Shown: positions 1-38,580 of the stretch, in pieces
Position numbering within the stretch: position 1 is the first letter of the stretch
How the letters are laid out: each line of letters begins with the position of its first letter
Origin: an uncultured Clostridia bacterium
Lineage (GTDB): Bacteria; Bacillota; Clostridia; Oscillospirales; Acutalibacteraceae
Assembly: GCA_946184295.1 (NCBI GenBank)
Contig: CAMHEZ010000021.1
Span: forward strand, 1 to 38,580
DNA length: 38,580 nucleotides
Direction of reading: 5' to 3'
Notes under the pieces: generated by a model
The model's input: only the letters and a program-made list of their open reading frames with translations
What the model was told of the DNA's origin: nothing
Databases searched by the model: none
Program-made: the position numbers and the translations under genes

Positions 1-44
1 TTCTATTTTATCACCCTTGTCAACTGCCTTATACTTTTTTTGGA

Positions 45-800
45 TTGCTATATTTGGTGAAGGAGCTGCTGGCGGAACAGCCGCGATATCAGGATATGGC
101 CATTCCGAACGATGCGCAGGAGCAGAAGGATTTACTGCGGGCGCTGATGAATGTGCGCCTGCCCGCGCCGGTCAGTGAGGCATTTCTGAACGTGCAGGAC
201 GCGTATCTGCAAGCCGAAACGGCGGCGAAGGGCATTACCCGCCTTGAGAATTTGCAGGAAGCGGGTGATGGGCTGTACCTCTGGCAGGGCGACATCACCA
301 CGCTGGCCTGCGACGCGATCGTCAACGCCGCCAATTCCCAGATGCTGGGCTGTTTCCGCCCGCTGCACAACTGCATTGACAACTGCATTCACACCTATGC
401 GGGGGTTCAGCTCCGCAGCAAATGCCATGAGCTGATGACGGCACAGGGACATAAGGAACCGACCGGCAAGGCCAAAATCACGCCGGCCTATAACCTGCCC
501 TGCCGCTATGTCATTCACACAGTCGGTCCGATTGTGGAGGGACGATTGACCCAAACACACTGCGCGCTTCTCGCCGACTGCTACCGTTCCTGCCTGACGC
601 TCGCGACGGAAAACGGCTGTGAGAGTATCGCTTTCTGCTGTATATCCACGGGTGTGTTCGGGTTTCCACAGCAGGAGGCCGTCGGGATTGCCGTGAACAC
701 CGTCAGGGACTTTCTGGCGAATCACAACAGCCATATGAAGGTGATTTTCAACGTGTTCAAGGACGCGGATTTAGCGATTTACCGGGAATTATTAGGATAA
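45..800 (+). CDS. Zinc-dependent macrodomain protein (protein ADP-ribose hydrolase type)
   Basis: This 251-residue frame matches the zinc-containing macrodomain family that removes ADP-ribose from proteins. Visible signatures are the ADP-ribose loop around VNAANSQMLGC, the zinc ligands in the GCFRPLHNC stretch (Cys-x5-His-x-Cys), the following IDN and HTYAGVQLR, and the second phosphate loop STGVFGFP. The family's N-terminal part (KELLAEQPRYQ, then ALMNVR) is present. The start is doubtful: candidates are TTG 45, TTG 54 and GTG 57, none has a clear ribosome site, and the protein begins about 7-10 residues later than relatives I know. The frame stays open to the window edge, but the upstream residues do not resemble the family, so the 5' end may be damaged. 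In staphylococci and streptococci such genes sit with a sirtuin and a GcvH-like protein; any such partners would lie outside this window. Confidence 0.85.
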   Translation: MLYLVKELLAEQPRYQDMAIPNDAQEQKDLLRALMNVRLPAPVSEAFLNVQDAYLQAETAAKGITRLENLQEAGDGLYLWQGDITTLACDAIVNAANSQMLGCFRPLHNCIDNCIHTYAGVQLRSKCHELMTAQGHKEPTGKAKITPAYNLPCRYVIHTVGPIVEGRLTQTHCALLADCYRSCLTLATENGCESIAFCCISTGVFGFPQQEAVGIAVNTVRDFLANHNSHMKVIFNVFKDADLAIYRELLG

Positions 801-835
801 ATTCGATTAAATTTCGATAGATTATGAGCGGATTC

Positions 836-864
836 TTGACAATACGCACAATTCGCGGTATAAT
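836..864 (+). promoter_or_regulatory. Consensus sigma-A promoter for the aquaporin gene
   Basis: TTGACA at 836-841 and TATAAT at 859-864 with a 17-base spacer, a perfect match. The predicted start near 871 leaves a leader of about 150 nt before the aquaporin gene. The leader holds the near-palindrome GGAAATATTTTCC (879-891) but no riboswitch that I recognise. Confidence 0.85.
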
Positions 865-1022
865 AGTTTTCACAAAAAGGAAATATTTTCCGGGGCGCAT
901 AGAATCGGAACAGGTTTCATTTTTTGCATACCCGGGTAAATATCTGCCAACAATCGGCGTGTAAGTGTGTAGGTATCACATACGCTCGTTTGTTGAGCAT
1001 TCTTTGAAGGAGGTTCTTCACA

Positions 1023-1694
1023 ATGAAAGAACTGGATTACAGAAAGTGTGCCGCGGAATTTGTCGGAACGCTTGTGCTGGTGCTCTTTGGCTGCGGTACC
1101 GCCGTGATGGTGGGCTGCTCCTCCGAGCACGGCGGCGGCTACCTGCTGACGGCGCTGGCCTTCGGCCTGGTCATCGTGGCGATGGCCTATTCCATCGGCA
1201 ACGTATCGGGCTGTCACATCAACCCTGCCGTGTCGCTGGCCATGCTGATCGACGGCAGAATGTCGGGGCGTGACTTCGGTCTGTATGTCGGCTCGCAGTG
1301 CCTCGGCGCGATTGCCGGCGCGGCAATCCTGATGGGCTTCGCGGGCAGGGACAGCGGCCTCGGCGCAAACGGTCTTTATGACGGCAGCATCATGAAGTCG
1401 CTGCTCATTGAAGTGATTCTGACCTTCGTCTTTGTGCTGGTCATACTCGGCGTGACCGCGAAGAAGAGCTTCGGCAATCTCGCGGGTATCGTCATCGGCC
1501 TGTCGCTCACACTGGTGCATATCCTCGGCATCGCCTTCACCGGCACCTCCGTCAATCCGGCCAGAAGCCTCGGCCCTGCGCTCTTTGCGGGCGGCGACGC
1601 GCTCAGGTATGTATGGGTCTTCATCGTAGCCCCCCTTGTCGGCGGCGCGCTGGCGGCATGCTTCCACAAGTACGTGGTCAAGAAGAGCTGCTAG
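1023..1694 (+). CDS. aqpZ: Aquaporin (MIP family, AqpZ-like water channel)
   Basis: Inner-membrane channel of 223 residues, the usual length for bacterial aquaporins. Both half-helix motifs are intact: NPA in HINPAVSLAM and NPAR in TSVNPARSLGP. The His of LVHILGIAFTGTSVNPAR is where water-selective AqpZ carries its filter histidine, and the filter Arg follows the second NPA; glycerol facilitators have Gly at the His position, so water transport is the better guess. Six hydrophobic helices can be traced. The start is the ATG behind a strong AAGGAGG (about 1008-1014). It is transcribed alone from a consensus promoter and faces the PEP carboxykinase gene, with a shared terminator between them. 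The symbol is given by family resemblance. Confidence 0.9.
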   Translation: MKELDYRKCAAEFVGTLVLVLFGCGTAVMVGCSSEHGGGYLLTALAFGLVIVAMAYSIGNVSGCHINPAVSLAMLIDGRMSGRDFGLYVGSQCLGAIAGAAILMGFAGRDSGLGANGLYDGSIMKSLLIEVILTFVFVLVILGVTAKKSFGNLAGIVIGLSLTLVHILGIAFTGTSVNPARSLGPALFAGGDALRYVWVFIVAPLVGGALAACFHKYVVKKSC

Positions 1695-1722
1695 CCGTTA
1701 GCCGTTGGCGATGCACTAGCCA

Positions 1723-1851
1723 CAACTTAAGCACTCCCTCAGTCAGCTGTCGCTGACAGCTCCCTCAAAGAGGGAGCCGGATATTGCCTCCCTCTCTGAG
1801 GGAGGTGGCTTGCCGAAGGCAAGACGGAGGGAGTTTATTTCCCTAAGTTGT
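1723..1851. repeat. MITE-like nested inverted repeat with four internal hairpins
   Basis: The outer arms are ACAACTTA (1723-1730) and TAAGTTGT (1844-1851). Inside them lie ACTCCCTC (1734-1741) and GAGGGAGT (1827-1834). Between the arms are four short hairpins: GTCAGC/GCTGAC, GCTCCCTC-AAA-GAGGGAGC, CCTCCCTC-TCT-GAGGGAGG and CTTGCC-GAA-GGCAAG. No reading frame fits. The architecture is that of small non-autonomous palindromic elements common in Clostridia. It differs in sequence from the five stop-codon-linked elements further right. Confidence 0.75.
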
Positions 1852-1880
1852 TGATAGTGGTTGGTGATGTGTTCCCAATC

Positions 1881-1932
1881 AAAAAACAGGAAGGTTTTCA
1901 CACGGACTCGTGTGTCTGCCTTCCTGTTTTTT
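1881..1932. terminator. Bidirectional intrinsic terminator between aqpZ and pckA
   Basis: Perfect 14-base arms, AAAAAACAGGAAGG (1881-1894) and its complement (1919-1932), so a stem is flanked by A and T runs on either strand. It serves both convergent genes. Confidence 0.9.
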
Positions 1933-1967
1933 TTAGTTATGACATCTCACAAATGACGTATTGGCAA

Positions 1968-3742
1968 TTACTCTGCCAGATTGCTTTCGAGGGTGTCGAG
2001 CTCAGCCTGGAGCTTGGCGGGGAGCTTGTCGCCGAACTTGGCGTAGAACTCCTTGATGCCGGGCACTTCGGCCTTCCAGAGATCCTTGTCAACATTCAGA
2101 ATGCCGGCGAGGTCTTCCTTGGAGAAGTCGAGGCCTTCGAGGTTGATATCGTCCACGTTGGGCACATAGCCGATGGCGGTTTCCTGCGCGTCAACCTTCC
2201 CTTCGCATCTCTTGAGCATCCAGTCGAGGACGCGGAGATTGTCGCCGAAGCCCGGCCAGATGAAGTGGCCTTCCGCGTCGGTGCGGAACCAGTTGACATG
2301 GAAGATCTTGGGAGCCTTGTCGCCGAGCTTCTCGCCCATGTCAATCCAGTGCTGCCAGTAGTCAGCCATGTTGTAGCCGCAGAAGGGAATCATGGCCATG
2401 GGGTCACGGCGGACAACGCCGACAGCGCCGGTCGCGGCTGCGGTGGTCTCGGAAGCCATGGTGGAGCCTACAAACACGCCGTGGTTCCAGTCGCGGGACT
2501 GATATACCAGCGGAGCGGTCTTGGCGCGACGGCCGCCGAAGATGATCGCACTGATCGGCACGCCGGTAGTGGAATTAAATTCAGCGGAAACGCAGGGGCA
2601 GTTCTGAGCGGGAGCGGTAAAACGGGAGTTGGGGTGAGCCAGCTTGTTGCCCGCGGCGGTGTATTCCACGCCGTTGACCTTCTCGCCCTTCCATTCGACA
2701 GCGTTGACAGGCGGGTTCTTGTCGAGACCTTCCCACCACACAGTGTTGTCGTCGAGGTTCTGCGCCACGTTGGTAAAGATGGTACCCTTTCTGGTGGAAG
2801 CCAGCGCGTTGGGATTGGACTTCTCGTTGGTGCCGGGGGCCACGCCGAAGAAGCCGTTCTCGGGGTTGATGGCCCAGAGTCTGCCGTCGGGACCAATGCG
2901 CAGCCAGCTGATATCGTCACCGACACACCAGACCTTGTAGCCCTGCTTCTTGTAGACTTCCGGCGGAATCATCATGGCAAGATTGGTCTTGCCGCAGGCG
3001 GACGGGAATGCCGCGCAGACATACTTGATTTCGCCCTCGGGATTCTCCAGACCGAGAATGAGCATATGCTCAGCCATCCAGCCTTCCTTCCAGCCCTGGT
3101 AGGAAGCAATGCGGAGCGCGAAGCACTTCTTGCCGAGAAGGACGTTGCCGCCGTAAGCAGAGTTGACGGAAATGATGGTGTTGTCCTGCGGGAACTGGCA
3201 GATGTATCTCTTTTCCTCGTCAACGTCGCACTTGGCGTGGAGACCGCGCACCCAGTCGTTGTTGTCGTCGCCGAACGCGTCGAGGACGGCCTTGCCCATT
3301 CTGGTCATGATGGCCATGTTGAGCACGACGTAGATGGAGTCGGTCAACTCGATGCCAACCTTGGAAAACTCGGAACCGATGGGACCCATGGAATAGGGAA
3401 TGATATACATGGTTCTGCCCTGATATCTGCCTCTGGCGATGTCAAAGAGCATCTTGTAGGCGTCGGCGGGTTCCATCCAGTTGTTGGTGGGGCCGGCCTC
3501 TTCCTTGGTGTTGCAGCAGATGAAGGTGCGGGCTTCCACACGGGCCACATCGTTGGGTGGAGGTAGCAGCCGGGGAGCTTTTCCTCGTTGAGCTTAATCA
3601 TTTCGCCGGTTTCGCAGGCTTCCTTGCGGAGCGCTTCGAGCTGCTCCTCGGAACCGTCGATCCAGACGATCTGGTCGGGCTTCATGAGCTCGGTCATTTC
3701 GTCGATCCATGCGAGCATGGACTTGTTGTTTGTCAGTGCCAT
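1968..3742 (-). pseudogene. pckA: GTP-type phosphoenolpyruvate carboxykinase, frameshifted by a small deletion
   Basis: PEPCK (GTP) converts oxaloacetate and GTP to phosphoenolpyruvate, CO2 and GDP. The true start is ATG at 3742 (MALTNNKSML), behind AGAAAGGAG at 3753-3760. The first frame reads to GCYLH at 3557, and the family sequence resumes as NDVARVEART in another frame from 3554, with only bases 3555-3556 between them. The missing length must be 1 mod 3. Loss of ten bases, four residues of the HRxNPND type, fits the family best. The rest is intact: the FPSACGKTNLAMM P-loop, GDDISWLRIGPDGRLWAINPE, and a normal C-terminus. A GTG at 3548 opens the second frame but has no ribosome site. Either this is a real lesion that inactivates the enzyme or an assembly error. 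Confidence 0.85.
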
Positions 3743-3802
3743 GATAATAATCTCCTTTCTCAATTTGAACGGCAGGCTATGAGTTAGTCTCGTCCAACTG
3801 AG

Positions 3803-3819
3803 GTACAATTTTTTTGTAC
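3803..3819. promoter_or_regulatory. Inverted repeat GTACAA-N5-TTGTAC, operator candidate
   Basis: Perfect 6-base arms with a 5-base centre, directly downstream of the pckA promoter. It could be a protein operator, or a weak hairpin in the leader. The binding protein is unknown. Confidence 0.45.
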
Positions 3820-3827
3820 TTGGTACT

Positions 3828-3857
3828 ATTATACAATAAGTGTTCCGCAATTTTCAA
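3828..3857 (-). promoter_or_regulatory. Sigma-A promoter for pckA
   Basis: On the minus strand, TTGAAA (3852-3857) and TATAAT (3828-3833) with an 18-base spacer. The inverted repeat GTACAA-N5-TTGTAC (3803-3819) starts just past the predicted start point, where a repressor could block transcription. Confidence 0.7.
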
Positions 3858-3983
3858 TTGATAAACTGTTAACTTTTTTGAGACGGCAAACAACAGGATG
3901 TTGAGGCCTGCGCCAGCCGCGGCGCGGAATTGTTGACAAATTATGAAGTTTGCGGGAAAAAGGTGGATTTTGCCCGGGGGGTA

Positions 3984-3992
3984 TGTTATAAT
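3984..3992 (+). promoter_or_regulatory. Extended -10 promoter for corA
   Basis: TG-T-TATAAT at 3984-3992. The -35 region at 17 bases (TGGATT) is poor, as is usual when the TG extension is present. The leader to the corA start is about 70 nt. Confidence 0.6.
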
Positions 3993-4072
3993 AAACCGCA
4001 TAGCAAAATAACGGGTGACGTATGTTTTTTTGTATGCGTGTATGATTTGTATGCCCGAAAGAAGGTCGTTTC

Positions 4073-5014
4073 ATGCTGAAGCTGTATCGCACGGAAAGCA
4101 AGGTTTTGAAGGAAGTTGAGGAAGTGTCCGACGGCTGCTGGGTCAACATGGTGAATCCCACTTATCAGGAGGTTGCTGAAATCGCCGACGAGTTTGGCAT
4201 TGATGAGGCCGATATCATGGCCGCGCTCGACGATGAGGAAAGCTCGCGTATTGAACTGGAAGACGGCTACACGCTGATTCTCGTGGATATCCCCTCGGTG
4301 GAGGTGCGTCATGAAAAGTACCGTCACACCACCATTCCGCTGGGCATGCTCATCACCCAGACCGCCATCATCACGGTCTGCACCGTCGAAACCCCCATTC
4401 TCAACGATTTCATCAACAAGCGCATCAAGGATTTCAGCACCAAGAAAAAAATGCGTTTCATCTATCAGATCTTTGCCCGCACGATTTCGTTTTATCAATC
4501 CACCCTGCGCTCGATTGACAAAATGCGCACCGAGATTGAAGAGCGCGTCGGCGACGATACCACCGATATGGACCTCATCGACCTGCACGAGCTGGAATCC
4601 ACGCTGGTTTACTTTGCCACTTCACTCAACGCCAACAGCGGCGTACTCAACCGTCTCACCCGTTATACGCGTCTGGAGCAGTATCCTGACGACCAGGAAC
4701 TGCTGGACGATTTGATTGTGGAAAACCGTCAGGCCATCGAGATGACCTCCATCTATCGGGATATCCTCAACGGCACCCGCGAGCTGATTTCGTCCATCAT
4801 CGACAGCAAGCTCAACAACGTCATGAAGTATCTCACCGCCATTACCCTCGTGATGGCCATTCCCACGATTATTTCCGGCTTCTACGGCATGAACGTCCAC
4901 CCCGCCGGTATGCCTTTTTCACAGTCGCCGTGGGGTTTTCCGATTGTCTGCGTCATGACGGTCATTATCTGCGCCGTGTCGATGGTGGTATTAAAGAAGA
5001 AAAGAATGCTGTAA
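4073..5014 (+). CDS. corA: CorA-family divalent cation (Mg2+/Co2+) transporter
   Basis: Channel-type magnesium/cobalt uptake protein of 313 residues. It has a long acidic cytoplasmic N-terminal domain and two C-terminal membrane helices. The first helix ends in the diagnostic YGMN motif (GFYGMNVHPAG), followed by a short loop and the helix PIVCVMTVIICAVSMVVL with a basic tail (KKKRML). Length and order fit the family; the protein forms pentamers in relatives. The ATG at 4073 follows GAAAGAAGG. The gene has its own extended -10 promoter and ends 36 bases before the Lrp-type regulator, so the two may be cotranscribed. Confidence 0.9.
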   Translation: MLKLYRTESKVLKEVEEVSDGCWVNMVNPTYQEVAEIADEFGIDEADIMAALDDEESSRIELEDGYTLILVDIPSVEVRHEKYRHTTIPLGMLITQTAIITVCTVETPILNDFINKRIKDFSTKKKMRFIYQIFARTISFYQSTLRSIDKMRTEIEERVGDDTTDMDLIDLHELESTLVYFATSLNANSGVLNRLTRYTRLEQYPDDQELLDDLIVENRQAIEMTSIYRDILNGTRELISSIIDSKLNNVMKYLTAITLVMAIPTIISGFYGMNVHPAGMPFSQSPWGFPIVCVMTVIICAVSMVVLKKKRML

Positions 5015-5050
5015 GTTTGTATTGTCTTAACAGGAGGTTCAATACACGTT

Positions 5051-5533
5051 ATGGATAAAATACTCACAATTTTAAAGGACAATCCCCGGCTGACCAACGC
5101 GCAGATTGCGGCGATGGTAGGTCAGACGGAGGAAGCGGTCGGCGAAGCGATTGCCGATTATGAGCGCAGAGGGATTATCTGCGGCTACAAGACGGTCATT
5201 GACTGGGAGAAGGTCGAGCTGACCGAAAAGGTGACGGCCATCATTGAACTGAAGGTCACGCCCCGCCGCGACACCGGCTTTGAAAAAATCGCCGAAGAAA
5301 TCATGGCCTTTGACGAGGTGGAGTCGGTGAGCCTGATGAGCGGCGGCTACGATTTTTCTGTTGGCGTCACAGGTCACACCTTCAAGGAAGTGGCGCTGTT
5401 TGTGGCCAAGCGTCTCGCGCCGATTCAGTCGGTGATTTCCACCCAGACGACCTTTATCCTCAAGCGCTACAAGCAGGCGGGCATTATTCTCTCCCCCGCA
5501 CAGGCTGACGAAAGAGGTGCGGATATCCTGTGA
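5051..5533 (+). CDS. Lrp/AsnC-family transcriptional regulator
   Basis: A 160-residue regulator. Residues 1-50 form the winged helix-turn-helix (LTNAQIAAMVGQTEEAVGEA, then the YERRGIICGYKTVID turn), and residues about 65-140 form the RAM ligand-binding/oligomerisation domain (VESVSLMSGGYDFSVGVTG). Lrp proteins usually sense amino acids. A strong AGGAGG lies at 5033-5038, 12 bases before the ATG. The stop codon overlaps the start of the aminotransferase (TGATG), so the two are translated together, and the regulator probably controls or responds to amino acid transamination. The ligand cannot be read from the sequence. Confidence 0.88.
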   Translation: MDKILTILKDNPRLTNAQIAAMVGQTEEAVGEAIADYERRGIICGYKTVIDWEKVELTEKVTAIIELKVTPRRDTGFEKIAEEIMAFDEVESVSLMSGGYDFSVGVTGHTFKEVALFVAKRLAPIQSVISTQTTFILKRYKQAGIILSPAQADERGADIL

Positions 5534-6708
5534 TGAATTACGATGCACTGCTGAATGTGACGGCGCGGGACATTCCTCCGTCGGGTATCCGGCGTTTCTT
5601 TGACATTGCCGCCGAGATGGACGACGTGATTTCGCTCTCGGTGGGCGAGCCGGATTTTCAGACGCCGTGGCATGTGCGCGACGTGGCGATTGATTCACTG
5701 CAAAAGGGTCATACCGGCTATTCCCCAAACCGCGGCTTTACGGCGCTGTGCCGCGAAATCTGCGACTATTACGAGCGGAAATTTCATCTGTCATATGATT
5801 ACAGGACCGATGTGGTTGTGACGGTCGGCGGTTCCGAGGCGATTGATCTGGCGGTTCGTGCGCTGGTCAATCCGGGGGACGAAGTGCTGGTACCGCAGCC
5901 GAGCTTTGTCTGCTATGCGCCGATTGCCGCCCTGACAGGTGCCAAGGTGGTGCCGATTGTCACGCGGCGGGAAAATGAGTTCCGCCTGACCGCCGACGCG
6001 CTCCGCGAGAAAATCACCGACCGCACCAAGCTCCTGATTTTACCTTATCCCAACAATCCGACCGGCGCGGTCATGCGCCGCGAGCATCTGGAGGAAATTG
6101 CCGCTGTGCTGCGGGACACCGATATCATGGTGCTGGCCGACGAAATCTACTCCGAGCTGACCTACAACGGCACGCCCCATGTCTCCATTGCCTCCATCGA
6201 CGGCATGAAGGAGCGGACGGTTGTGGTCAACGGCTTCTCCAAATCCTACGCCATGACGGGCTGGCGGCTGGGCTATGCGCTGGGACCCGCGCCGGTCATC
6301 GCCGTGATGACCAAGATTCACCAGTACGCCATCATGTGCGCCCCGACGACCTCGCAGTACGCGGCAATCGACGCGCTGCACAGCGGGGACGGCGACATTG
6401 CCGCCATGCGCGACGAATACGACCTGCGCCGCCGCCTGATCGTGAATGGGTTCCGCGAGCTGGGGCTGGACTGCTTTGAGCCGGAAGGCGCGTTTTACAT
6501 CTTCCCGAGCATTGCCCGCACGGGCATGACCTCGGAGGCATTCTGTCAGAAGCTGCTGGAAACCAAACACGTCGCGGTGGTGCCTGGCAATGCCTTTGGC
6601 GACTGCGGCGAAGGGTTTATCCGGGTGTCCTATGCGTATTCGACCCATCATATCGAAGAAGCGCTCAGAAGAATCCGGCTGTTTCTCAAAGAAGAAGGCC
6701 TGATTTGA
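5533..6708 (+). CDS. Class I/II pyridoxal-phosphate aminotransferase
   Basis: PLP-dependent aminotransferase of fold type I, 391 residues. Visible motifs are VGEPDFQTP, the substrate/PLP turn YPNNPTGAV, the Asp and Tyr of MVLADEIYSELTY, and the Schiff-base lysine in FSKSYAMTGWRLGYALG. The conserved Arg that binds the substrate carboxylate is in GFIRVSYAYS. I chose ATG 5533, which overlaps the regulator's stop as TGATG, over GTG 5530. The closest family is the broad aspartate/aromatic aminotransferase group; the substrate is not determinable here. Hairpin element R1 starts six bases after the stop. Confidence 0.88.
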   Translation: MNYDALLNVTARDIPPSGIRRFFDIAAEMDDVISLSVGEPDFQTPWHVRDVAIDSLQKGHTGYSPNRGFTALCREICDYYERKFHLSYDYRTDVVVTVGGSEAIDLAVRALVNPGDEVLVPQPSFVCYAPIAALTGAKVVPIVTRRENEFRLTADALREKITDRTKLLILPYPNNPTGAVMRREHLEEIAAVLRDTDIMVLADEIYSELTYNGTPHVSIASIDGMKERTVVVNGFSKSYAMTGWRLGYALGPAPVIAVMTKIHQYAIMCAPTTSQYAAIDALHSGDGDIAAMRDEYDLRRRLIVNGFRELGLDCFEPEGAFYIFPSIARTGMTSEAFCQKLLETKHVAVVPGNAFGDCGEGFIRVSYAYSTHHIEEALRRIRLFLKEEGLI

Positions 6709-6714
6709 AAAAAT

Positions 6715-6864
6715 AATTAAGCGAAGCGCGGGAGTCCAGGGGGACTGGTCCTCCTGGCGGGTCAAGGGCAGGGCCCTTGCAGGGGGTGGGACAGCGTCCC
6801 ACAAGGGAGGCTTTAGCCGACCGAGCGCGACGCGCCAAAGCCCAAAACGCACTCAGGCGAATCC
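6715..6864 (+). repeat. Modular hairpin element R1
   Basis: First of five related elements. It opens with AATTAAGCGAAGCGCGGG six bases after the aminotransferase stop. Then come the hairpins CCAGGGGGACTGGTCCTCCTGG, AAGGGCAGGGCCCTT and GTGGGACAGCGTCCCAC, a GGCTTTAGCC module, and the tail CACTCAGGCGAATCC. It lacks a T-run, so it is not a classical terminator. Confidence 0.85.
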
Positions 6865-6900
6865 AATGAAGGATTCCTCCAAGGGGGTACATGAAAACCT

Positions 6901-7797
6901 ATGAACATACAGGCAAACGGAAAAATCAATCTGACACTTGACATCATCGGCAAACGTCCCGACGGCTATCATGACTTGGTGATGGTGATGCAGTCGGTAG
7001 GACTTCACGACGGTGTGCAGGTCAACCTGAACGACAGCGGCAGGATTACGGTGCATTCCTCCTCCGCGCAGCTCAGGGACGACGAAAGCAACATTGCGTG
7101 GAAGGCGGCGAAGGCCTTTTTTGACGCGAGCGGCATTGCCGGTCAGGGCGTGGATATCACGATTGAAAAAAAGATTCCCATGGAAGCGGGCATGGCGGGC
7201 GGCAGTGCGGACGGCGCGGCGGTGATTGTCGCGCTCAACGAGCTGTGCGGCACGGGGTACGACGACGCGAAGCTGTGGGACATCGGCGTGACAGTGGGTG
7301 CGGACGTGCCCTTCTGCATTACCGGCGGCACCATGCTGGCGGAGGGCAAGGGGGAGATTCTTACGCCGCTGCCTTTGCTGGCGGATTTTGTCAAGCCACC
7401 GGTCATTCTGCTCTGCAAGCCCGAGATTGGCGTCTCTACCGGGAAGGCTTACGGCGCGGTGGACAATTGCGCCCCTGAAACGCTCGACCGCCTGCGTCCC
7501 GACACGGAGGCGATGAAACGCGCCCTTGCCGACCGAAATCTGCAAGGCGTGGCGGAGAATCTGGTGAACGTCTTTGAAGAAGTGATGCAGCTTGAAGAAT
7601 GCAGTGAAATCAAGCGCACCATGCTGCATATGGGAGCGCTTGGCGCGTGCATGACCGGCAGCGGCACCACGGTGTTCGGGCTGTTTGACGACAGCGCCGT
7701 GGCCGAAACCTGCGCGGCGTTTCTGGGGAAGACCTTCCCGAAAACGTATCTCACCCACGCGGCGGCCAAGGGCTGCGTGATAGAACGGATTTCATGA
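6901..7797 (+). CDS. ispE: 4-diphosphocytidyl-2-C-methyl-D-erythritol kinase
   Basis: GHMP-family kinase of the non-mevalonate isoprenoid route; it phosphorylates CDP-methylerythritol at the 2-hydroxyl with ATP. The 298 residues match the family length. The N-terminal NGKINLTLDIIGKRPDGYHDL is the typical IspE opening, the glycine-rich ATP loop is PMEAGMAGGSADGAA, and the late GACMTGSGTTVFGLF is the third GHMP motif. ATG 6901 is set by this N-terminus. Its ribosome site AAGGGGG (6881-6887) is rather far, 13 bases away, and an out-of-frame ATG at 6891 lies at better spacing. The gene sits directly behind element R1 and is followed by spoIIR in the same direction. Confidence 0.93.
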   Translation: MNIQANGKINLTLDIIGKRPDGYHDLVMVMQSVGLHDGVQVNLNDSGRITVHSSSAQLRDDESNIAWKAAKAFFDASGIAGQGVDITIEKKIPMEAGMAGGSADGAAVIVALNELCGTGYDDAKLWDIGVTVGADVPFCITGGTMLAEGKGEILTPLPLLADFVKPPVILLCKPEIGVSTGKAYGAVDNCAPETLDRLRPDTEAMKRALADRNLQGVAENLVNVFEEVMQLEECSEIKRTMLHMGALGACMTGSGTTVFGLFDDSAVAETCAAFLGKTFPKTYLTHAAAKGCVIERIS

Positions 7798-7853
7798 TTT
7801 GATTTTTTTCATTAACTGCATAAAGCGTTGGCTCTCTGTCAATCATCAAGGTA

Positions 7854-7868
7854 ATCGGGTGACCCGAT
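7854..7868. promoter_or_regulatory. Perfect palindrome ATCGGG-TGA-CCCGAT before spoIIR
   Basis: A 15-base inverted repeat that ends 22 bases before the spoIIR start codon. It is either an operator or an mRNA hairpin upstream of the ribosome site. No T-run follows it, so termination of ispE is less likely. Confidence 0.4.
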
Positions 7869-7890
7869 GATGAAACGGAGGGCTTTTTTG

Positions 7891-8526
7891 ATGAAACGGA
7901 TCGAGATATCCTTGCTGATGGCGTTGGTATTTGCGGCGGTGCTGAGTATGAGCGCCATGAATGTGGAAAGTGAAGCCATACGCGGGAGCGTGCTGCGGCT
8001 GCACGTGCTGGCCAATTCTGACAGCGAGCGTGACCAGACGCTGAAATTGCGGGTGCGCGACCGCTTGCTGGAAGTGGCAGGGGATATTTACGCCGACGCG
8101 CCCGACCGGGACGAGGCCATTAAGCGTACGCGGGAAAGCCTGCCCTTATTGCAGACAGAGGCAGAGCAGGTACTGCGGGACAACGGCAGCAGCGACAATG
8201 TGACCGTCGCGCTGGAGGATACTTATTTCAACACCCGCACTTACGGCGATATTACCCTTCCGGCGGGGCAATATACCGCGGTACGCGTTATCATCGGCAC
8301 GGGAGAGGGGCATAACTGGTGGTGCGTGATGTTTCCGCCGCTGTGCATCTCGCCGGTGTCGGAGATGCCGGAGGAAGAAGGCACTCAATCGCTTGATCTG
8401 GACGATGTGCTGAACCAGCAGGAGATGGATTTTGTGGAAGGTCCGTCCTATGAACCGCGCTTCAAATGCGTGGAGTGGTATGAAGAAATGAAGAAAGCGG
8501 TCGCGCTGTCGAAGGATAATCATTAA
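7891..8526 (+). CDS. spoIIR: Stage II sporulation protein R
   Basis: SpoIIR is the forespore signal that triggers processing of pro-sigma-E by SpoIIGA in the mother cell. The 211-residue product has an N-terminal hydrophobic export segment (ISLLMALVFAAVLSMSA), then the family core: VLRLHVLANSDSERDQTLKLRVRDRLL and GEGHNWWCVMFPPLC. I chose ATG 7891 over ATG 7867 because ACGGAGGG at 7875-7882 lies 8 bases ahead of it. I looked for a sigma-F promoter and could not convincingly place one. It shows that the organism carries the sporulation programme. Confidence 0.92.
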   Translation: MKRIEISLLMALVFAAVLSMSAMNVESEAIRGSVLRLHVLANSDSERDQTLKLRVRDRLLEVAGDIYADAPDRDEAIKRTRESLPLLQTEAEQVLRDNGSSDNVTVALEDTYFNTRTYGDITLPAGQYTAVRVIIGTGEGHNWWCVMFPPLCISPVSEMPEEEGTQSLDLDDVLNQQEMDFVEGPSYEPRFKCVEWYEEMKKAVALSKDNH

Positions 8527-8533
8527 TTTTTCC

Positions 8534-8562
8534 TTGCATATACGGCGATGATTTGCTATAAT
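8534..8562 (+). promoter_or_regulatory. Extended sigma-A promoter for the ABC-F gene
   Basis: TTGCAT (8534-8539), 17-base spacer, TATAAT (8557-8562), preceded by a TG extension (8554-8555). The leader is short, about 28 nt. Confidence 0.8.
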
Positions 8563-8596
8563 ATCAGGGATTATACGATGAGGAATGATGGTAATT

Positions 8597-10507
8597 ATGA
8601 CGCTGATGAATGCGGCGGGGCTGGAGCTTTCCTTCGGCGCGAGAAATATCTTTGAAGATATCGGCTTTCTGGTGGACGAGCGCGATCACATCGGGCTGGT
8701 GGGGGTCAACGGCTGCGGCAAAACCAGCCTTTTCAAGGTGCTGACAGGTGAATACGCCCCCGACGCCGGCACCGTCAGCAAGAGCAAACTCGCCCGCATG
8801 GGGTATGTCGAGCAGTTCGCCATCAACAGCAGCCGCACCGTGCTGGAAGAATTATTGACCGTCTTTGACGATCTGAAGGACATCGACCGGAGGCTGAGCG
8901 AAATCAACACGCTGCTCTCCCGCAACGAAGGCGATATGGACGCGCTCATCGAGGAACAGCACCGTCTCACCGAGGAATACAACGACCGCGGCGGCCTGAC
9001 CTATCAGAGCCGCGCCCGCTCCGCGCTGCTGGGTCTGGGCTTCACCGAACAGCAGCTCACGCAGGGCGTCTACACGCTCAGCGGCGGTCAGCGCTCCAAA
9101 GTGCAGCTCTGTAAAATGCTGCTCTCCGGCGCGAACCTCCTATTGCTCGACGAGCCGACTAACCATCTGGATATCGCCTCCGTGGAATGGCTGGAGGACT
9201 TCCTGCGCGGCTTTAAGGGCGCGTATATCGTCATCTCCCACGACCGCTACTTCCTCGACCGCGTGACGGGCAAGACCTTTGAGCTGGAAAACAGCAAGCT
9301 CACGGTCTACGGCGGCAACTACAGCTATTACATAGACAAAAAGGCGGAAAACCGCGAAATCGCTATCCGCCACTTTGAAAATACCCAGCGGGAAATCAAG
9401 CGCATCGAGGGCATTGTCGCCCAGCAGCGCCAGTGGAACCGCGAACGGAATATCCGTACCGCTGAGAGCAAGCTCAAGCAGATTGAGCGGTTGAAGAAAA
9501 CCCTTGTGGCGGTAGACCGGCTCCCCGAGGATTTCAGCTTTGATTTTCCCGTCAGGAACGAGAGCGGCAACGACGTACTCAAAGGCAGCGATCTGGCCTT
9601 TGCCTACGGACCGCGGGAAATTTTCCACGACGTCAACATCGACATCAAGAAGGGTGAGCGGGTCTTTCTGCTGGGACCCAACGGCTGCGGCAAGACCACG
9701 CTTTTCAAAATGCTGTGTGCGCGTCTGGGCGGCACCAAGGGTTATGTGGCGCTCGGCTCCAATGTGGATATCGGCTACTACGACCAGACGCAGGAATCGC
9801 TCCACAACGGCAAGACCGTCCTCTATGAGGTGTGGGACGAGTACCCCCGCATGACCGAAACCGAAGTGCGCTCGGGTCTGGCGGCCTTCCTCTTCAAGGG
9901 GGACGACGTGTTCAAATCCATCGGCGACCTGAGCGGCGGCGAACGCGCCCGCGTGGCGATTCTCAAATTGATGCTCTCCCGCTGCAATCTGCTGCTGCTC
10001 GACGAGCCGACCAACCATCTCGACATCATCTCCCGCGAGGCACTCGAAATGGCGCTCACCTGCTATGAAGGCACCATCTTTATGGTGTCCCACGACCGCT
10101 ATTTCATCAACCGTCTGGCCGACCGCATCTATTATATGGAAAACGGCTCCGCCACGGAGTACGTCGGCAATTACGACGATTTCACCGCCTACCGCGCCGC
10201 GCACCCGGCACAAGCGACAGGTACGGCCACGGCTGTGACGGTCAATCCCGAAAAGGAAAAGCGCATAAGCGACTACAAGCAGCGCAAGGAGGAAGCCGCC
10301 GCCGAACGCAAGCGCAAGAAGCAAATCGAGAACGCGGAAAACGACATCGAGCGCTTGGAAAACGAGCTGTCAGAACTGAACGAACGCATGACGCGCCCGG
10401 AATACAGCAGCAATTACGAAAAAATGATGGAGATGACCCATCAGGCCGCCGATATGCAGCAGCAGATCGACGACTTGTACTCGTTGCTCGACGAGCTCTA
10501 CGACTGA
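8597..10507 (+). CDS. ABC-F family ATPase (ribosome-associated type)
   Basis: Soluble protein of 636 residues with two fused ABC ATPase domains and no membrane segments, as in ABC-F translation factors and ribosome-protection proteins. Domain 1 has Walker A GVNGCGKTS (about residues 36-44), signature LSGGQRSKVQL and Walker B LLLLDEPTNHLD. Domain 2 has GPNGCGKTT, LSGGERARVAI and again LLLLDEPTNHLD. The charged interdomain linker between them (about residues 240-310) is the P-site tRNA interaction motif region. A C-terminal coiled-coil tail rich in Glu and Lys follows. ATG 8597 gives the usual start (MTLMNAAGLELSFG); ATG 8585 and 8588 are less likely because they abut the AGGA. It is probably housekeeping rather than resistance. 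mtaB follows within 24 bases. Confidence 0.9.
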   Translation: MTLMNAAGLELSFGARNIFEDIGFLVDERDHIGLVGVNGCGKTSLFKVLTGEYAPDAGTVSKSKLARMGYVEQFAINSSRTVLEELLTVFDDLKDIDRRLSEINTLLSRNEGDMDALIEEQHRLTEEYNDRGGLTYQSRARSALLGLGFTEQQLTQGVYTLSGGQRSKVQLCKMLLSGANLLLLDEPTNHLDIASVEWLEDFLRGFKGAYIVISHDRYFLDRVTGKTFELENSKLTVYGGNYSYYIDKKAENREIAIRHFENTQREIKRIEGIVAQQRQWNRERNIRTAESKLKQIERLKKTLVAVDRLPEDFSFDFPVRNESGNDVLKGSDLAFAYGPREIFHDVNIDIKKGERVFLLGPNGCGKTTLFKMLCARLGGTKGYVALGSNVDIGYYDQTQESLHNGKTVLYEVWDEYPRMTETEVRSGLAAFLFKGDDVFKSIGDLSGGERARVAILKLMLSRCNLLLLDEPTNHLDIISREALEMALTCYEGTIFMVSHDRYFINRLADRIYYMENGSATEYVGNYDDFTAYRAAHPAQATGTATAVTVNPEKEKRISDYKQRKEEAAAERKRKKQIENAENDIERLENELSELNERMTRPEYSSNYEKMMEMTHQAADMQQQIDDLYSLLDELYD

Positions 10508-10530
10508 TACGAAAAAAGGTGGTTTTTTAC

Positions 10531-11805
10531 TTGAAAGCAGGCATCGCAACCCTTGGCTGCAAGGTCAATCAATATGAATCCCAGGTCATGATGGACAATC
10601 TCTGCGCCCACGGCTATGAACCGGTCAAAGAGGGCGAGCGGGCGGACGTGTTCATCGTCAACAGCTGCACCGTCACCGGCACCAGCGACAAAAAGGTGCG
10701 CCAGACCGTGCGCCGCGCCCGCCGCGAACATCCCGAAGCCGTCCTCATTCTCACCGGCTGTATGCCGCAGGCCTTCCCCGAAGAATGTGAGGCCATCGAC
10801 GAGGCGGATATCATTATCGGCAACGCCAACCGGGGAGCGCTGCTGTCATACATAGAGACATATCTCCGCACCCATCAGCGCATCATCGACATTCAGCCCC
10901 ACGGCAAGGCCTACGGCGCGGAATCCTCCGTCAGCGGCATGAACGAGCGCACACGCGCCTACATCAAAATTGAAGACGGCTGCAACCGTTTCTGCACCTA
11001 CTGCATTATCCCCTATGCCCGCGGACGGGTTCGCAGCCGTTCCATCGAGGAAATCCGGGAGGAATCCCGCCGCATCGGGCAGCATTACCGCGAGGTCGTG
11101 CTGGTGGGCATCAACCTGTCGGCCTACGGCAGCGACATCGGCACGGACCTGTTGGAAGCGGTCAATGCGGCAGCCTCCGCCGACGGCATCGAACGCGTGC
11201 GTCTCGGCTCACTGGAACCCGATCTGACCTCCGATGAATTGATTGACGGTCTTGCCAAACAGCCCAAATTCTGCCCCCAGTTCCATCTGGCGATACAGAG
11301 CGGCTGCGACGCCACCCTCAAACGCATGAACCGCCATTACGATACGGCACAGTTCCGCCATGTCTGCGAAAAAATCCGCGCCACCTTTGACAATCCCTCC
11401 GTCACCACCGACATCATGGTGGGCTTCGCCGGCGAGACGGAAGAGGAATTTGCCGCGTCGCTGGCCTTCGCACAGGAAATCGGCTTTGCACGCGCGCATG
11501 TCTTCGCCTATTCCCGCCGCAAGGGCACGCGTGCTGACAGTTTTCCTCATCAGGTGGACGAATCGGTCAAGCACGCCCGCAGCGAACGCATGATTGCCGC
11601 TACTAACGCGGCGGCGGCCGCCTTCCTGCAATCGCAGGTCGGCAGACAAGTGACCATTCTCGCTGAGCGGGAAGTCCAACCGGGCATCTATGAGGGCTAC
11701 ACCGAAAACTACACGCCCGCCAGAATCCACGGCGAAAACCTCAACGGAAAACTCATTCCCGCCACGGTCACAAGCGTGGGCGACGGTTTCGTCTGGTGCG
11801 ATTAA
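10531..11805 (+). CDS. mtaB: tRNA t6A37 methylthiotransferase MtaB
   Basis: Radical-SAM methylthiotransferase that converts t6A37 to ms2t6A in tRNAs reading ANN codons. The 424 residues fit the family. The N-terminal cluster ligands are Cys10 (in GCKVNQYES, typical of MtaB rather than MiaB), Cys46 (NSCTVTGT) and Cys77 (LTGCMP). The radical-SAM triad is Cys151, Cys155 and Cys158 (CNRFCTYC), followed by IIPYARGRVRSR. A C-terminal TRAM-like region ends the protein. I chose TTG 10531 because AAAGGTGG (10515-10522) lies 8 bases ahead; GTG 10519 would overlap that site. It is cotranscribed with the ABC-F gene. Its stop TAA overlaps the first bases of element R2. Confidence 0.92.
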   Translation: MKAGIATLGCKVNQYESQVMMDNLCAHGYEPVKEGERADVFIVNSCTVTGTSDKKVRQTVRRARREHPEAVLILTGCMPQAFPEECEAIDEADIIIGNANRGALLSYIETYLRTHQRIIDIQPHGKAYGAESSVSGMNERTRAYIKIEDGCNRFCTYCIIPYARGRVRSRSIEEIREESRRIGQHYREVVLVGINLSAYGSDIGTDLLEAVNAAASADGIERVRLGSLEPDLTSDELIDGLAKQPKFCPQFHLAIQSGCDATLKRMNRHYDTAQFRHVCEKIRATFDNPSVTTDIMVGFAGETEEEFAASLAFAQEIGFARAHVFAYSRRKGTRADSFPHQVDESVKHARSERMIAATNAAAAAFLQSQVGRQVTILAEREVQPGIYEGYTENYTPARIHGENLNGKLIPATVTSVGDGFVWCD

Positions 11806-11977
11806 TTAAGCGAGCGTATGCGAGCGCGGGGTGCAGGGGGCAAGCTCCCTGCCGGGTCCAGCTTTCACGAAAGCGGGGGCAGTCGCCCTTGCGGGGGCCG
11901 GGGAAGAGCCCCGGGAGCAGGCCAACGGCCTGCGAGCAAGACGCGCCCGAATAATCAACGCAGTCAGGCAAATCCGG
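11804..11977 (+). repeat. Modular hairpin element R2
   Basis: It begins AATTAAGCGAGCG inside the mtaB stop codon. Modules are a GCAGGGGGCAAGCTCCCTGC hairpin, an extra CAGCTTTCACGAAAGCGG hairpin, CCGGGGAAGAGCCCCGG, and CAGGCCAACGGCCTG, then the tail AAGACGCGCCC...CAACGCAGTCAGG and AATCCGG. Two modules differ from R1 yet stay paired, so this is a mosaic copy. Confidence 0.85.
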
Positions 11978-12014
11978 ACAACAGCGAAATGGCAAAAAAA
12001 TTATCAAAATATGG

Positions 12015-12043
12015 TTGTCATTTTGAATAGTTTATGTTATAAT
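12015..12043 (+). promoter_or_regulatory. Sigma-A promoter for the PH-domain gene
   Basis: TTGTCA (12015-12020), 17-base spacer, TATAAT (12038-12043), with a TG extension at 12035-12036. It lies just past element R2. Confidence 0.85.
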
Positions 12044-12110
12044 GAAACCGATCATTTTGGTCTGTTCGTCATTGCCTGACCAAATCCACATAATAGGAGG
12101 TTTATCCACT

Positions 12111-12518
12111 ATGGCAAAGAAAAACGTTGAACAGGAAACCGTTCTCATCAAGGAGCGCAAGAGACTGGGATTCTTCGGTCTTCCCTTCTCCTTCACTACC
12201 TTCGCCATCACTGACAAGAAGCTGATCTACAAGAAGGGTCTTCTCAGCAGCACCGAAGACGAAATTCTGCTCTATCGCGTGCAGGATATCACCGTCAAAC
12301 GCACACTCGGTCAGAAGCTCTTCGGCCTCGGCACGCTGGAAATTGATTCGCAGGATAAGACCTGCCCCCACCTCATCATCAAGAACATCAAGCACGTCAA
12401 GGAGTTCCGCTCCATTCTCTCTGAGCAGGTCGAAAAGGAAAAGACCCGCCGCAACTTCCGCAGCACCGAGATTCTCGACGGTGACAACGACCCCGGCTTC
12501 CACGGCGGTATGCTGTAA
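12111..12518 (+). CDS. Small bacterial PH-domain (YdbT/DUF304-like) protein
   Basis: A 135-residue soluble protein with a single bacterial pleckstrin-homology-like fold: FAITDKKLIYKKGLLSSTEDEILLYRVQDITVKRTLGQKLFGLGTLEIDS is the typical strand order, with the basic VQDI...R turn. ATG 12111 follows a strong AATAGGAGG. There is no membrane helix, unlike many members of the family. The C-terminal 35 residues are charged and then glycine-rich (FHGGML). It is a single-gene unit bounded by a strong promoter and a terminator. A function beyond binding of partners or membranes cannot be assigned. Confidence 0.75.
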   Translation: MAKKNVEQETVLIKERKRLGFFGLPFSFTTFAITDKKLIYKKGLLSSTEDEILLYRVQDITVKRTLGQKLFGLGTLEIDSQDKTCPHLIIKNIKHVKEFRSILSEQVEKEKTRRNFRSTEILDGDNDPGFHGGML

Positions 12519-12540
12519 TCCTTTTCCCCATCGTTTTTCT

Positions 12541-12609
12541 CATCAACTAACAAAAGCCGTTCGCCGGGTGCGTATTTCACGCAGGAGGCGGGCGGCTTTT
12601 TGGTTGATG
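12541..12609 (+). terminator. Intrinsic terminator after the PH-domain gene
   Basis: Stem AAAGCCGTTCGCC / GGCGGGCGGCTTT followed by a short T-run, with an outer arm pair CATCAAC (12541-12547) and GTTGATG (12603-12609). Confidence 0.75.
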
Positions 12610-12680
12610 AATTTTTTTTGGAAAGTGTGTAACGAATCCCCTCTGAAAAAGACTAATATAGCGGAAGGAGATGAAATGCC

Positions 12681-13181
12681 ATGGACTTTGAAGAAATCTA
12701 CAACCTGTACAAGCAGGACGTGTTTCGCTACCTCTGCGGCCTCACGGGTGCGCATGACGAGGCCGAGGAACTGCTGGCGGAAACCTTCTTCCGGGCGTTC
12801 ATGGGATTTCAGGCGTTCCGGGGCGACAGCAGCGTGAAAACGTGGCTGTTCTCCATCGCCAAACACGTCTTTTTCCAGCACTTAAAGCAGCGCAAACGGG
12901 ATATCCCCACCGAGGACACGCTGCTCTATCAACTGCGCGGACAGTATACCGCGGATAGCGATATGGAGGACGGCGCGGCGCTGGCCGCACTGGTCAGTCG
13001 GCTGCTCGCGCAGAAGGACGAGCGCAGCCGTACGGTCTTCCGCATGCGGCTGGACGGCTACTCCTTCCGCGAAATCGGCGAAACGGTGGGGATTTCCGAA
13101 AGCTCCGCCCGCGTGCTGGCGCATCGGGTGAGACTGTATCTGCAAAAAGAATTGAAAAAGGAGGGATACGGGCATGAATGA
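12681..13181 (+). CDS. ECF-type RNA polymerase sigma factor
   Basis: A 166-residue group 4 sigma factor. Region 2 is in residues about 5-75 (YKQDVFRYLCGLTGAHDEAEELLAETF, then FRGDSSVKTWLFSIAKHVF), and region 4 is in about 100-160 (RTVFRMRLDGYSFREIGETVGISESSARVLAHRVRLYLQKELK). ATG 12681 is preceded by GGAAGGAG. A TGTAAC at 12628-12633 could be a -35 of the AAC type used by such factors, but I could not pair it with a -10. The next gene overlaps by 8 bases and encodes its probable anti-sigma factor. Confidence 0.88.
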   Translation: MDFEEIYNLYKQDVFRYLCGLTGAHDEAEELLAETFFRAFMGFQAFRGDSSVKTWLFSIAKHVFFQHLKQRKRDIPTEDTLLYQLRGQYTADSDMEDGAALAALVSRLLAQKDERSRTVFRMRLDGYSFREIGETVGISESSARVLAHRVRLYLQKELKKEGYGHE

Positions 13182-13728
13182 ACGTATCACGGAAAAGGAA
13201 GTTGTCACCTGTGCCATCGTTCGGGATTTGGTGCCGCTGGTGGCCGACGGCGTGGCCTCGGAGGAAAGTGAGGCGGCGGTATTGTCGCATATCGCCCATT
13301 GCGAAGAATGCGCGGCGCTGCTGCATACCTCAGAGCGGCCGGAGAATCCCGCCGCTGCTCCCACGCCACAGAACGACCAAAAAATCATGGCCTATATCCG
13401 GCGGCGGGCAGTGTTTTTCCTCGCCTTTGTCACACTGCTGGGCGCGGCGGCGGGCGTCATGATGACAGCTACCGCGCTGCAATTCCAGAATTTCCTCATC
13501 ATGCCGCTGGTCGGCGCGTTGGCCTATGCCTGCTTCAAAGGAAAGGGCCTGCTGGCCTGTCCGGCGGTATTTGCCATGACTGCCCTGCATGCCGCTGTCA
13601 GTTGTATGGTGACAGGGTACTGGTCGGATTTTGCCGGATTTCTCATTTACGGCGTGATTTACACGGTGTTGGTGCTGGTGGGCCATATCATCGGTGCGCT
13701 GCTGACCTACGCGTTCCGCAAGGACTGA
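13174..13728 (+). CDS. Membrane anti-sigma factor with zinc-finger N-terminus
   Basis: Protein of 184 residues that overlaps the sigma gene by 8 bases, the usual pairing. The cytosolic N-terminus carries an HxxxCxxC zinc motif (LSHIAHCEECAALL, about residues 41-51) as in ZAS/zf-HC2 anti-sigma domains, preceded by the VRDLVPLVADGVASEES helix. A Pro/Ala linker follows, then four to five hydrophobic helices (AVFFLAFVTLLGAAAGVMM to LVLVGHIIGALLTYAF). In such systems the finger domain holds the sigma factor until a signal changes the membrane partner. The signal is unknown here. Confidence 0.82.
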   Translation: MNERITEKEVVTCAIVRDLVPLVADGVASEESEAAVLSHIAHCEECAALLHTSERPENPAAAPTPQNDQKIMAYIRRRAVFFLAFVTLLGAAAGVMMTATALQFQNFLIMPLVGALAYACFKGKGLLACPAVFAMTALHAAVSCMVTGYWSDFAGFLIYGVIYTVLVLVGHIIGALLTYAFRKD

Positions 13729-13750
13729 CATTCACAGGGAGGAAACACAG

Positions 13751-14452
13751 ATGAAGAAAACCATATTAAAAATCGCAGCAGTAGTGACTGCGCTGGCGCT
13801 CATCGGCGGCGTGCTGTTTTTCTACAACGCCTTCTGCGGCAACATTTTTTCGGCGCTGTACGCAAGACACCGCATCACGGCGTACATCTCGGAAACCTAC
13901 CCCGACAGCGCCTATCAGATTTCCAAGGCGAACTATGATTTCAAGACAGGGGGCTATTCCTGCCGCATCACCGACCCGGACAGCGCTGACAAATCCTTCT
14001 ATGCCACCTATTCCTACGGCGGCCGCATCAATGATTCCTACGAAGCGGCAATGAACAAGGAAAACACGCTGATGCGCATTGAACAGGATTTCCGGGACGC
14101 GGTGGACCCGCTGATTGACAGCGAGCTGAAAGAGGATGAAAACGGGCGTGAGTTCGGGTTTGCCACCATTTTTTTCGGCGACGAAGATATCGACCGCAGC
14201 CGCGTCGAATACGACATGACCGCCGACCCCAAAAACATGCCGGTGGAAACCTGCGTGCTGCTTTCGCTGGACACTGATGAGACGCAGTCCTTGCAGCGGG
14301 TGCAGCAGCTCGCCGCAAAGCTGCAATCCCTCGGCTACCGCATTGATTTCTATGAGTACTACGACGGAAACGGCCATGACTACCGGCCGATTCCCACGCA
14401 GCAGCTGCTGGCGGCGCAAAGTCCCGCTGAACTGACGGATTTCCGGGAATAG
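13751..14452 (+). CDS. YfjL-like membrane-anchored protein of unknown function
   Basis: A 233-residue protein with a single N-terminal hydrophobic anchor (ILKIAAVVTALALIGGVLFFYNAF), then a mixed extracellular domain. The stretch CGNIFSALYARHRITAYISETYP resembles the start of YfjL-like proteins. Near the C-terminus an alpha/beta piece (LQRVQQLAAKLQSLGYRIDFYEYY) recalls a DUF-type fold. GGGAGGAAA precedes ATG 13751, 22 bases after the anti-sigma gene, so it looks like the third gene of the sigma operon and may be its effector or signal partner. I cannot assign an activity. Confidence 0.7.
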   Translation: MKKTILKIAAVVTALALIGGVLFFYNAFCGNIFSALYARHRITAYISETYPDSAYQISKANYDFKTGGYSCRITDPDSADKSFYATYSYGGRINDSYEAAMNKENTLMRIEQDFRDAVDPLIDSELKEDENGREFGFATIFFGDEDIDRSRVEYDMTADPKNMPVETCVLLSLDTDETQSLQRVQQLAAKLQSLGYRIDFYEYYDGNGHDYRPIPTQQLLAAQSPAELTDFRE

Positions 14453-14460
14453 ATTGTATG

Positions 14461-14604
14461 CGCCTGACTGCATTGGTTGTCTCGGCGCGTCTTGCTCGCA
14501 GGCCGTTGGCCTGCTCCCGGGGCGCTGCCCCGGCCCCTGCAAGGGCTCTGCCCTTGACCCGCCAGGAGGACCAGTCCCCCTGGACTCCCGCGCTTCGCTT
14601 AATT
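14461..14604 (-). repeat. Modular hairpin element R3 (reverse orientation)
   Basis: Read on the minus strand it starts AATTAAGCGAAGCGCGGG, 15 bases after the stop of the minus-strand lipoprotein gene. It has the CCAGGGGGACTGGTCCTCCTGG and AAGGGCAGAGCCCTT hairpins of R1, but the CCGGGGCAGCGCCCCGG and CAGGCCAACGGCCTG hairpins of R2. It ends CAGTCAGGCG. Confidence 0.85.
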
Positions 14605-14619
14605 ACGCTTCGCTTTGCT

Positions 14620-16188
14620 TTATCGGAACACTTCCCGGAACATCACCAGATTTTCATAACCGATATCGTCATAGGCAAGATAGGACAGTGCGTTACGCAA
14701 GGTATAGATATTATGCGTTTCGTCGAGGTATCCGTCCGCCAGCTTTTCCAGCTCCTCATCGGAGATGTCAAACGAAATATGCAGCTGCTCCGCTTCCACG
14801 CCCGCGCCGTTGAGGCGGGGCCGTACCTTTTGTACCAGCTTTCTCGCCGCCTGAACGTCGTCCATCATGGGTTCGTCATCGTCATCGATCGTCGTCAGAT
14901 TGTGTACCATGACCCTGGTCAGCAGACTGTCCATCTGCTCCGGTCTGACGAAGAGCGCCGACGGCTCCACGGGATTGCCGTCCCGGTCAAAGCAATACGC
15001 GGCGTCATACACCCGATACAGGCTCGCGGGATTGTCGTTTTCCGAAAAACCGTAGACCATATCACTCCGGGAAAAGCCAAAATAATCGGGGCATTTGGTA
15101 GCAATAATGCCGGTGTAGGTGGAAATATAGAGCGTCCATTTCTCATCGCCGAACAGGTCCGACGTCTCCCGGCAGACGTCATCAACAGAAAACGGCAAAT
15201 GTTCCAATTCAAAAGTAAGCGTTTCCGCCTGCTTCACCACCGCCTCCGGCGTTCCCTCCTGATAGGAGTATGTACCGGAGAAATGCACGTTGGATTGGAT
15301 GGGAATCTCGCGCTGCTCCCGTTTTTCCGCGTAGCCCCACATCAGGCGGCAGTGTTCTGTGTTGAAATGATAAATCGGCTCGTCCGCCTTGCGATACGGC
15401 AGGTACGCGTCTCCCAGCTTGCGCGAATCAATGAAGATATGAATGGGATATGTCGTATAGACGAAGGGAGTGTCAAAATCCAGTATCAGTATGAGATCCC
15501 CCTCGCTCGAAACATAAAACTTCTGCTCGGGCGTGATGCTTTGGAAAGGCGCGGTGAGCGCGATTTCGTCGCTGTAATACTCGTCATTGTTTTCGACGCC
15601 GCTGTCATAGCCGTTGGCCATCAGATACGCGTCAACCTGCCGGTTGATCAGCTCGATGTAATCGGTACCGGGTGCGAACAGGTCTTGGAGCGTCAGCTCG
15701 TCCCCCGTGGTCAGGTCAAAAGTCAGCGGCACCTCATAGCTGTAGCTCAGGTCGTCATCGGGATTGTCGTTTTCATAATATGTGTAGCAACTGGCATATA
15801 CGCTCAGGATATTGTTGCTGTTGAACTCGTTGTACATATACACCAGATGCTGTTTGAGTTCGTCCTGATGCTGCCGGATTTTGACGGCAATGCCGCGATA
15901 GGGCGGCACATAGGTTCCGCTGTGCATCTCATCGGCCACCGCCTGAATGCGGCTGTTGATTTTGTCTTCTATCGCCTGATCGCGCAGCCCGTCAATAGCG
16001 AGAAAATCCGAAGCGATATTGCCGTTTGCCAGCTCTTTGTTCTCGAGGGTGAGATTGTTGTCGATGACAATCCCCACGTCAAAGAGCCGCTTCTGCCTGT
16101 CCACCGTGCCATGCGAACACCCCGCCGCGCTCAGCAGCAGGCCGCACGCCGTCAGCAGGCAGACACATTTACATACGATTCGCCACAT
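14620..16188 (-). CDS. Secreted lipoprotein with DUF3298-like domain
   Basis: A 522-residue protein exported by a lipoprotein signal (CVCLLTACGLLLSAAGC, lipobox LSAAGC). The segment VPLTFDLTTGDELTLQDLFAPGTDYIELINRQVDAYL is typical of DUF3298-type domains found in RsiV- and PdaC-like extracytoplasmic proteins. A second half with Tyr/Asp-rich sequence was not recognised. I chose ATG 16188, with GCGGAGGA 9-16 bases ahead; a longer version to 16239 has no such site. The gene overlaps the end of the PstS-like gene by 20 bases, so they are translated together and are likely partners at the cell surface. Element R3 begins 15 bases behind its stop. Confidence 0.75.
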   Translation of the reverse strand: MWRIVCKCVCLLTACGLLLSAAGCSHGTVDRQKRLFDVGIVIDNNLTLENKELANGNIASDFLAIDGLRDQAIEDKINSRIQAVADEMHSGTYVPPYRGIAVKIRQHQDELKQHLVYMYNEFNSNNILSVYASCYTYYENDNPDDDLSYSYEVPLTFDLTTGDELTLQDLFAPGTDYIELINRQVDAYLMANGYDSGVENNDEYYSDEIALTAPFQSITPEQKFYVSSEGDLILILDFDTPFVYTTYPIHIFIDSRKLGDAYLPYRKADEPIYHFNTEHCRLMWGYAEKREQREIPIQSNVHFSGTYSYQEGTPEAVVKQAETLTFELEHLPFSVDDVCRETSDLFGDEKWTLYISTYTGIIATKCPDYFGFSRSDMVYGFSENDNPASLYRVYDAAYCFDRDGNPVEPSALFVRPEQMDSLLTRVMVHNLTTIDDDDEPMMDDVQAARKLVQKVRPRLNGAGVEAEQLHISFDISDEELEKLADGYLDETHNIYTLRNALSYLAYDDIGYENLVMFREVFR

Positions 16189-17095
16189 AGCCGTTTTCCT
16201 CCGCAAGCTTTGCGCCTTCCTCACTCTGCACCCACGCAATGATCTTTCTCACCACGCTGTCTTCGGGCGTGTCGTCCCGAATGACAATCTGCGATTGATT
16301 AATCATGGGATAGGTGCCGTCCGAAATCGTCTCGTCCGAAGGCACCACCCCTTCGATGCCGAGCAGCTTGATCTGATCGGTGTAGTGCATACTGGACACA
16401 TAGTAGTAGTAGGAATAGCCGATCGCGCCTCTGGCATTGTCGTAATGCGCCACCGCGTCGATGATTTCGCCCATCTCGCCGATAGCGAGTTCCTTGGGTG
16501 CTTCCATCACGTCTTTCTTGGGCAGCAGGAAGCGGTACAGTCCCGTCTGACTGCCGGAGCCCTCGTTTCTCTGATAGGGAATGATGTCAAGATCTTCGCC
16601 CCCTACCTGCTTCCAGTTGGTAATTTCCCCCTTATAGATGCCCTGGAGCTGCTCCTTGGTCAGACTTTTGACGGGGTTGTCCTTGTTGACAAAGAACACG
16701 AAGCCGCCGTTGAGAATGGTGTGATACTCAAACGTCACGCCGGCTTTCTCGGCGGTTTTTACCTGCTCGTCCGACGGCATGGCGCAGAAGATCATATCCA
16801 CGGTGCCGTCCGTCAGATTCTGGTAGGCGGCAGGCGTGTTGTTGCAAAGCACCAGCGTGCGCGCCTCCTCGATGTCCACCCCCAGCAGCCGCGCCGTCAT
16901 GGCCTCATAATACGGCGCGAGCGCGAGCGCGCCGTCGATAATCGGCAGTTCCTCCTTGGTGAGCGTCAGCGATGGCGTGTCCGACGCGCTGACGTCGGTA
17001 CCGCCGTTCTGTTTGCCGCCCTGACAGGCGGTCACGGACAGCGCCATCAGCAGCGACAGCGCCAGACAAATCAGTTGATTGGCTTGTTTTCTCAT
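16169..17095 (-). CDS. PstS-like phosphate-binding lipoprotein, without transporter genes
   Basis: Substrate-binding protein of the phosphate ABC uptake family, 308 residues. It has a lipoprotein signal (LICLALSLLMALSVTAC) and the family core LTKEQLQGIYKGEITNWKQVGG, then RNEGSGSQTG, where phosphate ligands lie, and GAIGYSYYYYV. The membrane and ATPase genes (pstC, pstA, pstB) are absent. Instead the next gene, overlapping by 20 bases, is a DUF3298-type lipoprotein. Several lipid-anchored PstS relatives serve sensing or matrix roles rather than transport, so the role here is open. ATG 17095 follows AAAAGGGTG. Confidence 0.82.
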   Translation of the reverse strand: MRKQANQLICLALSLLMALSVTACQGGKQNGGTDVSASDTPSLTLTKEELPIIDGALALAPYYEAMTARLLGVDIEEARTLVLCNNTPAAYQNLTDGTVDMIFCAMPSDEQVKTAEKAGVTFEYHTILNGGFVFFVNKDNPVKSLTKEQLQGIYKGEITNWKQVGGEDLDIIPYQRNEGSGSQTGLYRFLLPKKDVMEAPKELAIGEMGEIIDAVAHYDNARGAIGYSYYYYVSSMHYTDQIKLLGIEGVVPSDETISDGTYPMINQSQIVIRDDTPEDSVVRKIIAWVQSEEGAKLAEENGYVANRM

Positions 17096-17151
17096 AACAA
17101 ATCACCCTTTTAAAAATCACGAATTGTAAAACCGTCAGGCATTACACTTAT

Positions 17152-17179
17152 ATTCTACACCAAATTTCCCTGTTTGCAA
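17152..17179 (-). promoter_or_regulatory. Probable sigma-A promoter for the PstS-like gene
   Basis: On the minus strand, TTGCAA (17174-17179), 16-base spacer, TAGAAT (17152-17157). The leader is about 50 nt. Confidence 0.55.
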
Positions 17180-17237
17180 TGATCGTTTTCCACAAAAAAC
17201 AGCGTTCATATTTGGCGGTAAGGAAAGTTTACAATCT

Positions 17238-17312
17238 TGACAATTCATTCGGCGATATCGTGCTATAATGAAAACAACATGACAATTCATGGCAAAGGGA
17301 GCTGACAATCAT
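17238..17312 (+). promoter_or_regulatory. Extended -10 promoter with three repeats of TGACAATTCAT
   Basis: TG-C-TATAAT at 17261-17269. The only TTGACA (17237-17242) is 21 bases upstream, too far for a normal spacer. Exact TGACAATTCAT copies lie at 17238-17248 and 17280-17290, 42 bases apart, and a shortened copy TGACAATCAT lies at 17303-17312, over the start codon of the next gene. Together they bracket the -10 element and look like regulator sites. Confidence 0.5.
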
Positions 17313-18087
17313 GAGGTATCACAGAGCCAATCCGGCGATTTACTATATTCTCGGCGCGGCAGCGGCGGGCTTTTTGGTCATCTACACGACCGTGGCCATC
17401 ACAGGAAAAATATCCACCTTTATGCGTGCCCGCAAAGCCGCCGAAGCCGCGAAAACAGCTGTCGTTTCCTCCGCCGTGGAGAGTGAGGAGGAAGAGGAAA
17501 CCGAACCTTGGATGCTGACGCTGGTCAACAAAGACAACAAGCTGCCCGACGGCTACACCCGCAAGCTGGATTTTGTCAAGCTGCGGGGCGACGTCTGGGT
17601 AGACGAGCGTATGTATCCCCAATTGCAACAGATGATGGACGACTGCCGCGCGGCGGGCTACCATCCCATCGTGATTTCCGGCTACCGCACCATCGCGTAT
17701 CAGGAGAAGCTCTTCAACACCGAGGTGCGCAAGTACCTGCGGGAAGGCTATTCGCAGGAAGGGGCGGTCATCGAGGCCGAAAAATTGCAGGCTCACCCCG
17801 GCTACAGTGAGCATCATCTCGCGCTGGCGGTGGATATCCTGCCCGAAAGCAACCAGTACCCCACGCAGGAGCAGGAGAAATCCGACGAAATCAAATGGCT
17901 GATGGCCAATTGTGACAAATACGGCTTCATTCTGCGCTATCCAAAGGATAAGGAATCGGTTACGGGCATCTTTTATGAGCCGTGGCACTACCGGTATGTC
18001 GGCACCAAGGCCGCCAAGTACATCACTAAGCACAATCTGTGTCTGGAGGAATACGTACAGATGCAGGCGCAGGAATCCAGCAACTAG
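17311..18087 (+). CDS. VanY-type D-alanyl-D-alanine carboxypeptidase (peptidase M15B)
   Basis: Zinc peptidase of 258 residues that trims the terminal D-Ala of peptidoglycan peptides. One N-terminal membrane helix (residues about 9-29) anchors it outside the cell. The catalytic domain has the family order: SGYRT, then His168-x6-Asp175 in SEHHLALAVDI for zinc, and Glu223/His226 in EPWHYRYVG for catalysis and the third zinc ligand. ATG 17311 follows AAAGGGAG with 9 bases between. The gene has its own extended -10 promoter region with repeated sites. Its TAG stop abuts element R4. No VanA/VanH resistance genes are near, so a cell-wall maintenance role is likelier than glycopeptide resistance. Confidence 0.9.
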   Translation: MRYHRANPAIYYILGAAAAGFLVIYTTVAITGKISTFMRARKAAEAAKTAVVSSAVESEEEEETEPWMLTLVNKDNKLPDGYTRKLDFVKLRGDVWVDERMYPQLQQMMDDCRAAGYHPIVISGYRTIAYQEKLFNTEVRKYLREGYSQEGAVIEAEKLQAHPGYSEHHLALAVDILPESNQYPTQEQEKSDEIKWLMANCDKYGFILRYPKDKESVTGIFYEPWHYRYVGTKAAKYITKHNLCLEEYVQMQAQESSN

Positions 18088-18231
18088 CGAAGCGCAATTA
18101 AGCGAGCGTATGCGAGCGCGGGGTCCAGGGGGCAATCGCCCTTGCAGGGCGTGGGACAGCGTCCCACGAGGGAGGCTTTAGCCGACCGAGCAAGACGCGC
18201 CAAGACCAACAACGCAGTCAGGCGAATCCGG
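18087..18231 (+). repeat. Modular hairpin element R4 (internally deleted)
   Basis: It starts at the last base of the carboxypeptidase stop codon with GCGAAGCGC and then AATTAAGCGAGCG. The first hairpin has lost its right arm: GTCCAGGGGGCAATCGCCC runs straight into TTGCAGGGCGTGGGACAG, so two modules have fused. The GTGGGACAGCGTCCCAC and GGCTTTAGCC modules match R1, and the tail is AACGCAGTCAGGCGAATCCGG, split here only by description. Confidence 0.83.
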
Positions 18232-18241
18232 AAAAAAGTCC

Positions 18242-19402
18242 CTAGCCGAAAAGCATCTCCCGTTCCTTGGCGATGGAGCGCAGAAAGGTGACGTAGCGCG
18301 TGACGCGCACGCCGTTTTCGGTTTCGTTGACAGTGCGGGTATCCGACACAATGCCACGCGTATCGGCGGCCTGAATGCGTCTGTCCAGCAGCGCTTCGGC
18401 CTGCGCGGCGCATTCGTCGGTGGAAAAGGTCTTTTCGGTGTAGCAAAGCTCGTGCCATTCCTCGCGGCGCAGCACGAAGGGCATCTCAAAATCCAGCAGC
18501 GTCAGGGGGATTTCCTCATAGGTGCGGCGGTAATTGCCCTTGGGCAGCCCGTAAAACAGCGGTATCTCCCAGCCGAACGCCGTCAGACGGTTGACCAGCA
18601 CAACGCGCCCGGTCGGCTCCTGCACGGTCTGACGGAAACTCACGTTTTCTGAAAAGGTCTCGTCCACCATCGCGATGACTTCCCCGCTGGCGTGAACCGT
18701 GCGGATTTTGTCCTCCTGCCCCGCGAAAAGGCCGCTCACCAGCGTGTCGCCGGGATAAACCACATCCCCGGGCTGTACCATAGGCGTACCCTGGGGCGCG
18801 ATGATTTCCACGATTTCTCCGCCTTCCGCGGCGATGAGATCACAGGGCACATCGTCCGCCACCGTATGTTTTGAGGCTGTCGAGGGACTGAAATACACCT
18901 GCGCGTTACTCCCCATGCGGGATATCTTGATAAAATCAAAGTCCCGCAGCTGTTCCTCCAGCTCCAGCTCCAGCATGGGGCCGTCAATGCGGGAACTCAG
19001 CATGCCCGGTCGAAGCCCCGCGGCATACACCGCGTCGGAAGCGCTGACCGCCAGCGTTTCCGGCAGATTGACGAAATCCACGAACCACGTGAACAGCGAC
19101 AGATACCACAGCATGAAGCAAAACAAACCGAACCCCGCGACAAATCCCACGCGCCTGCCGTAATGCCGCAAGACATACGGCAGGCCGTATTTGTCCGTGA
19201 CGGCTAAGGTCACGCCCGCCTTGTCGGCCGCGTCGGCCAGTGTATCAAAGTCCGCCGCGTGAACAAAGGCAAACATACGGCCGTTCTGGCAGTGAATGTT
19301 GAAAAGCCTCAATCGCCGCCGGTTGGCGATATTCAGAAAGCGCTCGGACATACCTGCGCCGTCTATGATTTCAAACCGGTATATTTCTCTCAGATGTATC
19401 AT
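18242..19402 (-). CDS. yqfD: Sporulation protein YqfD
   Basis: Membrane protein of 386 residues in the YqfD family, needed for efficient sporulation in Bacillus; its molecular function is not settled. Residues 1-80 are cytosolic, with the typical FLNIANRRRLRLFNI opening. One main hydrophobic segment follows (VGFVAGFGLFCFMLWYLSLFTWFVDFV), then a long extracytoplasmic part with a VQPGDVVYPGDTLVSG hairpin-like motif. ATG 19402 has GGGAGAAAAG upstream. It lies 48 bases behind yqfC in the usual yqfC-yqfD order. Confidence 0.92.
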   Translation of the reverse strand: MIHLREIYRFEIIDGAGMSERFLNIANRRRLRLFNIHCQNGRMFAFVHAADFDTLADAADKAGVTLAVTDKYGLPYVLRHYGRRVGFVAGFGLFCFMLWYLSLFTWFVDFVNLPETLAVSASDAVYAAGLRPGMLSSRIDGPMLELELEEQLRDFDFIKISRMGSNAQVYFSPSTASKHTVADDVPCDLIAAEGGEIVEIIAPQGTPMVQPGDVVYPGDTLVSGLFAGQEDKIRTVHASGEVIAMVDETFSENVSFRQTVQEPTGRVVLVNRLTAFGWEIPLFYGLPKGNYRRTYEEIPLTLLDFEMPFVLRREEWHELCYTEKTFSTDECAAQAEALLDRRIQAADTRGIVSDTRTVNETENGVRVTRYVTFLRSIAKEREMLFG

Positions 19403-19450
19403 TTCTTTTCTCCCTTTTTTCCGTATTCGCCCGACCCTGTCGCGCTTGCT

Positions 19451-19741
19451 TTACAGAAACCTGACAGCTTCCAGTCTCCCGCAAATGACGAGCGCGTCTT
19501 CCATCATGCGGCAGATACAAAGACAGCTCCCCTCGATGAGGATATTGCGGGAATAGGTGGCGACAATCAGCCGTTCCTCCGTATATTCACAGACATTCCG
19601 TACGCCCTCGATGAGCAGCCCCTTCCCCACCTCGCAGGTAATACGGGTCTCGCCGCGTGAAAAATCGGGCACCCGGTTGAGCATGTCGCTGAGAAAGCGC
19701 TCCGAGCGGTCATCGAGAGCGTTCTTTTGATTTCTTTTCAA
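19451..19741 (-). CDS. yqfC: Sporulation protein YqfC (YabP/YqfC family)
   Basis: A 96-residue cytosolic member of the YabP/YqfC family, expressed in the mother cell in Bacillus. The strand pattern ITCEVGKGLLIEGVRNVCEYTEERLIVATYSRNILIEGSCL is characteristic. The start is TTG 19741, 9 bases after GGAG; the nearer ATG reads in another frame. It forms an operon with yqfD. The intergenic region to ylbJ serves both directions, but I could not place a convincing sigma-E site on this side. Confidence 0.85.
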   Translation of the reverse strand: MKRNQKNALDDRSERFLSDMLNRVPDFSRGETRITCEVGKGLLIEGVRNVCEYTEERLIVATYSRNILIEGSCLCICRMMEDALVICGRLEAVRFL

Positions 19742-19785
19742 TTGCCATCACTCCATATAACCATGTAAACATCTCACTGCTGTCA

Positions 19786-19813
19786 TCATATGCGGCGGAT
19801 GTACGCATAATTC
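19786..19813 (+). promoter_or_regulatory. Weak candidate sigma-E promoter for ylbJ
   Basis: TCATATG (19786-19792), 13-base gap, CATAATTC (19806-19813), compared from memory with the sigma-E pattern kmATATT-N14-CATACAmT. Only the first half of the -10 fits. It is listed because ylbJ is a mother-cell gene in Bacillus. Confidence 0.25.
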
Positions 19814-19853
19814 CTGCCGCACGCCGCATAAATTAGGGGCGGACGGTGGTTTG

Positions 19854-20984
19854 ATGAAACGGAGAACAGACAGGTACAAAAGCATTGCGGCGGCTTTGAT
19901 TTGTGCGGCCGCGTGCGCGGCGGTGCTGCTGCACACGGAGCAATCGGCAGCGGCGGTGCGCCAAGGGTTGCAATTATGCGGGGTCAGCGTGCTGCCCTCG
20001 CTTTTTCCCATGATGTTTCTCGCGCAGTATTTCGTCAAAAGCGGCGGCGCGGCAGAAGCGGGGCACTTGCTGGACGCGCCGACCCGCGTACTGTTCGGCC
20101 TGCCCGGCGTGTGCGGCGCGGTGATTCTCACGGGGCTGGTCGGAGGCTATCCCGCCGGTGCGGCTGCGGCTGAGGCGCTTGTCAACAGCGGCGCGATTTC
20201 CCGCCGGCAGGGACAGCGGCTCGCCAACATCGCCTTTTGCTCCGGGCCGGGCTTCACGGTTGGCATGGTGGGGGCGCAGCTTTATCAAAATAAAATGATT
20301 GGCCTGTTGATATTGACAGCGCAGGCCCTTTCCTGTATAATAATAGGAATCGCAAGTAAAATTCTGGCCGGGCATTTTGACGACTGTTCGTCACTTTCCG
20401 GGGGCAGAAACCAATCAAGCGACGGGCGGGAAGCTTCCCGCAACGCTTTTGTAGAGGCGGCAAGTGCGGCATCGTCTGCGGTGCTGGCTATGTGCGGCTT
20501 CATCGTTCTGTTTCGGGTCAACAACGCCCTACTGGGGATTATGCGTGTCAATGAAATCCCGGCCAGACTGCTTGCTCCCGTCGGCCTTGCGGAATGGGGA
20601 GAAATGTTGCTGCCCTGCGTGACCGAAGTGACAGGCGGCAGCATTCTCTCGGTGAGGCTGGGACTGCCCTTCACGGCGTTTGTCGTGGGCTTCGGCGGGC
20701 TGTCGGTGCATTTTCAGAATTTCGCCCTCTGCCGCACGATAAACCTGAACAAAGCCCGCTACATCGCGACCCGTATCGCGCAGGGCGGCATTTGTGCTGT
20801 GCTGGTCGAGCTGGCGCTGCGATTGCCTTATTTTGCGGAGATGTGCGCGCCGGCGGCGGTGGTAATCGGCGGGGAAATTCCCGCGCAGTTTTCGGACGTA
20901 TCGGGAAGCTTCGGCGCATTGATGCTGGTGATGTGCCTGATGAGCGTGATCTGTCTGCCGCAGTGTCAAGCTGAAAACAATTAA
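19854..20984 (+). CDS. ylbJ: Sporulation integral membrane protein YlbJ
   Basis: Polytopic membrane protein of 376 residues in the YlbJ family, which is needed for spore development. Typical motifs are SVLPSLFPMMFLAQYF in the second helix, LVGGYPAGAAAA, ANIAFCSGPGF and PCVTEVTGG with nearby Gly-rich helices; at least seven hydrophobic segments can be drawn. I chose ATG 19854 over TTG 19851; the ribosome site is weak. The protein's last codon AAT and its stop TAA are part of the AATTAAGCG opening of element R5, so the C-terminus (ENN) may be defined by that element. Confidence 0.9.
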   Translation: MKRRTDRYKSIAAALICAAACAAVLLHTEQSAAAVRQGLQLCGVSVLPSLFPMMFLAQYFVKSGGAAEAGHLLDAPTRVLFGLPGVCGAVILTGLVGGYPAGAAAAEALVNSGAISRRQGQRLANIAFCSGPGFTVGMVGAQLYQNKMIGLLILTAQALSCIIIGIASKILAGHFDDCSSLSGGRNQSSDGREASRNAFVEAASAASSAVLAMCGFIVLFRVNNALLGIMRVNEIPARLLAPVGLAEWGEMLLPCVTEVTGGSILSVRLGLPFTAFVVGFGGLSVHFQNFALCRTINLNKARYIATRIAQGGICAVLVELALRLPYFAEMCAPAAVVIGGEIPAQFSDVSGSFGALMLVMCLMSVICLPQCQAENN

Positions 20985-21127
20985 GCGAAGCGCGGGTTTC
21001 CAAAGGGACTGGTCCCTTTGGCAGGTCAAGGGCAGCGCCCTTGCAGGGCGTGGGACAGCGTCCCACAAGGCAAGCGGAGCTTGCCAGGCAAGACGCGCCC
21101 AATCATCAGATAAAGTCAGGCGAATCC
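20979..21127 (+). repeat. Modular hairpin element R5, supplying the ylbJ stop codon
   Basis: AATTAAGCGAAGCGCGGG starts at 20979, and its TAA is the ylbJ stop. The hairpins are CCAAAGGGACTGGTCCCTTTGG (changed bases in both arms relative to R1), AAGGGCAGCGCCCTT, GTGGGACAGCGTCCCAC and GCAAGCGGAGCTTGC, followed by AAGACGCGCCC and the tail AAAGTCAGGCGAATCC. Confidence 0.87.
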
Positions 21128-21157
21128 GTAAAAGGTTATAAAGAGAGGAACGATATC

Positions 21158-21379
21158 ATGAATCTTTCCAAATATTACGGCAAAAATATTGTTCCCGCCT
21201 GCCGTTACTGTCTGTACGGCAAAGCAGCAGGGGAAAACGGTGAACAAATCACCTGCGAAAAAGGAAAAAACGCCGCTCCCAATGCGTCCTGCGGCGCCTT
21301 CCGCTATGAGCCGACCCTGCGCCAGCCCAAGGAAGCGCCTTCCCTTGGCCAATTCAAGCCGGAGGATTTTATGTTATAA
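21158..21379 (+). CDS. Small four-cysteine protein, conserved-looking, function unknown
   Basis: A 73-residue protein with four cysteines, Cys15, Cys18, Cys33 and Cys45 (CRYC, then single Cys twice), likely a small zinc-binding knuckle. The opening KYYGKNIVPACRYC and the ending FKPEDFML resemble short uncharacterised clostridial proteins I know. ATG 21158 has AAGAGAGGA about 8 bases ahead; a longer open frame begins inside element R5 but has no such site. It stands 27 bases before the GNAT gene and may be the first gene of that unit. I give it no function. Confidence 0.7.
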   Translation: MNLSKYYGKNIVPACRYCLYGKAAGENGEQITCEKGKNAAPNASCGAFRYEPTLRQPKEAPSLGQFKPEDFML

Positions 21380-21406
21380 ATCAAATCACAGAAAGGATTT
21401 TTCAAT

Positions 21407-21904
21407 ATGCAGATTACCGTCAGGCCATACACGCCGGAAGACGTTCCGGCGATGAACGCCATCTGGAACGAAGTGGTGGAGGAAGGTATCGCCTTCCCGC
21501 AGGAGGAACCGCTGACCGCAGACAGCGGCGAGGCCTTCTTCGCCTCACAGACGCATTGTGGCGTGGCAGAAGACGCGGACAGCGGCGACGTGGTGGGACT
21601 GTATATTCTCCACCCCAACAACGTCGGACGCTGCGGCCACCTCTGCAACGCAAGCTACGCGGTGAAATCGACCCTGCGCGGGCAGCACATCGGCGAAAAA
21701 CTGGTCACCGACTGCATGGCACAGGCCAAAAAAGCGGGGTTCCGCATTCTGCAATTCAACGCGGTGGTGGCGACGAATTTCGGCGCCCGCCATCTGTATG
21801 AAAAACTGGGCTTTGTTCCGCTGGGGATCATTCCGGGCGGCTTCCGTCTGCCCGACGGCACCTATGAAGACATTGTGCCGCACTACATTCAGTTAGGGGA
21901 TTGA
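21407..21904 (+). CDS. GNAT-family N-acetyltransferase
   Basis: A 165-residue acetyl-CoA-dependent acetyltransferase. The beta strand NASYAV, the acetyl-CoA loop RGQHIGEKLV (the R/Q-x-x-G-x-G/A type) and the late NFGARHLYEKLGFVPLG are the standard GNAT signatures. The substrate is unknown. AGAAAGGA precedes ATG 21407. The stop is 5 bases before the maf start, so the two genes are cotranscribed. Confidence 0.85.
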   Translation: MQITVRPYTPEDVPAMNAIWNEVVEEGIAFPQEEPLTADSGEAFFASQTHCGVAEDADSGDVVGLYILHPNNVGRCGHLCNASYAVKSTLRGQHIGEKLVTDCMAQAKKAGFRILQFNAVVATNFGARHLYEKLGFVPLGIIPGGFRLPDGTYEDIVPHYIQLGD

Positions 21905-21909
21905 AAAAT

Positions 21910-22473
21910 ATGAAAATCATCCTCGCGTCGGGTTCGCCCCGGCGGAGAGAGCTGCTCGCCATGACGGGACTGAATTTCGACGTGGTGACGAGCGACGCGG
22001 ACGAGACCATTCCCGAAGGCACCGACCCGGCAGTAGCGGCGCTGGCGCTGTGCGAGCGCAAGGCGCTGTCCGTGGCGCAATTGGCATCCTGCCGGGGCAG
22101 CATTGTGATCGGCGCGGACACCATCGTGAGCCTGGACGGGCAGAAATTCGGCAAACCCAAGGACGAGCTTGACGCATACTGTATGCTTTCGGCGCTCTCC
22201 GACCGCACGCATACGGTTTACACCGGTGTTGCCATTGTGAATACCGACCTGACGGTCAACAAATTCGTTGAAAGCACCGAGGTGCATTTTTATCCCCTGA
22301 GCGATCAACAGATACGCGACTACATCGCGACAGGCGAATACAGCGACAAGGCGGGCGGTTACGCCATTCAAGGCGGCGGCGCGGTCTTCATCAGCGGCAT
22401 TATCGGCGATTATTACAATGTCATGGGGCTGCCCATCGGCCGCCTGATGCAGGAAATACACAAGATCCATTAG
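21910..22473 (+). CDS. maf: Maf-family nucleoside triphosphate pyrophosphatase
   Basis: House-cleaning nucleotide pyrophosphatase that removes modified or non-canonical NTPs, 187 residues. Family motifs are ILASGSPRRRELL at the N-terminus, GADTIVSLDGQKFGKPKD in the active site, and KAGGYAIQGGGAVFISGIIGDYYNVMGLP near the end. I chose ATG 21910 over TTG 21901, which would overlap the GNAT stop and is non-homologous. It lies 20 bases before metF. Maf near folate genes is probably chance operon sharing. Confidence 0.92.
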   Translation: MKIILASGSPRRRELLAMTGLNFDVVTSDADETIPEGTDPAVAALALCERKALSVAQLASCRGSIVIGADTIVSLDGQKFGKPKDELDAYCMLSALSDRTHTVYTGVAIVNTDLTVNKFVESTEVHFYPLSDQQIRDYIATGEYSDKAGGYAIQGGGAVFISGIIGDYYNVMGLPIGRLMQEIHKIH

Positions 22474-22493
22474 AACAGGACGTTTGATACATC

Positions 22494-23378
22494 ATGAAAA
22501 TCAAAGACATCATTGAAGCCAACGGCGCGAGCTTTTCGTGTGAAATCTTTCCGCCCAAGAGCTACATGAACATCGACAAGACCAAGGCGGTCGCCAAATC
22601 CATCTGCGATTTAGGCCCCGACTTTGTGAGCGTGACCTACGGCGCGGGCGGCGGCACGTCGCAACAGACCGTGGAAATTGCCCGCTACATCAACGAGCTG
22701 GGCGGCACCGCGCTGGCACATCTGACCTGTGCCTCCTCCAATCGCGCGGAAGTGCGCGGCGCGATCGCCAAATTGCAGGCATACGGTATTGAAAACGTGC
22801 TGGCGCTGCGCGGCGACATTCCCGCCGAGCTGCGGGACAAGCCCCGCGATTACACCTATGCCGGCGAGCTGATTGCCGAAATCCGTCAGCAGGGCGACTT
22901 CTGCATCGGCGCGGCCTGCTATCCCGAGGGCCATGTGGAATGCGAAAGCATGGAGCAGGACCTCGACCACCTCAAGGCCAAGGTGGACTGCGGCGTGGAT
23001 TTTCTCACCACTCAGATGTTTTTTGACAACACCGCCTTTTACAGCTTTATGTTCCGTGCGCTGAAAAAGGGCATTGACGTGCCGATTATCGCGGGCATCA
23101 TGCCCATGACCAATTCCGCCCAGATCAAGCGGAGCTGCGAACTGTCCGGCGCGACGCTGCCCACGCGCTTCCGCCGCATTGCCGACCGCTTCGGCGACGA
23201 CCCCGAGGCCATGAAGCAGGCGGGCATTGCCTATGCCACCGAGCAGATCATCGACCTGATCGCCAACGGCGTGAAGGGTATCCACCTCTACACCATGAAC
23301 AAGCCCGACGTCGCTGCCGCCATCATGTCGAACCTTTCCTATATCGTGGGAGCGGACAGGGCATGGCTGCGCAAATAA
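22494..23378 (+). CDS. metF: 5,10-methylenetetrahydrofolate reductase
   Basis: Flavoenzyme that reduces 5,10-methylene-THF to 5-methyl-THF, the methyl donor used by MetH. The 294 residues form one TIM barrel. Typical segments are SCEIFPPKS, VSVTYGAGGG, AHLTC, NVLALRGDIP, GAACYPEGH and TTQMFFDN, and PIIAGIMPMTN. The gene starts the methionine set: the MetH reactivation gene overlaps its end by 16 bases, and metH follows. No SAM or B12 riboswitch was seen ahead of it; the maf gene is only 20 bases away. Confidence 0.94.
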   Translation: MKIKDIIEANGASFSCEIFPPKSYMNIDKTKAVAKSICDLGPDFVSVTYGAGGGTSQQTVEIARYINELGGTALAHLTCASSNRAEVRGAIAKLQAYGIENVLALRGDIPAELRDKPRDYTYAGELIAEIRQQGDFCIGAACYPEGHVECESMEQDLDHLKAKVDCGVDFLTTQMFFDNTAFYSFMFRALKKGIDVPIIAGIMPMTNSAQIKRSCELSGATLPTRFRRIADRFGDDPEAMKQAGIAYATEQIIDLIANGVKGIHLYTMNKPDVAAAIMSNLSYIVGADRAWLRK

Positions 23379-24055
23379 ATCCGGATAAGTGGTACAGCGG
23401 TGTTGACCTTGAAGAAGTGCTGCGTTACGCCGGCGTGAAAGACGCGGCGTTATGCGGTGAAGACGTGAAGCAAAGCGCGGTGCGCGCCGTCAACGAGTCC
23501 GGCGAAGCCGCCGCCCCAAAACAGATTTCCCGCGAATGTCTCTGCTCGGTCAACGGAGATTCCTGCGATATCGACGGCATGCTGATCGTCAGCCGCGACC
23601 TGGCGGCACATTTGCGAGGCTGCGACCGCGTGCTGCTCTTCGCGGCGACGCTGGGCAGCGGCGTGGATCTGCTGATCGCGCGGTATTCGGCGGTGAAGAT
23701 GAGCTATGCCGTCATGCTGCAAGCGGCGGCCGCCGCGCTGGTGGAGCGCTACTGTGACGAGGCCAACGCATTGCTTGAGGCGCGTTACGCGGCGGAGGGC
23801 TGCTGGCTCAAACCGCGCTACAGTCCGGGCTACGGGGACTTTTCGCTGACCCATCAGCAGGCGCTGCTCGCCCGATTAAACGCCTATAAATACACGGGCA
23901 TCACCGTGAGCGGCGGCGGGCAGATGACTCCCATGAAATCTGTCTCGGCGGTCATCGGCGTAACCCGTGAGCGGCAGCCCGGCAGCACAGGCAGCTGTGC
24001 CAGCGGCAAATGCGCCCGCTGTCCCAACATATCATGCGCCTTCCGGCGCGTCTGA
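23363..24055 (+). CDS. Stand-alone methionine synthase reactivation (AdoMet-binding) protein
   Basis: A 230-residue protein corresponding to the C-terminal activation domain of E. coli-type MetH, which binds AdoMet and restores oxidised cob(II)alamin. The core contains LLFAATLGSGVDLLIARYS and the AdoMet motif RYSPGYGDFSL, then TGITVSGGGQMTPMKSVSAVIGV. It ends with a Cys cluster, CASGKCARCPNISC, which could bind metal or a redox cofactor. It is encoded apart from the MetH it must serve, starting 16 bases inside metF and 21 bases before metH. An external electron donor would still be needed; none is encoded nearby. Confidence 0.87.
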   Translation: MAAQINPDKWYSGVDLEEVLRYAGVKDAALCGEDVKQSAVRAVNESGEAAAPKQISRECLCSVNGDSCDIDGMLIVSRDLAAHLRGCDRVLLFAATLGSGVDLLIARYSAVKMSYAVMLQAAAAALVERYCDEANALLEARYAAEGCWLKPRYSPGYGDFSLTHQQALLARLNAYKYTGITVSGGGQMTPMKSVSAVIGVTRERQPGSTGSCASGKCARCPNISCAFRRV

Positions 24056-24076
24056 CAGAATGCAGGTGATTACCAA

Positions 24077-26485
24077 ATGAGCAACAAAAAGCCGATAACA
24101 GCATATCTCGGACAGGAAATGCTCTTTTTTGACGGCGGCATGGGCACCATGCTGCAAAGCGCCGGTTTACAGGCGGGGGAACTGCCGGAACTGCTCAACC
24201 TGACGAATCCGGCGCTGATTACATCGGTTCATAAACAGTATTACGACGCGGGCTGTCACGTCGTCACCACCAACACCTTCGGCGCCAACCGTGATAAAAT
24301 GGAGGCGGCCGGTCATTCGGTCGAGGAAATCGTGACGGCCGCGGTATCCTGCGCCAAGGCGGCACGGGAACAGTGCGCCACTTCCCAGCCAAAATATATC
24401 GCAATGGATATCGGCCCTATCGGGCGGCTGATCGAACCGATGGGCGACCTGTCGTTTGAGGAAGCCTACAGCATCTTCCGCGAAATGGCGGTCTGCGGCG
24501 AGCAGGCCGGAGCCGATCTGGTCATCATCGAAACAATGGGCGCGACCTATGAGGTCAAGGCGGCGGTGCTGGCCGCCAAGGAAAATACGTCTCTGCCGGT
24601 ATTTGTCACCTGCACCTTCGACGAGCGGGGCAAGCTCTTTACCGGCGGCGATGTGGCGGCGGTTGTGGCTCTGCTCGAAGGGCTGCGGGTGGACGCGTTC
24701 GGTATGAACTGCGGCCTCGGTCCGGACGAACTGTATCCCGTGATAAAACAGATGTCGGAAATATCGTCGTTGCCGCTGCTGTTCAACCCCAACGCGGGTC
24801 TGCCCAAGCAGAAAGACGGTGTGACCTATTACGACGTCGCGCCGGAGGCCTTTGCCCGTTCCATGCAGCGAGCGGCGGCGCTGGGTCTCTGCGTAATGGG
24901 CGGCTGCTGCGGCACCACGCCAGACCATATCCGTGAGATGATCCGCTTGTGCAGGGGCATGACCCCCGCCAAACCGGCCGACAAGGGCATCACGATGATT
25001 TCGTCCTATACGCATACCGTAACGATTGGCCGGGAACCGCTGATTGTGGGGGAACGCATCAATCCCACCGGCAAGAAGCGGTTCAAAGAGGCACTCAAGA
25101 ACGATGAGATTTCCTATATATTGGGAGAGGGCATTGCCCAGCAGGACGCGGGCGCGCAGATTCTGGATGTCAACGTCGGTATGCCGGGCATTGACGAACC
25201 CGCCATGCTGGAAAAGACCGTCAAAAAGCTGCAATCGGTCATCGACCTGCCCCTTCAGATCGACACCTCCAACGTGCAGGCCATGGAACGCGCTCTGCGC
25301 TGCTACAACGGCAAGCCACTCATCAATTCGGTCAGCGGCAAGGAGGAATCCATGCGCGCGGTCTTTCCGCTGGTGCAAAAGTACGGCGGCACAGTCGTAG
25401 GTCTTGCGCTGGACGACAGCGGCATTCCGACCACCGCCGCAGGGCGCGTGGCGATTGCGAAAAAAATCATTGACACCGCCGCGGAATACGGCATTGCTAA
25501 AAAGGATATCGTCATCGACGGCCTGACGCTCACGGTCAGTGCCGAGCCGGATTCCGCCAACGTCACACTGGAAACCTTGCGGCGCGTCAAGCAGGAGCTC
25601 GGCGTTTGTACCACGCTGGGTGTGTCGAATATCTCCTTCGGCCTGCCCAAGCGCGAGGTCATCAACGCGGTGTTTTACACGGCGGCGCTGACCGCCGGTC
25701 TGGACTGCGGCATCATCAATCCCAAGTCCGAGGGCATGATGAACGCCTACTATTCCTATCGCGCTCTCTGCGGCTATGATGAGGCCTGCGGGGATTATAT
25801 CGCCCGCTACAGTGCCCCGGCGGACGAGCCTGCCGCGCCCAAGGCGGCGGCATCCGGCATGTCGCTGAAATCCGCGATTATCGCGGGCATGGGTGACGAG
25901 GCCGCGCGTATCGTGCGGGAACTTCTCTCCGGCGAGAATCCCCCCGCGCCCATGACATTGATTCAGGACGAGCTGATTCCGGCGCTGAATGAAGTGGGCG
26001 ACGGCTTTGAGAAGGGAACGGTATTCCTGCCCCAGCTGCTCATGAGCGCGGAGGCGGCCAAGGCGGCTTTCGAGGTACTCAAAGAAATGCTGGCGGGCGA
26101 CGGTTCCGACGAAAAGCTCGGGCGCGTGATTCTGGCCACCGTCAAGGACGACATTCACGACATCGGCAAGAACATTGTCAAGGTGCTGCTGGAAAATTAC
26201 CGCTTTGACGTGCTGGATCTGGGGCGTGACGTGCCGCCGGAAGTCATTCTGGAGAATGTACGGAAGTACGATATCAAGGCGGTGGGACTCAGTGCCCTCA
26301 TGACCACCACGGTGGTGCGCATGGCGGAGACCATCGAACTGCTGCGCAAAGAAGCGCCCGACGTGAAGATTTTCGTAGGCGGTGCGGTGCTGACCGAAGA
26401 TTACGCCATGCAGATCGGCGCGGACGCTTACTGCCGCGACGCGATGGCTTCGGTACGCTACTGTAAAAAGATATTCGGCTGTTAA
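24077..26485 (+). CDS. metH: Cobalamin-dependent methionine synthase lacking the reactivation domain
   Basis: Transfers the methyl group of 5-methyl-THF to homocysteine through cobalamin. The 802 residues hold three modules: the homocysteine domain (about 1-300, zinc cysteines in GMNCGLGPDELYP and GGCCGTTPDH), the pterin-binding domain (about 320-590, VGERINPTGKKRF, then DVNVGMPGIDEP), and the cap plus B12-binding domain (about 600-802). The cobalt ligand is His694 in DIHDIGKN, with VGLSALMTTT and FVGGAVLTEDYA supporting. The fourth domain found in E. coli MetH is absent and is encoded by the preceding gene. An intrinsic terminator follows at 26552. Confidence 0.94.
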   Translation: MSNKKPITAYLGQEMLFFDGGMGTMLQSAGLQAGELPELLNLTNPALITSVHKQYYDAGCHVVTTNTFGANRDKMEAAGHSVEEIVTAAVSCAKAAREQCATSQPKYIAMDIGPIGRLIEPMGDLSFEEAYSIFREMAVCGEQAGADLVIIETMGATYEVKAAVLAAKENTSLPVFVTCTFDERGKLFTGGDVAAVVALLEGLRVDAFGMNCGLGPDELYPVIKQMSEISSLPLLFNPNAGLPKQKDGVTYYDVAPEAFARSMQRAAALGLCVMGGCCGTTPDHIREMIRLCRGMTPAKPADKGITMISSYTHTVTIGREPLIVGERINPTGKKRFKEALKNDEISYILGEGIAQQDAGAQILDVNVGMPGIDEPAMLEKTVKKLQSVIDLPLQIDTSNVQAMERALRCYNGKPLINSVSGKEESMRAVFPLVQKYGGTVVGLALDDSGIPTTAAGRVAIAKKIIDTAAEYGIAKKDIVIDGLTLTVSAEPDSANVTLETLRRVKQELGVCTTLGVSNISFGLPKREVINAVFYTAALTAGLDCGIINPKSEGMMNAYYSYRALCGYDEACGDYIARYSAPADEPAAPKAAASGMSLKSAIIAGMGDEAARIVRELLSGENPPAPMTLIQDELIPALNEVGDGFEKGTVFLPQLLMSAEAAKAAFEVLKEMLAGDGSDEKLGRVILATVKDDIHDIGKNIVKVLLENYRFDVLDLGRDVPPEVILENVRKYDIKAVGLSALMTTTVVRMAETIELLRKEAPDVKIFVGGAVLTEDYAMQIGADAYCRDAMASVRYCKKIFGC

Positions 26486-26738
26486 TTTGTGAATGAATTG
26501 TGAGAGATTTTGTCGAACAACGTGAAGTCTCCCTCAAAAACCACACGAAAGACCCTTTCATCGAAAGATGGGAGGGTTATTTTTGTGTGAAGCCCTCATT
26601 TTTTCATCACGATTGTTAAGATAATAACAAACTTTCAACGATTCAAACTCCCATTTTTATTGCTTTGACCAGATTTTTATACGCTTATTAAGACATTAAA
26701 TCCTTTTAAATCCACTCACAAAGTGAGGAGAAAACTGC
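26486..26738. other. AT-rich intergenic stretch after metH
   Basis: It begins with the metH terminator and ends at a reading frame that has a ribosome site. A TTGACC at 26665-26670 has only TTAAGA at the right distance, so a promoter is not convincing. Base composition is clearly more AT-rich than in the genes on the left. Confidence 0.5.
26552..26586 (+). terminator. Intrinsic terminator of the metH operon
   Basis: ACCCTTTCATC-GAAA-GATGGGAGGGT hairpin with a GAAA tetraloop (26552-26577), followed by TATTTTT. Confidence 0.85.
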
Positions 26739-27053
26739 ATGGAATGTACGCATCGTCATCACCGAATCCTAATAATTGCCGTTTATAATAATACACGTAA
26801 AGAGCAAGAGACAAACAAAGACAATCAAACCTCCAAGCTCAGACAATCAAGACAATCAAGACAATCAAGACAATCAAGACAATCAATCCCCCGGCATTCT
26901 ACAGACAATCAATCAAGACAATCAATCAAGACAATCAATCCAAAAGCAACGTGTAAGAAATCGGAGAGTGAGAATCATGCAGGACATCAAGCTAACTTTG
27001 GCACTTATCATTTTGGCAATCTGTGTTCCTTACCTGATCTACAGTGCCATTGA
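26739..27053 (+). CDS. Possible leader reading frame through the 9-bp repeats
   Basis: A 104-residue frame starting ATG 26739, with GAGGAG at 26725-26730 and an 8-base spacer, a near-ideal start. It reads the tandem repeats as Arg-Gln-Ser five times in a row (AGA CAA TCA codons), then runs past the start of the 61-residue gene in another frame and ends inside it. It resembles no protein I know, and its composition is that of repeats. It may be a translated leader whose repeated AGA codons slow ribosomes, or it may not be a gene. Confidence 0.35.
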   Translation: MECTHRHHRILIIAVYNNTRKEQETNKDNQTSKLRQSRQSRQSRQSRQSIPRHSTDNQSRQSIKTINPKATCKKSESENHAGHQANFGTYHFGNLCSLPDLQCH

Positions 27054-27270
27054 AAAGCTGTTCGGATTCAGCCTTCCGCGTTTCATCAAGGAGAACAGCA
27101 ACGAGTTATCCATTCTCGCGGCTGCCTCCTGTGTGATGGGGTTCGTACTGGTGATGTTCTAGTACCTGCTACGGATCTTCAAAGAATCAATGCTTTAAAC
27201 CATTAAAAAGACAATCAAAACTTTACGTTTTTCTATAAACAGACAATCAATCCTCAAATTCAGACAATCA
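26819..27270 (+). repeat. Twelve direct copies of AGACAATCA
   Basis: Exact copies start at 26819, 26841, 26850, 26859, 26868, 26877, 26903, 26916, 26929, 27209, 27241 and 27262. Five are head to tail with 9-base period (26841-26885), and three have 13-base period (26903-26937). Single copies lie further out, three of them downstream of the 61-residue gene. All are on the same strand and no reverse copies were seen. Confidence 0.9.
26977..27162 (+). CDS. Small 61-residue two-helix membrane protein
   Basis: ATG 26977 follows GGAGAG (26963-26968) by 8 bases. The product has two hydrophobic segments, IKLTLALIILAICVPYLIYSA and ELSILAAASCVMGFVLVMF, joined by a charged loop (FGFSLPRFIKENSN). An in-frame open extension runs upstream through the repeats to 26776, but the ribosome site supports the short form. 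AGACAATCA copies lie on both sides of it. Small proteins of this size and shape may be toxins, regulators of membrane enzymes or signal parts; I recognise none of these here. Confidence 0.6.
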   Translation: MQDIKLTLALIILAICVPYLIYSAIEKLFGFSLPRFIKENSNELSILAAASCVMGFVLVMF

Positions 27271-27292
27271 CTTCATTCCAAATAATAAACAT

Positions 27293-27332
27293 AAAAAGCG
27301 GTGTCGGTTCTGTCAGACCGATGCCGCTTTTT
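27293..27332 (+). terminator. Intrinsic terminator after the repeat island
   Basis: AAAAAGCGGTGTCGGT stem paired with ACCGATGCCGCTTTTT, a clean hairpin with T-run; it reads equally well from the other strand. Confidence 0.85.
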
Positions 27333-27360
27333 ATTTGTATTTACAGCGCTCCTTCCCATC

Positions 27361-27396
27361 AAAAAAGCTTCCGCCGTCAGACAGCGGAAGCCTTAT
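27361..27396 (-). terminator. Intrinsic terminator of the alarmone synthetase gene
   Basis: On the minus strand, GCTTCCGC / GCGGAAGC arms (27384-27391 and 27367-27374), followed by six T. Confidence 0.85.
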
Positions 27397-27404
27397 TTTG
27401 AAAA

Positions 27405-28172
27405 CTATTCTCCGAGCGTCACATCGAACCGCTTGAGCTTTTCATAAAGCTGTTCGGCCAGATCGGCATCCTCGGCCTGCTCATCGTCCATTTCCTTGCG
27501 GATATTTTGCATCATGATATCGGTGTAGGAGATGATATCCGCGCACTGTTTGAGCTTGCCGGCAACTACTTCGGGATTGTTGATTTTTTTCTTGTACTTG
27601 ATCTGATGTTCGAGGCTCGCCCAAAAATCCATTGCAATGGTACGTATCTGAATCTCCGCCGTGACATAGTGCGTTCCGTCAGTAAAATAGACCGGCAGCC
27701 GCACAATCAGGTGCAGACTGCGGTAGCCGTTGGGCTTGGGATTGACGATGTAATCCTTCTTGACCACCAGCTCAATATCGTCCTGCCCCACCAGCGCATC
27801 GGCCAGCCGATAGATATCGTCCACATAGGAACAGATCACGCGCACACCGGCAATATCGTGGATATTCTCTTCGATACTCTCCTTCGTAATGGGCAAACCT
27901 TTGCGGTTGAGCTTTTCCATGATACTGACCTGACTTTTCAGGCGGCTCTGAATATTGCTGATGGGGTTGCGCTGATACTTGACCTCAAATTCGGTATTGA
28001 GAATCTCCAACTTGGTGCGCAAGCGGCGGATTGCCGCCGAATAATACATCATAATGGCTTTAAAATCCAACAGTGTATCGAGAATCTCGTTGGCCTGCTC
28101 CATCAGCACATTCTGCATGGCCTCATTGTTTTCAAAAAGATTCAGTTGATTGTTTGGCTCGATATGTTCCAT
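27405..28172 (-). CDS. relQ: Small alarmone synthetase of the RelQ type (RelA/SpoT domain)
   Basis: Synthesises (p)ppGpp from ATP and GTP or GDP; 255 residues, with only a synthetase domain and no hydrolase, TGS or ACT part. Core motifs are GVRVICSYVDDIYRLADAL, the substrate segment NPKPNGYRSLHLIV, and the EIQIRTIAMDFWASLEHQIKYK segment that contains a catalytic Glu. The C-terminal helices (ADLAEQLYEKLKRF) fit the tetramer-forming part of RelQ. ATG 28172 follows AGGAAAGGA. A perfect inverted repeat sits just upstream of that site, so translation may be regulated. The symbol is by family resemblance. Confidence 0.88.
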   Translation of the reverse strand: MEHIEPNNQLNLFENNEAMQNVLMEQANEILDTLLDFKAIMMYYSAAIRRLRTKLEILNTEFEVKYQRNPISNIQSRLKSQVSIMEKLNRKGLPITKESIEENIHDIAGVRVICSYVDDIYRLADALVGQDDIELVVKKDYIVNPKPNGYRSLHLIVRLPVYFTDGTHYVTAEIQIRTIAMDFWASLEHQIKYKKKINNPEVVAGKLKQCADIISYTDIMMQNIRKEMDDEQAEDADLAEQLYEKLKRFDVTLGE

Positions 28173-28189
28173 TTAGGTTTAATTCCTTT

Positions 28190-28206
28190 CCTGCTGCCGC
28201 AGCAGG
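28190..28206 (-). promoter_or_regulatory. Inverted repeat upstream of the relQ ribosome site
   Basis: CCTGCTGC-C-GCAGCAGG, giving a 6-8 bp GC-rich stem whose 3' arm meets the AGGAAAGGA ribosome site of the alarmone synthetase. It could mask or expose that site, or partly terminate transcripts from the small gene ahead. Confidence 0.4.
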
Positions 28207-28230
28207 CAGCCGTTTCCGATAGCGTTATGT

Positions 28231-28506
28231 TCAGACCTGCTCCCCTGGGGTATAGGCAGGAAGCGCGTGCTGAACCGTCAGGCGTCTGCCTGCCTCGGGG
28301 TTCTGATACATCAGGTAGGCAATCAGCCACGCGGTGAGCTGCGGAAAAGCCGCGGATACCATCTGAAAGAGACTGGCTGTATCAATGCTGCCGCCGGTCT
28401 GCGCCGCCGCGGAACCGATCACACCCATGAATGCCGCCAGCGCGAGGACAAGCTTGTTGTATTGGTTGACATTTCCATTGGAACAACTGTTTTCCGTATA
28501 GCTCAT
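28231..28506 (-). CDS. Small membrane protein upstream of relQ, function unknown
   Basis: A 91-residue product with a polar N-terminus (YTENSCSNGNVNQYN) and two hydrophobic segments, LVLALAAFMGVIGSAAA and LFQMVSAAFPQLTAWLIAYLMY. ATG 28506 follows AGAAAGGAA; a longer form to 28539 lacks such a site. It ends 58 bases before relQ in the same direction, so the two may share a transcript, and their ribosome sites look alike (GAAAGGAATTAA). No family recognised. Confidence 0.55.
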   Translation of the reverse strand: MSYTENSCSNGNVNQYNKLVLALAAFMGVIGSAAAQTGGSIDTASLFQMVSAAFPQLTAWLIAYLMYQNPEAGRRLTVQHALPAYTPGEQV

Positions 28507-28793
28507 AACGATTAATTCCTTTCTGTGATGATGAATCATTGATAATCAGCAAGGCACCGACGGCTTGGTTCGACCGCCCCTTCCGATTGTTTCTTACGTG
28601 TTTTATTCTACCCCCTTGATTTTGAATGAATGTTGACGGTTTATATCTTGTTTGTAAACTTACGCGTAGGATTCTGTGAGTAACGTCAAGTTTTTGTGAG
28701 ATTTGACGAATGATCTGTGATGTAAACAAAAAAACCTGCCTATTCCGTAAAACGGGAACAGACAGGCATTTTTCCGGCTTGGTGCTTGGGCTG
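28507..28793. other. Intergenic region between CAP-protein gene and small membrane gene
   Basis: Holds the terminator of the CAP-domain gene (28728-28770) and presumably the promoter of the small gene on the minus strand. I saw only TAGAAT near 28603-28608 without a matching -35. No other feature seen. Confidence 0.4.
28728..28770 (-). terminator. Intrinsic terminator of the CAP-domain gene
   Basis: Minus-strand hairpin made of GCCTG...GTTCCCG and CGGAATAGGCAGG arms, followed by seven T. Confidence 0.75.
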
Positions 28794-29615
28794 CTACTTG
28801 AGTCCCAAAAGACCCTTGATAAATCTCACAATTCGCTGCCAAAAACCGAGCTGTTCGGCAGGTGTATTCTCCTCTCCGGTGCCGGTTTTGTCTTCGGCAA
28901 CAGTAGTAGTGGTTGTTGCCGCAGTCGTTGTGGTTGTCGTCTCAACAGCCGATGTTGCAGTGGTTGTCACAGTGGTCTTGGCGGTGGTTTTCGCGGTAGT
29001 CTTAGCCGTAGACTTCACGGTGGTTTTGGTGGTAGTTGTCGTGCTGGCCGTTGTGGACGTGGTGGCCTTGGTTTCCTCGGCGGAAGCGGCTACCACAGCG
29101 CCGTCCTGCAGAATCAACGCCGTACCGGAAAGCTGATCGGAACGCGCAAACAGCTGCACCCAGCAATCGTAATCGCCGCTCTCATAAACTGCCACGCCAA
29201 TATAATCATAATCGGTACTCAGAATGTTCGCACGATGCCCGGAGGAATTCATCCATCCGTCCATGGCGCCGGTCGATGTGGAGGGGGCTACCATGTTGTA
29301 GAGATTCTCGCCTGCTCTGTTATAGCTCACACCGTTTTCATCAAAGACTGTGGACCATGATCTTCCGTCGGGACGGGCATGTTCATAATACACCGCCGTT
29401 TCATGTGCGCGGATGTTGGCAAGACTACAGAGCTTGCTGGAATATTTGAGCAGCGGCAGACCGCGCGCGGCACGCTCCTTATTCACCAGCGCCGCCACAT
29501 AGCGTGCCGAACCCTCGCTGACTGCGTAGACCTGGGCGTTCCGGAAATCCGCCGAACACATCAGAGAAAGAATCAGCAGCATTACCGAGACAAGAGACAC
29601 GATTCTTTTTTTCAT
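28794..29615 (-). CDS. Secreted CAP-domain (SCP-like) protein with Thr-rich tail
   Basis: An exported protein of 273 residues. After a signal segment (IVSLVSVMLLILSLMCSA), residues about 40-165 form a CAP domain: LVNKERAARGLPLLKYSSKL, EHARPDGRSWSTVF, AGENLYN and GWMNSSGHRANIL, including the His/Glu pocket residues of the family. About 70 residues of almost pure Thr, Ala, Lys and Val follow, a flexible wall-spanning linker. An amphipathic C-terminal helix (FWQRIVRFIKGLLGLK) ends the protein. ATG 29615 sits behind AGGAGG (29623-29628). The ligand or activity of bacterial CAP proteins is generally unclear. Confidence 0.87.
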   Translation of the reverse strand: MKKRIVSLVSVMLLILSLMCSADFRNAQVYAVSEGSARYVAALVNKERAARGLPLLKYSSKLCSLANIRAHETAVYYEHARPDGRSWSTVFDENGVSYNRAGENLYNMVAPSTSTGAMDGWMNSSGHRANILSTDYDYIGVAVYESGDYDCWVQLFARSDQLSGTALILQDGAVVAASAEETKATTSTTASTTTTTKTTVKSTAKTTAKTTAKTTVTTTATSAVETTTTTTAATTTTTVAEDKTGTGEENTPAEQLGFWQRIVRFIKGLLGLK

Positions 29616-29657
29616 CAAAAAAACCTCCTGACAAAAAATGATGGTATTCCTGCAGGT

Positions 29658-29686
29658 ATTATATCATTCTTCCTAAAAACAGTCAA
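29658..29686 (-). promoter_or_regulatory. Sigma-A promoter for the CAP-domain gene
   Basis: Minus strand: TTGACT (29681-29686), 17-base spacer, TATAAT (29658-29663). Confidence 0.88.
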
Positions 29687-29729
29687 CATTTTTTTTAAAT
29701 TTTGGTTGTGATGAATTTGCTCCTGTGAT

Positions 29730-30743
29730 TCAACCGTTAACGGGTTCCTCACCGTCCTGAGATGAGGAAGTGCCGGTTTCGTCTGGTTCCGGATCGGAGG
29801 ACTGCTCGGTTGTGGAACCGGTCGCCTCTGTCGGGTCGGTTTGCTGCGTGGTCGTATCTGTTGGTTCATCGGATGACGCCGCGTTCTGCGACGGCTTGGT
29901 GGTACTGGTTGTGGTGGACGTAGCCTTAACTGTCAGGGTAAACGAAGCGGTGTGGCCACCGTCCACCGAAGTGGCGGTAATGACTGTGCTGCCCGCCTTT
30001 AGCCCGGTAATCCGGCAAAGCGTGCCGTCCCCCGAAATCTCAACTTCGGCAATCTCGGAATTACTCACAGTCCACGCACACTTCTTATTGGTAGCATTGG
30101 TCGGACTATATCCCACACCGAGAATAACAACCTGCCCGACCTTGATGCTGCCCTCACTCACCCCAAAGGAAATGGCCTTGAGCGCTACCTTTTTGGAGGT
30201 ATTCTTTTTCTTGGTTGTCGCTGTAGTGACCGGCGTATTTCCTTCCTCCACAATAGGGGTAAAATCCTGCTGCGCAGCAAAATCAATCCCGCCGGTGTCC
30301 ACATAATCCTTGTGCACGAACCCCTTGATCTGTCCCGCCGCGTCAGAAACCCTGTAGTATTCACCGTATACGCCCAGAATCAGCAGATCGGTTCCCCCGG
30401 AAAGCTCGGTCAGCACTTCGGTATTGGAGGAAGCGCCGGCATAGATGATCGTCGTCTGAGACAACACACCTTTGCCAAGCGCGTTGTCAACCGCTTCGGA
30501 TATCTGATGATCAGCGGCATTTCGGACATTTCTTGCGTTGACGCCGGCATTCGTCACACCGATCACCACAGCGCTCACGCCCACGGCAACCGCAACGGCA
30601 AGCGCCCCCACAGCGGCAGGTCTGAGATTTCGCTTGCGTCCATCCTGACCGGACGGTTCGGAAGACTCTCCCCACAAACGTATCAGATCAAGACTTTCCT
30701 TAATGTTAAATTGATTGAGTCCCATACTGTCTTTCTTTCCCAT
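29730..30743 (-). CDS. Membrane-anchored protein with SH3 and Ig-like (Big_2) domains
   Basis: Protein of 337 residues. It has a polar cytosolic N-terminus of about 43 residues (starting MGKKDSMGLNQFN), one membrane helix (AVGALAVAVAVGVSAVVIGV), then an SH3b-like domain (IIYAGASSNTEVLTELSGGTDLLILGVYGEYYRVS, GFVHKDYVD), a short Lys/Thr linker, a bacterial Ig-like domain of the Big_2 type (ISFGVSEGSIKVGQVVILGVGYSPTNA to SFTLTVKA), and a Ser/Thr/Glu-rich tail of 70 residues. GAGGGGA precedes the ATG. Its own consensus promoter overlaps an inverted repeat. Extracytoplasmic cell-wall binding or sensing fits, with a cytosolic part that may contact a partner. Confidence 0.78.
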   Translation of the reverse strand: MGKKDSMGLNQFNIKESLDLIRLWGESSEPSGQDGRKRNLRPAAVGALAVAVAVGVSAVVIGVTNAGVNARNVRNAADHQISEAVDNALGKGVLSQTTIIYAGASSNTEVLTELSGGTDLLILGVYGEYYRVSDAAGQIKGFVHKDYVDTGGIDFAAQQDFTPIVEEGNTPVTTATTKKKNTSKKVALKAISFGVSEGSIKVGQVVILGVGYSPTNATNKKCAWTVSNSEIAEVEISGDGTLCRITGLKAGSTVITATSVDGGHTASFTLTVKATSTTTSTTKPSQNAASSDEPTDTTTQQTDPTEATGSTTEQSSDPEPDETGTSSSQDGEEPVNG

Positions 30744-30787
30744 CGCTGATTTCCCCTCACAATCACAAGATACCTATTTATATGCAA

Positions 30788-30816
30788 ATTATACCATTCC
30801 TATATGGTAATGTCAA
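30788..30816 (-). promoter_or_regulatory. Consensus promoter with inverted repeat in the spacer
   Basis: Minus strand: TTGACA (30811-30816), 17-base spacer, TATAAT (30788-30793). The spacer contains TACCAT-N6-ATGGTA (30792-30809), which overlaps the -10 by two bases and would let a regulator block polymerase. The -35 lies only 10 bases past the rnr stop. Confidence 0.85.
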
Positions 30817-30826
30817 GAATCTATAG

Positions 30827-32965
30827 TTATTTTCCAGGCAAATCAATTGTGTCGGGCGTGTCTGCCAGTACAAACATCACCTTGCCCTGCGCAATTCTGG
30901 CCGCCGCCACGCGGATTCTGACACGGTCCCCCACCCGGAACCGCTTGCCGCTTGACGGACTGCGGTAGGTGGCAATGCCGTCATACTCAAAATCGTTTCC
31001 CGGAAAATCCTCATACGCCACCAGCCCTTCGGCGCTGTTTTCCAGCCGTACGAAAAAGCCACGCTCCAGCACACTCGCAATGATACCGTCAAATTCCTCT
31101 CCGATGAACTGCGACATATACTCGGCCATATAACAATCCTCGGTCCTGCGCTCGGCTGTTACAGCTCTCACCTCGTACTGCGAGGAAAGATCGGCCGCCT
31201 GCGAGGCCTTCCAGTCCAGCGCCTTGACGATATCATATTGTTTCACACCTGCCACATATGCCGACAGCACACGGTGGATGAAGCTGTCGGGATAGCGGCG
31301 GATCGGTGAGGTGAAGTGACAGTAATCCGCCAGCGCCAGACCGAAATGTCCCAGCGGATTGTAGTCGTACCGTGCCTTGGCCATGGCACGCAGCAGGGCG
31401 TTGGAGACCACTTGCTCATAAGGCGAGTCCTTGACCTGCTTCAGCACATTGTCCACATCGGCGGGCGAGGGATTGTCCTTGAGCATGGTGGTATCCACGC
31501 CCAAGGTACGGAAAAGCTGCGCCACACGGTCGAGCGCTTCGGGATTGGGAGATTCGTGCACACGGTAGACAAAAGGCAACTGTGCCTTGCGTGCGAGCAT
31601 AGCGGCAGCGATATTGGCGGAGATCATGAACTGCTCAATCATCTCCTGCGCCTCACCGGTGTCCCGCTCGCGCAAACCGACACACACGCCGTTTTCGTCC
31701 AGCTCAAACCGCGATTCGGTGGAGGTGAAGTGGACGTTGCCGCGCGCGTCTGAGCTGTTTTTCAAAATTCCGTACAGCTCCCGCGCGTCGTCGATGACCT
31801 CGCGCACGAGGGCATATTTCGTGAGAATTTCCTCCGGGGCGGTCCCGTCCAGAATGGCGTTGACCTCGGCATACACCCCCCTCACCTTGGAATTGATGAC
31901 GGTCTTGGCAAAGCGGTAGTCCAGCATATTGCCGCTGCGGTCAAAATTCATAAATGCGCTGAACGTCAGCTTGTCCGTATGGGCATTCAGCGAACAGATG
32001 CCGTTGGAAATCGCCTCGGGATACATAGGAATCACGCGGTCGGCAAAGTAGACCGACGTGCCGCGTTCCAGCGCGGACAAATCCAGCGGGCTTTCGTCTT
32101 TGACATAATGCGACACGTCGGCAATATGCACCGACAGTTCAAAGCCCTGTTCCGTGCGCCTGACACAAATGGCGTCGTCCAGGTCCTTCGCGTCCGCGCC
32201 GTCGATAGTGAAGATATTCATATCGCGCAAATCCTCACGTCCCGCGATATCTTCCGACGTCACGCCGCGGGCATTAATCTCTTCCGCGCTGTCAAGCACC
32301 GCCTCGCTGAACTGATGGGGAATGCCCAGCGCGTCAATGATCGCGTCGGCGCAGACACGGGCGCATTCGGCCTCGCCGTAATTTTTCAGCACCGAGCAGC
32401 CCATGTCTTTCCCGTTTTTCGCGAGCGACACCCTGACCTGCACCTTATCCCCCGGTGCGGCGTTAATCTTGTTTTTCACAATGTCAATCGGCACACGGTA
32501 GCCGGTGTCGGCCAGCAATTCCAGCTTGCCGTGATATTTCCGCACCGTACCGACCGCCAGCCGTTCCCCTTTGGCATAAACGAGCTGTACCTTGCCGCAT
32601 GGACCCTTTTCCTCCTGATATACCGAAACAAGCACCCGGTCGCCCGGCAGCGCGCCGCCGTTGTGTTCACAGGGGATGTAGACGTCCTCCCCGCCGTTTT
32701 CGGGGCGGAAAAAGCTGAAATGGCGGGAGGCCGAGACAATTTCGCCCTTGATCAGCCCTGCGCCGCGCACACTCTGCACGCTGCCCTTTTTGGAGAGAAT
32801 CACCTCGCCCGCCGCCTCCAGCGCGTTGAGATCACGGACAAACTGCGTCTTGTCTGTCACGCCGATCTCCTTGATGAACTTCTCAATCTTCACCGGCTTG
32901 CGGTGTTCGCTCAGACAATCGTTCAGATATTTCTGCCGGTCAGACAACAAAAAATCGTGGTTCAT
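30827..32965 (-). CDS. rnr: Ribonuclease R
   Basis: Processive 3'-5' exoribonuclease that degrades structured RNA, 712 residues. Order of domains: N-terminal helix-turn-helix-like part, cold-shock-type OB folds (GLIKGEIVSASRHFSFFRPENGGEDVYIP), catalytic RNB domain with the Asp cluster IDGADAKDLDDAI, and a C-terminal S1 domain (FDGIIASVLERGFFVRLENSAEGLV). I chose ATG 32965 over TTG 32971, with GAGAGG (32975-32980) 9 bases ahead. It follows secG as in many Firmicutes. The smpB gene that often comes next is not here. Confidence 0.93.
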   Translation of the reverse strand: MNHDFLLSDRQKYLNDCLSEHRKPVKIEKFIKEIGVTDKTQFVRDLNALEAAGEVILSKKGSVQSVRGAGLIKGEIVSASRHFSFFRPENGGEDVYIPCEHNGGALPGDRVLVSVYQEEKGPCGKVQLVYAKGERLAVGTVRKYHGKLELLADTGYRVPIDIVKNKINAAPGDKVQVRVSLAKNGKDMGCSVLKNYGEAECARVCADAIIDALGIPHQFSEAVLDSAEEINARGVTSEDIAGREDLRDMNIFTIDGADAKDLDDAICVRRTEQGFELSVHIADVSHYVKDESPLDLSALERGTSVYFADRVIPMYPEAISNGICSLNAHTDKLTFSAFMNFDRSGNMLDYRFAKTVINSKVRGVYAEVNAILDGTAPEEILTKYALVREVIDDARELYGILKNSSDARGNVHFTSTESRFELDENGVCVGLRERDTGEAQEMIEQFMISANIAAAMLARKAQLPFVYRVHESPNPEALDRVAQLFRTLGVDTTMLKDNPSPADVDNVLKQVKDSPYEQVVSNALLRAMAKARYDYNPLGHFGLALADYCHFTSPIRRYPDSFIHRVLSAYVAGVKQYDIVKALDWKASQAADLSSQYEVRAVTAERRTEDCYMAEYMSQFIGEEFDGIIASVLERGFFVRLENSAEGLVAYEDFPGNDFEYDGIATYRSPSSGKRFRVGDRVRIRVAAARIAQGKVMFVLADTPDTIDLPGK

Positions 32966-33020
32966 GCGCAAACCTCTCTTTCATAAAAACATAATTTTGT
33001 ACAAAACCGTTGACCCTCTC

Positions 33021-33060
33021 AAAAAAAATATGCGAAACAGGATTTCCTGCTCCGCATATG
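33021..33060 (-). terminator. Intrinsic terminator between secG and rnr
   Basis: Minus-strand stem CATATGCGGAGCAGGA / TCCTGTTTCGCATAT followed by eight T. Its strength implies that rnr is expressed by read-through or from its own promoter. A TTTTGTACAAAA palindrome lies at 32995-33006, but no clear -10/-35 pair was found. Confidence 0.8.
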
Positions 33061-33153
33061 TCTTGGCAACGACGCTTGACATTCACAAAATGCAACCGTT
33101 CTTTCATCGGTCACGCCGGTCTGTACCCGTCCGTCTCGGCTGCGGCCTGTCAA

Positions 33154-33414
33154 TTAGTCAAGTACGGTCAGCACATCGAGTACGAGAACCAACACAAAGA
33201 AGCACGTCGCCATGATCTTGGTGAACTTGGCGAGCTTCGCCGTTGTGGTTCTGCCCTCATTCTTGCCCAGATAGGAATCGTAAGCGGAAGAGGAACCAGC
33301 AATCGTACCGCCCAGACCGTCGTCGTCAGACTCCTGAAACAGCACGATCACAACCATGAATACCGCAATTGCCATCAGCACGCCGCTGATGATCCACTCG
33401 GGAATTGTCAACAT
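33154..33414 (-). CDS. secG: Preprotein translocase subunit SecG
   Basis: An 86-residue membrane protein of the SecYEG export channel. It has the two expected helices (WIISGVLMAIAVFMVVIVLF and IMATCFFVLVLVLDVL) around the family's Gly/Ser-rich loop (GGTIAGSSSAYDSYLGKNEGRT). The start ATG at 33414 has a weak ribosome site. The secG-rnr order supports the call. Confidence 0.9.
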   Translation of the reverse strand: MLTIPEWIISGVLMAIAVFMVVIVLFQESDDDGLGGTIAGSSSAYDSYLGKNEGRTTTAKLAKFTKIMATCFFVLVLVLDVLTVLD

Positions 33415-33498
33415 TTTCTGTCACCGCTTTCTAGTTGGAAGTTAAGCGTCAACGATGAAAAGCCAAAACACGCCCTCATTCGCTGACATATCTTTATG

Positions 33499-33527
33499 AT
33501 TTTAGCACAGCCGGACAGATTTTGCAA
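33499..33527 (-). promoter_or_regulatory. Sigma-A promoter for secG
   Basis: Minus strand: TTGCAA (33522-33527), 17-base spacer, TAAAAT (33499-33504), with a TG-C extension. Confidence 0.75.
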
Positions 33528-33565
33528 TAGTTTTTTGGAAACATTTCAAAATTTTCCGCTTATCT

Positions 33566-34447
33566 TTAATTATCCGCCTTGGCTTCAAACTCAGACACCG
33601 TCATGTGTGCTTTCTCGGCTGCCTGTTGAAGCGTCAGCATACCGTCTTTGAACAACTCAAGAAGCATATCCAGCTTGCCTTTTTCCATGCCTTTTTCCAT
33701 GCCTTTTTCCATGCCCTCTTCCAGAGCTTCTTTTCGCTGCCGGGCGTACATTTTTGCCTCATCGTATTCGGTAATACACATATATTTCACCTCTGCCTGA
33801 TTGGCCAGCAGAAATGGCTTAATGAGCGAATCATCAGACAATTCCGCCAGCGCCATATCAATTGCCGTTTCTAGTGTATCAGCTACTCGCTGATTTTCCC
33901 GTACTCTGTCCACAAACCACGCGTATTCCTTTAGCGGTCTGCATGACTCCAACAACGCCTTATTGTGACCGTAATTAATGTTAATCATGGTGACAGTCAC
34001 TTCAATATCGGGCGAAGAATCATTCGAAAACGCATCTGACAGCCTCAAAATTTCCCGCTCATTCGTCGTGTCAGTCCCATTATAAAAGCACACACATCGT
34101 GGTGTAGGCGCAGTCTGCTGACGGGAGCTGTACGGATTGTAATCCTCATTCTGCTCTACATAGCGACTGTAAGCCATGCCCGCGTAAATCAGAAAACGCA
34201 TCGGCATATTCGGATTGAATGTGGCTTGCTGCTCATAAAAGTTCACCGTATCCTCAATCAAAAATGACACATCGTTTTTCATGCTCATGTACACAGCATT
34301 TTCAATGGTATTAAATTCTATTGCACTTGCATCGGTATAATGCGACCCGTTCATTGCGTTGTACAAGCTCAACGTCCATTCCCTGTTGTCCGGATTGCCA
34401 AAGATAAACTTAAACAACCGATCTTTATATTCACGGTTTGCTGCCAT
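33566..34447 (-). CDS. Rpn-family putative nuclease (PD-(D/E)XK transposase-like)
   Basis: A 293-residue protein of the Rpn/PD-(D/E)XK family, relatives of recombination-promoting nucleases. The opening DRLFKFIFGNPDNREWTLSLYNAMNGSHY and the segment IENAVYMSMKNDVSFLIEDTVNFYEQQ carry the Asp and Glu-x-Gln pattern of the nuclease fold. Near residue 250 a 12-bp repeat gives GMEK units (three exact 12-mers at 33679-33714). A C-terminal helix region (LTLQQAAEKAHMTVSEFEA) follows. ATG 34447 is supported by GAGAGG. No terminal inverted repeats or partner genes were seen, and it has its own promoter. Its role is unknown, and it may be a domesticated mobile gene. Confidence 0.8.
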   Translation of the reverse strand: MAANREYKDRLFKFIFGNPDNREWTLSLYNAMNGSHYTDASAIEFNTIENAVYMSMKNDVSFLIEDTVNFYEQQATFNPNMPMRFLIYAGMAYSRYVEQNEDYNPYSSRQQTAPTPRCVCFYNGTDTTNEREILRLSDAFSNDSSPDIEVTVTMININYGHNKALLESCRPLKEYAWFVDRVRENQRVADTLETAIDMALAELSDDSLIKPFLLANQAEVKYMCITEYDEAKMYARQRKEALEEGMEKGMEKGMEKGKLDMLLELFKDGMLTLQQAAEKAHMTVSEFEAKADN

Positions 34448-34473
34448 TCGTCTCACCTCTCTCCGATACTTTC

Positions 34474-34502
34474 ATTATACCATTTTCCACGTATGCTGTC
34501 AA
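34474..34502 (-). promoter_or_regulatory. Consensus sigma-A promoter for the Rpn-family gene
   Basis: Minus strand: TTGACA (34497-34502), 17-base spacer, TATAAT (34474-34479). This is an unusually strong promoter for a gene of this type. Confidence 0.88.
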
Positions 34503-34573
34503 GGCAAAGCGATGGTTGCACCAACAGTTTTCCGCTCGGTCACAAAAAATCTCTTTATTTTTTCAAAATCGTA

Positions 34574-34582
34574 TGGTATAAT
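34574..34582 (+). promoter_or_regulatory. Extended -10 promoter for malic enzyme
   Basis: TG-G-TATAAT at 34574-34582; the -35 at the matching place (TTTATT) is weak. Confidence 0.6.
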
Positions 34583-34626
34583 TATGTATTATGATTTATT
34601 TACTGAAAGGACGATATACAATAACT

Positions 34627-35799
34627 ATGGATTATCAGACGGAATCTCTCAAGAAGCACTATGAATGGAAGGGCAAAATCGAGGTTGTCACCCGCTGCCC
34701 CATTGAAAACAGCGAAGATCTCTCGCTCGCCTACACCCCGGGTGTAGCCAAGCCCTGTCTGGAAATTCAGCAGGACGTGAGCAAAAGCTATGACCTGACC
34801 CGCCGCTCCAACCTGGTGGCGGTCATCACCGACGGCTCCGCTGTTCTCGGTCTGGGCAACATCGGCCCTGAAGCGGGTATGCCGGTCATGGAAGGCAAGT
34901 GCGCCCTATTCAAGCGTTTCGGCAATGTGGACGCGATTCCGCTCTGCATTCGCTCCAACGACGTGGACACCATCGTCAACACCGTGGCCATGATCGCCGG
35001 CAGTTTCGGCGGCGTCAATCTCGAGGATATCTCCGCGCCGCGCTGCTTTGAGATCGAGCGGCGCCTCAAGGAAATCTGCGATATTCCGATCTTCCACGAC
35101 GACCAACACGGCACCGCCGTCTGCTGCGCCGCCGCCATCATCAACGCCTGCCGTCTGACCGGCCGCAAACTATCTGACCTCAGAATGGTCGTCAACGGCG
35201 CTGGCGCGGCAGCGATTGCCGTCACCAAGCTGCTTTTCCAGATTGGCATCAAGGACGTTGTCATGTGCAACAGCAAGGGCATTATCTGTGAGGGCGACGA
35301 GCGCCTTAACAGCGAACAGGCTTACATGGCCACCGTCACCAACCGCGAGCATCTTACCGGCACGCTGGCCGACGCTGTCAAGGGCCGGGACGTCTTCTTT
35401 GGCCTCTCTGCACCCCATGTACTCACACCCGAGATGGTCAGCACCATGAACTCCAATCCCATGGTCTTCGCCATGGCCAATCCCGTCCCGGAGATCATGC
35501 CCGATGAAGCCAAGGCCGCCGGCGCGGCAGTCGTCGGCACCGGCCGGAGCGACTTTCCCAACCAGATCAACAATGTGCTGGCTTTCCCCGGCATCTTCCG
35601 GGGCGCGCTCGATGTGAGAGCTTCCCAGATCAATGAGGAAATGAAAGTCGCCGCCGCCTACGCCATCGCCAACATTATCACCGACGAAGAACTCACCCCC
35701 GACTATATCATTCCCAGCGCCCTTGACGAGCGCGTGGTTAAATGCGTCTCCGCCGCCGTTGCGGAAGCTGCCCGGAAATCCGGTGTGGCAAGAATCTGA
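34627..35799 (+). CDS. NAD(P)-dependent malic enzyme
   Basis: Converts malate to pyruvate and CO2, reducing NAD(P). The 390 residues fit the short bacterial form without a phosphotransacetylase tail. Markers are SLAYTPGVAKPCLEI, ITDGSAVLGLGNIGPEAGMPVMEGK with the catalytic Lys, the metal-binding HDDQHGTAVCCAA, and the Rossmann turn VVNGAGAAAIAVTKLL. ATG 34627 is set by homology at the N-terminus (MDYQTESLKKHYEWKGKIEV); the ribosome site AAAGGA is 15 bases away. ATG 34591 is the alternative. If pckA is really broken, this enzyme is one remaining C3/C4 link visible here. Confidence 0.92.
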   Translation: MDYQTESLKKHYEWKGKIEVVTRCPIENSEDLSLAYTPGVAKPCLEIQQDVSKSYDLTRRSNLVAVITDGSAVLGLGNIGPEAGMPVMEGKCALFKRFGNVDAIPLCIRSNDVDTIVNTVAMIAGSFGGVNLEDISAPRCFEIERRLKEICDIPIFHDDQHGTAVCCAAAIINACRLTGRKLSDLRMVVNGAGAAAIAVTKLLFQIGIKDVVMCNSKGIICEGDERLNSEQAYMATVTNREHLTGTLADAVKGRDVFFGLSAPHVLTPEMVSTMNSNPMVFAMANPVPEIMPDEAKAAGAAVVGTGRSDFPNQINNVLAFPGIFRGALDVRASQINEEMKVAAAYAIANIITDEELTPDYIIPSALDERVVKCVSAAVAEAARKSGVARI

Positions 35800-35861
35800 A
35801 TTTCAGCCGTCAACATACAGCATCTTAACAAAATCTTTATGGAAAGAAATCGTTATTTTTG

Positions 35862-35890
35862 TTGACAGCTTCAAGCATTTGTTGTATACT
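35862..35890 (+). promoter_or_regulatory. Sigma-A promoter for the SH3-repeat surface protein
   Basis: TTGACA (35862-35867), 17-base spacer, TATACT (35885-35890). The leader is about 109 nt and contains a hairpin (CTGTTTTTAC / GTAAAAAACAG) and three tandem TTTTATG units (35953-35973). Confidence 0.88.
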
Positions 35891-35952
35891 ATAGGGAGAG
35901 TTTTTGTCTGTTTTTACTTGTTGTAAAAAACAGTTGTCGCATCAGGGAACGA

Positions 35953-35973
35953 TTTTATGTTTTATGTTTTATG
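35953..35973 (+). repeat. Three tandem TTTTATG units in a leader
   Basis: Exact 7-base units at 35953, 35960 and 35967, 34 bases before the chosen start codon. Short repeats in a leader can change in copy number. Confidence 0.8.
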
Positions 35974-36006
35974 CTTTAAGACCCAATGAAAGGAGTGCTT
36001 TTTGAC

Positions 36007-38580
36007 GTGGACGTAAAAAAAATTGCGGCGGCGGCCATTGCGGCGGCCATGGTCGGAACGGCCGCGCTGGCGACTTCACCGGCGCTGCTGACCAGTCACC
36101 TGCTCACAGTCTCGGCAGCCAGTCTGCAACTGTCTTCGTCGGGTGACGACGTCAAGCAGCTTCAGCAAAATCTGATCAGACTCAACTATATGAAGAGCGG
36201 TTCCGATACGGGCACCTTTGACGAGACGACCGACGGTGCCGTAAAAAATCTTCAGAAGGACTACGGACTGAAAGCCGACGGCATTGCCGGCTACGGCACA
36301 CTCGGTCTGATTGACGGGCTGATCAAGGGCACCGCCAAGGTCGTACAGACGGATGCCTCCAATGTCAATGTGCGTACCAGAACCAACACCAGCGGTAAAA
36401 TCATCACCACGGTTGACAAGGGACAAAAGCTGACCTATGAGTCCTCCGAAAACGTGAGCGGCGTCGATTGGTACAAGGTCACTGTGAACGGCACACAGGG
36501 CTACATCTGCGGTAAGTACGCCACCCCGCTGACCCTCTCCCCCGTTCCTGAGCAGACGGTGACAACGGCAGTTTCCGAAAGTACCGACAGCAAGTCAATC
36601 CGGGTGACGGGAACCATTCTGCACGTGCGTTCCAGCGCCAGCACCTCTTCCAAGAAACTGACCACTGTCACCAACGGTCAGACCTTTGCCTATACCAAGA
36701 CCAAAACCGTCAACGGCGTCAAGTGGTACTATGTCAAGGTCAACGACAACATCAACGGCTGGGTCATGGGCACTTTCGTCAAGGAGATGACCGCCGCAGA
36801 CCACAGCGGCGTCTTGAAGGTCACGGGCGAAATTCTCAACGTCCGCTCGGAAGCCAGCACGGACTCCGAGAAAATCACTACCCTCAAAAAAGGGCAGTCC
36901 TACAATTACTCCGACATGAAAACCGTTGACAACATCAATTGGTATTATATTCAAGTGGATTCCTCCCGGAGCGGCTGGGTACTGGGTACCTTTATCAGTC
37001 TGTTCCAGACGGCGGCCACATCGACGGAAAGCGGTTCGCTCAAGGTGACGGGCACGATTCTGAACGTCCGCACGAGCGCCAGTACTTCCGCTAAAAAGCT
37101 CACCACGCTCAAGCTCGGGCAGACCTTCACCTACTCCAACGCCAAGACGGTCAACGGCGTCAAGTGGTATTATATCCGGGTCAACGCCAATCTGAGCGGT
37201 TGGGTCATGGGTACCTATGCCTATCCCACGCCCAACGCGCCCGCTACCACTACCACCACCACAACAACAACCGCCGCTCCCACCACTACAACGGTGGCCG
37301 TACCCCAGAGCGGTACGCTGAAAGTCACCGGCACACTGGTAAATGTGCGTTCCGGCGCCAGCATCAACGACGATATTCTCACCACCGTCAAGAAGGGGCA
37401 GAATTACGCTTATACCGAGGTCAAGGACGACTGGTATTATATCCGCATTTCCTCTTCCCAGAGCGGTTGGATTCTGGGACAGTTCGTCGAGGCCACGCCC
37501 AATGCAAATGCCACTACCGCAACGGACGCCAATGGAAACAACGTCACGGCTGCCACGCAGGGCAACGGCGGCAGCGGCCTGCTGAAAATCACCGGCTCCA
37601 ATGTCAACGTACGCGCTGACGCGGGTCTCGGCTATGACATTGTCACCACCGTCAAGAAGGACGGCATCTATTCCTTTACCGACGTCAAGGACGGCTGGTA
37701 CTACATTCAGGTCACTGCCGACAAGGGCGGCTGGGTCATGGGCGATTATATCCAGGTCACGCTCAGCAACACGCCAACCACCGTTTCGACACAGCCTACA
37801 GCCACTACGGCGCCGCTTCCTGAAAGCGGTACCCTGAAAATCACGGGAGTCCTCGTGAACGTCCGCTCAGGCCGCAGCACCAGTGAGTCTGTCATTACCA
37901 CGGTCAAGCAGGGAGAATCCTACACCTATTCCGACAAGCAGGACGGCTGGTATTACATTCAGGTGTCCGGCAAGAGCGGCTGGATCATGGCTGACTTTGT
38001 GCAGGCTACCCCGAACGCAACCACCACCACGCAGGCTCCGTCAACGCAGACCACCCAATCCACGACTACCACCACGCGCGCCAAGCACGGCAAGGTGGAA
38101 ATCGTATCGGCCTACGTCAATATCCGTTCGGGGATCGGTTCGGGCAACAAGGTGGTTTATGTGGCCAAAAAGGGTGAAACCTTCACCTATACCGACGCAC
38201 AGCTCGGCTGGTATTATGTGCAATACTCCGCTTCACAGAGCGGCTGGGTCAGCGGCGATTATGTCGTTGCCAGAGAGGGCGAGGAGACCACCACCACCAT
38301 TGATAATAGCATACACCCGGCAATCGGCAAGCTGGTTGTCACCGGCACGATGATGAATATTCGCATCGCGCCCGACACCACTGCCAGAAAGATTGCCGAA
38401 GCCAGAAAGGACGAAAGCTTCCAGTATTACTATTACTCCGACAATTGGTATTATATCCGCTTGTCTTCGGGCGAATACGGCTGGATACTTGGCACGTTTG
38501 TGAGCGCCACACCCTATCCTACTGTCATCACCACCACCACATATACCTATGAAACCACCACAACCGCGCCTTCGGCCTCC
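36007..38580 (+). CDS. Large secreted cell-wall protein: peptidoglycan-binding domain plus at least nine SH3b domains (cut by window edge)
   Basis: An open frame of 858 residues with no stop before the window ends. GTG 36007 follows AAAGGAG (35989-35995); the in-frame ATG 35986 overlaps that site. A signal peptide (IAAAAIAAAMVGTAALATSPALL) leads to a peptidoglycan-binding type 1 domain (36118-36312, VKQLQQNLIRLNYM, then AVKNLQKDYGLKADG). SH3b units begin near 36350, 36595, 36814, 37039, 37318, 37579, 37831, 38089 and 38329. Each has the pattern VTG...NVRS..., then GWYYI, then SGWV.G. Thr-rich linkers separate the later units. Such proteins bind wall peptides; a catalytic domain may lie past the edge. 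Confidence 0.88.
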   Translation, partial: MDVKKIAAAAIAAAMVGTAALATSPALLTSHLLTVSAASLQLSSSGDDVKQLQQNLIRLNYMKSGSDTGTFDETTDGAVKNLQKDYGLKADGIAGYGTLGLIDGLIKGTAKVVQTDASNVNVRTRTNTSGKIITTVDKGQKLTYESSENVSGVDWYKVTVNGTQGYICGKYATPLTLSPVPEQTVTTAVSESTDSKSIRVTGTILHVRSSASTSSKKLTTVTNGQTFAYTKTKTVNGVKWYYVKVNDNINGWVMGTFVKEMTAADHSGVLKVTGEILNVRSEASTDSEKITTLKKGQSYNYSDMKTVDNINWYYIQVDSSRSGWVLGTFISLFQTAATSTESGSLKVTGTILNVRTSASTSAKKLTTLKLGQTFTYSNAKTVNGVKWYYIRVNANLSGWVMGTYAYPTPNAPATTTTTTTTTAAPTTTTVAVPQSGTLKVTGTLVNVRSGASINDDILTTVKKGQNYAYTEVKDDWYYIRISSSQSGWILGQFVEATPNANATTATDANGNNVTAATQGNGGSGLLKITGSNVNVRADAGLGYDIVTTVKKDGIYSFTDVKDGWYYIQVTADKGGWVMGDYIQVTLSNTPTTVSTQPTATTAPLPESGTLKITGVLVNVRSGRSTSESVITTVKQGESYTYSDKQDGWYYIQVSGKSGWIMADFVQATPNATTTTQAPSTQTTQSTTTTTRAKHGKVEIVSAYVNIRSGIGSGNKVVYVAKKGETFTYTDAQLGWYYVQYSASQSGWVSGDYVVAREGEETTTTIDNSIHPAIGKLVVTGTMMNIRIAPDTTARKIAEARKDESFQYYYYSDNWYYIRLSSGEYGWILGTFVSATPYPTVITTTTYTYETTTTAPSAS

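Follow-up and report, generated by a model that had tools for sequence, protein, structure and literature searches.

What are the chains of hairpins that stand at gene ends in the 38,580 nucleotides analyzed here (the window), and why do they face the same way as the genes in front of them? The initial annotation had described 5 modular hairpin elements at the following places, and the description was borne out by profile search, with each of the 5 matching at E 5.1e-24 or lower, and by alignment.

R1, positions 6715 to 6864, forward strand: between an aminotransferase gene (stop codon TGA at 6706-6708) and a GHMP-kinase gene (ispE-like, 6901).
R1 leader TGAAAAAAT, positions 6706 to 6714, forward strand: precedes the opening of R1 and, by eye, resembles the leader TTTTGAAAAAT of full-ended copies.
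R2, positions 11804 to 11975, forward strand: behind an mtaB-type gene, whose stop codon TAA (11803-11805) overlaps the first two letters of the R2 opening.
R3, positions 14456 to 14604, reverse strand: follows the minus-strand gene at 14620-16188 (lipoprotein-like start, by eye) in a convergent gap.
R4, positions 18096 to 18229, forward strand: follows a VanY-type gene (stop codon TAG at 18085-18087) in a convergent gap.
R5, positions 20979 to 21127, forward strand: its letters 4-6 are the stop codon TAA of the upstream gene (20982-20984).

The profile search listed no sixth element in the window at E up to 10, and no Rfam family matched the window at gathering score. All 5 elements share in the alignment the opening AATTAAGCG and a GC-rich middle, followed by (A)AGACGCGCC (variant GCGACGCGCC in R1) and the tail GGCGAATCC (variants GGCAAATCC in R2 and GGCGCATAC in R3); R4 is without the first hairpin pair present in R1. 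Counted from the end of the stop codon, the openings lie at 6 (R1), -2 (R2), 15 (R3), 8 (R4), and -6 (R5) bases, negative values denoting overlap, and the distance between the tail and the opposite gene's stop is 3 bases for R3 and 12 for R4. The claim that the strand follows the gene in 5 of 5 cases held for the tandem copies R1, R2, and R5 (3/3) and not for R3 and R4, which are uninformative because in a convergent gap either direction follows some gene.

Several other features were observed in the window. A short tail-like stretch, GCAAGCGCGACAGGGTCGGGCGAATAC, was identified by eye, below profile detection, between 2 minus-strand genes (19423-19449, reverse strand), and at the matching site the sister species G017 has a full tail-to-tail pair of elements. 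Short direct repeats around CAAGACAATCAAT were found in a long noncoding stretch (26831-27282), and repeated units approximately 220-270 bases apart in the gene at the window end (36583-38459). A spore-forming Bacillota lineage is suggested by matches to YqfD, which exceeded its cut-off, and to YlbJ, which fell short of its own.

We searched for the element in the genome to which the window belongs (G000) and in relatives, including G003, G006, G007, G012, and G017, which are sister species of the same genus; individual loci fetched from these searches carry L-numbers. At least 150 copies were identified in G000 with a covariance model, by which all 150 scored candidates were matched, out of 1052 candidates, and a DNA search with R1, in which 40 of the 210 candidates were scored, gave at least 42 matches. 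The string AATTAAGCGNRGCG occurs 52 times in G000 and its reversed control not once. The family was identified in all 17 genomes of the same genus and in none of the 42 genomes of other genera, and the 18-letter opening gave 7 single matches in unrelated records among GTDB genomes, a set from which the own genome was left out. No published description of this element family was found in the open-licence papers searched. Within G000, element density tracks the third-position GC of contig pieces (Spearman 0.79, 21 pieces), and the first 40 kb each of contigs C6, C9, C13, and C15, which were picked after the count, had 0 elements in 160 kb versus approximately 16 expected; C9 does have one copy beyond 40 kb.

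The core is about 120-190 bases long, the covariance model comprising 154 positions and four or more stems, and its plan consists of an A-rich leader, a AATTAAGCG-type head, several interchangeable GC-rich hairpins, and a AAGACGCGCC..GGCGAATCC tail. Head first, G exceeded C in 124 of 124 copies from four species, after two matches shorter than 60 bases were dropped. Hairpin modules are combined almost freely: 72 near-complete G000 copies displayed 68 combinations of four modules, the sorting being by custom string rules that left 18, 5, 23, and 11 of the 72 in the "other" class. Neighboring modules were weakly linked, with 10 and 15 of 1000 shuffles reaching the observed value, and the other four module pairs were unlinked (154 to 915 of 1000). 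Short-tract gene conversion may have swapped hairpin modules between copies.

The predicted stems were paired in 96.7% of cells across 38 of the 82 G000 copies in the sample used for placement (below), and two-sided stem changes were found in 107 cells versus 30.9 in shuffles and in 13 stem pairs versus 9.7, values to be read with the structure having been derived from the very alignment on which it was scored, and with palindromic DNA able to yield an equal pattern. Such maintenance of stems is what would be seen if the elements served the upstream gene as functional 3' structures, a message stabilizer or translation brake as reported for E. coli REPs, and had spread by copying as useful. Palindromes can, however, stay symmetric as DNA, so pair changes are no proof of RNA function; one of five measures, further pair types, was without excess (27 vs. 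26.5 in shuffles), and the R1 RNA folded no better than shuffles on the gene's strand (z -1.12), compared with z -2.70 on the other strand. With the site comparisons given below, we regard a working 3' structure as unlikely to account for the family.

The ends of the elements point to a mobile origin. Copies in sister species have AGGCGATTGTAAAAGT at one boundary and a near-copy of it, inverted, at the other; the head form of AGGCGATTGTAAAAGT occurs 74 times in 11 of 18 genomes, with 0 occurrences of the reversed control. Among sister-species loci, 25 end pairs with AGGCGATTGTAAAAGT ends form terminal inverted repeats, some of these pairs being orthologous. A direct repeat of 7-13 bp was identified at the edges of 9 of the 25, with offsets of up to 3 bases allowed and without a shuffled control, including an 11-bp target repeat in four (L179, L183, L200, and L089), and a target repeat of at least 7 bases was absent in the other 16. 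End-to-end copies mostly measure 248-388 bases, and two composites 538 and 719. Copies in G000 instead have the ends GGAAATCAATTTTG, of which AAATCAATTTTG occurs 28 times and its reversed control 0 times; both ends were found in three G000 copies, with no target repeat visible by eye, and single ends in others. Two end types on one element core is unusual.

We identified a 1172-bp insertion sequence in G012 and G007, at two of 30 PF01609 loci, one end of which is GGAAATCAATTTTG and the other of which agrees with it in 13 of 14 letters; the G012 copy is flanked by a 10-bp target repeat. A third was found in G017, where the transposase match is split in two pieces. The transposase belongs to the ISAs1 family (285.8 bits vs. 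a cut-off of 70), with PF01609 and PF13808 matches. ISAs1 matches were present in 7 of 18 genomes, 6 of them over the cut-off, and G000 itself gave no match. No transposase with AGGCGATTGTAAAAGT ends was identified among 41 loci (30 PF01609 and 11 ISAs1). The REP-associated Y1 transposase that the initial annotation had proposed to look for was not found in the own genome, with 0 PF01797 (RAYT) matches in G000 at 94% completeness and positive controls in 5 of 14.

Other arrangements of ends were also observed. Tail-to-tail pairs of elements with heads outward occur at L195, L204, L088, L092, and G000 C3:11086-11411, and at L195 and L204 a single set of paired terminal repeats encloses both elements. 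Inside or beside G017 elements (L195, L095, and L097) lies a different repeat, about CTATAGCAATCC..GGATTGCTATAG, which may be another small mobile element. At L183, a 388-base piece combines the element ends and the 11-bp target repeat with a different, GTGTGGAGT-rich interior.

Comparison of sites between species covered four of the five window copies, R1, R2, R4, and R5, and for each of them identified an empty site in a sister species. The R1 site was examined at 17 of 18 fetched loci (the remaining one was not an orthologue), namely its own and those of 16 relatives, one of which was cut by a contig end. It was empty in 13 of 15 informative relatives, the next gene following within about 70 bases with no element between, and filled in the same direction in G017, by an element, and in G003, by a head-like stretch running up to the contig end. 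The R2 site was empty in G007, the R4 site in G006, and the R5 site in G006 and G017. Three G000 sites also carry the element in G006 in a common place and direction, and a further G006 copy has, by eye, a shortened element as its G000 counterpart. Sharing at three sites is consistent with working 3' structures; against that reading, most compared sites are empty in relatives, and the copies at the three are no more alike (similarity 0.72, 0.65, and 0.67) than random cross pairs (mean 0.668, sd 0.057).

The initial suggestion of a mobile repeat is thus supported by empty sister-species sites, by inverted repeats paired at the termini and accompanied by target repeats, and by the matching ends of an insertion sequence. 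The elements are short and transposase-free, have terminal inverted repeats and target repeats, and have an autonomous relative for the GGAAATCAATTTTG ends. We put at roughly three in four the probability that they are a genus-specific MITE family with a modular core, under a joint account of placement and exchange in which an ISAs1-family transposase, or a lost relative, would move the element in trans.

Placement was analyzed in 837,577 bases of G000 (36% of the genome), comprising the first 40 kb of contigs C1-C20 (two slightly shorter) and the window, in which a custom script called 728 genes with 86% coding. Among 82 element matches, 55 lie in tandem gaps, 15 in convergent gaps, 7 in divergent gaps, and 5 at stretch ends; gaps of at least 100 bases, element-bearing ones included, numbered 229 tandem, 73 divergent, and 39 convergent. 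No gene in the sample spans a copy. Lack of any preference for stop codons or for the gene's strand among copies genome-wide had been set beforehand as the refuting result, and in this sample the preference was found: the strand agrees with that of the gene in 49 of 55 tandem copies (binomial p 1.8e-9), and none of 10000 uniform placements matched the closeness of heads to stop codons. The exceptions are the 6 tandem copies that face the opposite way and the 7 copies, out of 77 with both neighbors known, that lie between divergent genes. In convergent gaps, 14 of 15 copies have their head closer to a stop codon than their tail. The 64 tandem or convergent copies on a gene's strand divide into 29 whose core is overlapped by the stop codon, 30 in which the stop codon precedes the core by 0-36 bases, and 5 in which it lies further away. 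Translation of the upstream gene extends into the leader of some copies, which then encodes the C-terminal end of the protein (..KAKRN* at C18:6341; ..AVRN* in G006).

The same rule was found in sister species, in stretches of 220 kb (G017), 154 kb (G007), and 370 kb (G006), all of the G017 and G007 stretches and 9 of the 20 from G006 having been chosen for holding a match. Tandem copies follow the gene's strand in 10 of 12 cases in G017, 5 of 5 in G007, and 12 of 13 in G006 (27/30 together, and 76/85 over four species), and the head is nearer a stop in all 4 convergent copies, which are all from G006 (18/19 over two species); where species share related sites, the copies there are not fully independent observations. 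Uniform placement reached the observed closeness in 0 of 10000 trials for G006 and 13 of 10000 for G017, and the five G007 copies do not differ from uniform (1096 of 10000). Among the 74 head-end matches, 30 were fetched as loci, 26 of which have a same-strand gene upstream of the head and 4 of which lie between divergent genes. With both neighbors present, 20 of 20 tandem loci follow the gene's strand, a single further locus being convergent, and in 20 of the 26 the head lies from -20 to +27 of the stop. The proposal that the repeat targets gene ends is supported as a statement on placement in G000 and the sister species, a placement that either aiming or survival could produce. Copies lying head first behind or over stop codons would become part of the 3' untranslated region, where their hairpins may act more like REP-type barriers than like terminators.

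Terminators of transcription, whether for the gene's own strand or for antisense transcripts, could also occupy a position behind stop codons, and the A-rich leader does form a T-rich run on the opposite strand. On that strand, terminator-like sites were identified in 7 of 20 G006 copies versus 25 of 309 G006 gene ends without an element, and in G000 the corresponding numbers are 10 of 70 versus 62 of 638. On the gene's strand, they were found in 8 of 70 G000 copies versus 66 of 638 element-free G000 gene ends, no excess, and in 0 of 35 copies from three sister species, so that a role as general intrinsic terminators was rejected. Terminator prediction in the window listed no such site inside R1-R5, and no T-run follows their stems, in agreement with the annotated lack of T-runs. 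Considering both strands, we find it very improbable that the elements are terminators.

Two other candidate causes of the direction were considered. Replication strand is an unlikely cause, as direction switches with the gene within short stretches (the window and C12). The supply of stop codons in three frames was rejected as not general: every frame is closed by the leader TTTTGAAAAATAATTAA, and a different one of its stops is used at R1, at R2, and at R5, but all frames are closed within 40 nt in only 6 of 71 G000 copies read head first versus 2 of 71 read tail first, and within 60 nt in 8 versus 9 of 25 end-to-end copies.

The head-first rule could still be produced by selection only, with the MITE inserting anywhere and in any direction and copies not head first behind a stop being lost. 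Head-first RNA is G- and A-rich, in keeping with the excess of G over C in every copy counted, and tail-first RNA would be C- and T-rich and could invite Rho termination, operon polarity, or more rapid breakdown of the upstream mRNA. Where the junction is tight, as at R1 and R5, just the bases between stop and ribosome-binding site are left free, and the gaps that hold the few tail-first tandem copies are larger (median 214 vs. 135.5), a difference that is not significant (p 0.083). The head is nearer the stop in nearly all convergent copies, however, where no downstream gene can suffer, and three copies with no hairpin chain also lie head first within 10 bases of a stop, namely L183 with its different interior, L202, which consists of nothing but the ends in about 50 bases, and the short derivative L188. 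We give this selective account somewhat less than an even chance. Polarity at insertion is slightly favored over selection against the reverse direction, because the rule also holds in convergent gaps, in intact-ended copies, and in the few chain-less copies. A stricter version, in which the transposase and ends pick a spot just behind the stop codon and insert in the sense direction, is doubtful, as is its possible basis in recognition of a feature existing solely where translation or transcription ends; with such built-in polarity, at least 150 insertions would burden the host little.

Repeats behind genes are common in bacteria, and whether they aim for gene ends or merely survive there is an old question. 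For REPs, what Liang et al. 2015 reportedly found is taken from the account in PMC12306157. In the available text of the sources, REP and BIME sequences are high-copy palindromes behind genes, often no more than 20 bases from the 3' end of the upstream gene, with mosaic arrangement and proposed effects on message and translation; REPs measure 20-40 bp, carry GTAG or CGTC tags, and in part have a Y1 transposase (PMC3733652, PMC12306157). The elements described here share the high copy number, the palindromes near gene 3' ends, and the mosaic build, but unlike REPs and REPINs they have 130-190-bp cores with several stems, and PF01797 is absent in the own genome. SPRITE of Streptococcus pneumoniae also lies near gene 3' ends and is described as one stem followed by a U-rich tract (PMC3049150, available text), whereas the present elements have no T-run behind their stems. 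A relative by ends is the ISAs1-family insertion sequence of G012, G007, and G017, whose ends are those of full G000 copies; unlike the elements, it encodes a 373-aa transposase, and about 14-16 terminal letters are held in common (by eye).

The BOX element of S. pneumoniae, by the available text of PMC3049150, is a modular repeat thought to be a MITE with ends resembling an insertion sequence; it supplies the stop codon in 36 genes, is over-represented in convergent gaps, draws on few module types, whose order is fixed, with repeats of boxB and a varying module number, and lies on the leading strand in 60.8% of cases, near the coding bias. In architecture, the elements resemble BOX in being modular and of about equal size, in belonging to a Bacillota species, and in having insertion-sequence-like ends and supplying stop codons. 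They differ from it in following the gene in most tandem copies and in carrying different hairpins in near-free combination. No direction rule of comparable strength appears in the portions of the BOX and REP accounts compared (PMC3049150, PMC3733652, PMC12306157). With a direction this consistent over four species, defined ends, and a candidate transposase, the question of aiming or surviving becomes a simple transposition assay, and the near-free combination of hairpin modules naturally documents very short exchanges among repeats at dispersed sites. The kind of element, a MITE of BOX-like build, is already known; its head-first polarity and near-free module exchange are unusual.
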